DNA of 64,000 nt, from positions 22,517 to 86,516 of the forward strand of contig NW_023365726.1 in assembly GCF_000003815.2 (NCBI RefSeq), read 5' to 3'. The stretch is from Branchiostoma floridae (lineage: Eukaryota; Chordata; Leptocardii; Amphioxiformes; Branchiostomatidae). Shown here piece after piece: positions 1 through 64,000 of this stretch; the stretch's first letter is position 1; each line of letters starts with the position of its first letter. The translations under genes were made by a program, and so were the position numbers. Under the pieces are notes generated by a model. That model saw only the letters and a program-made list of their open reading frames with translations, ran no database searches and was not told where the DNA came from.

Positions 1-737
1 TCGTCGCGAAATATGCATGTGATATAATAACAACATGTAACCGCTGTATCCAGACAAGTACTTTGTAAGGCTTGGGGGCGTAGAGAAGGTAGGGACCAAC
101 ACTTATATATTCAATAAACAGCTGTATGTATGGAAAATTAATGCCTGTACGAGTATCCATCCGTGTCATTCCTTTCGTCTATCAGTGGTTCCACGGTTCA
201 AGAAAATGTAAATCCCTAACTAAATGGTGCATATCGCAGCGTCCACTTTTGTAGCCCTGAACCACACAACTTTGTGCAATCACTACAGCAGGAGGCTAGT
301 CCACTGGTAGTGGTTTCTGTGTTCAACTTCCATACTCTTTGAAGTCTTTCCCAAATGCTGAGTGCCATACAGGGAAAACAGCATGTCCCATTTTTAAAAG
401 TATTTGATACATGTACATTATTGATTAGGGAGCGAATTCAGGACCTACCGACTGCTATTGCACAGTTTGCGTTCTATAAGACGAAATAATGCTTGCATAC
501 ATTAGCTTCAGACATTGATACTTTCTAATTGTAAAGTATGATGAACATCACTGATTAAATAGAACGTAAATGAGCATTAAGCCAGCTGCAGTACCGACAC
601 CAAGAAAGATCAACATTTGGTATGTTATTTAGTCATAAACTGTACAATGGGAATTACATGCTTGTTGGTTGGTGATAGTCAACGAGATCACTACAAAAAC
701 TAGAAAGGCCGACATTTGCTTGAGAGCAAATACAGCA
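1..737. other. Intergenic, no gene seen
   Basis: AT-rich sequence with stop codons in all frames at short intervals. I see no exon with splice borders, no RNA gene and no clear repeat before the element that begins near 738. Confidence 0.6.
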
Positions 738-1829
738 TATTTCAGCCATCTCCCTCATGAAACAATAGGCCTTGAGGTCGTTGACCCCTTTGGCCATTGG
801 AAAATGACCAAAAAAATCCCAAATATATCATTTTAAAGTAGTCCATGCCAAAAATTATACATGGGTCATTTGAATAGATATCTAGAGCACCCCTTTACCA
901 ATTTACGGGTCATTAGGTTGTAAATCGAGGGAACAGGAGCCAAAAATGTCCAAATTTTGTCAAAAAATTGCCATAAAATCGCAAAATTAAGCATTTTGTT
1001 GTACCGTATGGGAAAACTTTTATTGAATTTATGTGCACATAATTGAAGGGCACTTTTATACCAACTTTCAGATCATTTGGTTGTAAAACGAGGCTACAGG
1101 AGCCAAAAATGTCCTTTTTTGGTAAAAAAATGGCCAAAAATCGCAAAATTAAGTATTTTGTTGTACCGTATGGGAAAACTTTTATTGAATTTATGTGCAC
1201 ATAATTAAAGGGCACTTTTATACCAAATTTCAGATCATTTGGTTGTAAAACGAGGCTACAGGAGCCAAAAATGTCATTTTTTTGGTCAAAAAATGGCCAA
1301 AAATCGCAAAATTAAGCATTTTGTTGTACCGTATGGGAAAACTTTTATTGAATTTATGTGCACATAATTGAAGGGCACTTTTATACCAAATTTCAGATCA
1401 TTTGGTTGTAAAACGAGGCTACAGGAGCCACAAATGTTCTTTTTTGGTCAAAAAATGGCCAAAAATCGCAAAATTAAGCATTTTGTTGTACCGTATGCCC
1501 AAACTGTAATTGAATCTAGGTGAGCATATGATCAAGGCACCTCTGTACCAAATTTCATGTCATTCGGCTGTAATACCAGGGTACAGGAGCCCAAAATATA
1601 CATAAAAATTGACAAAAACCTCAATAAAATCATTTCAAAGGCAGATATGAAAAAAATGAAAAAAACACCTGAGGGTATTGGCTTACTCTACCTTTGTGCC
1701 AAATTTCAAGTCAATCGGTTAAAAAATGGCGGAGTTGATTCGATTTGAAGATTTGACAGGAGAAAGAAAGAAAGAAAGAAACATTACGAATACAATATAT
1801 TTCACCATACCTATGGTATGGCTGAAATA
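738..1829. mobile_element. Tandem-repeat-bearing non-autonomous element (pearl/Helentron-like)
   Basis: The stretch is bounded by a 12-bp inverted repeat, TATTTCAGCCAT at the left and ATGGCTGAAATA at the right. Inside are about four to five head-to-tail copies of a 162-163-bp unit; the marker GCATTTTGTTG (one copy with T for C) begins at 991, 1153, 1316 and 1478. The last units decay and are followed by a (GAAA)n run at 1761-1782. Short terminal inversions, a core of about 160-bp repeats and a trailing tetranucleotide microsatellite are the build described for pearl and DINE-1 type Helentron relatives. The family name is inference; the repeat itself is plain in the sequence. Open frames here, such as the minus-strand one at 913-1215, are by-products of the repeat. 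Confidence 0.7.
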
Positions 1830-3106
1830 TAATGAAGACTTTCACAGGCTAATGTTAAAGTATGGGCGTTTATATGACTTAGTACAACAATAGTATGCAG
1901 GACTACCATGAAGTAAATGTTGTACATGCATACTGCAGGTATTCTTAGCACATAAACTTTTATGCCCAAGGCTATTTACGTAAGGTATGCGCTTGAGTGT
2001 GACACGTTTCTATCCCTGTGAACAGCGATTCTTATAATTAATTCACAAATTCTCTCATTTGAATGTAGTTTTATTCAGCAGAAAAAAATGAAGACAAACA
2101 AATAGCTTTGCTATACGTTGCTGTAAAGCGTTGCTGAATCAGTATTAAGTTACAGACCAAACAATAGCTGTTGGTTAAAGTAAACGGCCACATAGTTAGG
2201 TAGAGCTTCGTCTCAAAAGTCACATGTGTCTCAACAAAGACATACTTTTAAGGCAGACGCCCCCATCATCTTTTGCAAACGCACTCCTAGACAAAAGTCA
2301 CTATCCTTCCACCGGCCTATAAAGGGGTGATTTCAGTCACCATACTAACAACATCAGTGTTAGTACTCACTCATATCTCAAAGGAGCATATTTTCACTTT
2401 AATACTTAAACAATGTACTTTTGAGATTGGCCTCAAGCCCGCTGGATTCCTGCCAACCCGCCAAAAACTGGCACTGTGGACAGTCTAAGGTTCCTTTTCC
2501 CGCCAAAAACGAGGTGTTGTATACAAAAGGTTACGCCCTACTTAAAACCCGTACATTTCCCTTCCAACTTTCGCATTTCATGAGAATAAATTACGATCTT
2601 TGATGGAAGCCAAGTGTAGATACTATCTTATCCGAGCTTCCAGATTGAGACAATCATTAAAACGGTTTTACAGTAGCTCGGAAAAGAGAACTTAAATCAC
2701 CGTCAGCGCGATATTTTCCAGCCATTTTTGCGGTGTCAGCGCGGTACTTTCCGGCCTTTTCTTATTTGGCAATCATAGACCAACTCAACATATCCTCGTT
2801 AATCATAGATAGAAGAAATTTGGAGTCCTTACCCGTAAGGTGATGGCCACCAAGCTGTATCTGTCTGGTCACAAGTTAGGATTACAGTCCGCTGTTGGTG
2901 CCTCGCTCGACGCCTTGAAGTGATCAATCTACTGGTCCAGAAGTTTGTTCTTGCCTACAACCAAAAGAATACTGATGATATTTGTTGCCGTCTCTCCCGG
3001 TGATAGATACTAGTACATGACCAGCAAGACACACGGCATGGTTAGGTAATCTGTGGTAAAGAGAAAATCTCGCCTCGTGGTAGGACGTGCAGCCTGAAAT
3101 GGCGGG
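1830..3106. other. Intergenic, no gene seen
   Basis: No convincing exon. A roughly 33-bp GC-rich motif containing GTCAGCGCG is repeated twice in tandem near 2700-2760. The short frame at 2421-2603 has no family features and no splice support. Confidence 0.5.
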
Positions 3107-3329
3107 AAAATGTGACGTCACATAAAATGGCGTCACCTTTCGCATGCGCGGTGTCGCGGCATGCCACAGTCGTATCTGGCACAGACCCAGACGTTACCGA
3201 AATAGATCCAGATAATTCACATTCTTCACTTAGTGAAAATGTGACGTCATATAGATATGGAGTCACCTTTCTCATGCGCGGTGCCCATCGTTTCTGGCAC
3301 AGTTCCAGACGTTACCGAAATAGAATAAA
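3107..3329. promoter_or_regulatory. Duplicated CRE / YY1-like / NRF1-like module
   Basis: Two direct copies of about 100 bp start at 3107 and 3236 (129 bp apart). Each carries a perfect cAMP-response palindrome TGACGTCA (3113-3120 and 3242-3249), then CATGCGCGGTG, which resembles an NRF1 site, and ends in CAGACGTTACCGAAATAGA. The first copy also has AAAATGGCG, a YY1-like core. These motif classes typify housekeeping promoters in animals, but no transcript can be tied to the module from sequence alone, and a small mobile repeat carrying these motifs is also possible. Confidence 0.5.
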
Positions 3330-5079
3330 CACATCCTTAACTTATTTTCAAAATTCTCTTCTGTAGGGCTAATACATCCGACCCAATCACTTATAACTGT
3401 ACCTGTGACTTAAGACTGGTCTCTTTAGTTAAGATGCCATAATGTTAGTGTTACGTTCTTTCCACGTTAAAATGCACCTAAACTAAATGCAGTACCAAAA
3501 CATTTAGCATTGTTGTATAAAGGCCTGATCAGTGGAGGTGGTAAAAGTTACAAGTACTGTTTCTTACATTATCTTTGTACCTTTGTGATCACGAATTTTT
3601 GACACTGGCATGCACTTCAGTGAGGTGACATCATGTATTACTATTGGCTTAGCGGAACAAAAATATCCAGAGCAAGTATATCCTAAGACGCCTTTTTAGG
3701 CTATAGAAATCACAGTATTACAGTGACACGTTTATGCGTCGTTTGATGGGCGTTTTACTCACTGTCTTTTACAGGACATTGATATGAATACGCGGACCAC
3801 ACTGCAGACTAATAACGATAGATGAACATGAAGGATCTTGCTCTTTCATGACTATTTAGTATGTTCTGTCAGACGTAAGGGTTTCCACATTTAGAAGTCG
3901 CTCCTAGTTTAGGGAAACTCGCGATATTCTTGCTAAAGCTACCCGAATGGTAATGGTACTTATCTGCCCAACTTACAAACTAATTGAAAAAACACCTTGC
4001 ATTATAGTAAAGATAAAGAAATAGAATGATACCTATGCAAATAAATAGCCATCACATCGTGCACTTTCATTTCATTTATTGGAATCATTTTACAAATGCA
4101 TTTACTATTGCTACATACAATCTTGCTACTTACATGGCTATGTGTCCAATTACGGACTAAAGGAATTGTTTTGTTATCTATCAACAAAGGGAAATAGACG
4201 AAAAATCTCCCTACATCAATTCCATATGCCATGGCCACTAGGTTCGATATATGTATATAAAGTTGCAAATATCTTTGAAGACAGTTCATATTATCCAAGT
4301 GTATTCGTCGAAATAATTCTAATAAAACGATAACTGTGTTTTCCTTCTATGTGTAGGACAGTAACGGCGAAAATAAACAAAGGTTGATTTTTCGTCTATT
4401 TATCTTTGTTCAAATTTAACAAAATATCGCCAATATCAACAACTGAATAACACCAACAGTAATACTACTATGTGTTTACCTTTCGCTCATATATTGGGAG
4501 GTGACAATGCAAATACATTTATTACGCATGGAAGAACTTAACACATCAGATGAGAATTCGCATTTTCAACAAAAAATCAGTACATTTATATGTATGGATA
4601 AACGAAAATGTGTTCTTTGTGCACATAATGCAGCACTAGCAGGGATATCTCACCTTCTTAAGATTCTAAAGGACTGTACTACAATGTTCCCAAAGGAATT
4701 CGAATAAGAATTTGAACAAGGACAAAGACAAAGACCACATTGTGACGATGAGTGCGATGTCAAATGCTTTGTCAACAGATTGGTTACGCAATGTTGGGTC
4801 TGGTCGGAAGTTGTCTATCAACCGTCTGTCTGATTTGTTCCAGGCATCCGCATTCTTGCCTGAGCATGAGGAATATTGGACTGTTGTTAGCATATTTTAA
4901 TTTTGATAAGGTCCAAAAATTCTATAAGAAATTCCTATACACCATTCTGCAAACATAGATTCATATGTGGCATTGTGTACAATATGGCATTCATAGATAC
5001 GTTACTAAAGTAGTATATTTTGCTTTAGGTGTTATATGGTACATAACACTACCTAGTAGAGTATACTTACGTGATGCCT
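3330..5079. other. Intergenic, no gene seen
   Basis: Downstream of the MATH-domain gene that ends at 5080 on the minus strand. Short frames at 4002-4333 and 4501-4900 overlap on both strands, have no recognisable composition and no splice-bordered continuation, so I do not call them. Confidence 0.5.
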
Positions 5080-6637
5080 TCAGTTGAGGTTGGAGACATC
5101 CACTGTCACCTTCATGAACATGGTGTCATCCTTGACTAAGGCACGGTGGGTGTTCTTGAGCTCACTGAGCGGCACGAACAGTGGACAGCCACTGGCAATG
5201 TTTGCAGTATTGGTAGGGCGCTGAAATTGTACAATACATTGTTGTACAGAATATACAACCTTATATTCTAGACACAATTTAAGATTCTGTAGCTAGTAGA
5301 GAACCGATTGGTCGGGGTACAATTATTACTGTACATATTTGACATTAGAAAGTGAAGACAACATGGCTTGAGTGATTTTGTGAGGAAGGGTGGAAAGTGA
5401 AAAAAAGATAAGATGAATTCCAATTGCAATATTCGTTTTTGATAACGAGAACATGAATATGATATACGTGTACCTTAAAGGCAGCACTTGCGACGTCTGG
5501 GCGGTAGGATTCCATCACGCCAGAACCTCCATTCTGGTCCACACATTCGAAAGTGATCTAGGAAGATTGGTGCCTATCAATAGATGGTTTATCTATCTAT
5601 AGCCCATCATAAGTACCATTTATACCGATGTTTTACTTCCTCATTACAAACTATCATTAGAAAGTTGTTTCAGGAGAAAATGTTATCACAAAAGACCTGG
5701 AGGAAGCAATTCAAATGCAACAAAATCAAATCAAAGTGTAAAATTATATCACATTACAGCATAAAATCGAACATGCCTGTATGTCATTAAGCGCTTCATT
5801 TTCTATATGAAATTTAGATTTCACAAAGTACATGTATTAACATGCTTAATTGGCAAATGAACACAAAGGCTAGAGACAAGTGAAGCTAGAGACTACCTTC
5901 TGGCGGAAAGGCCACGTCAGAAGTTGGTCGTAGTCTCCCTTCACGATGACTAAGAACACGGAGATGTGCGTTCCCTTTCCCTCGCCGTCTCCGTCCAAGT
6001 AGATACGAGCAAACATCTTGTATCCGTAACGACTTGTGTAGAAATTAGGAGAATCGATTTTTATATCCTTCCCCGAGATGGCGTTTTGTCGCCTGTGCTT
6101 GAAATCGTCGATCTTCCATGTAAGCTTGCCATCGTAGCTGCCAAATTCTAAGGTAGAGAGACGACTGTCCCTTTCCTCAAGTGCGGTTTCATGGCGAGCC
6201 AGGATTCTCTCGTTAGAGCGGAGCCTATTTTGGAGTTCCTTGATCTTCTCCTTGTCGCGACGACGACGGTTCTCACATGTCGCGAGCTGCTGAACTATAC
6301 TGGGTAGCTTACGGAAGAGCTGCTCGCACATCGTGTCGAGGATTTCGCGCGTACGGTTGTCTAAGGCAGCGTGCGTGTTACATAAGTCGTTGTAGATGCG
6401 TTGTAGCTGGTGCAGTTCGTTTCGCACGAATCCCAGCCTTGCTTCACGTTCCCTGCAGTCAGACTGGTGGGCCAAAGAGTGTAGCAATGTGTCGATCAGA
6501 TAAGAGAGGTGGTTGACGCGGTGCCGAAGTCGCTGTGCACCGAGTACATTGTTGTCGTCCTGTCCGTTAGGACTACCCCGGCTCTCTTCTGGAGTGTCCC
6601 CGCTCCTGCCTTCATCATCGCTGCCTCCTCTCTCCAT
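5080..6637 (-). CDS. TRAF-domain (coiled coil + MATH) protein lacking RING and zinc fingers
   Basis: Three coding exons read on the minus strand: 6637-5897, 5557-5474 and 5220-5080, all joining in phase 0 with GT-AG borders, for 321 residues. Residues 1-37 are acidic and low in complexity, about 38-165 are predicted coiled coil rich in E, R, L and Q (TRAF-N-like), and 168-321 form a MATH (TRAF-C) domain with LTWKIDDF, the YTSRYGYKM block, the GDGEGKGTHIS turn, LTWPFRQK, NIASGCPLFVPLS and the closing KDDTMFMKV. MATH domains of this class bind short receptor-tail peptides, and the coiled coil trimerises. No RING or TRAF zinc finger precedes the start, so it resembles TRAF1-like or MATH-only adaptors and could act as a regulator of full TRAFs (inference). 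The start is the first in-frame ATG after a likely 5' splice acceptor. An additional intron (after AAFK) is absent from the paralogue at 28-34 kb. Confidence 0.88.
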
Positions 6638-7059
6638 CTCGAACGGTTGATACCTGCCAATGTATATAGCGAAGCCTCATATCAAAAACACTGGAATTTG
6701 CTTTTGCTCGCCTCTTTATTTGTTTACCACCGGTGTCAACACTGCATAACTTTTGTTCCAACCTGTCCCAAAGTTCAGCAAGAGCCTAGTGAGTTTTAAG
6801 ACAAAGAGGGGAGAATACAGGATGAATGTAATTTTAAGAAAATCGCTGTTGTCGGCGAGTCATTTACATTGTAAAGAATTCGTCGATTCTTTTTAAAGCT
6901 CTGCCTTGGTATTTGCTGAACTTGAGACAAATTGGATAAAAAATCACGAATCCCGTCATTTAAGCTAATCACGTGACCAGGGGAAATTTGCATATATCCC
7001 ATGATGCACCGCGGTCTCAACTATATATACGCTCGAGCCGTGACGTCATCATTTGAAAA
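6638..7059. promoter_or_regulatory. Bidirectional promoter between TRAF-domain gene and HIRAN-like gene
   Basis: Only 422 bp separate two divergent start codons. In order on the plus strand it has an E-box CACGTGAC (near 6970), a POU octamer ATTTGCAT, a ZNF143/THAP11-like site in TCCCATGATGCACCGCG (near 6998), a TATATATA run, and a CRE TGACGTCA (7041-7048) just before AAAATGGCGGG, a YY1-like core that covers the plus-strand ATG. On the minus strand a non-coding first exon may end at 6712 (AATAAAGAG, then GC as donor) and join at 6653, a 58-bp intron; this is weak. Much of this segment recurs near 61.61-61.77 kb. Confidence 0.65.
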
Positions 7060-7365
7060 ATGGCGGGTTCCGGTGATGGTAGCATCCCGGGAGCTCCCGT
7101 AAACACAGTGTTTACGGTTGAACCAAAGCTGTTGCAGGACGCTCCAGAAGTTTTACTTTGCTGTGTAAACACTCACCAGTTCCCAATCCATTTCTCGGGG
7201 GTTTCGTGCATCGAAGTAGTTACACGGCGCTGTCACATAGCAGTACCGGGCGACCCGCCGTCAGTGCGCCGGCTGTGCTTGATGCCTGATCGGAACCTGG
7301 ATAGCCTGTTCGCCGGGGTGACTTCCCCAGTGAAACTACGGATCAAGTCTAGTTCTACCATTGAT
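7060..7365 (+). CDS. First coding exon of a plus-strand gene, probably the HIRAN-like gene
   Basis: An open exon of 102 codons starts at the ATG in AAAATGGCGGGTTCC and ends at a good donor, ATTGAT then GTAAGG, in phase 0. The encoded piece is neutral, with five cysteines and several prolines; I do not recognise a domain, and there is no clear signal peptide or membrane segment. It sits directly behind a CRE/TATA/ZNF143-type promoter, which supports a true first exon. The next coding sequence on this strand is the exon that emerges from the N gap at 8522, so the two are probably one gene, but the joining sequence is hidden and the link is inference. Confidence 0.6.
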
Positions 7366-8521
7366 GTAAGGTTTACTTTATTTCGTAGATCTTTTAGGGA
7401 CCTCCAGTATTTTTTATGGTTCGAAATTTTACAGCAACAGAAAGGCTACGAATTATAGGGGGCATGTAACGTAACGTATCGACTTTGTAAATGTTTTCCA
7501 GTGGCACTATTCCTTTTCAACTCTGATTCAAATCGAGTTCTATTATAGTTTTATGTACTAGTATGTGATAGTTATTTCTTCATTTTACATCAACACCGGC
7601 TATTGTTTTGTTGTCGAGTATTTTCACAGAAAAAAAGGTACAAAGTGATGTATTTTCAGCGTTCAGTCAGTATTACTGGGTATTTGAATAGGACTGAAAA
7701 ACGTGTATAATATGAAAGGTGATTTTTCACAGCCACTTTATTTGTAAAAATTATTTGCTGTCAATGGTTTTACATCATTTCAGTGTTTGGGTATTGGAAG
7801 GGGATAGTTTTTTTTTACTGAAGACTCGTTAGCAATATTCAATTATTTTTTTAAAATACAAATACTAGAGTTTCACGACCCCATACCTTTGGTCAACAAA
7901 CCTATCTTTACTAATAGTAGAAATCATGTCTGTCTGAGGATTGAGGCATTTACAAAAACTTGTTTTTTCCTACCACCATTTGTGGAATGGAACATGTTGT
8001 GAAGTATGTACATGNNNNNNNNNNNNNNNNNNNNNNNNNNNNNNNNNNNNNNNNNNNNNNNNNNNNNNNNNNNNNNNNNNNNNNNNNNNNNNNNNNNNNN
8101 NNNNNNNNNNNNNNNNNNNNNNNNNNNNNNNNNNNNNNNNNNNNNNNNNNNNNNNNNNNNNNNNNNNNNNNNNNNNNNNNNNNNNNNNNNNNNNNNNNNN
8201 NNNNNNNNNNNNNNNNNNNNNNNNNNNNNNNNNNNNNNNNNNNNNNNNNNNNNNNNNNNNNNNNNNNNNNNNNNNNNNNNNNNNNNNNNNNNNNNNNNNN
8301 NNNNNNNNNNNNNNNNNNNNNNNNNNNNNNNNNNNNNNNNNNNNNNNNNNNNNNNNNNNNNNNNNNNNNNNNNNNNNNNNNNNNNNNNNNNNNNNNNNNN
8401 NNNNNNNNNNNNNNNNNNNNNNNNNNNNNNNNNNNNNNNNNNNNNNNNNNNNNNNNNNNNNNNNNNNNNNNNNNNNNNNNNNNNNNNNNNNNNNNNNNNN
8501 NNNNNNNNNNNNNNNNNNNNN
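7366..8521. other. Intron sequence and 507-N assembly gap
   Basis: Bases 7366-8014 are AT-rich intron with no further exon visible. Bases 8015-8521 are N. Any frame drawn across the N run is meaningless; at least one exon border must lie inside. Confidence 0.7.
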
Positions 8522-9159
8522 AGACAGACATTCAGCCTGTAGACCCCAATCTACCATACCCTGACCATTGCAACTGTCAGATGTCTGAATCTGTACAGTC
8601 ACCTCCAATACTTTGCGACATGCAAACAGAGTCACAACTAGACCCTCTTGTATGTAGCTTGGAGGACTTGCATTTTTCTTCAGATGGGGGGGAGTCGGAT
8701 GACCAAGATCTAGATGCAGAGTTGGAAGAAGACGAAGACACAGATAACCATGCTGCAAATCGTATGAGTGGGCAGATTTTTTCTGTTGTTGGCTCTACGT
8801 GGCATACTAGTTGTCAGGCTGTGCTAGATAAGTGTGAAAAACTGAGAAGGGAGGGAGAAGATGTCAAAGTCCAGGTAGCCTTTGAGCCCACCAATATCAA
8901 GGATAGGAATGCCATCGTGTTTGAAATGTTCATAGAAAACACTTGGCAGATAGTGGGTTATTGCCCAGGCCCCAAAGTCCCCAAACTGACAAGAGCAATG
9001 AGAAATGGTTTCATCACTGAGATTGCGATGCACAAGTTGACTCATTCCTTCTGCTTCCCTGCAAAGAAATTCATGTACAAAGTTCAGGTGAAGATTGTGA
9101 AGAGAGGGATTTGGGAAGGCGATGCAAAAGACTACAGGTTCAATTCGGTCATTGTATAA
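8522..9159 (+). CDS. HIRAN-like domain protein, last exon (5' side in gap)
   Basis: The visible frame is open from the gap edge to TAA at 9157-9159, about 212 residues. The first 90 residues are acidic and serine-rich, with a run like DDQDLDAELEEDEDTD. The rest begins at GQIFSVVGSTWH and contains VAFEPTNIKDRNAIVF, then VGYCPGPKVPKL, the order seen in HIRAN modules (REP.N..D.NAI.V followed by a VGY.P turn), and closes with a basic tail. HIRAN domains, best known from HLTF/Rad5, bind DNA ends, chiefly single-stranded 3' ends. Here it would be a small free-standing protein rather than part of a helicase. Family assignment rests on motif order only. It converges on the unknown gene ending at 10635. 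Confidence 0.6.
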
Positions 9160-10634
9160 AAAGTATAACGAGGCAACAACCCATCAACTCGATTTGATCT
9201 GTAGTTTTATTGGGAATTTTGTTACTCGCTTGTGCCTCCACTCTTAACTTTCTGCCCTGACTCACTATATTATTAGTGGAGGGCGATACCACATTGCGAC
9301 TGCAAAAAAAAGTGGTCGCTGGTTGGATTAGGCAGTTGGTTGCTGGGAGAAAGGCAAAAACTGATATCTTATAAGGTCAGAACCCGTATAACACTTAGGA
9401 CTATGTCTATACATGGTCTCCTCTTTCCTGACTTGCCACAAAATAACATCTTTTAGCATTTATTCTATTACCTAGGTTCAGGAACATTCTTACATTTTAA
9501 TGGTTCAAAATACTGACAGTTTACTTCTTATTGTGTTGACAGTGGTCCTCTTATATTTTATTTAAGTCAGTTTTGATAAACTATTGTTCTATCATAAGTA
9601 GGCAGTGTTTGTCTAACAATTAGAATCTGGTGTTTGAATGAAGGTAGATATCTTGAACTAAAATGGTTGATTACTTTCTGCCCTGACTCACTATATTATT
9701 AGTGGAGGGCGATACCACATTGCGACTGCAAAAAAAAGTGGTCGCTGGTTGGATTAGGCAGTTGGTTGCTGGGAGAAAGGCAAAAACTGATATCTTATAA
9801 GGTCAGAACCCGTATAACACTTAGGACTATGTCTATACATGTTCTCCTCTTTCCTGACTTGCAACAAAATAACATCTTTTATGAGTATCATTGAGTAATA
9901 AAACTTAAGGTTCTGAAGAAAACAAAATCTGAAGAGCATGCCTCATAAGTTCAATAACTAGTTTGACAGTTACAATAACTAGTTACAATAACTAGTATAA
10001 CACTTGCAACAATGTATATACCTGAGTTCTCTTCTTTCTTGACTTGCAACAAAATAGCATCTTTTAAGTATACATTCAGCAATAAAACTAAAGGTTCTGA
10101 AGAAAACAATATCCGCAGTGCTTGCCTCATATATACAATAACTAGTTTGACAGAAGGATACTTCAAAGCATAACTAGGCAAAAACCTGTATAACACTTGC
10201 GACAATGTCTATATATACCTGTGGTCTCAAGATCAAAAACTGATTGTCATATAAGGTCAATACCTGTATAACACTTGCAACAATGTCTATACCCGAGTTC
10301 TCTTCTTTCCTCACTTACAACAAAATAGCATCTTTTACAAGTATACATATACAGAATAAAAAGTAAACATACATAAAATAAAAGACTTAGATATATACAA
10401 CAGTGGTGACAGGTGGAAACAAGTGGCTACAGGCACTTTCTTCTGTAAAAAAACAAACAATGCTTGGTACCATGACTAAAAAGTACATTTATATCAAAAT
10501 CTCACTCATCAAAAAATCGGGCAAGTGGGGTAGGACATGAGCTTGCCCAATCAGCACTTTCACTTGGCTAGGACAATAAAACTTTTGGACTTGTCCAACC
10601 CTGGATGTGGATATAACAGTTTAAAAGTAATCTT
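9160..10634. repeat. Array of diverged tandem repeats between convergent genes
   Basis: A 213-bp block beginning ACTTTCTGCCCTGACTCAC occurs at 9247 and again, almost unchanged, at 9673. It is followed by increasingly diverged pieces near 9996, 10189 and 10268, each holding a TATAACACTTGCAACAATG-like core and then the CTTGCAACAAAATA(G/A)CATCTTTTA motif. Several copies are joined by CAATAACTAGTT spacers. This is a degenerate local duplication lying in the 3' space of two convergent genes. No coding capacity is evident. From 10341 to the stop codon at 10635 I see only AT-rich spacer. Confidence 0.75.
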
Positions 10635-13600
10635 CTAAACAGGTGGCAAGCTATTTGGGACCTCAGGCAGTGGCACTTCTGGTCTGTGCAGTATCTGCCT
10701 GATGGTCCCCCTGTTCCTGACCGGCAGGACACCCCTTGCAGTTGTGAAAATCGAAGCGTCTTCCCTTCTACAAGTGCGCAGTCGGTGGAGGCGCAGACGA
10801 CCATCCTCAGGGTCATCATTGAAGGATGGGTAAGTGTCTTCTGCTTCCCTGAACCTCTCACTGATTGTCCAGTAGTAGAAAGGCAGGTCCGGGTCAATTC
10901 TCTTTGAGAATTCCCTGTGAAAGACAAATAAATAATTACAAACCTGTTCAAGTGAAATAATACATGCCATGGACACAAGAATTGTGCCCATACTGCCCAT
11001 AATGACCTGTCCACAAGTGATTTGTAATGTACGTCGCAAGTACAATGTGAGTACATGAAATCTTTCAATAATTTTACAAAAAGACCATACTGTAAATGTT
11101 TGAAAAGATACTTAAATACCTGACTTCTGTAGGCCATCGAGCATGCAACTCCTTGAGGGTAAAGGTGTTTCCCATGTGTCGGTGAAGTCCAGCAAAGAAA
11201 CACTCTACATCGTCTGTCGTGCTCGCTCTTGGATGCTCTTCATAGCCAATTGTCGCACTCTCACTTCTCCGCAGCTCCATTGACTCGATATTTGTTGTGA
11301 CCGCGATGAGGGTTTCTCGGCTCCACCCAAGTACTCCTCGACCGAACCTAAAAAAAGCGACCAGAACAAAGATATTCATTTCACTGGGTCTTTAATCCAT
11401 CTAGGCATTCTCGAGTTATACTATTTCAAGTAAAGCCCCTATCTCACTGGATTTGCAAGTTAAAGAGAGCGGTTACTGCATTTTTTATATCTAATCATAT
11501 TCATTGTGTAGGGTTTTCTTGCCTGTTGATGTCAAGAGTTGAGAAGTCTGGGGGGTAACGGCGCCATGGGGGGGAACGGTGATATGGCATCAGCTCATCA
11601 AGGATCATGTCCATCATGGCTGTGTTCTTCTCCTTCCTCTCTTCCTCTGAAAGCCCTCGGCCATCAGCTGCTTCATGCCATCCAGCAACGACTTCGATAT
11701 AGCATGCTTCCCGGTGATACCCTCTGTGTCGGAGAAACCTGACCATGTTGTAGGACAGCAAGATCTCTGCATCGGTGACAGACTGCTTTCGGAAACCAAA
11801 CAGGGCTGCCTCTGTTAGCCCTGGCTTGGGCTCACCATCTTGCGGATGGAGCGCTTCTTCGAGAGCATGGTGGTCAAACCACCGGGGAGGCTCTTTTCTG
11901 AGGTGACCAGCAATTCTCTTGAGGAGATGGCAATGATCTTCTCTTCTGTGAAGGTAGTTGAGGCCGTCTTTCTCTGGGACATACATGTGGTGTGTGAAAT
12001 CAACCCCCTCAGTTCGAAAGTCCTCTATTCTGAGACGGTATCTGTATGTGGCCATTATTGATCGCAGCATGTCAGCCATGCACTCATGCGAGTTGGGCAC
12101 GGAAAGGTTGAGGGGCCACAATCTGGGGGCACGAGTTGTCCACGCAGTCTTACTACAGCATCCTCCTCTCTCNNNNNNNNNNNNNNNNNNNNNNNNNNNN
12201 NNNNNNNNNNNNNNNNNNNNNNNNNNNNNNNNNNNNNNNNNNNNNNNNNNNNNNNNNNNNNNNNNNNNNNNNCTGTCAATGGCATGCCATTGTCATCCTC
12301 TGCACAGTGAAACCACATCATCAAATTAGTACAAACTGATGGGGAGTTCAGAGTCTATTGTGACATAAGCTGAACACATTTGGTTCGACAAGGGCAGAAT
12401 TTGTGAGAAGATACAAGATGGCTTCACCATATTCCCCCTGCAGAATATCCCTGAAATCAGGTGAATTTGTTGCATTGTAAGTGTACTTGGGCCAAAGATA
12501 TATCACACGGATAAAACATACTAATGTCAGTGGTACTGCACAGTCTGATATAATAGAGAGGCCAAACATTAAAGTCAAGTCAGCAGAGAAAGAAACTAAC
12601 CTCCAACTTTCCGGAGTGACTTCAGCACAGTGTCAGAAGCCATCCTCCTGACACTGTCTTTCACCCCACGAATGATTTCATAGAGATGAATAGGGCGCTT
12701 GTTCCCAAGCGTCCTTAGGGAGTTGAACTCTCCATCCGTAACATCACCTGACAACAAATCACAAAGCACCACATCACTGATAGATTTGCAAAATGAAAAA
12801 GCTCTAAATGGAAAATTAGCTTTGAGTACCTAAAAAAGCCCCCAGCGCACAGGCTCTAGGGCCAACCCACTAGCATTGCACCAGAATATACCAATGGTCA
12901 ACACCTCAGCAAAGACTACAGTCTACAAATGGACTTTATCATGAATTTTCGTTGAAATGTCTCAATAAAAAAGACAAATTTTCCTATAATGGATTTTGTT
13001 CAGCTTTGCATCATTCAACAGAAGCACTGTCATATTACAAAAAACAGACAAGAGTAACACTCTACTTTTACTTTTGTGCTTTAACTTCAACTTTTGTCTT
13101 TACTATGTTTATAGTGGAGTTAAGCTTCACATGTAAAGGATAGACTCTTACCAACAGGTATCAGTCCCAGCTTCTTGGCCTCCTCATGGCACTTGTCCAG
13201 GAACTGCTGGAGGAACTGATCCCGGATACTGTGATATGGAATGAGCAGGATTGGCACAGCATAGGGCTTCTGATTTCGTCTTTCGTCAGACACCAAAACG
13301 ACCAATGCATGATCAGCAGCCACTCTCTTCTTCTTGAAGAGATTGTGCAAGTAGGTTTTGTTGTCTTCTCTCAGTTCCACCAGACATTGGGCCACACGGC
13401 CAGGTTGAGGGGAAGCAGTTCCAAGAGCTGCCAGCAGCCTTTCATACCTACATAATATAGAAAGCATGTGCATGAAGGTAAAGGTAAAGCAGTCATCCTC
13501 AACTGATGTGAAGCATAAATTGTGCTTTTTCAAGTAGCTCAGGTACATGTAGTTGTGCAATGCGGCTTTGCTAACTACTTGATTTATATAACTATGCAGA

Positions 13601-16600
13601 CAGAAAATTGAAGTCAATATTTCTAAAAGTCACCTTTCATAGAAGGCTTTGGCCTGCTCCAGAAGGGTATTGTACTCTACCCTGTCCCATGCCAGGTTTT
13701 TCAGCACATCTGTAGATGAGTTAGCCTGCTCGAATTTCTCCTTATACCTCTTGTTTGCTGCCTCAAGGCCACCTTTCAGCAGATCAATGTCTTCTCCAAG
13801 ATCCTGAAGGAGACTGAGGAGACAGGCCTCTAGATTGCGTGGCACGCAGGACTTCCCAGCTTCCCTGACAAGGACCATGCGTCTGTCGTTGTCAGCCCTT
13901 AGCTTCTCCAGGCTTCCATCCCCAAGATCAACGTCTCCAGCCCATTTGCCCTTTGTAGATGTCTGCAGGGCAACCTTCAAATCACAAGCATCAGCCTTAA
14001 ACCAGACACGTGCTCCTGGCTTCGTCTTGGCAAAGGATTCCAGTGCAGCGATCTGTATATAACAGAACAAACTTTACTGTATACTAATCTGATATGCATG
14101 ATATAGTAAAAGTTTTCCCAACATCCATGTCTATTCTTTAGTAGTGTGTCTACCAAATGAAGCTCAATAATTTCCATTCATAGACATCACAAGGAGCAGA
14201 ACTGCTGATAGTATAATTGCCAAGAAGAGAATGCCTCTGGAACAATTTTTCTCTTTTTTTTGAAGGTTTGTAAACTCACATGGATACTGGAGTTGCCATC
14301 AAACTTCTCAGTCTGTGCCAGTCTGTACATGGTGTCCAGGGAGGGGGCGGCGACATTAATATGTGCCTGTCAGAGAAGGAAGAGAATCATATGTCAAATA
14401 AGACATGACAAGTAAAAAAAAAATAGACAAAAATTACACAGTAACAGAACAAGATGTACTTTCTTCAAATGCACAGTATTTAAGTGCCCCTAATTCTTTC
14501 ACAATTCATGTTATCATACTACTCAAGGTAAATATCACTCTGAGCCAGCCTCCTTAGTACTGTACTAACTTATAGGGAATCTACTGGAATAACCAAGATA
14601 AAAGCTCCTTGGAATAACTAAGTATGTCAAATACATACAAAATGGAATTGAAAAGGTATCGCTATTATGGCAAATATTCAGATACTACATTAAGTATATG
14701 GACTGGTTATCATCACAATTGAAAATTTGTGAAACATAAAAGCCATCTTTATACATGTAGTAACCTTCAATGGGTCCAAGTCAGTGCTTTCCAGGCCACT
14801 CCACCCTGGCCCCCGAAACAGCCTCAAGAACCTGGTTGGAAACTCAGCACACATGCTCTCCAACCAGCTGGCATAATCTGGAGAAATGCTGACCTACAGA
14901 ACATACATGAGTACCATTGTATAAATTAATACCATAACAAGTTGGACATAACACTGTCTCTTGCTATGAAGTCTGCAATCTTCATCATATCTGATATCAC
15001 CATAGATAATTTGTTCACACCCTCCTACCACAATGAACAAAGTTCCTGATCACACTTCTAATTGCCCAACACTACATGGCTTGGGGCCTGGCTAATTGCA
15101 CAGGAAGATGGTAGCAAAAATGAATTGGGGTTTTTGGAAAACCCTGTCCAGTCCAGACAGGGAAATGGGGCGGAAAACCCTGTCCAGTCTGAAAAGAGGG
15201 TCTGCATAGGGGTTCCTGGCAATGCTTAAAAGTATTACTTCAGACAGCACTTACACAGCATAATGAGTGACCCAAAGGTGCAATATGCATGCACACAAAG
15301 TCAGTTCTGTCAAATGCAAAGTACCCAATTAACACTTATCTGGTAGGACATGAGGGGAGAGAATTGTCAATCAAACAATGGATAGTGAGTGTCCGTCAAT
15401 TTCGGGTTGTTAAATAATGGCAATACATTACAAAGACAGGCTTTGAAAGGTTTTCTTTAAATGATAAGTGCGCAGCACTCATTTTGAGAGCTGGTCTGTT
15501 TAAATCCTGGTTTAATAGAATGACTGCGAAAGGTTTCAATATCAACACGACTTTAGTACACAATGTTATAACATTACAATATATTTTACAATGCACTACA
15601 ATAAAGCCGAGATGGCATTTTTCAAACGATAGTACAAGTTGTGAGCTATATAGAACTATGTATCCTTTTAAAAATAATGTGTTTTATTTGCAAAATTATG
15701 CCGTAAGGCTAATAGCATGTTCAGTCTCAAAGACTTAAAGAGTAGACGTTTTTTATATGATGAGAAGTAACAATGATGGATGATTTTTGTTAAGTAATAA
15801 TTTTTTTATGACATTGTGCCACACTTCAAGTTGATGTTATTTCTGTGCTTAGCCGTATCAAAGATAAAAAAAATGTTGTTGTATACTAGTACTTAGTAGC
15901 TTACACCGTATACCCCCATGCAGACCCTCTTTTCAGACAGCTTACAATGTATACCCCCATGCAGACCCTCTTTTCAGACTGGACAGGGTTTTCCGCACTC
16001 CGGACTGGACAAGTTTTTCCGAAAACCCAAATGAATTGAGGTAATTAGTTACAAAATTAGACAAAACTAGCCAAAACAACAAACAAAAAACTAAGAAGGC
16101 ATTCTTTACTGGAAATGCCATCATTTTGAATTAGTACATCAGATAAGTATCATTATATACTGATGCTAACCTGATGTACATTGGTGGCACTGAAGAACTC
16201 CATCTGGTATTGTAGTAATCCAAATGGCATCCTGTCAATTTGGAGCAGAGGGGTGGAGGTGCCAGGCCTGTTGGTGCTCAAGATGTGGGCAAACTTGTAC
16301 AGGATGTTGGGCTTGTTGTGTTCTTGTAGGGTGGACATGGCATTGATGGACTTTGAAAAGAAGTCGGTTGGGTATGTGGAAATATTCTTTGCTGTAGCTA
16401 CAACTGAGAACAGTTTATCACCAAAGGATAGAACTGAAGATGATTGAACGATTTGAGGAAGCAGCATAAGCATGAAAGAATCAAATTCTGATTGGGTCAG
16501 GGCCTTGCAAGAAGACAGTACTGTTGTGACATCATCCTGGCAGCTATGTTCAGTTTGTGTTTGCTGGTCCACAGTCAACTTCTTTGTCTGGCATCCCCTG

Positions 16601-16730
16601 CTGACTGTTTCTTTGGTTTTCTTTGCACGGCTGATTGAATTCGTCTCAAGACCAAAAGACTTCACAGCAGCTTCAAGGGATTCGTCGAATTTCGTCCTCC
16701 ACTTCCTGCACCTGTTCCTCACTGTGTTTG
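10635..16730 (-). CDS. Unknown multi-exon protein with RNase H-fold transposase-like blocks
   Basis: Ten exons on the minus strand: 16730-16171, 14893-14765, 14366-14280, 14052-13634, 13447-13152, 12747-12601, 12299-12273 (enters the N gap), 12172-11523 (leaves it), 11347-11120 and 10914-10635 (stop TAG). Phases agree at every visible joint and no stop interrupts the frame, so this is an intact gene or a recent one. The first visible residues, [11 protein letters not shown], fit the end of a Myb/SANT helix. Exon 14052-13634 has [12 protein letters not shown] and GDVDLGDG; exons 13447-12601 join as [19 protein letters not shown] after a conserved-looking strand-helix pattern; exon 11347-11120 has [17 protein letters not shown]. 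These resemble, in order, the first D, second D and E blocks of P-element/THAP9-like transposases. That is inference from pattern alone. The 5' end is not in view. One intron uses a GC donor (11522). Confidence 0.72.
12173..12272. other. Assembly gap of 100 N inside the unknown minus-strand gene
   Basis: A 100-N run, a common placeholder for unknown length. The exon that starts at 12299 enters it in frame (DDNGMPLT), and open sequence in the frame of [13 protein letters not shown] leaves it, so it hides coding sequence and possibly an intron. Confidence 0.9.
15128..16028. mobile_element. 901-bp DNA transposon relic with TIRs and 10-bp target duplication
   Basis: Inserted in the first visible intron of the unknown minus-strand gene. 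Both ends read GGGTTTT(T/C)GGAAAA inward, with longer imperfect inverted arms around the sequence CTGTCCAGTC and AGAGGGTCTGCATxGGGG (about 90-130 bp per side). It is flanked on both sides by AAATGAATTG (15118-15127 and 16029-16038). A target duplication of 9-10 bp suits Mutator-like elements; with 8 bp, hAT or P would be options. The interior holds only a decayed frame, so it is non-autonomous or dead. Confidence 0.75.
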
Positions 16731-17052
16731 CTGTGAATAGAAAGAGAAACAGTGTGTCACTTAAGAGAAACCTTTGCTATTGACAAAGTATGACTTCATA
16801 TCCCAACACCTTGAGGGACTACACTCACACTAAATGTGAGAAATAATAGAACTTCTTTTGATTTCTATCAGTTCTAAACTTGTTGCAATAATCTATCAAG
16901 GTAAAGACAGCAAGAGCCATTGTTTTTCACTGACCTGAAAGAAGTTCACTGCNNNNNNNNNNNNNNNNNNNNNNNNNNNNNNNNNNNNNNNNNNNNNNNN
17001 NNNNNNNNNNNNNNNNNNNNNNNNNNNNNNNNNNNNNNNNNNNNNNNNNNNN
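16731..17052. other. Spacer plus 100-N gap between head-to-head genes
   Basis: Bases 16731-16952 lie between the first visible acceptor of the minus-strand gene and the gap; 16953-17052 are N. The 5' exons of both the minus-strand gene and the plus-strand caspase would have to be here or overlap one another. A weak plus-strand acceptor (CTGAAAG before AAGTTCACTGC) abuts the gap. Confidence 0.6.
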
Positions 17053-18137
17053 CGAATTTGAGGAGCTGGAAAGTAGACAAGGAGCTGACAAAGACACAGG
17101 TAAGAACTTTTTGTGTAAACATTATAATAACAATTTTGTAAAGACACGATTTCTTAAATGTGGTTGTGAAGGCATGATCTGAATTACAATTAACAGGATC
17201 AAAAATATCTTTAAAAAACGCTGCAGTACCAAGGTCAATCAACAGGAGACCTAAAATCGACACAATAACCCCATCTACAAAACATGGCAATCCATTAAGT
17301 GGTTCTTGAGATATATCCCAATACATCATTTTGGGTCCAAGTACCTCCAGTTTTCATTTAGGTTATCATAAAAAGTACATAATAAAACTAAAACTGCGCA
17401 TGAATACGTACAATGTAAAATTCCTCCTGGTCTACACAATTCTGTAAGGTTTTTTTTTAATCCATCACCCACCAATTATATAAGTTTGCAAATGGTACTT
17501 ACGCCCAAACTTTTGAACCTTAGAACGTCTGCAAGAGATCTTCGAACGCCTCAACTTTATCGTGACGGTCTTCACCAACCTCAACTTCGCGGGGATGATA
17601 ACAGTTATGAGAGACCACGGGAAGATGGACTTCTCCCAGTACGACTGTTTCATCTGCTGTATCATGTCTCACGGGGCGCTCGGGAAGGTCTTCTCCTCTG
17701 ACAATGTAGGTATTGATATTTGTGAGCTGATCAAACCCATGGAGACCCAAAGGTGCCCCTCCCTGGCAGGAAAACCTAAGTTGTTCTTCATCCATGCATG
17801 CCAAGGTGACAGAACACAGGGTAAGACGACACGGAGTGACTTCACGCACGACGTGAAAGCCTTACCTTCTATGCCTTCCTTTACTCACGAAGCTGACGTG
17901 TTCTTGGGTCTCTCCACTGTTCCTGGGTTTGTAGCCCCTCGCAACAATGACGGGTCGCCCTACATACGCTTTCTGACTGAGGCACTTGACAAAATGTCCC
18001 CGGTCCACGACCTCTTGAAAATTATGACAACAGTCTGTAAGCAAATGAATGACATCAAAGACGGAGGGCTGGGATATGTTTCTTGCAACCTCAGCACCCT
18101 GAGGAAACGGCTCTATTTTCTCTGTGATTCAGACTGA
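17053..18137 (+). CDS. Caspase-8-like cysteine protease, 5' part in gap
   Basis: Two exons are visible. 17053-17099 leaves the gap in frame and ends ACACAG then GTAAGA; 17524-18137 ends with TGA. They join in phase 1 to give ESRQGADKDTERLQEIFERL, the early p20 block (R.G.D.D...L...F). Then come FICCIMSHG with the catalytic histidine, LFFIHACQGD with the catalytic cysteine, a linker rich in T, S and D, and a p10 part with LGLSTVPGF, APRNNDGS (substrate-pocket arginine) and LRKRLYF. The active-site loop has H where most caspases have Q (QACQG/QACRG), otherwise the caspase-8-like HACQGD form. Caspases of this type cleave after aspartate in apoptosis and inflammatory signalling. Any prodomain (DED, CARD or death domain) is missing from view. 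About 250 residues are seen. Confidence 0.9.
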
Positions 18138-19530
18138 CTTTTACAAAACACATTTTCCGAACCGTCACTCGTAACATCATCCTATTTGCCCATGGCGAAG
18201 GATTTTTATCAATGCAATAAGAGACCCAGTATACACTACACAGTGGAGTTGTTGAAGGCATGTGTGCTCTGGTTTTCCTGGAAGAATGTTTTGAAATGTA
18301 CACCATGTTTTGTCGTTTTGTCACACATATATCCTGGTCAGCTGTATGTGTTGCTTACACTTGTCTATTTAGTATAACACTGTTTTCACGGCACAAGCAT
18401 AACTTTGCTTAAGACAAGCTGTCATGTCCTGGTGCAATTTCCTTGTACTTAGGCCAATACATCTGAGAAAGGCAATCGTATTATTCCGACACAAACAATT
18501 AACTTTGCATCCTGTTTTATCATGTAACCCTTGTTCCTAATCGTTTGAATCACTCAGATTAAGAAGCATGGTGTTTAGTCTTCAATAGAACTCTTTATCG
18601 TTGTTGTAAGCTATTTAGTAGATATTAGTCTTGATGTTTGGCAAATGTGCTGGTACTTAACTTGCCATGCATTGTACCTGTTACAATTGTGGTCAATAAA
18701 TAGTGATTCATAATCGTAACATTAGTATATGCCAAATGTTTAAAACTACGTATGCTACTACAAGAAGACTGTGAATAAGCCTACATAAAGGTTATTTCTT
18801 AATATTAATGTATATAGGATAGCATATGGTTTGTTCGCATTAATATTATTCTGTGTAGTATTCACTATTGTATCAAATATAGCGTCTACTTTTGTCATAT
18901 GTGTAAGTACTATATTTTGTAACTTTGTAATGGCAATACATGTACTAAGCTATTATAGATAAAGAGTTACAGGTAGCTATAGCATTTAATGTTATTTGCA
19001 GCTGTATCGCAACATGCTCACTATTTATGGTAAGGACGTATATGTGTTACTTTTGGTACTTCTTGAACTTGCTAGGGCCGTGTTGGCATTGTGATGTATC
19101 ATGTAAGTTTCTCTACGCGTTCATGATAGTTTGCTCAATTGCTGAATTATGTCTTCGTGCCGTGACTAAAACAACAAATACCGACTGCGTATTATGGCTA
19201 ACTAATGCATATCAACAAGTACCATGAAACTTTTCCTATAATAAATGGCAGTAAACAACACTGTGTTGAAAGCTTTCAATTGTTTATTTACTATTGGATT
19301 CCGTATTAAGTCAAGCGTAGCTGTAATTAGCTACAGATGAGTGGTTCCCAAGCTGCCCTGACACGTGCTTGACGTGCGTGTTGACAGTACGGCTAGATCT
19401 ATATCACACTCGGGATGCAGGTGTGTCACCACCTTGGTCACAGTAACTACAGACGACACTTAAATTAACTTAATGCGCGTAAAGCTGGGAACGTACTTAA
19501 GGTTCTGTGTTCTCCACGGGGAAATTCACA
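18138..19530. other. Caspase 3' untranslated region and spacer
   Basis: Several AATAAA-type signals follow the caspase stop, for example GTCAATAAATAGTG near 18692. No further exon is seen. GGTTCTGTGTTCTCCACG near 19501 resembles part of the orphan exon near 20.77 kb (GGTTCTGTATTTTCCACT), perhaps an old local duplication. Confidence 0.5.
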
Positions 19531-19665
19531 CATATATTCAAGTCCACGTACAAGGAGGTTGAAACCTCCTTGGTCCGTATAATGTCCGTATGGACTTGTA
19601 AGCCTCTACCAGGCTTCACAGGTCGTTTGAAAAATAAGACTTCCATACGGACTTGAATATATATG
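19531..19665. repeat. Foldback hairpin repeat
   Basis: CATATATTCAAGTCC at the left is mirrored by GGACTTGAATATATATG at the right, and an inner palindrome AGGAGGTTGAAACCTCCT is present. The structure suits a small terminal-inverted-repeat relic. No target duplication was identified. Confidence 0.55.
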
Positions 19666-20679
19666 AACCCACCTTACAGAAATGCTACTGAATCGGGTAC
19701 AACTCTATAAGATGAAGAGTTTGAGATGCAGCGAAATTACTGGTAAACTTGTCGCAGTGTTGTGATGGCAAAATATCGGATTATTTCTCACCTTCTCCAC
19801 TTATATAGATACAAGAACGCAGTACGTATACTTCACTCGTACACATTCTCTATCGATGTTAAGGCTAAGTAAAATTCCCATAAAGACACCTTTGCATATC
19901 CTAGTGTGGTTTCAACTACAAGTTGCAAATTCCAATGAATATATTCATTGTGGCTGCTTATCAGAATAACACATTAACACTAATTAATCTCTTCATATGA
20001 CTAATACATTTTACAAATTGCTACACTAAAACTGAATTTACAAAAATTCAATATGTCCCTTCATCATTACTAATTGTGTTTTTGTCGTCGTGTTAACATA
20101 TCAGCTCGCCCTTTGCAGTAGACTACATATAACTTCAAAGGGTGTAAAAGGGTTAATGGTTTTATGACCTCCCCTACTTGGTGTTGTAACAATCATCAGG
20201 TTTGCCTCCCTTGTTAAACAACGGAGGATTTCAAAGCTCACTTCAAAGGTTTACGACAAAATGGCTTATCTTACAATAGCATATCGGAGCAATGCTACAA
20301 CTTCTGAACAAAACCGAACAAAATCACAAACAGAGTCTCATATTTCTTCCCCTTCCCAATTCATCTACTTCGGTGCTACATTCCTCCATCGAAAAGCAAA
20401 GCATGAATATCTGGACTTTGATAGTCCTAACAATAAGTTACGGTGGGCGTTTGTAGCCCTAACATTAAGCTAACGCGGTCACATTTGTAGGCTGTCATAC
20501 AATTTTGATGCCGTAGAATGTCAAAATACGGCCTGGGACAAAACGTACCAGCAGCCGACAACGATCTAAGCCAGATTTTCCCATTAAAAAAACAGCAGAC
20601 ATATGCACTTGTCTACAAGAATGGTCTCAGAATTGTACGACAATCGTGCGACGAACGTGCGACAACTGTGACCTGGAGC
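19666..20679. other. Intergenic, no gene seen
   Basis: Mostly AT-rich spacer. Two plus-strand frames of about 70 codons (20261-20473 and 20518-20724) show no family features; the second overlaps the orphan exon on the other strand. Confidence 0.45.
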
Positions 20680-20843
20680 TTAGTTCAGTGCCCCTGCACC
20701 GGACAGGGAAACGTTGTCACATGAAGCCATAGCTGGTTGTAAGTCCAGTGTGTCTGAAGACGGTGGTTCTGTATTTTCCACTGGGAAATTCAATTTCTCC
20801 ACTGTCATGTCAGGAAGGGGCACAGGTTGAACGTACCTATTCT
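20680..20843 (-). CDS. Possible terminal exon of an unrecognised gene
   Basis: On the minus strand a pyrimidine-rich tract and CTTTCAG precede an open stretch of about 54 codons ending in TAA at 20680-20682. The peptide is rich in P, S, D and N (for example VENTEPPSSDTLDLQP), as in many disordered C-terminal tails. No upstream exon is recognised: the RTE element begins a few hundred bases away, and the only other sequence on that side is spacer. It may be a stranded exon or a chance open frame. Confidence 0.3.
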
Positions 20844-21258
20844 CTGAAAGTTTGAAAAATAAAAGATTTCTGTTCAAATCAACTATGAAAGTTCCAAAAG
20901 TCCTTAAATCGGTACAGCATACCCACATGATAAGTAAATTATACACACAGCGTTTGCGGTCAACATAGATTACAACAGCTTTGTAGCTGGGCATGTTTTA
21001 GCATGTACAGCAGGATACATCCGCTCTTCTAACAGGTGCCTATATAAATGGTCCCGTAAGAAACTTTGATCTCCCGCTCTATTCAACTTTAACCTATTGA
21101 CTCAAGCTCGAGACACACCTTTGTTGAATCACATCGCGTACCTACAGGCATCATACACATGTAGTTGGTTCTCTAACCCAAAGACGCCTCTATCGAAAGG
21201 AGTAGACTTTGAAGTAGATAGAATTCATTTTTGCTAAGTCTAGAGATACTGAAACGAT
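20844..21258. other. Spacer, nothing seen
   Basis: About 400 bp with no exon, repeat or strong motif that I can support. Confidence 0.5.
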
Positions 21259-23283
21259 CCTTTACCTTTACCTAGTCCCATCCTCATGTCTGAGGGTCGG
21301 GGACTATGGTAGCATCCAGTATCAGCCTCCTCCACTCCCTTCTGTCTCTGGCTCTGTGGGCGCACTCAGCCAGTGGCATGCCCATCCACTCCCGGATGTC
21401 ATCGCCCCACCTCCTTCGTGGTCTCCCGCGGCTCCTCCTTCCGTTGATGGACCCTTGTAGAATGTGGGTGCTGATGTTGCCTGCTCTCGTGACGTGACCA
21501 AAGTATTGGAGTTTTCTTCTTTTTATGATGTTCAGCAGTGTCCTGTCTACTCCTAGCTGTTCTAACACAGAGTCATTTGTGCGATGTTCCGTCCAGCTGA
21601 CACGGAGGATCTTTCTGTAGCATTTCATCTCCAACGCCTGAATCCTGCGGATGTCACTGGCGTGTAGAGTCCATGCCTCACAGCCATACGTGATCACCGG
21701 CCAGACAAGAGTCCTCAGCACCTTCAATTTGATGGCTGTCTTGAGGGATCTGTCCTTCCAGATCACATCTAGACTTCGGAGGGCTGCCCGAGCTGTACCT
21801 AGACGTATGCTGATCTCATGGCTGCAGCTGGCTGTTTGTTCCATGGTAGAACCCAGGTACTTAAAACTAGAGACCTGTTGTAGTTGCTCTCCTCGGCAGG
21901 TGACTGTCACTACGGTGGGTTCCTTGGTAACGGCCATCACTTTGGTCTTTTTGGTGCTGATTTCCAGCTGATACTCACTAGAGACGCTGTCTGTGGAGTC
22001 CAGCAGTTCCTGGAGTCCTTCAGGTGTAGTGGCTATCAGTGCTATGTCGTCGGCAAAACGGAGGTTGTTGATGATCCTGCCACTTACATTGACACCAATG
22101 TTGGGCTGTTCCTCCACCGATTCCCTCATTACAGCCTCTGAGTAGAAGTTGAAACACATCGGCGACAACAAGCAGCCTTGCCTTACACCCTTACTGACTA
22201 CAAACCACTCTGTAAGATCATCTTCCACTCTCACTGCTGCTTGCTGGTCCTTGTAGAGATTGCATAGCAACTTCACCAAGTGCCCTGGAACTCCCATGGA
22301 TTCCATCACCTTCCACAAGGTTTGATGATTAACAGAATCAAAGGCTTTCTTGTAGTCGATGAAGGCCATAAAGAGCTTCACGTTGCTTTCCCTAGCTTTC
22401 TCCATCAGTATCCTCAAGTTGAAGATCTGGTCCCTCGTCCCCACCCTCTTTCTGAAGCCCATCTGCTCTTCAGCAAACTCCTGCTCTGCCACTCTCTCCA
22501 TACGCCGATGGAGGATTCGGAGGAGGACTTTACTAACATGAGATATGAGGGCTATAGTGCGGTGTTCTGAACAGTCAATGGTGCCAGGTACATTGGGGAT
22601 GGTAATGAAGACAGACTTCACCCAGTCAGACGGCCACTGACCAGTGCTGACGANNNNNNNNNNNNNNNNNNNNNNNNNNNNNNNNNNNNNNNNNNNNNNN
22701 NNNNNNNNNNNNNNNNNNNNNNNNNNNNNNNNNNNNNNNNNNNNNNNNNNNNNNNNNNNNNNNNNNNNNNNNNNNNNNNNNNNNNNNNNNNNNNNNNNNN
22801 NNNNNNNNNNNNNNNNNNNNNNNNNNNNNNNNNNNNNNNNNNNNNNNNNNNNNNNNNNNNNNNTATTGTCACTGTACAGCTTCTCGCAGTATTCCTTCCA
22901 TCTTTGAAGAATGCTTTGTAGTTTGGTCAGTTATGCGGTTATCAGCTGCTTTGATGTTCCTCTGTCTAGGCTGAAAACCTCGTCTCAGTTTCTTGATGGT
23001 AGAGTAGGCTTTCCTTGAGGTGCTGTTGCTTTGCAGGCCCTGTTCTTATATCGACACACTGTTCCTCTAACCACTTTGCCTTGTCTATGCCTAGCTTCTT
23101 TCTGGATTTGTCTGTCCAGTTCTCTGTAGCGTTGGTCCCCATTTACAGTGGTGCTGCGCTGGGCTTTCAAGTCCCGCCTTCTGTCCATAAGGTCCAGTGT
23201 ACTTTGTCTTTATCCAGGGTCGGTTCGCTCTTCTTGGTGCTTTACCAAGGGTCTTTGCTGCAGTGGACTTTATTACTTCGTTG
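21259..23283 (-). mobile_element. RTE-type LINE, degraded, minus strand
   Basis: A 445-codon open frame (22621-21284) encodes most of a reverse transcriptase: FIDYKKAFDSVNHQ, SKGVRQGCLLSPMCFNFY, LRFADDIALIA (the FADD catalytic box), YGCEAWTL, and the basic C-terminal GRPRRRWGDDIREW that typifies RTE/BovB-like elements. Upstream pieces beyond the 22654-22863 gap (MDRRRDLKAQR, YRELDRQIQKEARHRQGK, STIKKLRRGFQPR) lie in different frames, so the element carries frameshifts and is dead. The 3' end has a short (GGTAAA)n tail at 21259-21274, usual for RTE. The endonuclease part is not recognisable in view; a second 100-N gap (23284-23383) lies at the 5' side. Confidence 0.85.
22654..22863. other. Assembly gap (210 N) in the RTE LINE
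   Basis: N run between the intact RT frame and its frameshifted upstream part. Confidence 0.95.
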
Positions 23284-23955
23284 NNNNNNNNNNNNNNNNN
23301 NNNNNNNNNNNNNNNNNNNNNNNNNNNNNNNNNNNNNNNNNNNNNNNNNNNNNNNNNNNNNNNNNNNNNNNNNNNNNNNNNNNAACCGCAGGTCAAAGTT
23401 CAAAGATCAGACAAAAGACCGCCAGCCTGAGCGCCAGGTAACGTTAGGTAAACATTATGCTGTATGGACAAGTGTGAAACTATCATTGATAGCAAGAAGC
23501 ATGAATAGAGACTTATACACTGTATACTCTTAAAAAGGTCAGGTTTTCTAAAACATTTGTGACTTCAGTTTGCTGGTATGACTCATATTTAACATCGGAT
23601 CTGTCACTCGCCGTATTGCACGGTCAATGAATGAACCCCCTTGGTCAATTATAAATTATTCGACAGTCAAAGCATGGAGGTCACAGGAACAAAGCAACCT
23701 GTCTCTGCCTGAAGAGCTCGAGCTGTGCCACGTAAACTCATGGGTAGGTGAATTCTCAATATCTGATGAGTCCGAATGACCTGTAACGTTATATAAGTAG
23801 TTACAGAGCTCCCACATTAATGGAATATCCTTGAGATTTAACCTTTGAGAAACGGTATGCCCAAACACGACCAACGACCCTTTATTTGAGACAGAGTATT
23901 CCATATAAATGTCTGTCTGCACGGTGTAACGTTATGTACTAGTAACGTTATACGC
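23284..23955. other. Gap (100 N) and spacer
   Basis: N at 23284-23383, then spacer with no supported exon. The minus-strand frame at 23656-23922 has no family features. Confidence 0.5.
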
Positions 23956-24439
23956 TGTAGCAAGTCTGTTATTACGTTGGGCGGCCCAGGGGTCGCGTGG
24001 TGAGAGCACGTGACCATGGGCGCGCCCTGACGTCAGCTAGGCCACGCCCCGCTCGCTCGCAGCGCTCGCGTAAGCTCCGCCTCAAATTGACGTAATATAA
24101 GGCGCGGTACGCGCTTGATAGGCTAGAAGAAGCAGACTCAGGGACAAGGACATCCGCACCTTCCGCCGTCGTAGGTTAGTTAACCGGGTTAGTTAGTATC
24201 ATCCACCGCAACTCTGTCCAGGTATCGTATCTTGTATCACTTGTATTAGTTGTAGTATTATATCATCACATCCGTTCACTTGCCTAAACTGTATTCCATC
24301 GGTCGTAGTAATAAAGATCACATCAAACTGTACACTGAACCCTGGTCCTTGGCTATATTGGTGAGAGTGCATAGCATAGATGCGTCATACTGACGTATAG
24401 ATAGATGCCCAAATTCTACCACTAAGACCAAATGTTACA
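23956..24439 (+). repeat. LTR-like repeat, copy 1
   Basis: About 484 bp beginning TGTAGCAAGTC and ending CCAAATGTTACA, so it has TG...CA ends. It contains a CRE TGACGTCA (24028-24035), a TATA-like AATATAAGG, and a GTAGTAATAAAGATC polyadenylation-type signal in the order promoter then poly(A), as in an LTR. It is nearly identical to an inverted copy at 25899-26374 apart from a small indel and few substitutions, so the copying was recent. No pol or gag frame lies next to it and no clear target duplication flanks it. Confidence 0.7.
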
Positions 24440-25056
24440 CGGACTTTTTTGTTGTACCGGCCGGTGGACATGATAAAAAATGAGAGCCCGACAAAACCAC
24501 ATATAACACGTCCAAAAACAGTCGGAGCCGAACCTCTGCTTGGAGAGTACTGTCTATACACTGCGTCGCTGTTGGAACCCGAACATTTCACTCAAAATAC
24601 TGTCGAAGGACAGTCCATAAACCATAGAAATTTCATGGCTCCTATAGCTTTTTTGTAACTGAAACTATGGAGTATCTACAGATCTCTGTGTTTTGAAGCT
24701 CCTTGCCGAAACATCATGCATGCATACCACGTGGTTATTATAACTTGGGAGAAAGGCGGAAGTTGTCAATTAAAAATTTTAGTTTCCGTCTGGTGTCACG
24801 ACCAAAGATCTCTTCGGAAACCCCGTGCTGAAAATAAGACTAGAATTAGACCATCTTAATTGTTCTCGTTAACGACATATATTAAGTGGGAACAGGCGAC
24901 CGACAACAGTCATTTTTGACATTGTAATACTGAAAGGAGCCAGGAAGGAAGGCGTATATTGAAAGGTATTTGAACTCAGTGTATTACACATACCTTTTTT
25001 TCACACACATACACACACACACACACACGCGCGCCGCGCACGCACGCAAGTACACA

Positions 25057-25108
<52 letters not shown>

Positions 25109-25898
25109 TTAAGTCAGAAAGTAAAAATTTACTACTACTACAAATGTACTACGTTGGGATTTTAAGATTTAGGAACCAGTTGTGTATAATTACTATGTTG
25201 TACTTTTTTTATTGGTGATTAATAGGCGATGACGTTTATCATGTAATTTATCATCTTAAATGATTAAAAACTTCTAACGATAGCATACCTCTCGTCTTGC
25301 CAATAATCATAGCCATATACAAGGCTTTTCCACATACCATTGCATATAGAGCCTGCCATACGGGTGGGCTTTGAACAGTGACAGGCAAGTTTACTCTCTT
25401 AGATCGGTACGTCATATTCACTTGACCAAGCTTAAAAGGAGCTATGTTATAACCTCATTGGTATGACGGATTAAGTGTCACTGAGTAAAACTTGATAAAA
25501 CCTATAGCTGTCCTGCAATTATGGAATTATACGGAAACGATTCTCTGAATGTACTCACAGCAAGCTGTAACAAGTTTCGCTGGCGAAAGAAACTACGTGA
25601 ATAAGCGCGCTAATTTATTTACGTACCCCGCGAACCGGAAGTACTAGTATTTGGCGCGAATTCAAGTGGCGCGAAAATTCTGAGTCTGTCACTGACTGTC
25701 AGCCATGTCGGTGACTGTTTAGCTCGTCCTGCCTGTTGTCATGACTGTAGCAGAAGATATTGACAGGTATGGAATTTATGAGATAAGTGTTGACTACATC
25801 TAAACGAATCTTTAACTGTCTGAGATAGCACTGGACAACATCAGTGTGGATTTGTGTCACTGCAGGACTGACCCCATTTTGAGACATAGCGTGAACCA
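24440..25898. other. Segment between inverted LTR-like repeats, with (AC)n microsatellite
   Basis: No retroelement gene is present. An (AC)n tract interrupted by CGCGCGCCGCGC runs at 25002-25107. CGAACCTCTGCTTG with a preceding CCCGACAAAA occurs at about 24487-24540 and again just outside the right repeat (26375-26424), so the LTR-like repeats sit within a larger duplicated or rearranged segment. Confidence 0.6.
25634..25677. promoter_or_regulatory. ETS + paired E2F site cluster
   Basis: ACCGGAAGT (25634-25642, ETS consensus) is followed by TTGGCGCGAA (25651-25660) and GGCGCGAAAA (25668-25677), two E2F-type sites in a CpG-rich pocket. This combination is common at TATA-less promoters. No gene could be assigned to it. 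Confidence 0.4.
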
Positions 25899-26374
25899 TG
25901 TAACATTTGGTCTTAGTGGTAGGATTTGGGCATCTATCTATACGTCAGTATGACGCATCTATGCTATGCACTCTCACCAATATAGCCAAGGACCAGGGTT
26001 CAGTGTACAGTTTGATGTGATCTTTATTACTACGACCGATGGAATACAGTTTAGGCAAGTGAACGGATGTGATGATATAATACTACAACTAATATAAGTG
26101 ATACAAGATACGATACCTGGACAGAGTTGCGGTGGATGATACTAACTAACCGGGTTAACTAACCTACGACGGCGGAAGGTGCGGATGTCCTTGTCCCTGA
26201 GTCTGCTTCTTCTAGCCTATCAAGCGCGTACCGCGCCTTATATTACGTCTATTTGAGGCGGAGCTTACGCGAGCGCTGCGGGGCGTGGCCTAGCTGACGT
26301 CAGGGCGCGCCCATGGTCACGTGCTCTCACCACGCGACCCCTGGGCCGCCCAACGTAATAACAGACTTGCTACA
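25899..26374 (-). repeat. LTR-like repeat, copy 2 (inverted)
   Basis: Reverse complement of the repeat at 23956-24439, 476 bp, with the same TGTAGCAAG start and TTACA end when read on the minus strand. The main difference is an 8-bp shortening in the GC-rich pocket after the CRE. Flanks: AACCA before and CCCGA after, which do not match. Confidence 0.7.
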
Positions 26375-26462
26375 CCCGACAAAAACGCCTAAAAATAGCC
26401 AGATCCGAACCTCTGCTTGTATGTATGTGACACGCCCACACAGCTGGCCGGGGTTAAAAAAA

Positions 26463-26472
26463 GGGATTCCCC
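26463..26472 (+). promoter_or_regulatory. kB-like site
   Basis: GGGATTCCCC, a match to the NF-kB consensus GGGRNTYYCC-type decamer. Confidence 0.4.
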
Positions 26473-27521
26473 CAACGTTTCTGGACTGGTTATTTTAGGT
26501 AGTTCATATATATCTCTCCCGCAAAGCCACGACATTCTTTTCATTCCCCCTTTCCTTTTCGATAAAGATGTCATGTGAAGACATCAGCGTCATAGTTTCA
26601 TGCAGGGAGCGAGGGTGGTGATTAGCATTAGGCGATTAGTACCAAAATTAGCATTCATAAAGAATTTGCAGGTGGCATTTAGTCACTTGTCACAGTAATA
26701 AACGTCCTCCTTTTTTCCTCACTGATTGTCACCGTTTCGCGCGAAGCGTTCTCGCGTAATATGCCGGTTATGTTCATTCATTCATTCATGTTGTGTCGAT
26801 AACATGCTATCATGGACCTTTTAGCCTACTTATTGCTTTCAAGGAAACATGTGATTGACGTCACAGGAAATCACTGACGGCCATGGTAGCCATTTTGTTT
26901 TGTATCGATCCATATAACTCCTCTACCCTGCAATACTGACACGACAATATGACATCATAAACCTACGTTGTGACTTATGACATGAAGCATGAAACGGCGC
27001 TTCAACTGTATAGGTTTCCGTGAAATCAATGAGGTTTTTTCAACCTTATTGGTAAAATCCACTGCTTGGGAATTACCGAACAACACAACACTCTGTTACA
27101 CTGGTTAGCTGCCACGCCCCGTGAAATCAGACTAACCTTTATAATCCTCGCGTCCCTCGGTCGGTCAAATATATTTGGGACAGGTCTGTGTGTTGAATAC
27201 ACAACGAAGTGATTCGAATTCTGTTGTAGACTACTAAGCTCTGGAGCCCTAGGAATCGTGTATTTTTGCATAAAAACGGAGGAAAATGCGTGAGTGTGAC
27301 CTACTTAAGTATTTTCATGATCTGTCGAGGGAGAAACAGGATGTATGTGCAATCAACATTTACACTTTCCTGTGTCGTTTCCTGGCAAAAAACAGAAACG
27401 AATACATTAACATATCTTCTGACCACTATTGGAAATGTATGGGTCAATTTTCAATCGTTTGCCATGCGTTTCAGCCGTAACGTAAAAATAGACTCCCTCT
27501 GGTCTGAGTGGTATCGGCGGA

Positions 27522-27534
27522 GGGGGAATCCCCC
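27522..27534. promoter_or_regulatory. kB-like palindromic site
   Basis: GGGGGAATCCCCC contains the 11-bp palindromic kB core found three more times near the TRAF gene. Confidence 0.45.
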
Positions 27535-28172
27535 ATATGACGTGTACATACCGTGACGTCAGAACACAGTCCAGCGCACCGCAGTACTTGAAAGAGCTGT
27601 AGAAATTCTTCTGTAGACGTCAGCGAGTCAAAAACCGTGGTGAATGGTAGAGGAATACGTTAGGTTTGAGACTGTATGAGTTGGGTTACGAAGTTCGTTC
27701 ACACGGATTGACTTTTGCGCTGGGATCCTGTTCCCGCCAACTTCCGTGTGTCGGCTGTAGTTTGATGACCTCCGCCAGGGGTCAAATAATAGTGGCCTTT
27801 ATAGGACATGGGACGAGCAGACAAACTTGAGCTCAATTTCACATACATGCATTTTGAAGGTTGTACAAAGAACTTCAATATATTCAATCAGTTTAAATTA
27901 CTTCTGAGCTCTGTCATAAATTTTTAGGCATCGGACGTTGTTTGTCATCAGACGACCGCACATTACAGTCACAGAACCTCTGCTGTCATACACGCTCATA
28001 TTGTACGTTAACAGGGTATGCAAGGGAGGCTAGTGGAATATAAAACTGAAGCAAAACTGATGACAGCATAAGTCTTATGGAAGCTTTTATTGAAGACAAC
28101 CGCGCATTACAAAAGTTTTACATCAGAGTTTTCTCTTTGGATCTTACTACACCTGTAGTGCTTTTCTTAAAG

Positions 28173-31100
28173 TTAAAGGTCCGAAGTATCCACGATGATC
28201 TTGAGATACATGGTGTCATCTCTGACGTAACCATGGCTGCTGCTGTCGAGCTGACTGAGCGGCACGAAGAGCGGACATCCACTGGCGATGTTCATGTCAC
28301 TGGTGGGCCGCTGGAAGGACGAGCTGGTCGGGTCAGGACGGAACGCGTCCGTTACATTTTCTCGGTTGTTCTGGTCCACCAACATGAAAGTTACCTGGAG
28401 AAACAGAACATAAACGTGCATTATTTTTTTTACATGAGAGGTGTGTACAATCTCACCTTACACAACACAGGTCAAAATTTCAAATATGTTAGACACCTTG
28501 AAATATCGTGATAGCACAAAAGAACATAAAATTCGAATGCATCGGTGCAATGTTTCACCTTTTGTCTGAATGGCCAGCGCAGCAGCCCATCGTAGTGCCC
28601 CCTCATGACTACGAAGAACAGGCTGACATGAGTACCCTTGCCCATCCCGTCTCCGTTCATGTAGATCCGGGCGCACATTTTGTACCCTGTACGGCTGGTG
28701 AAGAAACATGGCGAGTAGAAACTTGCTGTCTTCCCCGTGATGGCGTCGTGGCGCTTACGTGTGAAGTCTGCGATCTTCCATGTCAGGATGCCGTCATAGC
28801 TGGTCAGTTCTAACGTCTGGATCCGGAGGTCTTGTTCCGCGAGGGCAACGTCCTTCAGAGCGATGATCCTTTCCAGAGACCTGACCTTCCTCTCCAGAGT
28901 CTCGATGATCTCCCTGTCCTGACGACGTTGTCGTTCGTACGCCTCCATCTGGGAGCTGCACTTCTCGATCTCACGGTTCAGAACGGCGACGATCCCTTCA
29001 AACGTGCCGACCCTTGTCTCCCATGCAGCTATTTTCCTCCTCAGTTCTTCCACCCTCGCACGTTCCTGCTCAACCCGGTTTTCTAGTGTTTTGTTGCCGC
29101 CTGACGTTGATCCTCCTGATGGTTGCTCGCTTGACAACTTACCTTCAATGGTAGCAATTTTGGCGTCAGCATCTTGGATGCCCTTTTCTAGTCGTAGAAG
29201 CAGGATCCGCATATTTTCGCGTGATTCTTCCTCTTTTTGCCGGTGTTGGTCGACATTTGTAGCTAAGCAAAGAAGGTATGTGTTGGTCATGCTCAAATGA
29301 TGCTGGACCGTCTTCTTCAAGTGCTCAGGGAAGTGCTTCTTCTCCATCTGTGCATATCAAATACAAAACCATCATTGTAGGTTTCCGTTGCTATGATGAT
29401 CAAGTGCAAGCTTTGATACTACAAATAGAATTACAGCAAAATATCTACCCAATGTATGTACCTTTTCCTTGCACCCCATTGGTTCGAAGCTGCATGTTAT
29501 CTTCATGTTGGGGCAGTCTCCTGTCTCCGGCTGTTGATGCTCCCGAAGTTGAGCCCTTGTCAGACCTTTCTTATTGCACCAGTCACACCGTACTGGTGCT
29601 GCTGGGCATGTCTGTTTGTGGGTCTGAGTAAAAAGGCGGATATTACTAGTATGTAAAACTAGAAATAAATTCAGAAATGCAAAACAACTTAGAGGTCAAT
29701 GACGTATAGCAACTATTCTATCACTCCTCGTTCCCAGCTTTGTCGTCTTGTAAGTACAGCCAACTGCAACCCAGTTTAACATATTCCTAGCCTCCATAGC
29801 AGGCTCTCTGTGCCTTTTTCATCTTCTTGGGCTCATAATACAATTTTGCTGGCCTTGTCTTTTTGTACTGGGTCGCTTGTACTGTCAGTATGGGACCTGC
29901 TATGGAGGCTTACATATTCCGAGGTTACTAGATATATGCAGATAGCTTCATACCTTCAGTTCTTTATGAGGAGTTGTCTCATCACACCATTGACACGTTA
30001 CAGGTCTATATTCACAGTCCGACTGTAGATGGTTGGCCAGGTTCTTCCTGCATATGGTCGCCTTACAGCCTTGGCCGGCGTTGATACATGTGATCTTTTC
30101 GTAGCCACATTCTGATAAATGTTCCTAAACATAAAACAATCATACTTGTGGTCATTCATTATCACATAAGAATACACCTGGTCGTACGAATGGAGCTACA
30201 TTTGTTGTACTATCACACAGAAATCAAACTATTAAAACAATTACTGAACTTTCAATTCTGATCCTCATATATATTGTATAATTTGCCTCAAAATGGATAA
30301 GATAATTGTGTTTTCTTACCGTACGCTGTAATGGAATGAAAATGGTACATAGTTGAGTGTGTAGTGTTAAAATGGTATGCTTACGTGCTTTAAACATCAT
30401 ACCTACCATGAGATTGCGAACAATGCCCTCCCATTTACAGCCATCTTCGACATTGCTGCAGAAAATCGCCAGGCCTAGGATTTCCCGTTCTATAGCTTTG
30501 TCTGGATACACCTGGATCATGGAATATACAAAACACTGAGGTGTCATACAAACAAACTACACTGTGGCAATGATATTAGCGTTACTGCTGGCGTTGTTGT
30601 TTGTTTCGAAGCTAGAGCAACGTCTGTACCAGTTCAGCATGTGAATATATATAATACACTTTGGACAACTTGTTGGTAAAATAGTTACGTCAAGCCAAAA
30701 CTAGTATAGTTTCTATTCTTATCATAACACACATACTGTTGTTCTAATCGTGTTTTGAACAAACAAGTTTTGGATACAACTTACGTCCTGAGCTTGAACC
30801 ACTTCTCCACAATTCCGTGCTTTGCATTTTCCTCCCCAGCTCCTATAAAAAGATAGCAAAATAATGACTAAGACACTATGGTTTTATCTACATGTAATGC
30901 TTTGATGTATCAAAGAGCAATCTGTATCTGTATCTATATAGCCGGTATAACCGCCATTCGGCGTAACACACCAGCTTCGCAGGCACGCGGCGCGGCAGCA
31001 GCTGGTTATATTACACTGAACGATCCGTCACACCTAACTTTTGCACATCTAACTGCAAGCGTTCTTTAAAACTATCCAGAGAAGATGCCCCTACTGTACT

Positions 31101-34064
31101 TGGTGATAACAAATTCCAATCTACGATAGTTCTGGGAAAATACGAATTTTTGAACACATCAATCCTAGCTTGGAAACTCTGGTACTTGAAGTCATGGCTG
31201 TTTCTTGTTCTTTTTTGAGCTGGTATTAGATACTTATCAGTCGGTACGTCCACCAGCTTATTGGTCATTTTGTACATCATGCAAAGTCTGGACATTTTCC
31301 TTCTGTCTTCAAGTGATGTCCACTGTAGATCTGTTTTCATTTTGGTAACACTAGCATCCCTGTTGTAGTTGTTTGTACAGAATCGGGCAGCTTGGTTCTG
31401 TACCCTTTCAAGTTTATCTTTGTCTTTCTTTGTATACGGATCCCATACTGTTGCAGCATATTCAAGGTTAGGTCTTACCAGTGACGTGTATGCAAGTGAT
31501 TTTACGCGGGCTGGGCATGCCCACAAGTTACGTTTGATCACTCCCAATGTCTGTTTGGCCTTGGTTGTTATTTTGTTAACATGGACACCCCACTTCAGCC
31601 CAGTTGTTAACGTAACACCAAGGTATGGGTGGCTTTTTGTGGTTGCTAATGTCTGACCACAAAACTGGTAAGGGGACACATTTGGTGTTCGTTTGTTCGT
31701 TATGTGCATGATATAGCACTTATCAGGATTGAACTGCATAAGCCATTTCCTTTGCCATTCTTCCAGGGTGTTCAGATCTTTCTGAAGAAGTTGTGAGTCA
31801 TTCTTTGCAGATACCTCTATATATAGCAGACAATCATCGGCGAATAACCTCACACTTGAATCGAGCTGGTCTGGCAAGTCGTTTATGTACAAGAGGAAGA
31901 GCAATGGTCCCAGAACAGTCCCTTGTGGAACTCCCGATGCTACTTTAACTGGAGCTGAGGCCTTCCCTTCTACCACTACCGTTTGCTCTCTATTCGTCAG
32001 GAAAGCCTTTAACCAGTTTAATGTAGAACCTTGAATTCCATAGTACTCCAGTTTTGTTATGAGTCTGCTATGTGGGACTTTGTCGAAGGCTTTAGTGAAA
32101 TCAAGTATTGCTAGATCCACCTGTCTTTTATTGTTCAGTGCCCCAGCTATGTCGTGAACTGTTAAAATAAGCTGTGTTTCTGTTGATCTCTTTGCTCTGA
32201 AACCATGCTGGTAGTCCGTTAGTATATTGTGGCCTTCCAAGTGTTTCATGATATGGCTATGAATAATGTGTTCGAGTAGTTTACAGGAAATACAGGTAAG
32301 TGAAACAGGTCTGTAGTTACTGGGAACCGCTCTATCTCCCTTTTTGGAAATGGCGCATATGTTTGCATCTCTCCAGTCTTGGGGGATTTCTCCTGTGTCA
32401 AGCGATTGTTGGAAAATGTTAGTCAAAACAGGTGCGATTTCACTGGCTGTCATTTTGAGGAACCAAGGCGGTATTTGGTCGGGCCCGGATGCTTTGGACG
32501 GATTAAGGCCTTGCAACATTTTTTCTACACCATACGTAGAAATGTCTATATGTTCCATAGGAGTGGTGCAGGGGTTTCCAAGAGATGGCATGTCTGTGGT
32601 GTCTTCTTCTGTGAATACACTTTTAAACTGTGAACTGAGTGCTTCTGCTTTCTTTTCACTGTCACTTATAATGGTGCTCCCCACCTTCAGAGTGGCTACC
32701 CCAACAAGGGCTTAATATTGTAAGCCATTAAAAGCATTAAACATCTGGCCTTGCGCATCCTAGATTGTGTGTGAGAGAAGGTCTACAAGAAAATCGGACT
32801 TAAAGAACGTTTACATTTCCAACTTCCCAATGCAATACGTTGTCAAATTTCACAAGCCTTCGTTAAGGTTATTTTAAAACAGTTGCAATAGCAAACGTTC
32901 GCCGCTAGGGGCGTTAATAGGCCATCACAACATCACAAGGGGATTCCCCGTTACTACTGACAACAAAACACATGCCCGGGACAAATCTGACGCTTGGATT
33001 TACGCCTCCTTCCCAACGGTTTATAGCAAGGTACAAACAGCGTTTAAATCCTCAATTCTATCGTCTATATACTAACAGGAGTTCATGCCAATACTGAATG
33101 GAGCCTTTAAGCTATCAAGAACTGTCCGTTCTCTATAATGTATAAGAACTGCGCGCCGGCGCATGCCCGTAGCCAGGGGGGGTTCGGGGGGGTTTCGGAA
33201 GAACCCCCCCACACACTCAAAAGGTCCGCTTTTTCAGGCTCGAAGGTCCACTTTTTCATGTCCAAGATTTTTTTTTCAAAGGCATGACTGATTTGCATTT
33301 CCCTGATAGACATTTCAGCCAATCGTAGTGAGTCTATCAGCAAAATTGCCCCCAGAAAGTGCAGGAAATGGCTTTTCAGAGGGTCCAGATTTCAAAATTT
33401 CCCCGGACCTCCATTACGACGCCTCGCGCCTTTGATGTCGGACATAGTGAAAATATGTCGAGGGAGTTGGCTTCAAAGACTTACGCAAAAGCCTTGTCCT
33501 TTAATAGAAATTCCATTAAACTTCGCAAGCGATTTTTGCCCGTCAAAATGCAGGAAATTGCGTTTCAGAGGGTCAAAATTTCAATTTTTCCGGGGGAGCA
33601 TGCCCCCGGACCCCCCTAGGTAGCTCACGCCGCTCGATGGTCCCACATTTACCAAAAAGAACCCCCCCAACCAAAATCCTGGCTACGGGCATGCGGCGTT
33701 CATATGAAAGCTCTTTTTCCAGTTAGTAAACAAATTGTTAATGACGGTATTTACATATTGAATGCAAGAATTATAAGATCAACAGACAAAGATATCGATA
33801 TTCATATGCCAAATATGGGTAAGGCTTTTCTGTATGTATTAATACAGTCAAACTAATAAATGGAAACAAATTTGTGCCGCCCCCCTCCCCATGGCTAGCA
33901 TAATAACACTTCCGTAGTTACCTTATAAGATCCTCCACACATGACCGACAGTACCGGTGTCCACATGGTGTTTGTTTTGAATCACGCAGTAACAAGCCAC
34001 AACTCGTACACAGGTATTTAGGATCAGCTCTGCCTCCTTGTAGCTTGACAGAGTATCCTGGCAT
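28173..34064 (-). CDS. Complete RING/zinc-finger/MATH TRAF adaptor (TRAF2/3/5-like)
   Basis: Seven coding exons on the minus strand: 34064-33922, 30842-30785, 30511-30407, 30124-29954, 29623-29462, 29347-28559 and 28394-28173. All phases agree, giving 549 residues, the usual TRAF length. The start is MPGYSVKLQGG with A at -3. A RING spans about 19-60 (Cys19, Cys22, Cys34, His36, Cys39, Cys42, Cys54, Cys59); the last pair is C-x4-C rather than the usual C-x2-C. TRAF-type zinc fingers follow at about 68-213, a long coiled coil at about 255-395, and a MATH domain at 400-549 with LTWKIADF, FFTSRTGYKMCARIYM, VDQNNRENV and NIASGCPLFVP. Such proteins trimerise, bind TNF-receptor or adaptor tails and, through the RING, carry E3 ligase activity in NF-kB/JNK signalling. 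Introns hold a LINE and two small transposons. Confidence 0.95.
29788..29911. mobile_element. 124-bp MITE with 9-bp target duplication
   Basis: Ends TAGCCTCCATAGCAGG and the inverted CCTGCTATGGAGGCTT are flanked by ACATATTCC on both sides (29779-29787 and 29912-29920). It lies in an intron of the full-length TRAF gene. A 9-bp target duplication suits a Mutator-like family. Confidence 0.8.
30921..32714 (-). mobile_element. CR1/L2-group LINE, 5'-truncated, RT frame open
   Basis: A 557-codon frame (32684-31011) encodes a reverse transcriptase: GVEKMLQGLNPSKASGPDQI, YRPVSLTCISCKLLEHI, LDFTKAFDKVPHS, SGVPQGTVLGPLLFLLYIND, RLFADDCLLYI (FADD box), then the thumb and C-terminal NYNRDASVTKM region. 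The 5' endonuclease half is missing; a stop precedes the frame at the truncation point near 32714. The 3' end carries GATACAGATACAGAT repeats, a tail type seen in CR1/L2 relatives. It lies in the first coding intron of the TRAF gene, in the same orientation. Uninterrupted RT suggests a fairly recent insertion. Confidence 0.88.
32939..32949. promoter_or_regulatory. kB palindromic site in TRAF intron
   Basis: Perfect GGGGATTCCCC in the first coding intron of the TRAF gene. Confidence 0.45.
33161..33694. mobile_element. Non-autonomous DNA transposon with CCCGTAGCCAGG ends
   Basis: GCATGCCCGTAGCCAGG at the left mirrors CCTGGCTACGGGCATGC at the right. If the element begins at CCCGTAGCC, CATG flanks it on both sides as a 4-bp target duplication. 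The inside has G-runs and C-runs near both ends and two copies of a motif containing GCAGGAAAT(G/T)GC(T/G)TTTCAGAGGGT. It lies in a TRAF intron. Confidence 0.65.
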
Positions 34065-35178
34065 CGTAGGCTGCCACTCGTTCTATCCGCAATGCACCTG
34101 TGAAATGATATACACATCTTAAAGTTTGTTGTAGCTCTAACTTGTATACGTAGCTAACACGCGTGTACTAAATGATGCTGATTGGTTAGATTGTGATCGT
34201 ATGGCAACGTTTATCCTGTACATGCGCAGTTGTTAGTCACTATTGTGTCTGGTGTCTATTTAGTCCAAACTTCATTCACAATAAATGAATCTCAGAGTTA
34301 CAATGACAAATATTGACTTTGTGAATGGTACGCCATACATTTAATAGATTAATGTGATAACTGGTGGTTAGAACATCAGTGACACCACTCCGGAGCTCCC
34401 ACGCGACTTATCATTTGTCAGTTCTCACGATCACAGCGTCAAGTACATCTGATCCTTCGGCATTGTTTTAACTTCTTCCAAACTAACACCCTGTAGTCAT
34501 CACGTTTATAATTCAACAATTCAATGTTTTATTCGGTAAGGTTCTCACGGGTTAACACAAGGACACCCGAATTTCGTCCTTATTACAATGCCTTTTCACA
34601 CTCAAACTTAACTAATTCATGGTACAAATATATAATTGATTAAAAAAATCATGTTGGACAACCATAGTAAAGTTTTTCGGGCTTTCGTTACACTGATTGA
34701 GCGAGAGAGAGTTTCTCAGAGAAGAGCCCCGTAGCTCCTGCTTCAGTGGGTGGTACGAAGTACTCAGCTATTGTTGCTCCAATGTATGTAATACCTATAT
34801 ATTGAAATTAACGTTACCCATATATATATGTGTGATGAAAGCACTGTGTGAAACAACGGAATATTAAACCTAGTTCCCAACAGTGTAAAAGATCGACTTT
34901 TAAACCATTGCGTAACGGGGATTCCCCAGCAAGTGACTGTCACATGACAACTTAAAACACTTCCCCTACCTGTCTAAGACCTCGACATTAATCCATGTTA
35001 AGTATAAAAAATGTATTTAGTATTTGATTTATTGTTTTCGCTGATATGTAGTTGTGGCATGGCATTGACTGATCACTTCAAAGTCAGGCTATACGAGTAT
35101 ATTGCTAGCTTCTCTATATTCACTTTTCACGATCATTTGGGCATGAGGATACTACGCTCCAAGCAGAGGTCCGGCTTC
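34065..35178. other. Upstream region of the TRAF gene
   Basis: The start exon has a good acceptor just upstream (TTTCACAG, about 34098), so a 5' untranslated exon must lie further up. A kB site is at 34917. No coding exon is seen. Confidence 0.45.
34917..34927. promoter_or_regulatory. kB palindromic site upstream of TRAF start
   Basis: Perfect GGGGATTCCCC about 0.85 kb upstream of the TRAF start codon, probably in the 5' intron. Confidence 0.45.
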
Positions 35179-35317
35179 TGCTGTTTGTTTACCTGTTTTA
35201 TGTGTTTTGCCAACTTTTTGGGGCTTTCTATTTCATACCGCCAACCTCGACGGACATCATGGAATCGGTACAAAATAGAAAGCCCAACAAACGCATAAAA
35301 ACAAGTGAAAAACAGCA
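35179..35317. repeat. Foldback repeat
   Basis: TGCTGTTTGTTTACCTG through GGGGCTTTCTATTTC is mirrored imperfectly by AAATAGAAAGCCC through GTGAAAAACAGCA, with arms of about 60 bp around a short loop. It is a hairpin of the MITE or tandem-inverted kind. No target duplication was identified. Confidence 0.5.
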
Positions 35318-35453
35318 GGTGTAGTTTTTAGTTCGAGGCACAAACCACACAACTCATAGCACTGCTTGAAGAAACAACAAGTACAGAGTACAAATGATGA
35401 GATTCCTGAGTGATTATGAACAAAATGTACGTACCGCAAATAGTGTCACTTAC

Positions 35454-35520
35454 CGATCCCAGAACGTACCCGGCCTCGCACTAGGACGAAAATTTTTGTA
35501 GTTTTGCGCAGGTGATCACT
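35454..35520 (-). other. Candidate 5' untranslated exon of the TRAF gene
   Basis: On the minus strand TCTGGGATCG is followed by the strong donor GTAAGTGAC at 35453. It is the best donor upstream of the TRAF start exon; the upstream border of this exon is not known. Confidence 0.35.
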
Positions 35521-37910
35521 TTTATAAATGAGCCTTTGCTCTTTGAGCCCTCTTTCTCACAATGGGATGTACCTCGTGATGTCGTGGGTACATAGTATTG
35601 TCTTTTTAGGGAAATTTGGGAAGTGAAGTTTCCGAAATGGCATCATTTATAAATTAAGGCTGACGACATCATCAAGCTTCCTTATTCAGAATATTGATCA
35701 ACATAAGACCCGAGAAGGAAAGGAATTCCCAGCCCATCGATATCGGCATAAAGTAGATATCATCTTCAAAATACGGTAATTTTCCTGCATGATATTATTT
35801 TTATTAAATAGTCTCCAGATTTTACGTTATTATTTTATATTTTTTTTCCATATACACTAGTACTGTAATGTGAAGTAATAATAGATGAAAATATGTCAAA
35901 CACAGCGGAAATAAAGCGCCTTTGTGCAGTAGTATAACCAAACAGTCTAGATTATAATAAAAAAAGGTTATCAATTAGCAGATGAAATGATCTACAGACA
36001 ACTGCATGGACAGGTGAGTAGGTTCAGGTATTCAAATTTCCGAACGTTTCTTTCCCTGGACTCTCCTATTTCAGTATGGATAGATACAAAATCAAGCCAA
36101 ACGACCATGGACATTTCAACGTTTTTTTTGTGCTAGCTTCTATTAGTTATCAATAAAGCACCGCGGTTGGAAAGTAAAAACTCTTAGCCGGCACCGGCAC
36201 ATACCATGCTGACGTGTCTCTGACCATTATGGGAGAGGGGGGGGGGGGTCACTTGGACGGATCTTTTTACAAAGATTTGATAATTAATGGACCAAAGGAG
36301 TTAAACAAGTGTCAACAAGACTGTCAATGTCAAAGTAAGACATAGATAGAGCTATGGCTTTGACGGGCAGTATGGCTTCCCAATGAACAGGTGGTAAAGA
36401 AAGTTCTTACCCGGCTTTCGGATGATCACGAGTTCGGCGATACCCCCGAATGACCCCAGACATTCTCACTAACATTGTAGGTAGCTATAGAATTATATGA
36501 TGATTGGAAATTTCTACATCCATTGAGCTGAAACGTAGAGAACTGGGAGATATAGCCATATAGATATGAAAATGTTGCCATTGTCACTTCTAGAGAAAAA
36601 GTACAGTATAGAACATTCCTAGGGCAGTTTTTGGTGCTAGGAACAACTTTCAAATCGACCGTTCCACGGGGATTCCCCGTCATTAGTTTCAGGCGAAAAG
36701 TGACTCACATCCGCCCTTTAAAACGCAGGTCACAAAGGCCCACTTTGCATGCAGGACTCGCAAACTGGCGCAGCCCTCTGTAGGCTCAGGTAGGTATGCC
36801 CATATATTACACACACAGGTATGTCAACGTTAAAAATGTTCGCGTGGCTTGGATTTCGACAAATTAGGAGCACAATATGCTTAGCCTATTGTTCCGTGCC
36901 ATGAAAAGACATGATGGTAAAAGACATGGAGACACCATTGATTATATACTACATATCATATTACTACTAGTTGTACTGTAATAGATTTGATTTGTGTTAA
37001 AATCCTAGCTAAACCGTTTTATAAAGTGTACCAGATAAAATTCTCAGTATCCCCTGCGTTACCACCAACGCTGCTTGAAGTGAACAAAGCTCACGTTTAA
37101 TTTCCGGTTGACGCCTCCGTACCTTCAAGGGCAAACATACATTACGTGACTCATTCCTTCGCCTAACTACTAACCCTGTGTCTTTAATGGCCACGTTTTT
37201 CACTATACAGGGGGGAAAACATGGAAAGAATTCCATAACCCTTCTTCATTTGGTTTTAGAACTCACCTTTTTTGAATGGAACAATATATTTTGAACGCAG
37301 AAAATCTTACGTTAGCCGGGTGTGGGCCATGACTTTGTGCACAGGATCTAACTTCAATAAGAAATGCCACAGCACCTGTGACAGTCTTTTTCATCATTAT
37401 CACGGGCGAATTGCCGAGACCTTCTCCTTCTAGACGTCCCTGCCCCCGGCCCCATAGCGTTCTTTAGCCTCGATCTACAGCCCCACATCTCGAGCAAGTT
37501 GGTCTGGTTAAGTCAGCCGCGGTTGACCAGCATGTGTATATCCGCGTTTATTTACAAACGTTTTACAACGCAGAAGAACGTGCTTATGGATTGGAATTTT
37601 ACCATGCGCCTTACGTAGTTACCTGGTTAACTAACATGGATGGCACCCAGGCTAATTATAAAACGTACCGTGTTCAGATGAACAATCTTCGGTTGATCCA
37701 AAGCTAGTATCTTGCTCGTAAAAAATTCCAGCGTACTTTGGGCGTTGTCTCCCAAAAAGGTGAGTTTAGCTTTTGAAGAGTGTCAAACTGAACTGGTAAC
37801 AAAAGATGAGTATGACTAACCAGTTGAACATTCAAAGAATGTATATCGCCCACTTCAGTACATAGAGTAACAGATATGTTTTCAATGAATTGGTTACATA
37901 GATATGATGC
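35521..37910. other. Intergenic, no gene seen
   Basis: AT-rich spacer with a G-run near 36236-36250 and a kB site at 36668. The short minus-strand frames at 36426-36683 and 37009-37236 have no supporting features. Confidence 0.5.
36668..36678. promoter_or_regulatory. kB palindromic site
   Basis: Perfect GGGGATTCCCC about 1.2 kb upstream of the candidate TRAF 5' exon. Confidence 0.45.
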
Positions 37911-38012
37911 ATTCCGTATCGCCTAGGTACGTACGATCCGACGCCGCATGAGCAGGTCGGATCGCCCTAAGGCCGACCCGCGGGAGGGCTGGGATGGAGG
38001 GCGATACGGAAT
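37911..38012. repeat. Short GC-rich inverted-repeat element
   Basis: ATTCCGTATCGCC and GGCGATACGGAAT bound a 102-bp GC-rich insert holding a further GGTCGGATC...CCGACC partial palindrome. It looks like a very small MITE. Confidence 0.5.
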
Positions 38013-38305
38013 ACACCGTGCTGTGTTTTATTTATATCATGCCAACCTGACATACACACATGGATAATGGATGCTAATACACGTTTTGTTTTGTTTTGTT
38101 GTTCTTTATGCTTATGTTACAGTACTAAGTTTACCCTGGACGAAAGATCTATCTGCGCACCTGGTACACTAGATTTTGTGTCTTCTACGTAAATTAGTCT
38201 AATGACAGAGTTCATCATATATCAGGCATGTTACAAAACATCAACATGTACCAGCGGCCACATGTACAGCAAAAAAGCAATATTATTGTTAATTTACATT
38301 ACCCA

Positions 38306-39988
38306 AGATTTGCCCATGGAGTCACCACCACTGATCGAAGTCAACAACAAGCCACCTTTTCTGAAAAACATCAAAGTTACAGCTCGGGAAGTTACAAAGC
38401 TCATTAAGGATCTTGATGCCAACAAGGCAACTGGGCCAGACAATATTCCGGTAGTTGTTCTTAAAAACAATTCTCCTGAATTATCTCCCATCCTGGCCAA
38501 GCTTTTTAATCGCTGCTTAAAGGGAAAATGTTTTCCCTCCATGTGGAAGATATCATCAGTTTGTCCTGTTTTTAAGAACGCTGGAGAACGGTCATCTCCA
38601 TCCCAGTATCGGCCAATTAGTCTTCTCTGTATCATTAGTAAACTCTTCGAGTCCTTCATAAACAAGGCAGTACTCACCCATCTTGAAGACAACAATCTCC
38701 TGAGCGACAAACAGTATGGTTTTAGATCTTCTAGGTCCACGGCAGATGTTCTAACTGTCATAACCCATCGAATAAGTACAGCCCTTGATGGTGGCTTTGT
38801 GACCAGAGCAGTTGCCTTAGATATATCAAAAGCGTTTGACAAGGTATGGCATAGAGGTTTACTGCATAAACTTGCCAGCTATGGCATCTGCGGCAAGATT
38901 CTAGCAACAATAAAATCCTTCCTGTTCTGCAGATCTCTGAAGGTCGTTATAAATGGTCAATCATCAGAATGTCATAGCATCAATGCTGGAGTACCGCAAG
39001 GATCCATCCTCGGTCCAACATTATTTTTAATCTACATAAACGATCTGCCTGATCATATACTCAGATCATTTGTCGACATATATGCTGATGACACTTCAGT
39101 ATTTGGCCACACATCCAAGAGATGTAATGACCGCTCCCTTGCAGCTAATCTCTCTGCTGACCTTGATCATACAGTTCAATGGGGCAAAACGTGGCTTGTG
39201 ACCTTCAACCCTTCAAAAACAAACCTTCTTTCGTTCCATCATAAGAGATCCGATCCGAACCTGCCACCGGTCCAAATGAGTGGGACTCTACTTAAAGAAG
39301 CCCAATGCTTTGAGCGACTCTTGGGCCTAAAATTTACACCTGATCTTAAGTGGAATTGTTACATCCAATCCGTTGCCAAGGAAGCTGGGAAAATGGTGGG
39401 CTCTTTGTACCGAACCAGAAAATATCTTACCCCCTCTGCTATTCTTTATCTTTATAAGAGTCAGATAAGGCCCAAAATGGAATATTGTTGTCACATTTGG
39501 GCTGGAGCCTCCCAGAACTCCCTGACCTGCCTCAATAGAGTACAAAAACGGTTAAGGAACATTGTTGGCAGCGACTTATTCGCCACACTACAACCATTGG
39601 CCCAAAGGCGTGATGTAGCTAGCCTAGCACTTTTCTATCGGTACTTCCATGGTAAATGCTCGGCAGAACTTCATTCACTTGTGCCTTCAATACGAACCTT
39701 CACAGCAAGAACGCGTTTAGCCACTTCCACGGAAACAAATCATCCTTTTTCCTCCACAATCCACCTAACAGGAGGAAGTTCCACGCTCAGAGCTTATTTC
39801 CTAGAACAACATCGCTATGGAATAAGCTTCCACGGACTTGCTTCCCCACAGAGTACAGCCTGAAACTGTTCAAATTAAGGGTAAACAAACATCTCTCTTC
39901 ACAATTCAGTAACGTAACCCAAAACGCTTGAGTGGCTCCACGAGCCTTGTTTTGCGGTGACCTCAAAGTAAATAAAAAATAAAAAAAA
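38306..39988 (+). mobile_element. CR1/Jockey-type LINE, 5'-truncated with a late frameshift
   Basis: An open frame from about 38306 to 39750 encodes RT: KDLDANKATGPDNIP, YRPISLLCIISKLFESF, LDISKAFDKVWHRG, INAGVPQGSILGPTLFLIY, DIYADDTSVFG (YADD box), NPSKTNLLSFH and a C-terminal QKRLRNIVG region. The last part continues in another frame (FLHNPPNRRKFHAQSLF, LWNKLPRTCFP, to a stop at 39929-39931), so a frameshift lies near 39745-39755 at a T-run. The 3' end is A-rich (AATAAAAAATAAAAAAAA). The endonuclease half is missing. It is a dead insertion, but only lightly damaged. Confidence 0.88.
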
Positions 39989-41357
39989 CCTGTCCGCCAC
40001 TTCTATTCTTCATTAAATATGTCAAAGCGACGGCATTGGTTCTGACATGCCCTTGTTGAGTAATGATTTCTCAGAAATATTAATATATAATTTGGTGTTC
40101 ACTTTTAAGTTAATTTGTACAGCTGTGTTGATAGAAGACATTATGGATCAGAGTTGAAGTGTAACTGTCAACAAAAAATGGATACACCGCTCACTGTGTC
40201 ACGTGTTCTATCTGCATAACGTAACGTCACATAGCAGTGGATTGCTCATTCCTTGACAAAGGCTGGAGTTGGTCAGTCAAAAATTTGGGTAAGCTCTTTT
40301 TTTGTTTCAACTACAGTACAACTCTGACCCAGAATGCAATTCGTTAATCAGACGTCTGAACTTGAGAGTACAGAAGAATATACCATAGCCTGTATACCGA
40401 TGATTTCTGAACTTGAATGCCACGCCAATGAAAGAAGATATTGAGGGTTGAAGACCAAAATGTTTCCTGACTGCTTGTTTTCCCTGACAGCTGTTTTTAT
40501 TCGGCTGTAAAAATATGTCTACCTAGACCTAATAGCGATACCTTGACGTCATCACTTCAGGTCAAAGCAAATCCCCCTGTATGCCTTCTGAACGTTTAAA
40601 CCCTCCATCCAAACGGAAAAGAGAAGCGTCTGGGGGATGGTACGATAGAGTACAATTCTAAATACACCCTTGTCCCTACATATAACTTGTCCAGGCTAGA
40701 TCAAACATAATATTAATATTAGCGACAATTTGTCTGACTAAAGGCAGCAGATATATTGTGTACTTCCATATGCTGCCATTACGGTGGTACACATGCAGTA
40801 GGTTAGATAGAACAAGAGAAAGTTACACACGGTTGATCTCTTATGATGCAAGTACGACCTGTTGGATATGATATGTAGTGCACGGAAAAAAAGACGAAAT
40901 GTCTATCATGGCAAATCCTTGGGAAATGTACCACCTCCAATCTTCCGCTATATTTTCTTCAGCCCTTATCGTCTCAGAATATAACGTTAGCTTTCCCAGG
41001 GAAATCCCCTTCCACGTCTTCAGACATTGCATCACCACGTGCACCTTCCGGATCCATTGAGTATCGCAGCATATCCACCCACAGAGGCCGGTTCGTTATC
41101 AATGTTGAGAGGGACGCAGTCGCCGGTCGGACATATGTGGAGGTACTTATAAGACTAAAATCGAGATTCGCTAAATATTACTTTTTGAAAATCACGGAAA
41201 CTATAAGACTTGCGCGAGGATAGGCACTACGCAGGAAGAAGTATATTTTATATGTATTTCAAAAACATCTGAATTTATTCTATGAGATGTCAAAGTCCTA
41301 TGTACGACGTATTCTAACTTCTACTAGATGATGACATCTTGTATCACTCGTTGATGA
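39989..41357. other. Intergenic, no gene seen
   Basis: No supported exon. Short overlapping frames on both strands at 40841-41060 are treated as chance. Confidence 0.45.
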
Positions 41358-41473
41358 AGTTTTCTCGATTGTTCTGGTCCATCTCTATTTTTGTGATGGA
41401 CCAATACAACCGCGAACCCGTCATCATCGCCTTCCAACTGGACTTGATGATGCCCCAGATGGGAGCTGTCAAG
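41358..41473 (+). pseudogene. TRAF MATH-exon fragment with partial inverted duplication
   Basis: On the plus strand FVMDQYNREPVIIAF followed by AAG and a GTAATG donor resembles the MATH block of the TRAF gene (VDQNNRENVTDAF). Directly before it, on the minus strand, the sequence reads MDQNNRENF, so about 40 bp of the same block is present head to head. No matching upstream exon is seen, and no acceptor directly precedes the plus-strand copy. A frame at about 42041-42185 (FNVTPWCTFGVKL, RDDLVLAMF, KVPV) might be a very diverged last MATH exon (compare NIASGCPLFVPL, DDTM, KV.V), but this is weak. I read this as a broken TRAF copy. Confidence 0.5.
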
Positions 41474-44400
41474 GTAATGTCACTACCAACTAGATTGAGA
41501 GTCCGTATTATGAGAACATTCACGGGTTTATAGTCAGTATATGATCTCCACTTTGAAGTATACGATATTTGGAGACTACATTATGGTGAATCAAAATTTT
41601 TAGAGGCTTCCTATATTACGTACCAGAGAGATTACGAATGATATAGTTGTAATATCCAAGTACCGGCTTTGCGCAGGCCGAGTCTGATAGTCTGAAAATC
41701 AGACTCCGACTGACATAACTAGCGGTCCTCTCATTGTAGGACTTGCTCACTATGAGTGAGGACTAACTGACCCAATACCTGAGGACTACCTCAAGAAAGA
41801 GACCTACACTGCTGCTGAGAATTTGGGATCCGGGAAACAGACTACTACATGCACCAAGTAACGTTACCAGCCATACACTCGGGTGATCTTGGGCATAAAC
41901 ATAATTGCAAGTGTACTTCATATTAAGAAGTGTATATGTCTGATTCAAGCGCCATCATGATACAAGCGCTATCGGCTCATGTATTGTGAGTTAACGTTAG
42001 CTAACTATATACTACTAGCTAGTTGGAACTTACGCAGGCCTCATTTCGGATTAACCATGTCATGCAAAGCAGAAAGTTTCAACGTTACCCCATGGTGTAC
42101 ATTCGGAGTCAAACTCAACCGCGATGACTTGGTGTTGGCCATGTTTTCTTGGAAAGTACCAGTGACTATTGCGTCTAAAAACGGTAAGGCTTAAGGAAAG
42201 GGGCTTCCCCATTGTCAGATAAACCAGGGATGTTTTAAAACGTCCTTTCATAGGCCAATAGCGCATAGCCTTATCGCAAAATTGGCAACACACAAACGGA
42301 ACTACATGTACACATATGATTGGAGCAACACATGTAGCACGGTGGAAAATATACGGTGATCAGTTTGTATAAAGTAAAGACGTGCGTAAGGTAATATATA
42401 ATGGACTGGTAAACTACAATCTGGTATAACACGAGCACTGTTGCCATTGTAATTGGTCCCTTCCAATCGTGCGGTGTACTTTATACAGTGACATGTACCT
42501 GTACTGTACATAGCCCATACGTGAGAGTCTGAAACCACCAGTTTACCACAGTGTCAAGAAGGCCATAGGACTTACTCTTTATGACATAAGCTTGCACTTT
42601 TAACTGTGTGAAGTCAATACAATGTAGTTTATGAAGTTCATGCTTGCGTTTGTATGGACTGTTACATGTAAATATTCAAATGGTAAAACTTAGGACTGTA
42701 TATGAGTCACCCCAGTCAGCATTTATTATATACACAAGGGCAAACATATCCAGCGCCTAGTAACAGAGGCTATAAATAGTAGTTCTGTTTGGACGTCTGG
42801 TATGCAGTGATTTGGGAAGGGCACGACGAGAAAAAGGGAACAGGTTAGAGGTTAAAGCTGGAGGGTGACTCATCACTCCCCGTGACAGTTTCTTATCAGG
42901 TGGAGCACAGATTGGAACTTTTCTTGTTCAAGAGACGGCGAGAATTCCTGAATTTGTCGGCAACGTTGGATACAGAGATTTCTATGTAAGCGAGAGTTCC
43001 ACGTATCCGGTTTGTGTAGTGAGAAACTTCTCAGTTACAACAGCAGGTGCGAGAAAGTGGCAGGTGTACTGTATGCGGAACAAGGTGGCAGGTGTTCACC
43101 AATGCTGGATTGTATGGGAAAATTTGACTCGTGGAAAATTTCCGTTTGATTGGAAGCAAGGTATGTTCCAAAGCAGCAAGGAATTCCAATGGATAATCGA
43201 CCAGGACAGTGTGTCTTTGAAGAACATAATGTTTGCCCGGGCCTTCTTGGACTGAATGTGGGGCCCTCGCGAGGTGTTCATACAACGGCAATAAAGGTAA
43301 TTTTTCTAGATATTTTACAGGCTCGTGTACTTGAATTGTGTGGAGTTTTACTGATAAATTGTTTCAAAGTCACTGTAATGAAAAGGTTTAAAACTTAAGG
43401 TGGACTCTTTCATTGAATTGTGCAAATGGTGGCGGTATGAATTGGCTACAAATGCAAAGGAGGCAGCCACTAGCTCACCCCCTAGTGCTAGTGTTCTGAC
43501 AGAAATCAAAACTCGCTGTGAGTAAGCTCAGGATACGTTTGGTCACGTATCATTTCCGCTGAAACTTTATCAGCGACTGTCATGCACGCGTCAAGCTGGT
43601 GAGACCTGAAAGATTGGTGGGTTGTTTGTGCATGCAGTAAGCCAAATTGGTGTCAAGGGGTCATTCCCATATTAGGGCGAGAGGTTTCAAAACAAAAGAA
43701 GTATCGCAGACTGCACATGTGCAAAGATCGCAACCGTACCATCAGTCTGCAGACTGCATGCACCGGGCGTGGATCACCATTGTCACTGTCGTGTGATCAC
43801 ACAGGGACAACTGAAAGCTCAGGTAGGTGCTGTTTGACGGACTAATCTTTAAAGGGTGCACGTAAGAGAACACCCATTGAATTTTTGTTGGCATACATGT
43901 AATGTATGAGTGTAACTGGGCTGGTACATCAGTACTAGGAAACAAAAATTTGTAGGAAATCATAATTGCGACTACACAATGTTTCAAAGTATGTTTGCCT
44001 TCAAACTAGACGGACTATGATCTACAATAATCCACGTGTCCATATGCATATGAGTCGCATATGTCACAACACCCAGTCATTTTCTTCTAGCTTGTGCAGT
44101 ACAACCCCCTTCCCCAGCACAGAGAACCTCCATTTTAATCGCAAACCAGCGCTCCACAAAAAGACAAACGTTCTCGCGAATTCCGCGAAACAGGCTATGT
44201 GGTTCTACATACTAGAATAGTTCCAAAACATATCTACAGCATTTTACAGCATGCCATACCATCTAAGTGTATCATAATATTCTGGGGTATGTAGGTTTAT
44301 GGACGATCAAAGGTGTTGTGGCTATTATCCAGTCGCCATATTGTATTTTCTTTGTTTTATCTTTGACGTGTCTTCCAAGCCAAAACACGTCTACCAAAGT

Positions 44401-45150
44401 ACAAATGTACATTTTTGACCAGTCGCTTCTAAGATTAAGACCTGACAAAATATGGTATGTCTACATTTCCAGAATTCGCAAAGACATTTAGGTATACGAA
44501 ATAATGTCCTCATTATGTGAACGTCAAGTCAACAGAGTTTTGTCTACAAATTACAGAAAGACAATATGTGTTGGACACGGGGAATCTCTATGAAGTTGTA
44601 ATGAACATTCCTATTCAACCTACACTGATTTGATATCCATAATTCTGCAATAGAGAAAATCTGTGCCATTCACTGACTGCGCACGTGGGCATTTTGTCAT
44701 TTGCTGCCATGCATATATATATCAGTGTTTAAACTTAATCCGAATTCATTGTGAACATAACTGAATATCCGGACTAGACAAATGTTCAAAACATTATCCA
44801 AACACATATTGTCAGTGCAGACATCCTCTAGCAGTGTCTTGGGTATGTTATTTTGTTCCTTGCGGCCAAGTTCCACTTTGGATCACTTCAAAGATCTTCA
44901 AAGGGATTGTGGTGACAACACAATTATGGTGGCATGTTCTTGCGGATAACTACTACCTGTTGCGGCCATCTTAGATTATGTGATTCGATGTATGTGTTAT
45001 ACTAGTAGAGCATATGAATTGAATACTCTGTAGATTTACTTGTGAATTGTTTTACAAAGAAACTATATACTATTTTGGAGTTTGGTTAGATGTAGCACTC
45101 TGTAGACACAACTTAATTAGACACTATTTAGTAAAGAGACCTATTGTTCA
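41474..45150. other. Intergenic, no gene seen
   Basis: Apart from the doubtful MATH-like frame near 42.1 kb, I see no exon. The plus-strand frame at 43019-43255 has an ordinary composition but no recognised motif, and its borders lack splice support. Confidence 0.45.
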
Positions 45151-45501
45151 GTCTCCTTGTGGCACGGCCTACCGTAGTTAGTGTAGGCTGTCTACGGGGC
45201 CAGTGCAGCTCTCAGCCGCCGGGGAATCGTCCACACCCGGGAGGATTTTGCCCAGTGGGATAATGAATGAATGAATGAATGACCTTTATTGTACACTTGT
45301 GCCCAAACAAGCTAAGTACAGGTCGTAGCGTTAGTGATAAGGTACAATTATCCGGCTCACAAACGACAATTAACTCCCACTGGGCAACGTCCCACCCCGT
45401 GAAAACCCTACCGGGTGTGAACGATTACCACGGCGGCTGAGAGCTGCACTGGCCCCGTAGACAGCCAACACTAACTACGGTAGGCCGTGCCACAACGAGA
45501 C
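45151..45501. mobile_element. Long-inverted-repeat element carrying a LINE tail
   Basis: Arms of about 105-120 bp are near-perfect inverted copies, beginning TTGTGGCACGGCCTACCG (45157) and ending with its complement at 45495. The interior holds (GAAT)n and GACCTTTATTGTAC...CTAAGTACAGGTC, which is the same as a LINE 3' end near 59.18 kb. Either a LINE tail jumped into a foldback element or the arms formed around it. No clear target duplication. Confidence 0.75.
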
Positions 45502-45682
45502 ATGGATTCCATATTATATCGTGGTAGTTTTGGGAACCACACAACCTTGTGACATGTCATCACTAAATATACTATTTGGTTTATATTACAAATATCACAG
45601 ACTTCCGGTGAAACGAGTAAAGCCAAGGGGGTTATATTCAACGGCAAGGAGGTTGTAACGGAACCAATACACAAGTAAACAG

Positions 45683-48600
45683 TGCAGTCAAGTGGCTTGT
45701 TCTACACCACTGCCTTCTGTCTGCCAAACATGTTTTTCCTAACCAAGTACAACGTTACACACACTGTTACGAACTCAATAAAACGCGGATAACGATTTTC
45801 CCTCTTGCGTCTATCATTGCATGCAGACAAATATCCTTCGAATTCCCAATATGTCTGTTACTATGTCTGTAATGCTCTCAGAATCATGGTCTTCTCGGGA
45901 TGTAATGTAGTAGTCAAATTCGTGGAATAACAGAGTTCACTGAGCGGTTACATTGTTTTTACTCATGCTGTTAAGCATGTGGTGACAGGTTCTGGTTGCT
46001 CTATTTGCCACGTTTGTAATTCCAAACATTTTTATTTATCTATTTATTGGTTTGGCTGTTCAGGATACACAGCCAGGGCTGCCCAACTAGCCTATGGCTA
46101 TTACAAACTAACTTTTACAGCTAACCCTGCTGACAGAAACAGAGACAATACATGTGGATTTGAACAGGATACTTATCAATAACCAAAAAAATTCCAAACA
46201 TTAACAATATCGCACCAGCACATCTCGTTTTACAGACACCAACTAAAGTAAAAAGTGCATACAGAATCACAGATATAGCAAGGTATAGTATAGGTGATAT
46301 ACAGTGCATGATGACCCTGTGTTTTATGTCAGACTAAAGGTAGTGGATTTAGAAATCATGTATAACGTTATTTTTGTGTGTCTCGGCTGCCCAACAAATG
46401 ACAACTATAGCACAATATCGGCATCCTACATCAATCCTATCCGCTACGATACATCTTGCCACTCGTACGCGTGTTTTGTTTTGTAATCCAGGTAACGTTA
46501 ACAGAAACCATGCATGATAAGTTGTGAAAATCTAGGGTAGGATTCCCTGCAAAGATGAGTGAAAGACACCCCTCCCCACCCCACACACATAGGCACTTCG
46601 CCCCGTGTATGAGAAGACATGTACGTCTTGTCCTTCTTTGCACCTGCTTTGCAACATAGATGGTCTACCAGAATGAATGAATGAATGAATGAATTTATTG
46701 CTCAACAATAATCGCACAGGGTACAATGTATGGCAACCAATAACAACTAATAGCTATACAGACAATAGTACTAAGAGGCTACATACAAAACAACAAGAAA
46801 ATATTATCGATAACAGTACAGTTATGTATGATTAATCTGGTCTCGCATTTGGAATACATTATAAAGAAACTGGCCTACGTAGACGGATATGTGAGTTGAA
46901 CATGAGAGCAATACATGGAAAATATCGCTTTCTTCACCAGCGAGAGAGATGTGTGTTTTGGCTCTAATATTCGTAAACAATGTTTCTCTCTCTTTACTGT
47001 AGGTAGGACATTTCATAACAAAGTGGAATTCATCTTCTATATTTTCATGACATGTAGGACACAGTCTCTGAGTGGCTGGTGTGTTACGGTGACGACCTTT
47101 TTCAATTTCTAAACAATGTACACTTATTCTCAGATGACGTTACGCCCGTTACTATGGTTAATAAGATAAGGGTATTATGTAGTTTCAAGGGGGTCAATAC
47201 GGTGCTGGTCAGCATATCGGACATTTTAAAATACATAACGGCTGATGCTGTGTGCGATCTAAGGAGTCCTGGAGAGTTGTAAAATTTACCACGGTTGAAA
47301 TCAATAATTTTGTTGACATTAGACTCAGAGCTATATAGCCAATTGGTACTTCACTGGACAGGTGTGTGTTCAACACGGTAATTGTATGTCGAACAAGATG
47401 GCACTTCGAATTCGTGCAATCAGGAGCACGTGCTTCGTGGAATATACATATTTTATTTGTATATCTTACTTACTTCTTACTTCACCTAGGTAATTTGCTT
47501 GGAAGTCTAAACAGTATTGACTTCAATTCTTAGTGTAAAGAGTTCTCGGTTTCGTGTCAGTCAAGTACGAACCAACACTATAGCTGTGAGGCCACCCCTT
47601 GGGAAATGCATAAATCCCGTATGTAGGCAGAGGGGCCTCCAGTGGTCGGCTGTTTACAGGATAGCAATAAAGAAAAATTACACATTTGACTCGGGTCGTT
47701 TGATTTTTGAAAAAAAAAATTACTAGTACGTGTTCACCTGTTAATCTTTGCCATGTCGGGATATATTGACAAATGGTGTATTTGTACTTTGTTTATATCT
47801 GTGAAAGAGGTGTCGAGATTTATATTAACCACCATGATGTTTTGCGTGGCATATATATTGGGGCCTTGTGACTTGTGAGGGGCTTATAGGCTATGGTCGG
47901 TTTTCTGCCGACAAAACCACTAATAAAAGATCAACTTAGGTACTAGTATTACCTTGATTATCGCATATGCGTGGGAGTGCAAATACTCACAGTCTGCACT
48001 GACTGGGGAAATTTTCTGATCACGACGGCCACTTCCGGAATTCCGGACCCAAAGATTGAAAGAATCGTCTCACCACAGTCAAGTGTAATCTAATTAATGG
48101 CACTACAAAGGCAACAGGCACGGCTATTTCTTGTCACATTGTGTCCGCCTTGTCAGCGCTCGACATCGATGAGAACTTACGAAGAGGTGTGAACCGCTAA
48201 GTGGTGAGTTATCTGTTAAATAGGCAAAGCTTGGCTGACGGTGTATTGATAATAACATGCCGACTCACGCCTATATATATATATATAGGCCCACTTTACA
48301 TTACGTTTTTCGCGTTGGGGGGACTGGCGTTAGCGGGACTGCGTTAACGGGAATCGCGACTGGCACAAGGGGACATTGCGGTAAACAAGGGGACGTTGCG
48401 GTAAACTAGCTAGCCGACTAGGAACTGTGCATGTACTATCGGTGCAAACAGCACCTCTTGTCTTTATATCCAAGACGGGGATGTACATTTTAGGTATATA
48501 TGAGCAAAATCGTTCTAAATTACGCGCGTCTCTACGTGTTTAAAACACGTTTCACCGGTGACCTTTCCGGCGACCATTGTTCTTTGTGCTTTTTAGTATA

Positions 48601-50960
48601 GCCATTTATTTATTTATTTCCCTCAGCTTTTCTGTTGCTACTACGAGTATTACTTTCCGAGCAAAGGTTGGTAGGGAGGATTGTGACCCTCTTCTCATGC
48701 ATGTGACACGCAGGTTTTCTGACACGGCCCCACCGTTTGTGGCAGAAAGAAAACGGTTCCAATGAGTATGAGAAGGTCACAGTTTCCCCCCAACAACTTC
48801 GAGCTCTTGCTGCTTACATAGAGTAACTTGATGTAAACTGAATTGTAAATATTTGTTTTGTATATTGACAGGGTCGGACTGAATTTTACTAGTGTGGCCT
48901 TTCCTTAATTTCTTAATCCAAACCTGGTTTTGTTCATCGCAGCAATTTATAAAAGTGCAATGCATTAATTTGTCTGTGCCCACCTCTTATGACTCTAACG
49001 TTGCTACATGTACATGCTACAGTCAAGCCTTGGTAAGGTACAGGGGTGGGTGGGGAAACCATATTGTTGGATCTAATACGTATAAATGCCAAACATCCAA
49101 GAATTACCATGCGGTATTTGGTTCTTTTGTAATTTAATGCAACCCAAAATGCTCCTTTGTTTGGCAGGGCCGCGCGCGTGATTTTACAGTCTTTCGCGTG
49201 ACTAACTGTACTTAAGATATAATTTGGCCAACCATAATTATGTTTCAGTGGCCGTCTGTTGTTATGGCAGGAATGGAACTCTTAACCCTTTAATAAGATT
49301 GCATTAAGGTGACTCATGGTCATACACAACGTTGAAACATGTGGAGGAAGCTCTCTTCCAAAAGACATTTTGAGGTACGTACATGTACGTACGAGGTATG
49401 GAACTTGCACATGGGCGGGTAAATTATATCCACATGTTTGCATCAATTATTAAAGCCTGCATATTGAACGATTTGTAATGAAATACCACATGCATCTTTA
49501 ATCTACAAATGGCGGAGACAAGGCTTCCCGGTTGCATCATCTTTTCACGATGACTGTCAGATGCAGAAGTACAACCTGGTTTATATAGTGCCACTTAGAA
49601 TCCTTGCAAATCGTCTTTTTCCTTGAAAATCTTGGCTCAACCCTGGATATTTTTTGGATAAGAAGGAGCAGGTAGGGTCTAAGCTTTCCCATTTTGTTAA
49701 AAATTCAGTTTATAGCAGTTTACGTGGCGGAAGTATTTTACTTGTTGGGTCATATGGGCGGTATCAGGAGAAAAATGGTTTCAAATGTGAGGTTTATTTC
49801 ATAGCTATAGAGCGAGAATTCCTCGGGCGAGCTTGAGCAGAACAACCCTCTTTTCTCTTTAAGTGTTTACAAAGATGACCCTTGTGACTGGTCGAGAAAG
49901 TTTTTTGAAATTGGGGTTAGTACGTATACTTTTCTGAAGCCTTGTTTCAGTGTGTTTTAACATGCTTTCCTATGGAGTGGTCCAGCTGTGGTACCAGCCT
50001 TTCACAGAATGATGGACATCGGCACCTCCTGACGAAATGTTGACAGTTTATTTGTTTATTTGTTTATTTGTGCCCCACAATGGCGTTGCTTTGGGCCACT
50101 TATTGTTTTTAAGTTATATGGCTTCCGATAGTATCACAGCGATCTCAGCAATGTTCTTCGGATCGTTCAGGTAATCCTAGCATGGTCCGTGTTATGTTAT
50201 ACACTATCAAACTTTTAATAACCCTGGGATTAGACAAAGAAAGAGTATCCAAAATTGCAGTTTAATGGGGTTTAAGTCTCAATCCACCCAGATCTTTGCC
50301 ACCAAGTTAGAGAAACAACTGGCACTGTAGTACTAAAGGTTGAAAATATCAAAAGTATGTCCTAATGTATCAATTAGATTTATTGGACAATGTCTCCGGC
50401 TCTCTAAAATATGAAAATGATGAACGTTATATGCGCAGTATGATATGGTATAAATATGCGCAGTATGACATGGTATACATATAGACATTTAAAACAATTG
50501 GTGGAATAGAACTTTTTATAGTTTCTGTATCGGTCTAACCCTGTAGACGGAACTGTACAAGGATTTTGCTATCAAGCAGTGATATATCATTAGTCCAAGT
50601 AGTCACAAGGGGATACAAGAAGAAAAAACAACAACGACTTAAGATTTAAATTCGTCCTATAACTTAACTGTTATGACTGATAACATGACGTACTAAACTT
50701 TTAACTACCAATAAACCAATCAAGTGCTTAAGTGCCTAAGCGCAATTCGGATTGCTTCTGATTGATGCTTTGGTAAGTCAGCCTTCGTATTATTTTAGCT
50801 GCCATCTGTCTAACAACATTAACATTAGGTCTTATCGTGTTTATATTATGAAATACCAATTATTCATAAATGAATAATGGTTATCCTATGAATGATGCTG
50901 TAGCCTTTTGTTTAATACTGGTGAAACGTTTTCAACTTCGATGCCTTTTATAACTTTATA
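45683..50960. repeat. Segmental duplication unit 1
   Basis: Shares, in the same order, diverged blocks with the unit at 54.2-58.4 kb: AAGTGGCTTGTTCTAC (45.69 kb), TAATGCTCTCAG (45.87), ACTCGGGTCGTTTGATTTT (47.69), GGGGCCTTGTGA (47.86), AAGTGGTGAGTTAT (48.20), CTGAATTTTACTAGTGTGGC (48.88), GGTTTAAGTCTCAATCCACC (50.27), CGGATTGCTTCTGATTGATG (50.75), and ATAAATGAATAATGGTT (50.87). No open frame is shared, so these are non-coding or long decayed. A LINE end interrupts this unit at 46.68-47.13 kb. Confidence 0.65.
46675..47130 (-). mobile_element. LINE 3' fragment with C-terminal CCHC-type motif
   Basis: On the minus strand a frame reads LCPTCHENIEDEFHFVMKCP, a C-x2-C-x8-H-x4-C motif as at the C-terminus of several LINE polymerases, and stops near 46822. 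It is followed by about 140 bp of 3' tail and an (ATTC)n end. It splits two blocks that are contiguous in the other duplication units, so it came in after the duplication. Confidence 0.7.
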
Positions 50961-50992
50961 GTGAAGTGATGTGAATTAACACTAGTACTACT

Positions 50993-53900
50993 AGACAGTA
51001 CATGCCAAGTGGCTTGTTCTACAACACTTCCTTCCGCCTGTTACACATGTTTTGATAGCTGAGTACAATGTTACACACATTGCCCGTTATGTATGACGTT
51101 TGACTTAAATCTACCTGTGAGCAAACTATGTCAGTAATGCTCTCAGGTCACGGCCTGCTTATGGTGTAATGCAGTAGACAAATCCCTGGCTACCAGAGGT
51201 CCCTAAGTGGTTACATTGTTTCCGTTCATACAACAATATTGTACCCCTGCCCCTAACAAAGGACATAGCTATTATGATATCAAGATACTGTTATATCTTA
51301 TTCTTAGTGCATGTCTATCCCGGTACAATGTTGGTTGTTTTGTCTTTCTTTGAAGCTGCTTTATAACATAGATATTCAACATACCAGATGACCGTTACCA
51401 GTTTACACAAAGGGCAGTATGTAGTTTCAAGAAGGGCCAAATCAAGAGAGGTACCAGCTTGAGAGCAGTGTTAATTACTCCTTCCCTGCACGATTTGAAT
51501 CTGGCCCTCCCAACCTGCCCTGTGCCCTAGCACAGTCAGTCTGACACTGTTCTCTCTTTATTATATATTACTGCCACACGAGTATATTTTTTATACTATT
51601 GTGTTGCAATTTCAGACTCTAACAGTTCTAATTCCATATTCTTATATGTAGCATTGTAGATGGTAAAGGTTTTAGTATTATGACTTTTGTACTGATGCCC
51701 CTGGTAAAATGTTGTACAGTATACAGGGTTTTATTTTGATGGGATCCACAATGATATCAACGGCTTCTGTAGAGTCTTCAATGGTCTAATGAAAAATTAT
51801 GGTCTGTTTCTAGATCAGAGAATGTCATTGGTTATTCTGAGAAAAAAATATAATTTTTACGGAGAAGTACAATGTACTGTATATTCTTGTTCCACGACAC
51901 AGAAAGCCACATATGCATATGATATACATTGTACAGACAAATACATTCAGATGATGCAGATGCACTTCAAAGTATAACTGTTCAGAAAACAGAGTTGAAA
52001 TTGCGTTGCTTATTATTTCCATTGTATATGTACTTAATATACATTGTAGGTTTGAAAATACCGACAGAAGTCTACTCTACTCTTACTGATACATATACCG
52101 TATACCAAATAAGGTTACAGTTCTTGAATGAAGCACAACAAATGTAGAATAAGGTACTTTGACTCCTCATTCATACATCAGATATATCTATCGTAGGCTA
52201 GCGGGAAATGTGGATGTAAAAAGATGCGCTCATAATACAATGATACACCAATGCTTGCCAATTTAGATAAGCATAGAAATAACATCATGATACCCTGGGG
52301 GCCATCCGGAATCGAGCAGCTAGGACAGTTTATTCGGTGGCCCGAGACAGTCAGGCCCGCCGAGCTCCTATTAGCGCCCCGGGGAGTTTAAGCCCGATGA
52401 GGTCCACCTGCCCAAAGGGTAGCGATAACTCCTTCGGGCTTAAACTCCCCCGAAGCGATAATGTGAGGTCGACGGGCTGGCTGCCTTGGCTCCCCGAACA
52501 AAACTCACTAGCTACCCGGTCCTGTCTGGCTCCCGGGGTACATCATGAAGGCAAGGAAGACTCGACATTATAACTGTAAACACAAAACTACAACATCATA
52601 AATATGAGCTATAATAGGTACCTACAAAAATATTGGGGTATAAGGGCTTGTATTTGCTAGCCTTATAATTGTCTTACCATAACTATGATGATGAATTATT
52701 TGGGGCGCTCTAAGAACAATGGTGTGGAAAATCTTAGGGCAAAATACATCTGATTCAGTTTTTTTTCTATAGACTTCTGTGATATATCAAAAAAGAGCAG
52801 AAAAGTGCAACTAAGTTTGGACCTATTTCCATGTTGACACTACAAAACATATGGTTCTAATGGTGGAGCAGAATTTGTGGTCCATGTATGGGCCCATTGT
52901 CAAATTTGAGTAGTGCTGGTGAACAAGGTGTAAGACACAGTTAGGCATGATTTCTCTGACACTTCTCTGCTTTGTTAGACTATGTCCACCAGGAACCCAG
53001 TAGTGTTTTCATCTAATCCATCCAGGTATTCTTGTCAATATATCTGGGATCGTACTAAGTCAGTTGGTCATTTGGGACTTTCCAGTACTCTTCGTACAAA
53101 GTTATCCAAAGAGCAGAATTTCCTTTGCCTAGTAGCTTTCCCTCCCCTGCAATTTCTGTGGCCTTGATGTCACGCAGGGTCACAAAAGCGACTGATGGGA
53201 CTCTAGTGTTGAAACGGCTGGAGATTGTTAGCTGGGGCTCGGAGAGGAAAGTATCGTTTTCATTCTAAAGATCTCTAAAATGCACGAAATGCACAGCACT
53301 TGTCTTTTTGTTGTACGAGCTCTCAGACACTATGCTGTTCTAGTTGAAGAAATATTCAATGAAGAAACAGATTTCTGTTATTTGTTTATTTGAGCCAATG
53401 TTTACATGCACTGTGGTACTGGTGTTTCTGGCAAGCTGTGAGAATGGCCTCACCTCTCAGACAGAGTTAAATTCCCAATTTCCCAAAGGGTCAGCCAAGG
53501 GGTAGGGCTGGTAGGCCAAGCTGACATCTCTTGACAGGGTTTATTAGTGTGCCTCTCAATCAACTAGTTTGTCGTCTTGGGACGCGCGTCTGTTGTGGGT
53601 GTTAGAGAAACAACTGACACTCCAGTACTAAAGGTTGAAAACATCAAAAGAATGTCATAATGTGGTACTGAATGCAAGCAGTTAGTATATATTCATACGT
53701 CCAAGTGTTTATTTACAGAACAGCACAGAAATAAATCTACTGTTTGCACCTTTGACTGAGGTCCATTCATTCGCCTAAAACTGTTCGTGTATGCCTGTTA
53801 ATCTTTCTAGTAGTGAGATGTTGACATTCTGTAGTGAGTGGTGTTTCAACCTCGGTCCATATATTTGTAAGAGGCTTTGCAATTATCAGTTGCCATGTGA

Positions 53901-54232
53901 ATATTGTCTTTGCGTGAAATAAATGGCAGGGCCTTGTGAGAGAGTTGGGATCTGTACTCTTCTGTGATGATTTCCAACTTGCGTGGTCAGAAGTGATAAT
54001 GTGTTACACTGGGAAAGTATGAGCATCAATTGACTTTTGAGTTTTGTAGACACACTTGCAAATTGTTCACTAGTGACACTCTTAAGTAAGTAAACGTATC
54101 GTAAGTGGCGGTTTTGTAATTCTCAAACGACATCCTGACGTGTCATCACTACATTTACCCTTTTGCCTTTATACTGGTTCATACTGTCAAAGAGGTTAAA
54201 AACTTCTTAGTTCTTAGAACCAATACAAGTAG
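50993..54232. repeat. Segmental duplication unit 2 (rearranged)
   Basis: Starts with the same CCAAGTGGCTTGTTCTACAA block and keeps the next three landmarks (51.13, 51.34 and 51.40 kb). It then lacks the middle part and resumes with blocks matching 50.31, 47.66 and 47.85 kb of unit 1 (here 53.60, 53.73 and 53.93 kb). No supported gene. Confidence 0.55.
52291..52540. mobile_element. 250-bp DNA transposon with 8-bp target duplication
   Basis: Ends TACCCTGGGGGCCATCCGG and, inverted, TACCCCGGGAGCCAGACAGG are flanked by CATCATGA (52283-52290 and 52541-52548). A second inverted pair inside (GGGGAGTTTAAGCCCGA / TCGGGCTTAAACTCCCC, about 52380-52454) gives a nested hairpin. An 8-bp target duplication suits hAT or P-type elements. 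It is far more GC-rich than its surroundings. Confidence 0.85.
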
Positions 54233-54234
54233 AC

Positions 54235-57200
54235 GGTACATACCAAGTGGCATGTTCTACAACACTTCCTTCCGCCTATTACACATTTTTATAGCTGAGT
54301 ACAACTTTACACACATGCTTGCTATGTATACAATAACACATGACATTTGGTCTCTTAGTAAACCTATCATTGCAGACATAAATATTTCCAATCCCCTTAT
54401 GGTTGTTACTATGTCAGTAAGTCACGGCCTGCTTATGGAGTAATGTAGTAGTCAAATTCATGACCACCAGAGGTCGCTAAACGTTTACATTGTTTTCGTT
54501 CATACAACAATATTGTGCCCCTGCCCCCCAAAAGGACATAGCTATTATGATGACAGAATATTGGTATATCTTATTCTTAGTGCATGTCTATCCAGTTACA
54601 ATATTGACGAGAAGTCATGGTTGTTTTGTCTTTGTTTGAACCTGCTCTACAACACAGATATTCAATTTACCAGATGACCGTAACACCAGTTTATACAAAT
54701 GTCAGTTTGTAGTTTCAACGAAGGCCAAATCAGGGGGGGGGGGGCATACCAGCTTGCGTGAGTCATTCGGTAACGTTATATCCCTGACATTCTACTGTGC
54801 ATATCGCGGGCGTAACTTTGAGAGAAAGAGAGAGAGGCTTTGGGAGGCTTTATTAGTCCATTAGCTGTGAATGTGATACAAAATTCTAAAAAAAATTGTA
54901 CATTGCTAATCTTCCTGGACAAGGCTGTCAAATCTACCCGGCAACGTTCACAGCTACAAGTTGTTATATGGCCACATGGCACATCGGGGGCCTGGTCACA
55001 GGTGTGTTGTATGGGCGGCTGGTACGTCGTGCAGTATGGTGGTGTTGTGTTAACATGCATATGCTTGGTGGAATATGAGGTATTTTATGTGCACATCTTG
55101 CTTATTTCCCAAAGGCATGTTTACTGGAATTTTAACCTTAACCATTTCTGAGTATAGTGACTTTCCAGGTTCGCACAACGTGAAGTTGTACATGTGAGTT
55201 AAGTAGTAGCAACAAAACTAGTCGTGAGGCCCCCAGGGGATGTAAGCAAAGTGGCCCCTCGTCACTGTACAGTAATAAAACTTATTTACACCTTTGATTC
55301 GGGTCGATTCATTCTTGAAAGAAATGTTAGACTGTATAGCTGTTCGTGTTGAGATATGTTGACGAGTAGTGTTTTACTTAACGTTATAAGTGAAAGAGGT
55401 GTCAGAATTATTTGTCGCCATATTAGCTTGAAGCAAATGTTGGGGCCTTGTGAGGGAGTTGGGATTGGTATTCTTATTTAGCAGCCGCAGCGTTGTTATG
55501 GTTAGTATGGTAAGGTCTTTCCACGAACAGAATAAATTTAGCTTATTTATCACTTTGAATACGTAGGAGAGAAAGTTGGAACGTGGGGATTTTTTTTCTG
55601 ATCATCACGTTCCCCTTCCGCTCCCGGCGGATCGTACTCGCCGCGCCAGTCTATCATGTGACTTCTAGTAGGGCAAAAACTGAACAAGCTCGCCAGTCCA
55701 ACAGTACAAGTGCTCGCATAGGTGTGGAGTTAAGAAGACTCGTGAAACGCATTAAGTGGTGAGTATTTAGTTGAATAGTCGAGAATTAGCTGACTGTATC
55801 GTGATAATAATGCTTGTAGACTCACAAGATGAGACCGGCGACTGGTGAGGTGAGGTGAGACTCACACAAATGTTAGGTGTCGACTCTTTCCTTTTATACT
55901 AGCACAATGGGGCTTACATATAGGTAGACTGGCGCGGCACGGTATACACAGCACATTTTCTCATCCAAGAGGTGAATGTAGGTATAATTATACTGCAAGA
56001 AAATTCGGTATCACTTATACGTTTTTTGCATTTCACCCTTAAAGCAGCCGTTGGTTTTGATACCCCATTTCTTGTCTGAGTGGCAAGCGAAAGCTGATAT
56101 AATACTTTGCGAGGAGTCCTGTGGTCTGAGCATCGTTCAATCCAGATCATAGGTACAACAATGGCGTTATATACCCCCGACATAATTGCTTGAATGGCAG
56201 ACAATGAAGAACAACTCACCTTACTTGATTGCACTAAAACATGAACCATGTCGGCGATAGAGAGTACAGGGCAAGTATTATATCTCAGAGCTGATTGTCC
56301 AAATTACAAATCACTGCAAATCTGTTGTTTTAATCCCGATTAACGCTCATGCCCAAGAAAGGAACACACATGTGTCCCAGCCATAGCTAAACTGTGCCCC
56401 TAATGCTAAGTAAATAAAAACAACAGGCATGCCCATACCTGAACTAATGTTAAAGAACTTTGAATTTATCAGTGTAAACTGACCACTTCCTTCCAAGCAT
56501 TGATGACTTCAAAAAGAATGCACTATTACAGTAGCTTCAATTGATGTAATGTCAGTCTAATAACATTGCTGATATATCTAATGTTTACAATGTGTTACAA
56601 TGTGTTACAAATACATGTACATGTACTGTTAAACATGTACGTATACCTAGCATCTTGCACGTGGTAAACTTTATTTCAACTGAGAAAATAACTGTTGATA
56701 TATTCTGTAACAATGTGCGGACGTATGTGGAAAACGATCATGTGGATTTCAATCTGTCACACTTACTGACCTTTTTGAACACCGCCTTTTTGAAATTGCA
56801 AAAATCCTGTCCATAATGGTGGAGTCAATGTTTACTTTGGAGTCAATGATTTCCTTAGTATGAAATAGGCTGAGTTATCGATATTTGCTTTGTGTATTAG
56901 CAGATCCAGGCTGAATTTTACAAGTCCGGCTTTTCCTATGTTCTCTAAAATACAGACCAGGCATTGTTGTTCATCAGAACCGTACTTTTTATAATAATAA
57001 ACATGTTCAATTGCAAGTTCTTGCCCGAGGGCTAATTGCAGGTACAAACAACATGTATGATAAGCAAAATACAGGTGCTAGGAACTACATTCTATGACAG
57101 TCACTATGCTGTGCTGTGCTACTCAAGTGTACATTATACTGGTTTTGTTGGGTCTGTGCCTTGTCGGTCTAAAGTTGTTTTTACGGCTAATACCTTCAAA

Positions 57201-58620
57201 AAGCCAGCTTTTGCTAGAGGAAAAGGGAGGGGGGCATTAAGGCATTAAGTGATCATGTTCCCTGCAGTGAACACCACATATTGTTGACTCTACCAAACCA
57301 TCAAATGTGGCAAGTGCTAAATGCATGCTATGTGGTTTGCTATGGGGATTTGATTTAATTGTATTCTATTTGATTCTATTACTGCATCACTCATTTGTCT
57401 GACAGCATGCCGCGTGATTTTATGCTCTTTAGATTGTCCAAGTAATCTCAGCATGGCCCGTGTTGTGTGATACGTTATCAATCCTTTGATAAGCCTGCGG
57501 TTAGAGTATCCAAATTTTACAGTTTATAAGGGTTTAAGTCTCAATTCACCCAGATCATGGTCTTTGCTTCATAGAAACTACTAATGCAAAAGTGTCAACG
57601 GTTGAAACATCGACGATTTCTCCCTGTCTTCCTAAAGTATGAACATATGATGAAAAAACAACTTACATAGTAAGCAGTATGTCACGGTATACATAGACAC
57701 TTTTGAGAAATTTTGTGGAACAGAAGAATAACTAGTTATATTTTCTGTGGCAGTCTCACATTTTACAGGGAACTCAAATGATATATTATGCATTTACTAG
57801 TAAACAGTGGCACGATATCATCAGTCGAAGTAGGGACAAAGGAAAACAAGATAAAAGGCAAATAAAGAAGGAATCTGCCCTATGGCTGAGCCGTCAGGAC
57901 TGATAACATAGTGCAGTACACTTTTAAATGTCAAGGGAACAATTTAGTACTTAAAAGCCTTTTAATGAAGACCACAATTCGGATTGCTTCTGATTGATGT
58001 TCTTAGTAAGTGGGACTTGATATGATAAATGCAATCTTTATCAGCTGCCGTATGTTTAACAACATTCGCGTTAGACCTTATCATGTTTAATTTGTATCAT
58101 GAAATGTTCATAATTCACGAATGAATAATGGTTCTCCCTATACGTAGTCTGTATGTTTTTTTTCTAGTTGGAAGGTCTTTTATTCTGAAGTGATGTGATT
58201 TTTTGTGTATTACACATTGCACATTGTGTGATTATCGTACGAACCAGTAGTGGTTTGAGGAACAGGAGGAATAAGAACCCAGGAAGCCACCCTGTTTTAT
58301 CTCAAGTTTCCTCCCTTCTTTTCTCGACAAGCGCAAGCCTTTTTCTGTTGACCTGTTGTGATCCATTATAGTGCTTTGTCAGGCGAGCAGACAGGGGTTC
58401 CGGCATGCATCAGTAGTTTTGACGCCTACTCAATTGAGAAATAATAGCCTGTGAGAGACCTCCAGTCAAGTTCAAAAGTACAAGGATATTTGAATATAAA
58501 CCCTGACATGTAAAGGAGTATGTGAATGCTTCCTTCGGCTTCGCCAGCAGACAACGGACAATATAACTCACCTCACTTAATTGCATTAAAACATGACAAG
58601 ACAATCAGTGACAACAAAGT
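54235..58620. repeat. Segmental duplication unit 3
   Basis: Contains, in the order of unit 1, the landmarks at 54.24, 54.41, 54.63, 55.30, 55.44, 55.60, 55.75, 56.91, 57.53, 57.98 and 58.11 kb. Minus-strand exon-like blocks ending at donor-type GTGAGT occur at about 56.22 and 58.57 kb, each beginning CATGTTTTA(G/A)TGCAAT. The two frames at 54776-55151 overlap on opposite strands and show no family features. Confidence 0.6.
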
Positions 58621-59173
58621 AATTGGTGTAGAAACTGTGCAACTGATATACATAATGTGCAACTGATAACTGACTGGTTTAAGTTAAGTCAAAGTGTTTA
58701 CATTATGTACAGGACCGTATAACGGAAGCATAGGTATGAGTCATGTAAAGGTGTATTTGTAAAGTGTTGTTCACAGAAACTGTATGATGAAAGTTCAAGA
58801 CTGATGTGAGTCAAGCCGAAGTATCGTTATACAAGTTTGCGTTCAGAGACTGTATTTCAGAAGCTTAAGACCGGTTAAGAGGGACGTATATCAAGACGAT
58901 GTGTACAGATAAGTTTATGTTGTGTGAGAAAGGCATGCAACGGAAGCACATAGTTCATGACTGGTTCATAGAGATGTAGATCATGACAAGTTGTTTTATC
59001 TTTTACCATGTATACACAGTCATATATGCAGGGCAGTAGACGGAGAGAGAACTCTGTTTGTACCTTATAACTATGTTGTAAGCTGTCTTCTAGGAAACAT
59101 ATTTTAATATTTGTAAATAGCTGACCATTTTTATGCTCTCCCCAAGACGGAGGAATAAAGTATGAAGAAGAAG

Positions 59174-59262
59174 AAGAATGAATAAGACCTTTATTGTACG
59201 TTTCTGCTCTTACAGTACTTCTGCTAAGTACAGGTCATAATGATAAAGTTTTGAGTAGTTCT
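59174..59262 (-). mobile_element. LINE 3' tail, (ATTC)-ended
   Basis: GAATGAATAAGACCTTTATTGTACG...CTAAGTACAGGTCATAATGATAAAG matches the insert of the inverted-repeat element near 45.27 kb. Only the tail is present. Confidence 0.5.
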
Positions 59263-60640
59263 GAATGATCTGGGTACAAGTACCAGATCTAGTGAATTAA
59301 AAAAAGAGTTATCTTACTACACGCAACTACAAAATGTAATGAATGCTAGTATGTACATGTTCTATACTAGTTTAGTGTAATGACTTATAAAGCACGTACG
59401 TGGGTGGTAGACAAAGATAGCGCCCAACTCGACGCCAAATAATCGGACCTGTGACCCGATTCGTAACCAAAACATGTGCCGGAGGTAGACAAAGGACTTG
59501 GAGTTTATTTCGTATCCGTACAAACTGTACGTTTCCTTCCATGCAATGAAGACTTTGAGAAGACTGTGAGATAATAGCTGGAATAAATGCTATTATCATT
59601 GGTGCTTGTTCCATGTGCCCTTTTTTTCTTACATCTAAGCGTAGTGTTACATTTGTGTGTTGTAGCCATGTAGCTATATAGCTAGTATATAGCACATGGT
59701 AAAATTTATCTTAATCATGAGTGGAGATGCTTTCGGGAATGAGAGTATTTTTTTCTGATCACAACATTCCGCTTCAAGTCCTGGCGAATCGTGCGTAGCA
59801 TTTGTATGTATGTGTGCAGATTTTGGACCCTGTCTTGAGTTATGGACATGCTATGGTCGTGATTTTTGAGTGATAGGTAACTCTTGTGACTGCGAATTGG
59901 AACTACAGGGGCCAATTTAGTGCAAACTTGATATCAGCTGCCATCATTCATAGATAACGGGTCTGTAGTTGTTGCTTTTAAATTCTAGATCTAGTTAAAC
60001 CTCTTCAACTTCGATGCCTTTTGTGCGGACGAGGTGTGATTTGTTGTATGTTTCACCTTGTAATTCACATTGTGAAAATATCTTGTAATAAATTACGTAC
60101 CAGTAATGGTTTTTGGAACAGCCTAATCATAAAGAGAAAGAAGAAATCAGAAAGCCACCGTGTTTTTGTTGAAGTTGTCCTTCCTTCGTTTCTCACAAAT
60201 TCGAGTCATTTTTTCGGTTGACCTTAATGTGACCTTCGATAGTACTTTGTCGGGCAGACGTAAGTGATATTAGCCTTCTTCGCTGCTTTCCACGATGGCG
60301 AGTGCTGGCGGTTATTGTTGGGGGGAGCACCCAAAAGATGACCGCCATGTAGCGCTCGTGGAAGGCTGCGATTTAGAAATTATAGCCTGAACGTGGCTTT
60401 CAACACAGGTACTGCCTGGGTACAGTAGGGTGTTATATAGCCCAGACATGTACAGTATGCAGATTACTGCTTGTAACGTTTGAGCAATGGGTACCTTTCT
60501 TCATTGCACTAAACATGAAGCAGATCAACAAGAGTACCAGACAAGTATTGCCTTCCAGAGCTGATCGTCAATTTAAAAGTTAATACAACTGCGTTAAGTT
60601 ATGAAAACGCGATGGACACAGCATGTGCCGACACGTGGGC
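59263..60640. repeat. Segmental duplication unit 4 (partial) and spacer
   Basis: Blocks matching unit 3 occur at 59.75 (TTTTTTTCTGATCACAACAT), 60.00 (CTTCAACTTCGATGCC), 60.10-60.26 (CCAGTAATGGTTTTTGGAAC and onward to TACTTTGTCGGGCAGAC) and 60.50-60.57 kb (CATTGCACTAAACATGAA, then CCAGAGCTGATCGTC). No gene supported. Confidence 0.55.
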
Positions 60641-60970
60641 CGCAGACAAAATGGCGTCACCGCATCAGGCTGGACGCTAAACACAATGTACATATTATTA
60701 TCCAACTTGACCTGTGACCCATGCTTATCCATGCAAAAGAACAGGTGTTTCATGTGTAAGACAAAGACAAAGAACCATGGACTTACAATACAAATCGAAT
60801 ACCTCATTCTATGCAATATTTCTGAGACATATTTCTTGTTGGCTGAATATACAAGATATATCAGACTATTGCTATTTTTCCACGTGCCCTTTGTTACATA
60901 GAAATGTAATATGCTACAGTCTCCTTTGCAGACATCCGGTAGCGTTTATTGGGGGCGGGGGGGGGGTGGT

Positions 60971-61368
60971 CTGTTGTTCGCGATTTCAGCATGTTTTCTA
61001 TGTCGTGGAAGGCAGGTTGTTACTACATTACTACTTCTCCCAGCCAACTTTCAGTATGGCATAGAAATAGTCTGTTGTTCGCGATTTCAGCATGTTTTCT
61101 ATGTCGTGGAAGGCAGGTTGTTACTACATTACTACTTCTCCCAGCCAACTTTCAGTATGGCATAGAAATAGTCTGTTGTTCGCGATTGCAGCATGCTTTC
61201 TATGTCGTGGAAGGCAGGTTGGTACTGCATTACTACTTCTCCCAGCCAACTTTCTGGATGGAAGAAAAATAGCCTGTTGTTCGCGATTTCAGCGTGTTTT
61301 CTATGCCGTGGAAGGCAGTGGTTACCACTATACTACTTCTCCCAGCCAACTTTCAGTATGGGATAGAG
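60971..61368. repeat. Tandem repeat, four copies of 101 bp
   Basis: CTGTTGTTCGCGATT begins at 60971, 61072, 61173 and 61274, an exact 101-bp step. The first three copies are nearly identical and the fourth is diverged. Because 101 is not a multiple of three, overlapping open frames appear in all plus-strand frames; these are artefacts. Confidence 0.9.
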
Positions 61369-63242
61369 AGAAATACCCTGCGTCTCGATCCACCCCCACC
61401 ACCCTCCACCCACACTCACACACAAAACGCTATCGCTCCGGATGTCCGCGAATGAGGCTAGCTAAGTATGATTCGCATCTTACACGTGCTTATACTTGGT
61501 CGTGACTGACAACTTCAACAGGTTCTGGTATAGTTAACATATCAGCATCTTAATGTGCAATACTGAAAGTATCCAACACACGCATACAGCTAAGATGCCT
61601 GATGAAAAGCAATGGAATTTGCAGCTCACCTCTTTGTTTCCCTATCGGTGAAGTCCCCGGGTAGATCCAGACATACTGTGGAATACATGTGCTAGTTTCA
61701 CCTTGCTAGCGTTTGGACTCGGTCACGTGACAAGGGGGGATTTGCATATATCCCATGATGCACTTTACTTTCGATCGCGTTCGATTTTCCGCGCGAACGC
61801 CGGCAAACCCGGAACTGCAAAGCCCAAGATGTAGGGCATGGGCATCTTCAAGATGTTGGCCATGTTGGACAGCAGCCAAGAGAATTAGGTGGGTAATTTT
61901 CGTCATTTTTTAGAGTTCGGGAATTGTAGTTTTCCATGAAAAGTGTTGATGTGTGTGATACCCGAGGAACATGTTTAATTTTGAGGTAAATGCCGATAGA
62001 CTTCTCATGCGTAAATCCCGTTGTCGCATGTTGGAGATTTGCATATAGTGCTATCAAATCTTCCGCATTGGTTAATCAAATAGTGGTGCTTTTTAAAAAA
62101 AAGTGTAGTTTACGTATGGTAGATTGATTGTGTGTCTAAAAAAACGAAAAGCACCAAAAAGCACTCATAGGAAGATCACGAAAACAGCCGCGCAGGATCG
62201 CATGGTTGGTCGTGTTTACATACGCCTGACAGTCGCGCGGAGGCCCTTTAAACTCATTAACATATGCAAATAAGCCGGTAAAGAAAAGATGGCGGACACG
62301 TAAACAAACACGAACGCGCCGTAGTTTTACCTTCCTAAAGCAATTTAGAAAGTTTGGAAAGATTGTTACAGTATGGGGACTTAGCAGACATTCAGGGAAA
62401 ACCTATTCAAACGGAAAATGTTGTTGGTTGGACTGGAAACTCGCTTAAAATGCGGAGGTGAGTGGGTATCGTATATGTCGCAAAGGCGGAAGTTACCAAG
62501 ATGGATTTTCGTACTTCGGGTCGATGAATTCACTTGAAACTCATGAGAGCCCAACCTGAACGTATTACTGTACTTGCAAAAGAACTAGATTTATGTAGCA
62601 CAGACTTTTCAAGGGTGGGCGTTTGTGGGCTTAATATTCGCTAAACAGACGGTCGCTCGGGATCACATAGCCGTAGAACTTGTTTACCTATCTTGTCATT
62701 ATTGACTGGTTAGGCTTGCTTGTGAGTTATACGAAGGAGTCTGATCTACATTTTCACCTTCACTGTCATATACGTACTGTCGTTGATATTTGGACCAATA
62801 AATCTTGTCAAAAAGTAGTTGTAGTCTTTCAGTTTCATAATTTGAGAGTCTGTCAGAATTTGTAAGTTATCAAGTGGTGCAGTGGTGTGTAAGATTTGTA
62901 ATTTATGGATTATTGTTGATTCCCCAGGTTAGCAGTGATGTTTATGAATATCATAGTTTATTTTCGAGAGTTTTTAATCCTTGCCAATGAAACAGAAAAA
63001 AATTGCATACCAGACCAGTTTATATCTTATGGGACATCCATAGATAGAAAATTATCCTAAATTGTAATGTTAAAGGTACATTTTGCTTTAATTTTGGTTC
63101 TTTATTGACATGTTCAATAACTGTGTCTCATTCTCCCAAAGTGAGCAAAGTGTCATCAATAACTTCATTGAAATACCTCAAGGAAATATATTCTATAAAA
63201 GGGTAAAAATCATCTTAGACTGTCCAATATTGTTTCCCTCAG
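61369..63242. promoter_or_regulatory. Second copy of the bidirectional promoter and 5' region of the SANT-like gene
   Basis: Around 61610-61765 the sequence repeats features of 6690-7010: AATGGAATTTGCAGCTCACCTCTTTG (a minus-strand AAAGAG donor, here with normal GT), CACGTGAC, ATTTGCATATATCCCATGATGCAC (octamer plus ZNF143/THAP11-like site). Near 62.26-62.30 kb ATGCAAATAAG and AAAGATGGCGGACACG form another octamer/YY1-like cluster that may be the transcription start of the gene beginning at 63243. No coding exon is seen between. Confidence 0.5.
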
Positions 63243-64000
63243 TCATGATGTCAACTCCATCAACGCCCCAAAAGAGGCCACATGTTGGCGGGAGTGGTCA
63301 CACCCCGTCTGGGAAGAGGAGGCAGCACAAACATGGAAAGAAAGATGGAGGAGCTCGCCGACCTCTCTCTTTCCTAAGTCCTAAGGTGATTAATTGCCAT
63401 AAGACAGAAAATGTTTCCTCGATCAAGATCATCATTGGCTGTTGTGGTATGGTCCAACAGGATGTAGCAAATTTACAAATTGTTAGGTTTCACTGATGAC
63501 CTTACAGGCTAAGGACAGTTTTACTGTTGTCAATTATACCATTAATACAATTATTTCACTAATGTGATGTTATTTCATAGTGCACTGATGTGATGTAATT
63601 TCATAGTATGTTTATTACATCATGACTCCTTGCAGAAACTATTCAGAAGTCGAGTAAGATTGGTGAGCCAAGACTGATGATGACACTCAGTACCAGTTAA
63701 ACTATAGCAAACTTTGCTATAGTTTCTCCTTGCTACAAATTACATGTATCCTGTATTTGCAACAGATAACACGATCTTTGGGGCACATGCTCACCCCAAA
63801 GATTCAACTGGCCAAGTCCCCTCGGCCTGTGAAACACCATCAGTGGACTGATAAGGAGGACAAGGCATTGATCCAGTTTTTGGATCTAAGCCACCTTGAT
63901 CAGGATGAAAATGTCACTGACACAGCATCCTGGCCAATGAGGCACGCTAACAGTCCCTTTTGGACAGAGGCTGCAACATCAATCAAGACGGCAACCAGGA
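63243..64000 (+). CDS. Myb/SANT-like domain protein, 5' part (runs off window)
   Basis: Three coding exons: 63243-63385 (ATG at 63245), a 27-bp microexon 63636-63662, and 63766 to the window end, all joined in phase 0 with clean GT-AG borders. The N-terminus is basic and proline/serine-rich (GKRRQHKHGKKDGGARRP), a likely nuclear signal. The third exon has HHQWTDKEDKALIQFLDL and later SPFWTEAATSIK, the first helix with its tryptophan and a second aromatic-led helix of a Myb/SANT fold, which binds DNA or histone tails. The window ends inside the domain. The first visible exon of the gene at 10.6-16.7 kb starts [11 protein letters not shown], which would complete such a domain, so the two may be paralogues (inference). 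Confidence 0.7.

Follow-up and report, generated by a model that had tools for sequence, protein, structure and literature searches.

To our knowledge, a P element has a single gene, for a transposase of the THAP type, and we know of no second gene in the THAP9 or zebrafish Pdre2 elements. In Harbinger, a second element-encoded protein is Myb-like; in ProtoRAG, it is RAG2-like and the two genes are convergent. The mobilisation of Harbinger requires two element-encoded proteins (PMC2836001, in excerpt). The transposase of the Drosophila P element (DmTNP) carries a THAP domain (PMC7776569, in excerpt), and its residues D339, D444, N447 and E531 are given in the excerpted text of PMC7776569 and PMC8230255. 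A [C/D](2)H motif is described after the second D (PMC8230255, in excerpt).

The window is the whole 64,000-nucleotide stretch of Branchiostoma floridae DNA that was analysed. Its "unknown gene" encodes the transposase of a two-gene DNA transposon that has recently been mobile and is related to the fruit-fly P elements. The element is very probably a young cut-and-paste DNA transposon of ~12.45 kb, in which two convergent genes encode a P-element/THAP9-like transposase and a HIRAN-type protein. In the window, the element is divided between two scaffold pieces (Table 1). The piece that follows the gap starting at 16953 is in reverse orientation. When 17053–64000 is turned round, the right part of the element (64000–61731) meets the left part (6978–16952) base for base.

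Table 1. Features of the transposon copy in the window. C7b is a full-length copy of the element in the same genome.
Feature	Position	Strand	Remark
9-bp target-site duplication TCACGTGAC, left	6969..6977	+	
Left ~10.2 kb of element, up to N gap	6978..16952	+	C7b element positions 1–10184
Left terminal inverted repeat, 31 bp	6979..7009	+	
Gene 2 exon 1, 102 codons, GTAAG donor at end, no Pfam match	7060..7365	+	boundaries from C7b
Gene 2 exon 2, visible part; acidic linker, then HIRAN-like domain	8522..9159	+	start lies inside N gap 8015–8521
HIRAN-like domain of gene 2	8764..9156	+	under Pfam cut-off in window copy
Repeated DNA, central, between convergent genes	9351..10361	.	repeated matches to same copies
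Transposase exon 11, with stop codon	10635..10914	-	
Transposase exon 10, TTDDVECFF, proposed catalytic E	11120..11347	-	
Transposase exon 9, D(2)H motif and WHEAADGR	11523..12299	-	contains N gap 12173–12272
Transposase exon 8, DVTDGEF, proposed second catalytic D	12601..12747	-	
Transposase exon 7, insert end, then ALVVLVS..KPYAVPI	13152..13447	-	
Transposase exon 6, proposed first catalytic D, then most of 123-aa insert	13634..14052	-	
Transposase exon 5	14280..14366	-	
Transposase exon 4	14765..14893	-	
Transposase exon 3	16171..16730	-	
Transposase exon 2, last 18 nt	16935..16952	-	cut by N gap
N gap joining scaffold piece 17053–64000 in wrong orientation	16953..17052	.	
9-bp target-site duplication TCACGTGAC, right	61722..61730	-	inside flipped piece
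Right 2,270 bp of element, flipped	61731..64000	-	element positions run from 12454 to 10185
Right terminal inverted repeat, 31 bp	61733..61763	-	
Transposase exon 1, 47 codons, proposed start	63245..63385	+	in flipped piece
Transposase exon 2, first 235 nt, Myb/SANT-like region	63766..64000	+	in flipped piece

In C7b, the transposase gene has 11 exons and encodes 1,094 aa, with two exons upstream of the one that starts at 16730. That exon has an acceptor at its start and is an internal one, which corrects the ten exons of the earlier note. The sequence blocks named in that note are present on the minus strand with the stop at 10635, and the exons join in phase with AG acceptors and GT donors (one donor is GC). 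The joined window exons contain a single stop, at the last codon, versus a mean of 44.8 in 200 letter shuffles; for this count, the frames on either side of the N gap at 12173–12272 were picked separately. The window frame had looked intact because this gap falls inside an exon. Beside the gap, the window copy has two bases more than C7b. On this comparison, the window copy probably carries a frameshift, or else an error at the edge of the gap; for this copy, the description of the gene as intact does not hold. Outside the window, the transposase frame is open in four of six copies (C233, a seventh region, is left out).

The 513-Mb genome contains several near-identical copies of the element. 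The last transposase exon is found at eight places, window included, with at least 97% identity. Three full-length elements (C1, C7a and C7b) are 12,454–12,456 bp long and have identical ends. The copies terminate in 31-bp inverted repeats, the left and right repeats being 96.8% identical in C7b. Exact 9-bp target duplications are present at seven of the eight loci with both sides read; these seven differ in flanking DNA and each has its own duplication. C7a and C7b occupy separate sites with different target duplications and differ at 6 of 12,454 bases. A 758-bp deletion derivative, made up of 698 bp of the left end and 68 bp of the right end, also has its own target duplication. No empty site was found in a search for the window insertion, which matched only the two flanks.

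This distribution is not congruent with a host gene domesticated from a P-like transposase and retained for a host function, as the earlier note had offered alongside a young transposase. A multi-exon gene with an open frame would fit domestication, as would the protein-like state of related transposases (dN of 0.32 versus a saturated dS between C7b and C233, over 848 codons). Against these stand numerous copies of near-identical sequence, bounded by terminal repeats and matched target duplications, together with the six differences between two insertions and the probable frameshift in the window copy. Domestication is very improbable, and a domesticated single gene is rejected by the copies at different sites.

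It is scarcely credible that the near-identical copies are assembly artefacts, such as collapsed or duplicated scaffolds, since seven loci have distinct flanks and an exact 9-bp duplication each. Several irregularities would be expected of such artefacts. The window contig contains a flipped piece, the duplications and flanks of copy C9 are not matched, and C302 and C5 share right flanks. In C2 and C15, the duplications match only between the outer ends and an extra end lies inside each (a right end in C2, a left end in C15). In C15, gene 2 has a dS of 0.245 to C233, yet the transposase is 98–99% identical to the young family. C15 reads as a recombinant of two subfamilies, but an assembly chimera may be the cause, given that C9's right flank matches the inner left flank of C15. 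No relatives were found in viral and prokaryotic collections. Among the papers listed in the literature search, which lay outside Repbase and most subscription papers, none was seen to describe this element or a HIRAN gene carried by a eukaryotic DNA transposon.

The motif order of the young transposon's transposase (D, D, D(2)H, D..E) is the same as that of DmTNP. The proposed catalytic residues D411, D633 and E974 follow the expected order, and aligned relatives whose sequence reaches these positions conserve them. In the five aligned members, the D(2)H motif, D788-x-x-H791, is invariant; its context is EDHCHLLK here and CDVPHLLK in the P-type locus on C11. From D788 to the proposed catalytic E974 there are 186 residues, versus 192 in DmTNP (D339 to E531). 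This region also contains D971-x-x-E974, which equals D528-x-x-E531 of the fly protein, and H875-E876-x-x-D879, where the fly protein has F443-D444-x-x-N447 (both as given in the excerpted sources).

A further probable likeness to DmTNP is a match to the profile of the P-type RNase H N-terminal domain (Pfam PF21787; cut-off 24.6 bits), seen once the insert is omitted. Minus its 123-residue insert, the protein scores 23.1 bits (E = 1e-4), just below the cut-off. Eight controls with other N pieces score 12.6–16.3 bits, and two controls with a shuffled C piece have no PF21787 match. Without this edit, the profile search gives 13.6 bits for the window transposase, below the cut-off, and no Pfam match at E ≤ 1 for the full 1,094-aa protein. 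The relatives score 17.2 bits unedited and 19.6 bits edited. A composite of two relatives scores 26.9 bits, above the cut-off; no unedited sequence does so. Two of five family members match PF21787 (best E = 0.04), and in one member an unrelated family reaches 7e-4. Removal of the insert also raises the score of a nuclease family, PF18154, to 16.8 bits. With the insert omitted, no Pfam family matches the D-D part better than PF21787, which is also the sole transposase family among the Pfam matches listed. On these scores, the PF21787 matches are read as probable homology.

Searching the genome with PF21787 recovers three other P-type loci and not this transposon family. Profile-profile comparison with two of the three is weak (E = 0.32, probability 0.2%), with the register as expected. 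PDB sequence searches up to E = 10 with two exon sets, the insert-removed construct and the family profile return 0, 2 or 3 matches each (E of 0.16–1.4), none to a transposase. These misses say little, because a P-type protein of the same genome also has no PDB match up to E = 0.01. The predicted structure of exon 9 alone, with a contiguous window stretch as input, has a pLDDT of 36.4 and is unusable. At the N-terminus, weak Myb matches are present in the young family (E = 0.25) and in the relative C233 (E = 0.034 and 0.17). No THAP domain is matched in the transposase, whose start codon is a proposed one and to which a further 5' exon may belong.

The P-element/THAP9 reading put forward in the earlier note, with its D, D, E blocks, appears largely right on sequence grounds. 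The element resembles the Drosophila P element in its 31-bp inverted repeats and internal-deletion derivatives (PMC7776569 and PMC8230255, in excerpt). It differs in size (12.45 kb versus 2.9 kb), in target duplication (9 bp at the seven matched loci versus 8 bp) and in its imperfect inverted repeats, which are perfect in the P element. Its 11 exons, lack of a THAP match and second gene are further differences, as are two features unlike DmTNP: an insert of 123 aa that separates the first catalytic block from the second, and a longer region ahead of the D(2)H motif. THAP9 and Pdre2 also combine a P-type transposase and insertion domain with inverted repeats and deletion derivatives; their THAP domain, 13-bp repeats and 8-bp duplications are unlike those features here (PMC7776569 and PMC10983969, in excerpt). 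The missing THAP match, 9-bp duplications, second gene, long inserts and weak profile scores would all suit convergence on P-like motifs in another RNase H transposase superfamily, perhaps one not yet described. That PF21787 is the only transposase family matched, together with the shared motif order and the D(2)H-to-E spacing, makes such a superfamily quite improbable.

As a P-type enzyme, the transposase would consist of a Myb/SANT-like N-terminus and an RNase H-like DDE core broken by inserts, the D(2)H motif being separated from the catalytic E by an insertion that resembles a GTP-binding domain. We strongly infer that it binds the element ends, that it cuts and joins DNA via D, D, E like the P transposase and that integration duplicates 9 bp of the target.

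Gene 2 has two exons, encodes ~359 aa and lies tail to tail with the transposase gene. One of the six gene-2 sequences scanned, that of a distant element, passes the HIRAN profile (PF08797) with 25.2 bits against a cut-off of 24.7. The other five fall short of it, at 14.0–17.9 bits; for two of these, from the window and C7b, the PF20398 score is slightly above that of HIRAN. No SNF2, RING or nuclease matches were seen in the gene-2 pieces scanned. The fold typical of HIRAN is a six-stranded barrel; a single-sequence model of the HIRAN-like domain is mostly strands, has a pLDDT of 44.9 and no fold match, and is unusable. The distant member's gene 2 shares HIRAN with HLTF/Rad5 and stand-alone bacterial HIRAN proteins; unlike these, gene 2 is transposon-encoded and lies beside its transposase. 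PIF/Harbinger and ProtoRAG likewise have a transposase plus a second element-encoded protein, with a different transposase family.

Gene 2 is open in all seven copies read and, as judged from substitution ratios, is under purifying selection (dN/dS of 0.18–0.29, with two of the three dS values, 1.5–1.6, near saturation). In the distant element, on C1, both genes are again tail to tail and the transposase has 44% identity. The open copies, the dN/dS values and this pairing argue against gene 2 being a passenger, or a gene captured from the host, that plays no part in transposition. That reading draws on HIRAN being known as a host DNA-repair domain (PMC4666394, in excerpt) and is unlikely. The gene-2 protein may instead hold or protect the 3' ends of the excised transposon or the donor break, a proposal made because the P transposase leaves 17-nt 3' single-stranded ends and HIRAN is described as a domain that recognises the 3' ends of single-stranded DNA. 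It is possible, if somewhat doubtful, that a distinct P-like lineage took on the HIRAN protein as a dedicated partner, predicted to bind long 3' ends, in place of reliance on host proteins.

A HIRAN protein would be an unusual partner for a jumping gene. If these readings are true, the Myb/SANT-like N-terminus, the 9-bp duplications and the conserved HIRAN partner would widen the P family, and the element would offer a direct test of how long 3' single-stranded ends are handled after P-type excision. The very young copies with open frames, in a chordate, are material for functional assays.

Where the earlier note saw a domesticated or young gene beside immune genes, the analysis shows a mobile element that spans a wrongly oriented scaffold joint. 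The piece 17053–64000 is flipped, and therefore the caspase "neighbour" is ~44 kb from the element in the corrected orientation. As the element halves abut after reorienting, the caspase neighbourhood is rejected as a clue to function. On the other side, a TRAF/MATH frame (5870–6676) does stand ~300 bp from the left end of the element.

The transposase frame belongs to a mobile element that carries two convergent genes, the transposase (gene 1) and a HIRAN-like protein (gene 2). In a search of the B. floridae genome (513,431,437 bases in 431 contigs, with the window at C168:22517-86516), the last transposase exon is found 16 times: five times at 100% identity, the window included, three times at 97-99% and eight times at 40-59%. 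Seven of these places, all outside the window, were retrieved for comparison, and copies are named after their contigs. In six of the seven, the alignment to the window extends as far as the N gap at 16953, with 97.3-99.6% identity across the transposase part. C233 is more divergent than the six other fetched regions. A common left end near 6977 is reached by C1, C7b and C2 and, at lower identity, by C15; the left ends of C7a and C9 were read from additional sequence. Beyond the common ends, the flanks differ among copies. The element runs from CAGGGGGAATTTGCATATATCCCATGATGCAC... on the left to ...GTGCATCATGGGATATATGCAAATCCCCCCTTG on the right, with terminal repeats of 31 bp in inverse orientation (96.8% identity). 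In a genome scan with both ends, there are at least 11 left ends (at least nine at 98% or higher) and at least 13 right ends (at least 12 at 100%). C7a and C7b, the two copies on contig C7, differ at 6 of 12,454 positions. The same contig contains a 758-bp derivative made up of 698 bp of the left end and 68 bp of the right end.

At seven of the eight loci read on both flanks, an identical 9 bp is present on both sides. Near-identical copies across the genome, with inverted repeats and these target duplications, identify a mobile element and not the domesticated transposase that had been considered possible. The one exception, C9, has no matching duplication across its two flanks. In C9 (regions L015/L016/L023), the right flank is the same sequence, AGCTTCCAC, that borders the inner left end of C15 (L019/L020), which suggests an assembly swap. 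The half of the C15 element with gene 2 is of C233 type and the half with the transposase of young-family type; together with the shared C9 flank, this reflects sequence exchange between the subfamilies or else an assembly swap. C302 and C5 each have a right end, and the flank beyond it is the same in both. Between C233 (L008, L021) and the young family, identity is 97.9% in the last transposase exon and 68-77% in the other matching exon pieces, a pattern that looks like gene conversion.

Element copies, 9-bp duplications and frames in the window and in fetched regions (L)
Feature	Place	Positions	Strand	Detail
Element	C1			12,456 bp
Element	C7a			12,454 bp
Element	C7b			12,454 bp
Element	C9			12,386 bp (contains N)
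9-bp duplication	C1			GATTCCGCC
9-bp duplication	C7a			GGCCACGAT
9-bp duplication	C7b			TAGCAGGTG
9-bp duplication	C2			GGACTGACC; match between outer ends, 17.4 kb apart, further end inside
9-bp duplication	window			TCACGTGAC
9-bp duplication	C15			TATTAGGGC; match between outer ends, ~15.6 kb apart, further end inside
9-bp duplication	758-bp derivative on C7			GTACGGCCC
TRAF-like frame with MATH domain	window	5870-6676	minus	PF21355, 2.1e-23
Caspase frame	window	17520-18137		PF00656, 3e-35
TRAF-like frame with MATH domain	window	28472-29356	minus	PF21355, 2.6e-25; PF16673, 3.3e-21
Long frame, presumably retrotransposon reverse-transcriptase-like	window	21284-22930	minus	by eye, from motifs
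Long frame, presumably retrotransposon reverse-transcriptase-like	window	31011-32711	minus	by eye, from motifs
Long frame, presumably retrotransposon reverse-transcriptase-like	window	38193-39863	plus	by eye, from motifs
HIRAN-like frame, other multi-copy family	L057	1430-1945		TAG at same place
HIRAN-like frame, other multi-copy family	L060	160-681		TAG at same place
HIRAN-like frame, other multi-copy family	L061	125-640		TAG at same place

In the window, TCACGTGAC lies beside the left end at 6969-6977 and again, in reverse orientation, beside the right end at 61731. Window 61731-64000 corresponds to element positions 12454-10185, and the stretch ending at 16952 to the element up to 10184. 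Because the match stops at 10184 and resumes at 10185 at window position 64000, turning 17053-64000 round brings the two parts together with no base missing or repeated. The piece after the gap at 16953-17052 is flipped, a scaffold orientation error. Position 64000 is the contig end (86,516) and continues the element at the left edge of the gap. The caspase frame therefore lies ~44 kb from the right end of the element. Its apparent 0.8-kb distance to the transposase exons, and with it the proposed setting beside immune genes as far as this concerns the caspase, are products of the misjoined contig. An empty site for the window insertion was not found; the only matches to the joined flanks are the two flanks themselves, at their positions in this contig.

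The transposase gene of C7b, the reference for residue numbers, has 11 exons, numbered from the 5' end, and encodes 1,094 aa. C7a encodes the same protein, and the open frames of C9 and C15 encode proteins 99.8% and 99.5% identical to it. The frame is open in four of six copies including C7b (C233 is outside this count); C1 and C2 contain a frame-breaking gap. At 10635-16730 in the window, the exons and three acidic blocks described in the earlier note are present and in phase on the minus strand, with the stop at 10635. The window frame is probably not intact as claimed: an N gap hides a frame problem, and the 5' end of the gene is absent from the earlier exon set, since the exon at 16730 starts at an acceptor. 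The joined window exons contain one stop, whereas 200 letter shuffles contain 44.8 on average; the frames on either side of the N gap at 12173-12272 were picked separately for this count. Relative to C7b, two additional bases stand beside this gap in the window copy. C1 and C2 read through the gap-bearing exon with a different peptide at the gap position, and the window peptide at this site is matched in two pieces by six other copies. Relatives of the transposase with 44-67% identity, read in pieces, are present in C233, C10, C1:31.73 Mb (with a TGA inside one exon) and C6:25.61 Mb. In the intron between exons 3 and 4 (window 15119-16037), there are inverted repeats of 39-44 nt, ~740-840 nt apart, which may mark a small non-autonomous transposon inserted within the element; matches to these repeats are found again in six other copies.

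The P-type RNase H profile PF21787 (TNP-like_RNaseH_N; cut-off 24.6 bits) scores 13.6 bits (E=0.083) with the uncut window transposase and 23.1 bits (E=1e-4) when the 123 residues after the GDVDLGDG block are left out. The insert-removed alignment spans from just before D411 to past D633; the nuclease family PF18154 is next in this construct, with 16.8 bits. In control constructs, replacing the N piece by a shuffled or different one gives 12.6-16.3 bits (eight constructs), and keeping it but shuffling the C piece leaves no match (two constructs). Among the relatives, C10 reaches 17.2 bits without editing and C1:31.73 Mb 19.6 bits after editing; pieces of C233 and C10 combined into one sequence reach 26.9 bits, over the cut-off. 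The [C/D](2)H motif, given as a signature of P transposases in PMC8230255, corresponds to D788xxH791, invariant in all five aligned sequences. D788 and E974 are 186 residues apart; D339 and E531 of the fly P transposase are 192 apart. D971xxE974 and H875-E876-x-x-D879 are spaced as D528xxE531 and F443-D444-x-x-N447 in the fly. Other spacings differ: D411 to D633 without the insert is 99 residues (73 in the fly), and D633 to D788 is 155 (36 in the fly).

Several results speak against the P-type reading. At E<=1, Pfam returns no family for the full 1,094-aa protein. PF21787 is matched by two of five members (best E=0.04), and one member matches an unrelated family at 7e-4. This transposase family is missed when the genome is searched with PF21787. 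The profile is over its cut-off at three other P-type loci, C19:10311853, C11:17076605 and C6:14994104, which offer a comparison from the same genome. Profile-profile comparison with two of these is weak (E=0.32, probability 0.2%); in its alignment, D411 pairs with the aspartate of WDEM/FDEM, and VDLG with T[DE]LG. PDB searches with the element transposase find no transposase, and neither does a search with one of the genome's P-type proteins up to E=0.01. The P-element/THAP9-like assignment of the earlier note is partly supported by the insert-removed profile match, just under its cut-off, the motif and the D788-E974 spacing, and does not extend to a THAP domain, for which there is no match at the N-terminus, or to an 8-bp duplication. 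The element appears P-like; because these last two are defining P features and neither was found, it is not called a P element. The N-terminal WT..E..ALI.F....FW..AA...R looks weakly Myb/SANT-like (PF00249 E=0.25 in the young family; PF13921 E=0.034 and PF13837 E=0.17 in C233). No description of this element was found in searches of an open-access library of papers.

Gene 2 lies in the left part of the element on the plus strand, with two exons encoding ~359 aa, and is open in all seven copies read. Its dN/dS is 0.18 (C7b-C15) and 0.21 (C7b-C233), both at a dS of ~1.5-1.6, and 0.29 (C15-C233) at a dS of 0.245. In five sequences from the young family and close relatives, the C-terminal domain scores 14.0-17.9 bits with HIRAN (PF08797), below the cut-off, and PF20398 slightly outscores PF08797 in the window and C7b proteins. 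The homologue beside the distant C1:31.73-Mb transposase scores 25.2 bits (E=1.4e-5), over the cut-off of 24.7. The two genes there are likewise arranged tail to tail, with the transposase on the plus strand (C1:31735166-31737617) and the HIRAN gene on the minus strand (C1:31739032-31739358).

The transposase would pair the element ends, D411, D633 and E974 would carry out cutting and joining, and target joins staggered 9 bp apart would give the 9-bp duplications. The fly P transposase is reported to leave 17-nt 3' single-stranded extensions (PMC7776569), and PMC4666394 gives 3'-end recognition on single-stranded DNA as a suggested property of HIRAN and also finds structure-specific binding to fork-like DNA. 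Because the fly enzyme leaves such 3' ends and HIRAN may recognise them, the gene-2 protein is proposed to bind 3' single-stranded ends of the kind P-type cleavage leaves.

Gene-2 matches are present at nine further places (29-32% identity, one TAG inside), with the stop position common to three of the four read. In L063, a fourth copy of this other HIRAN-like family, the stop is elsewhere. The family may be non-autonomous and may have been amplified with the stop in place.
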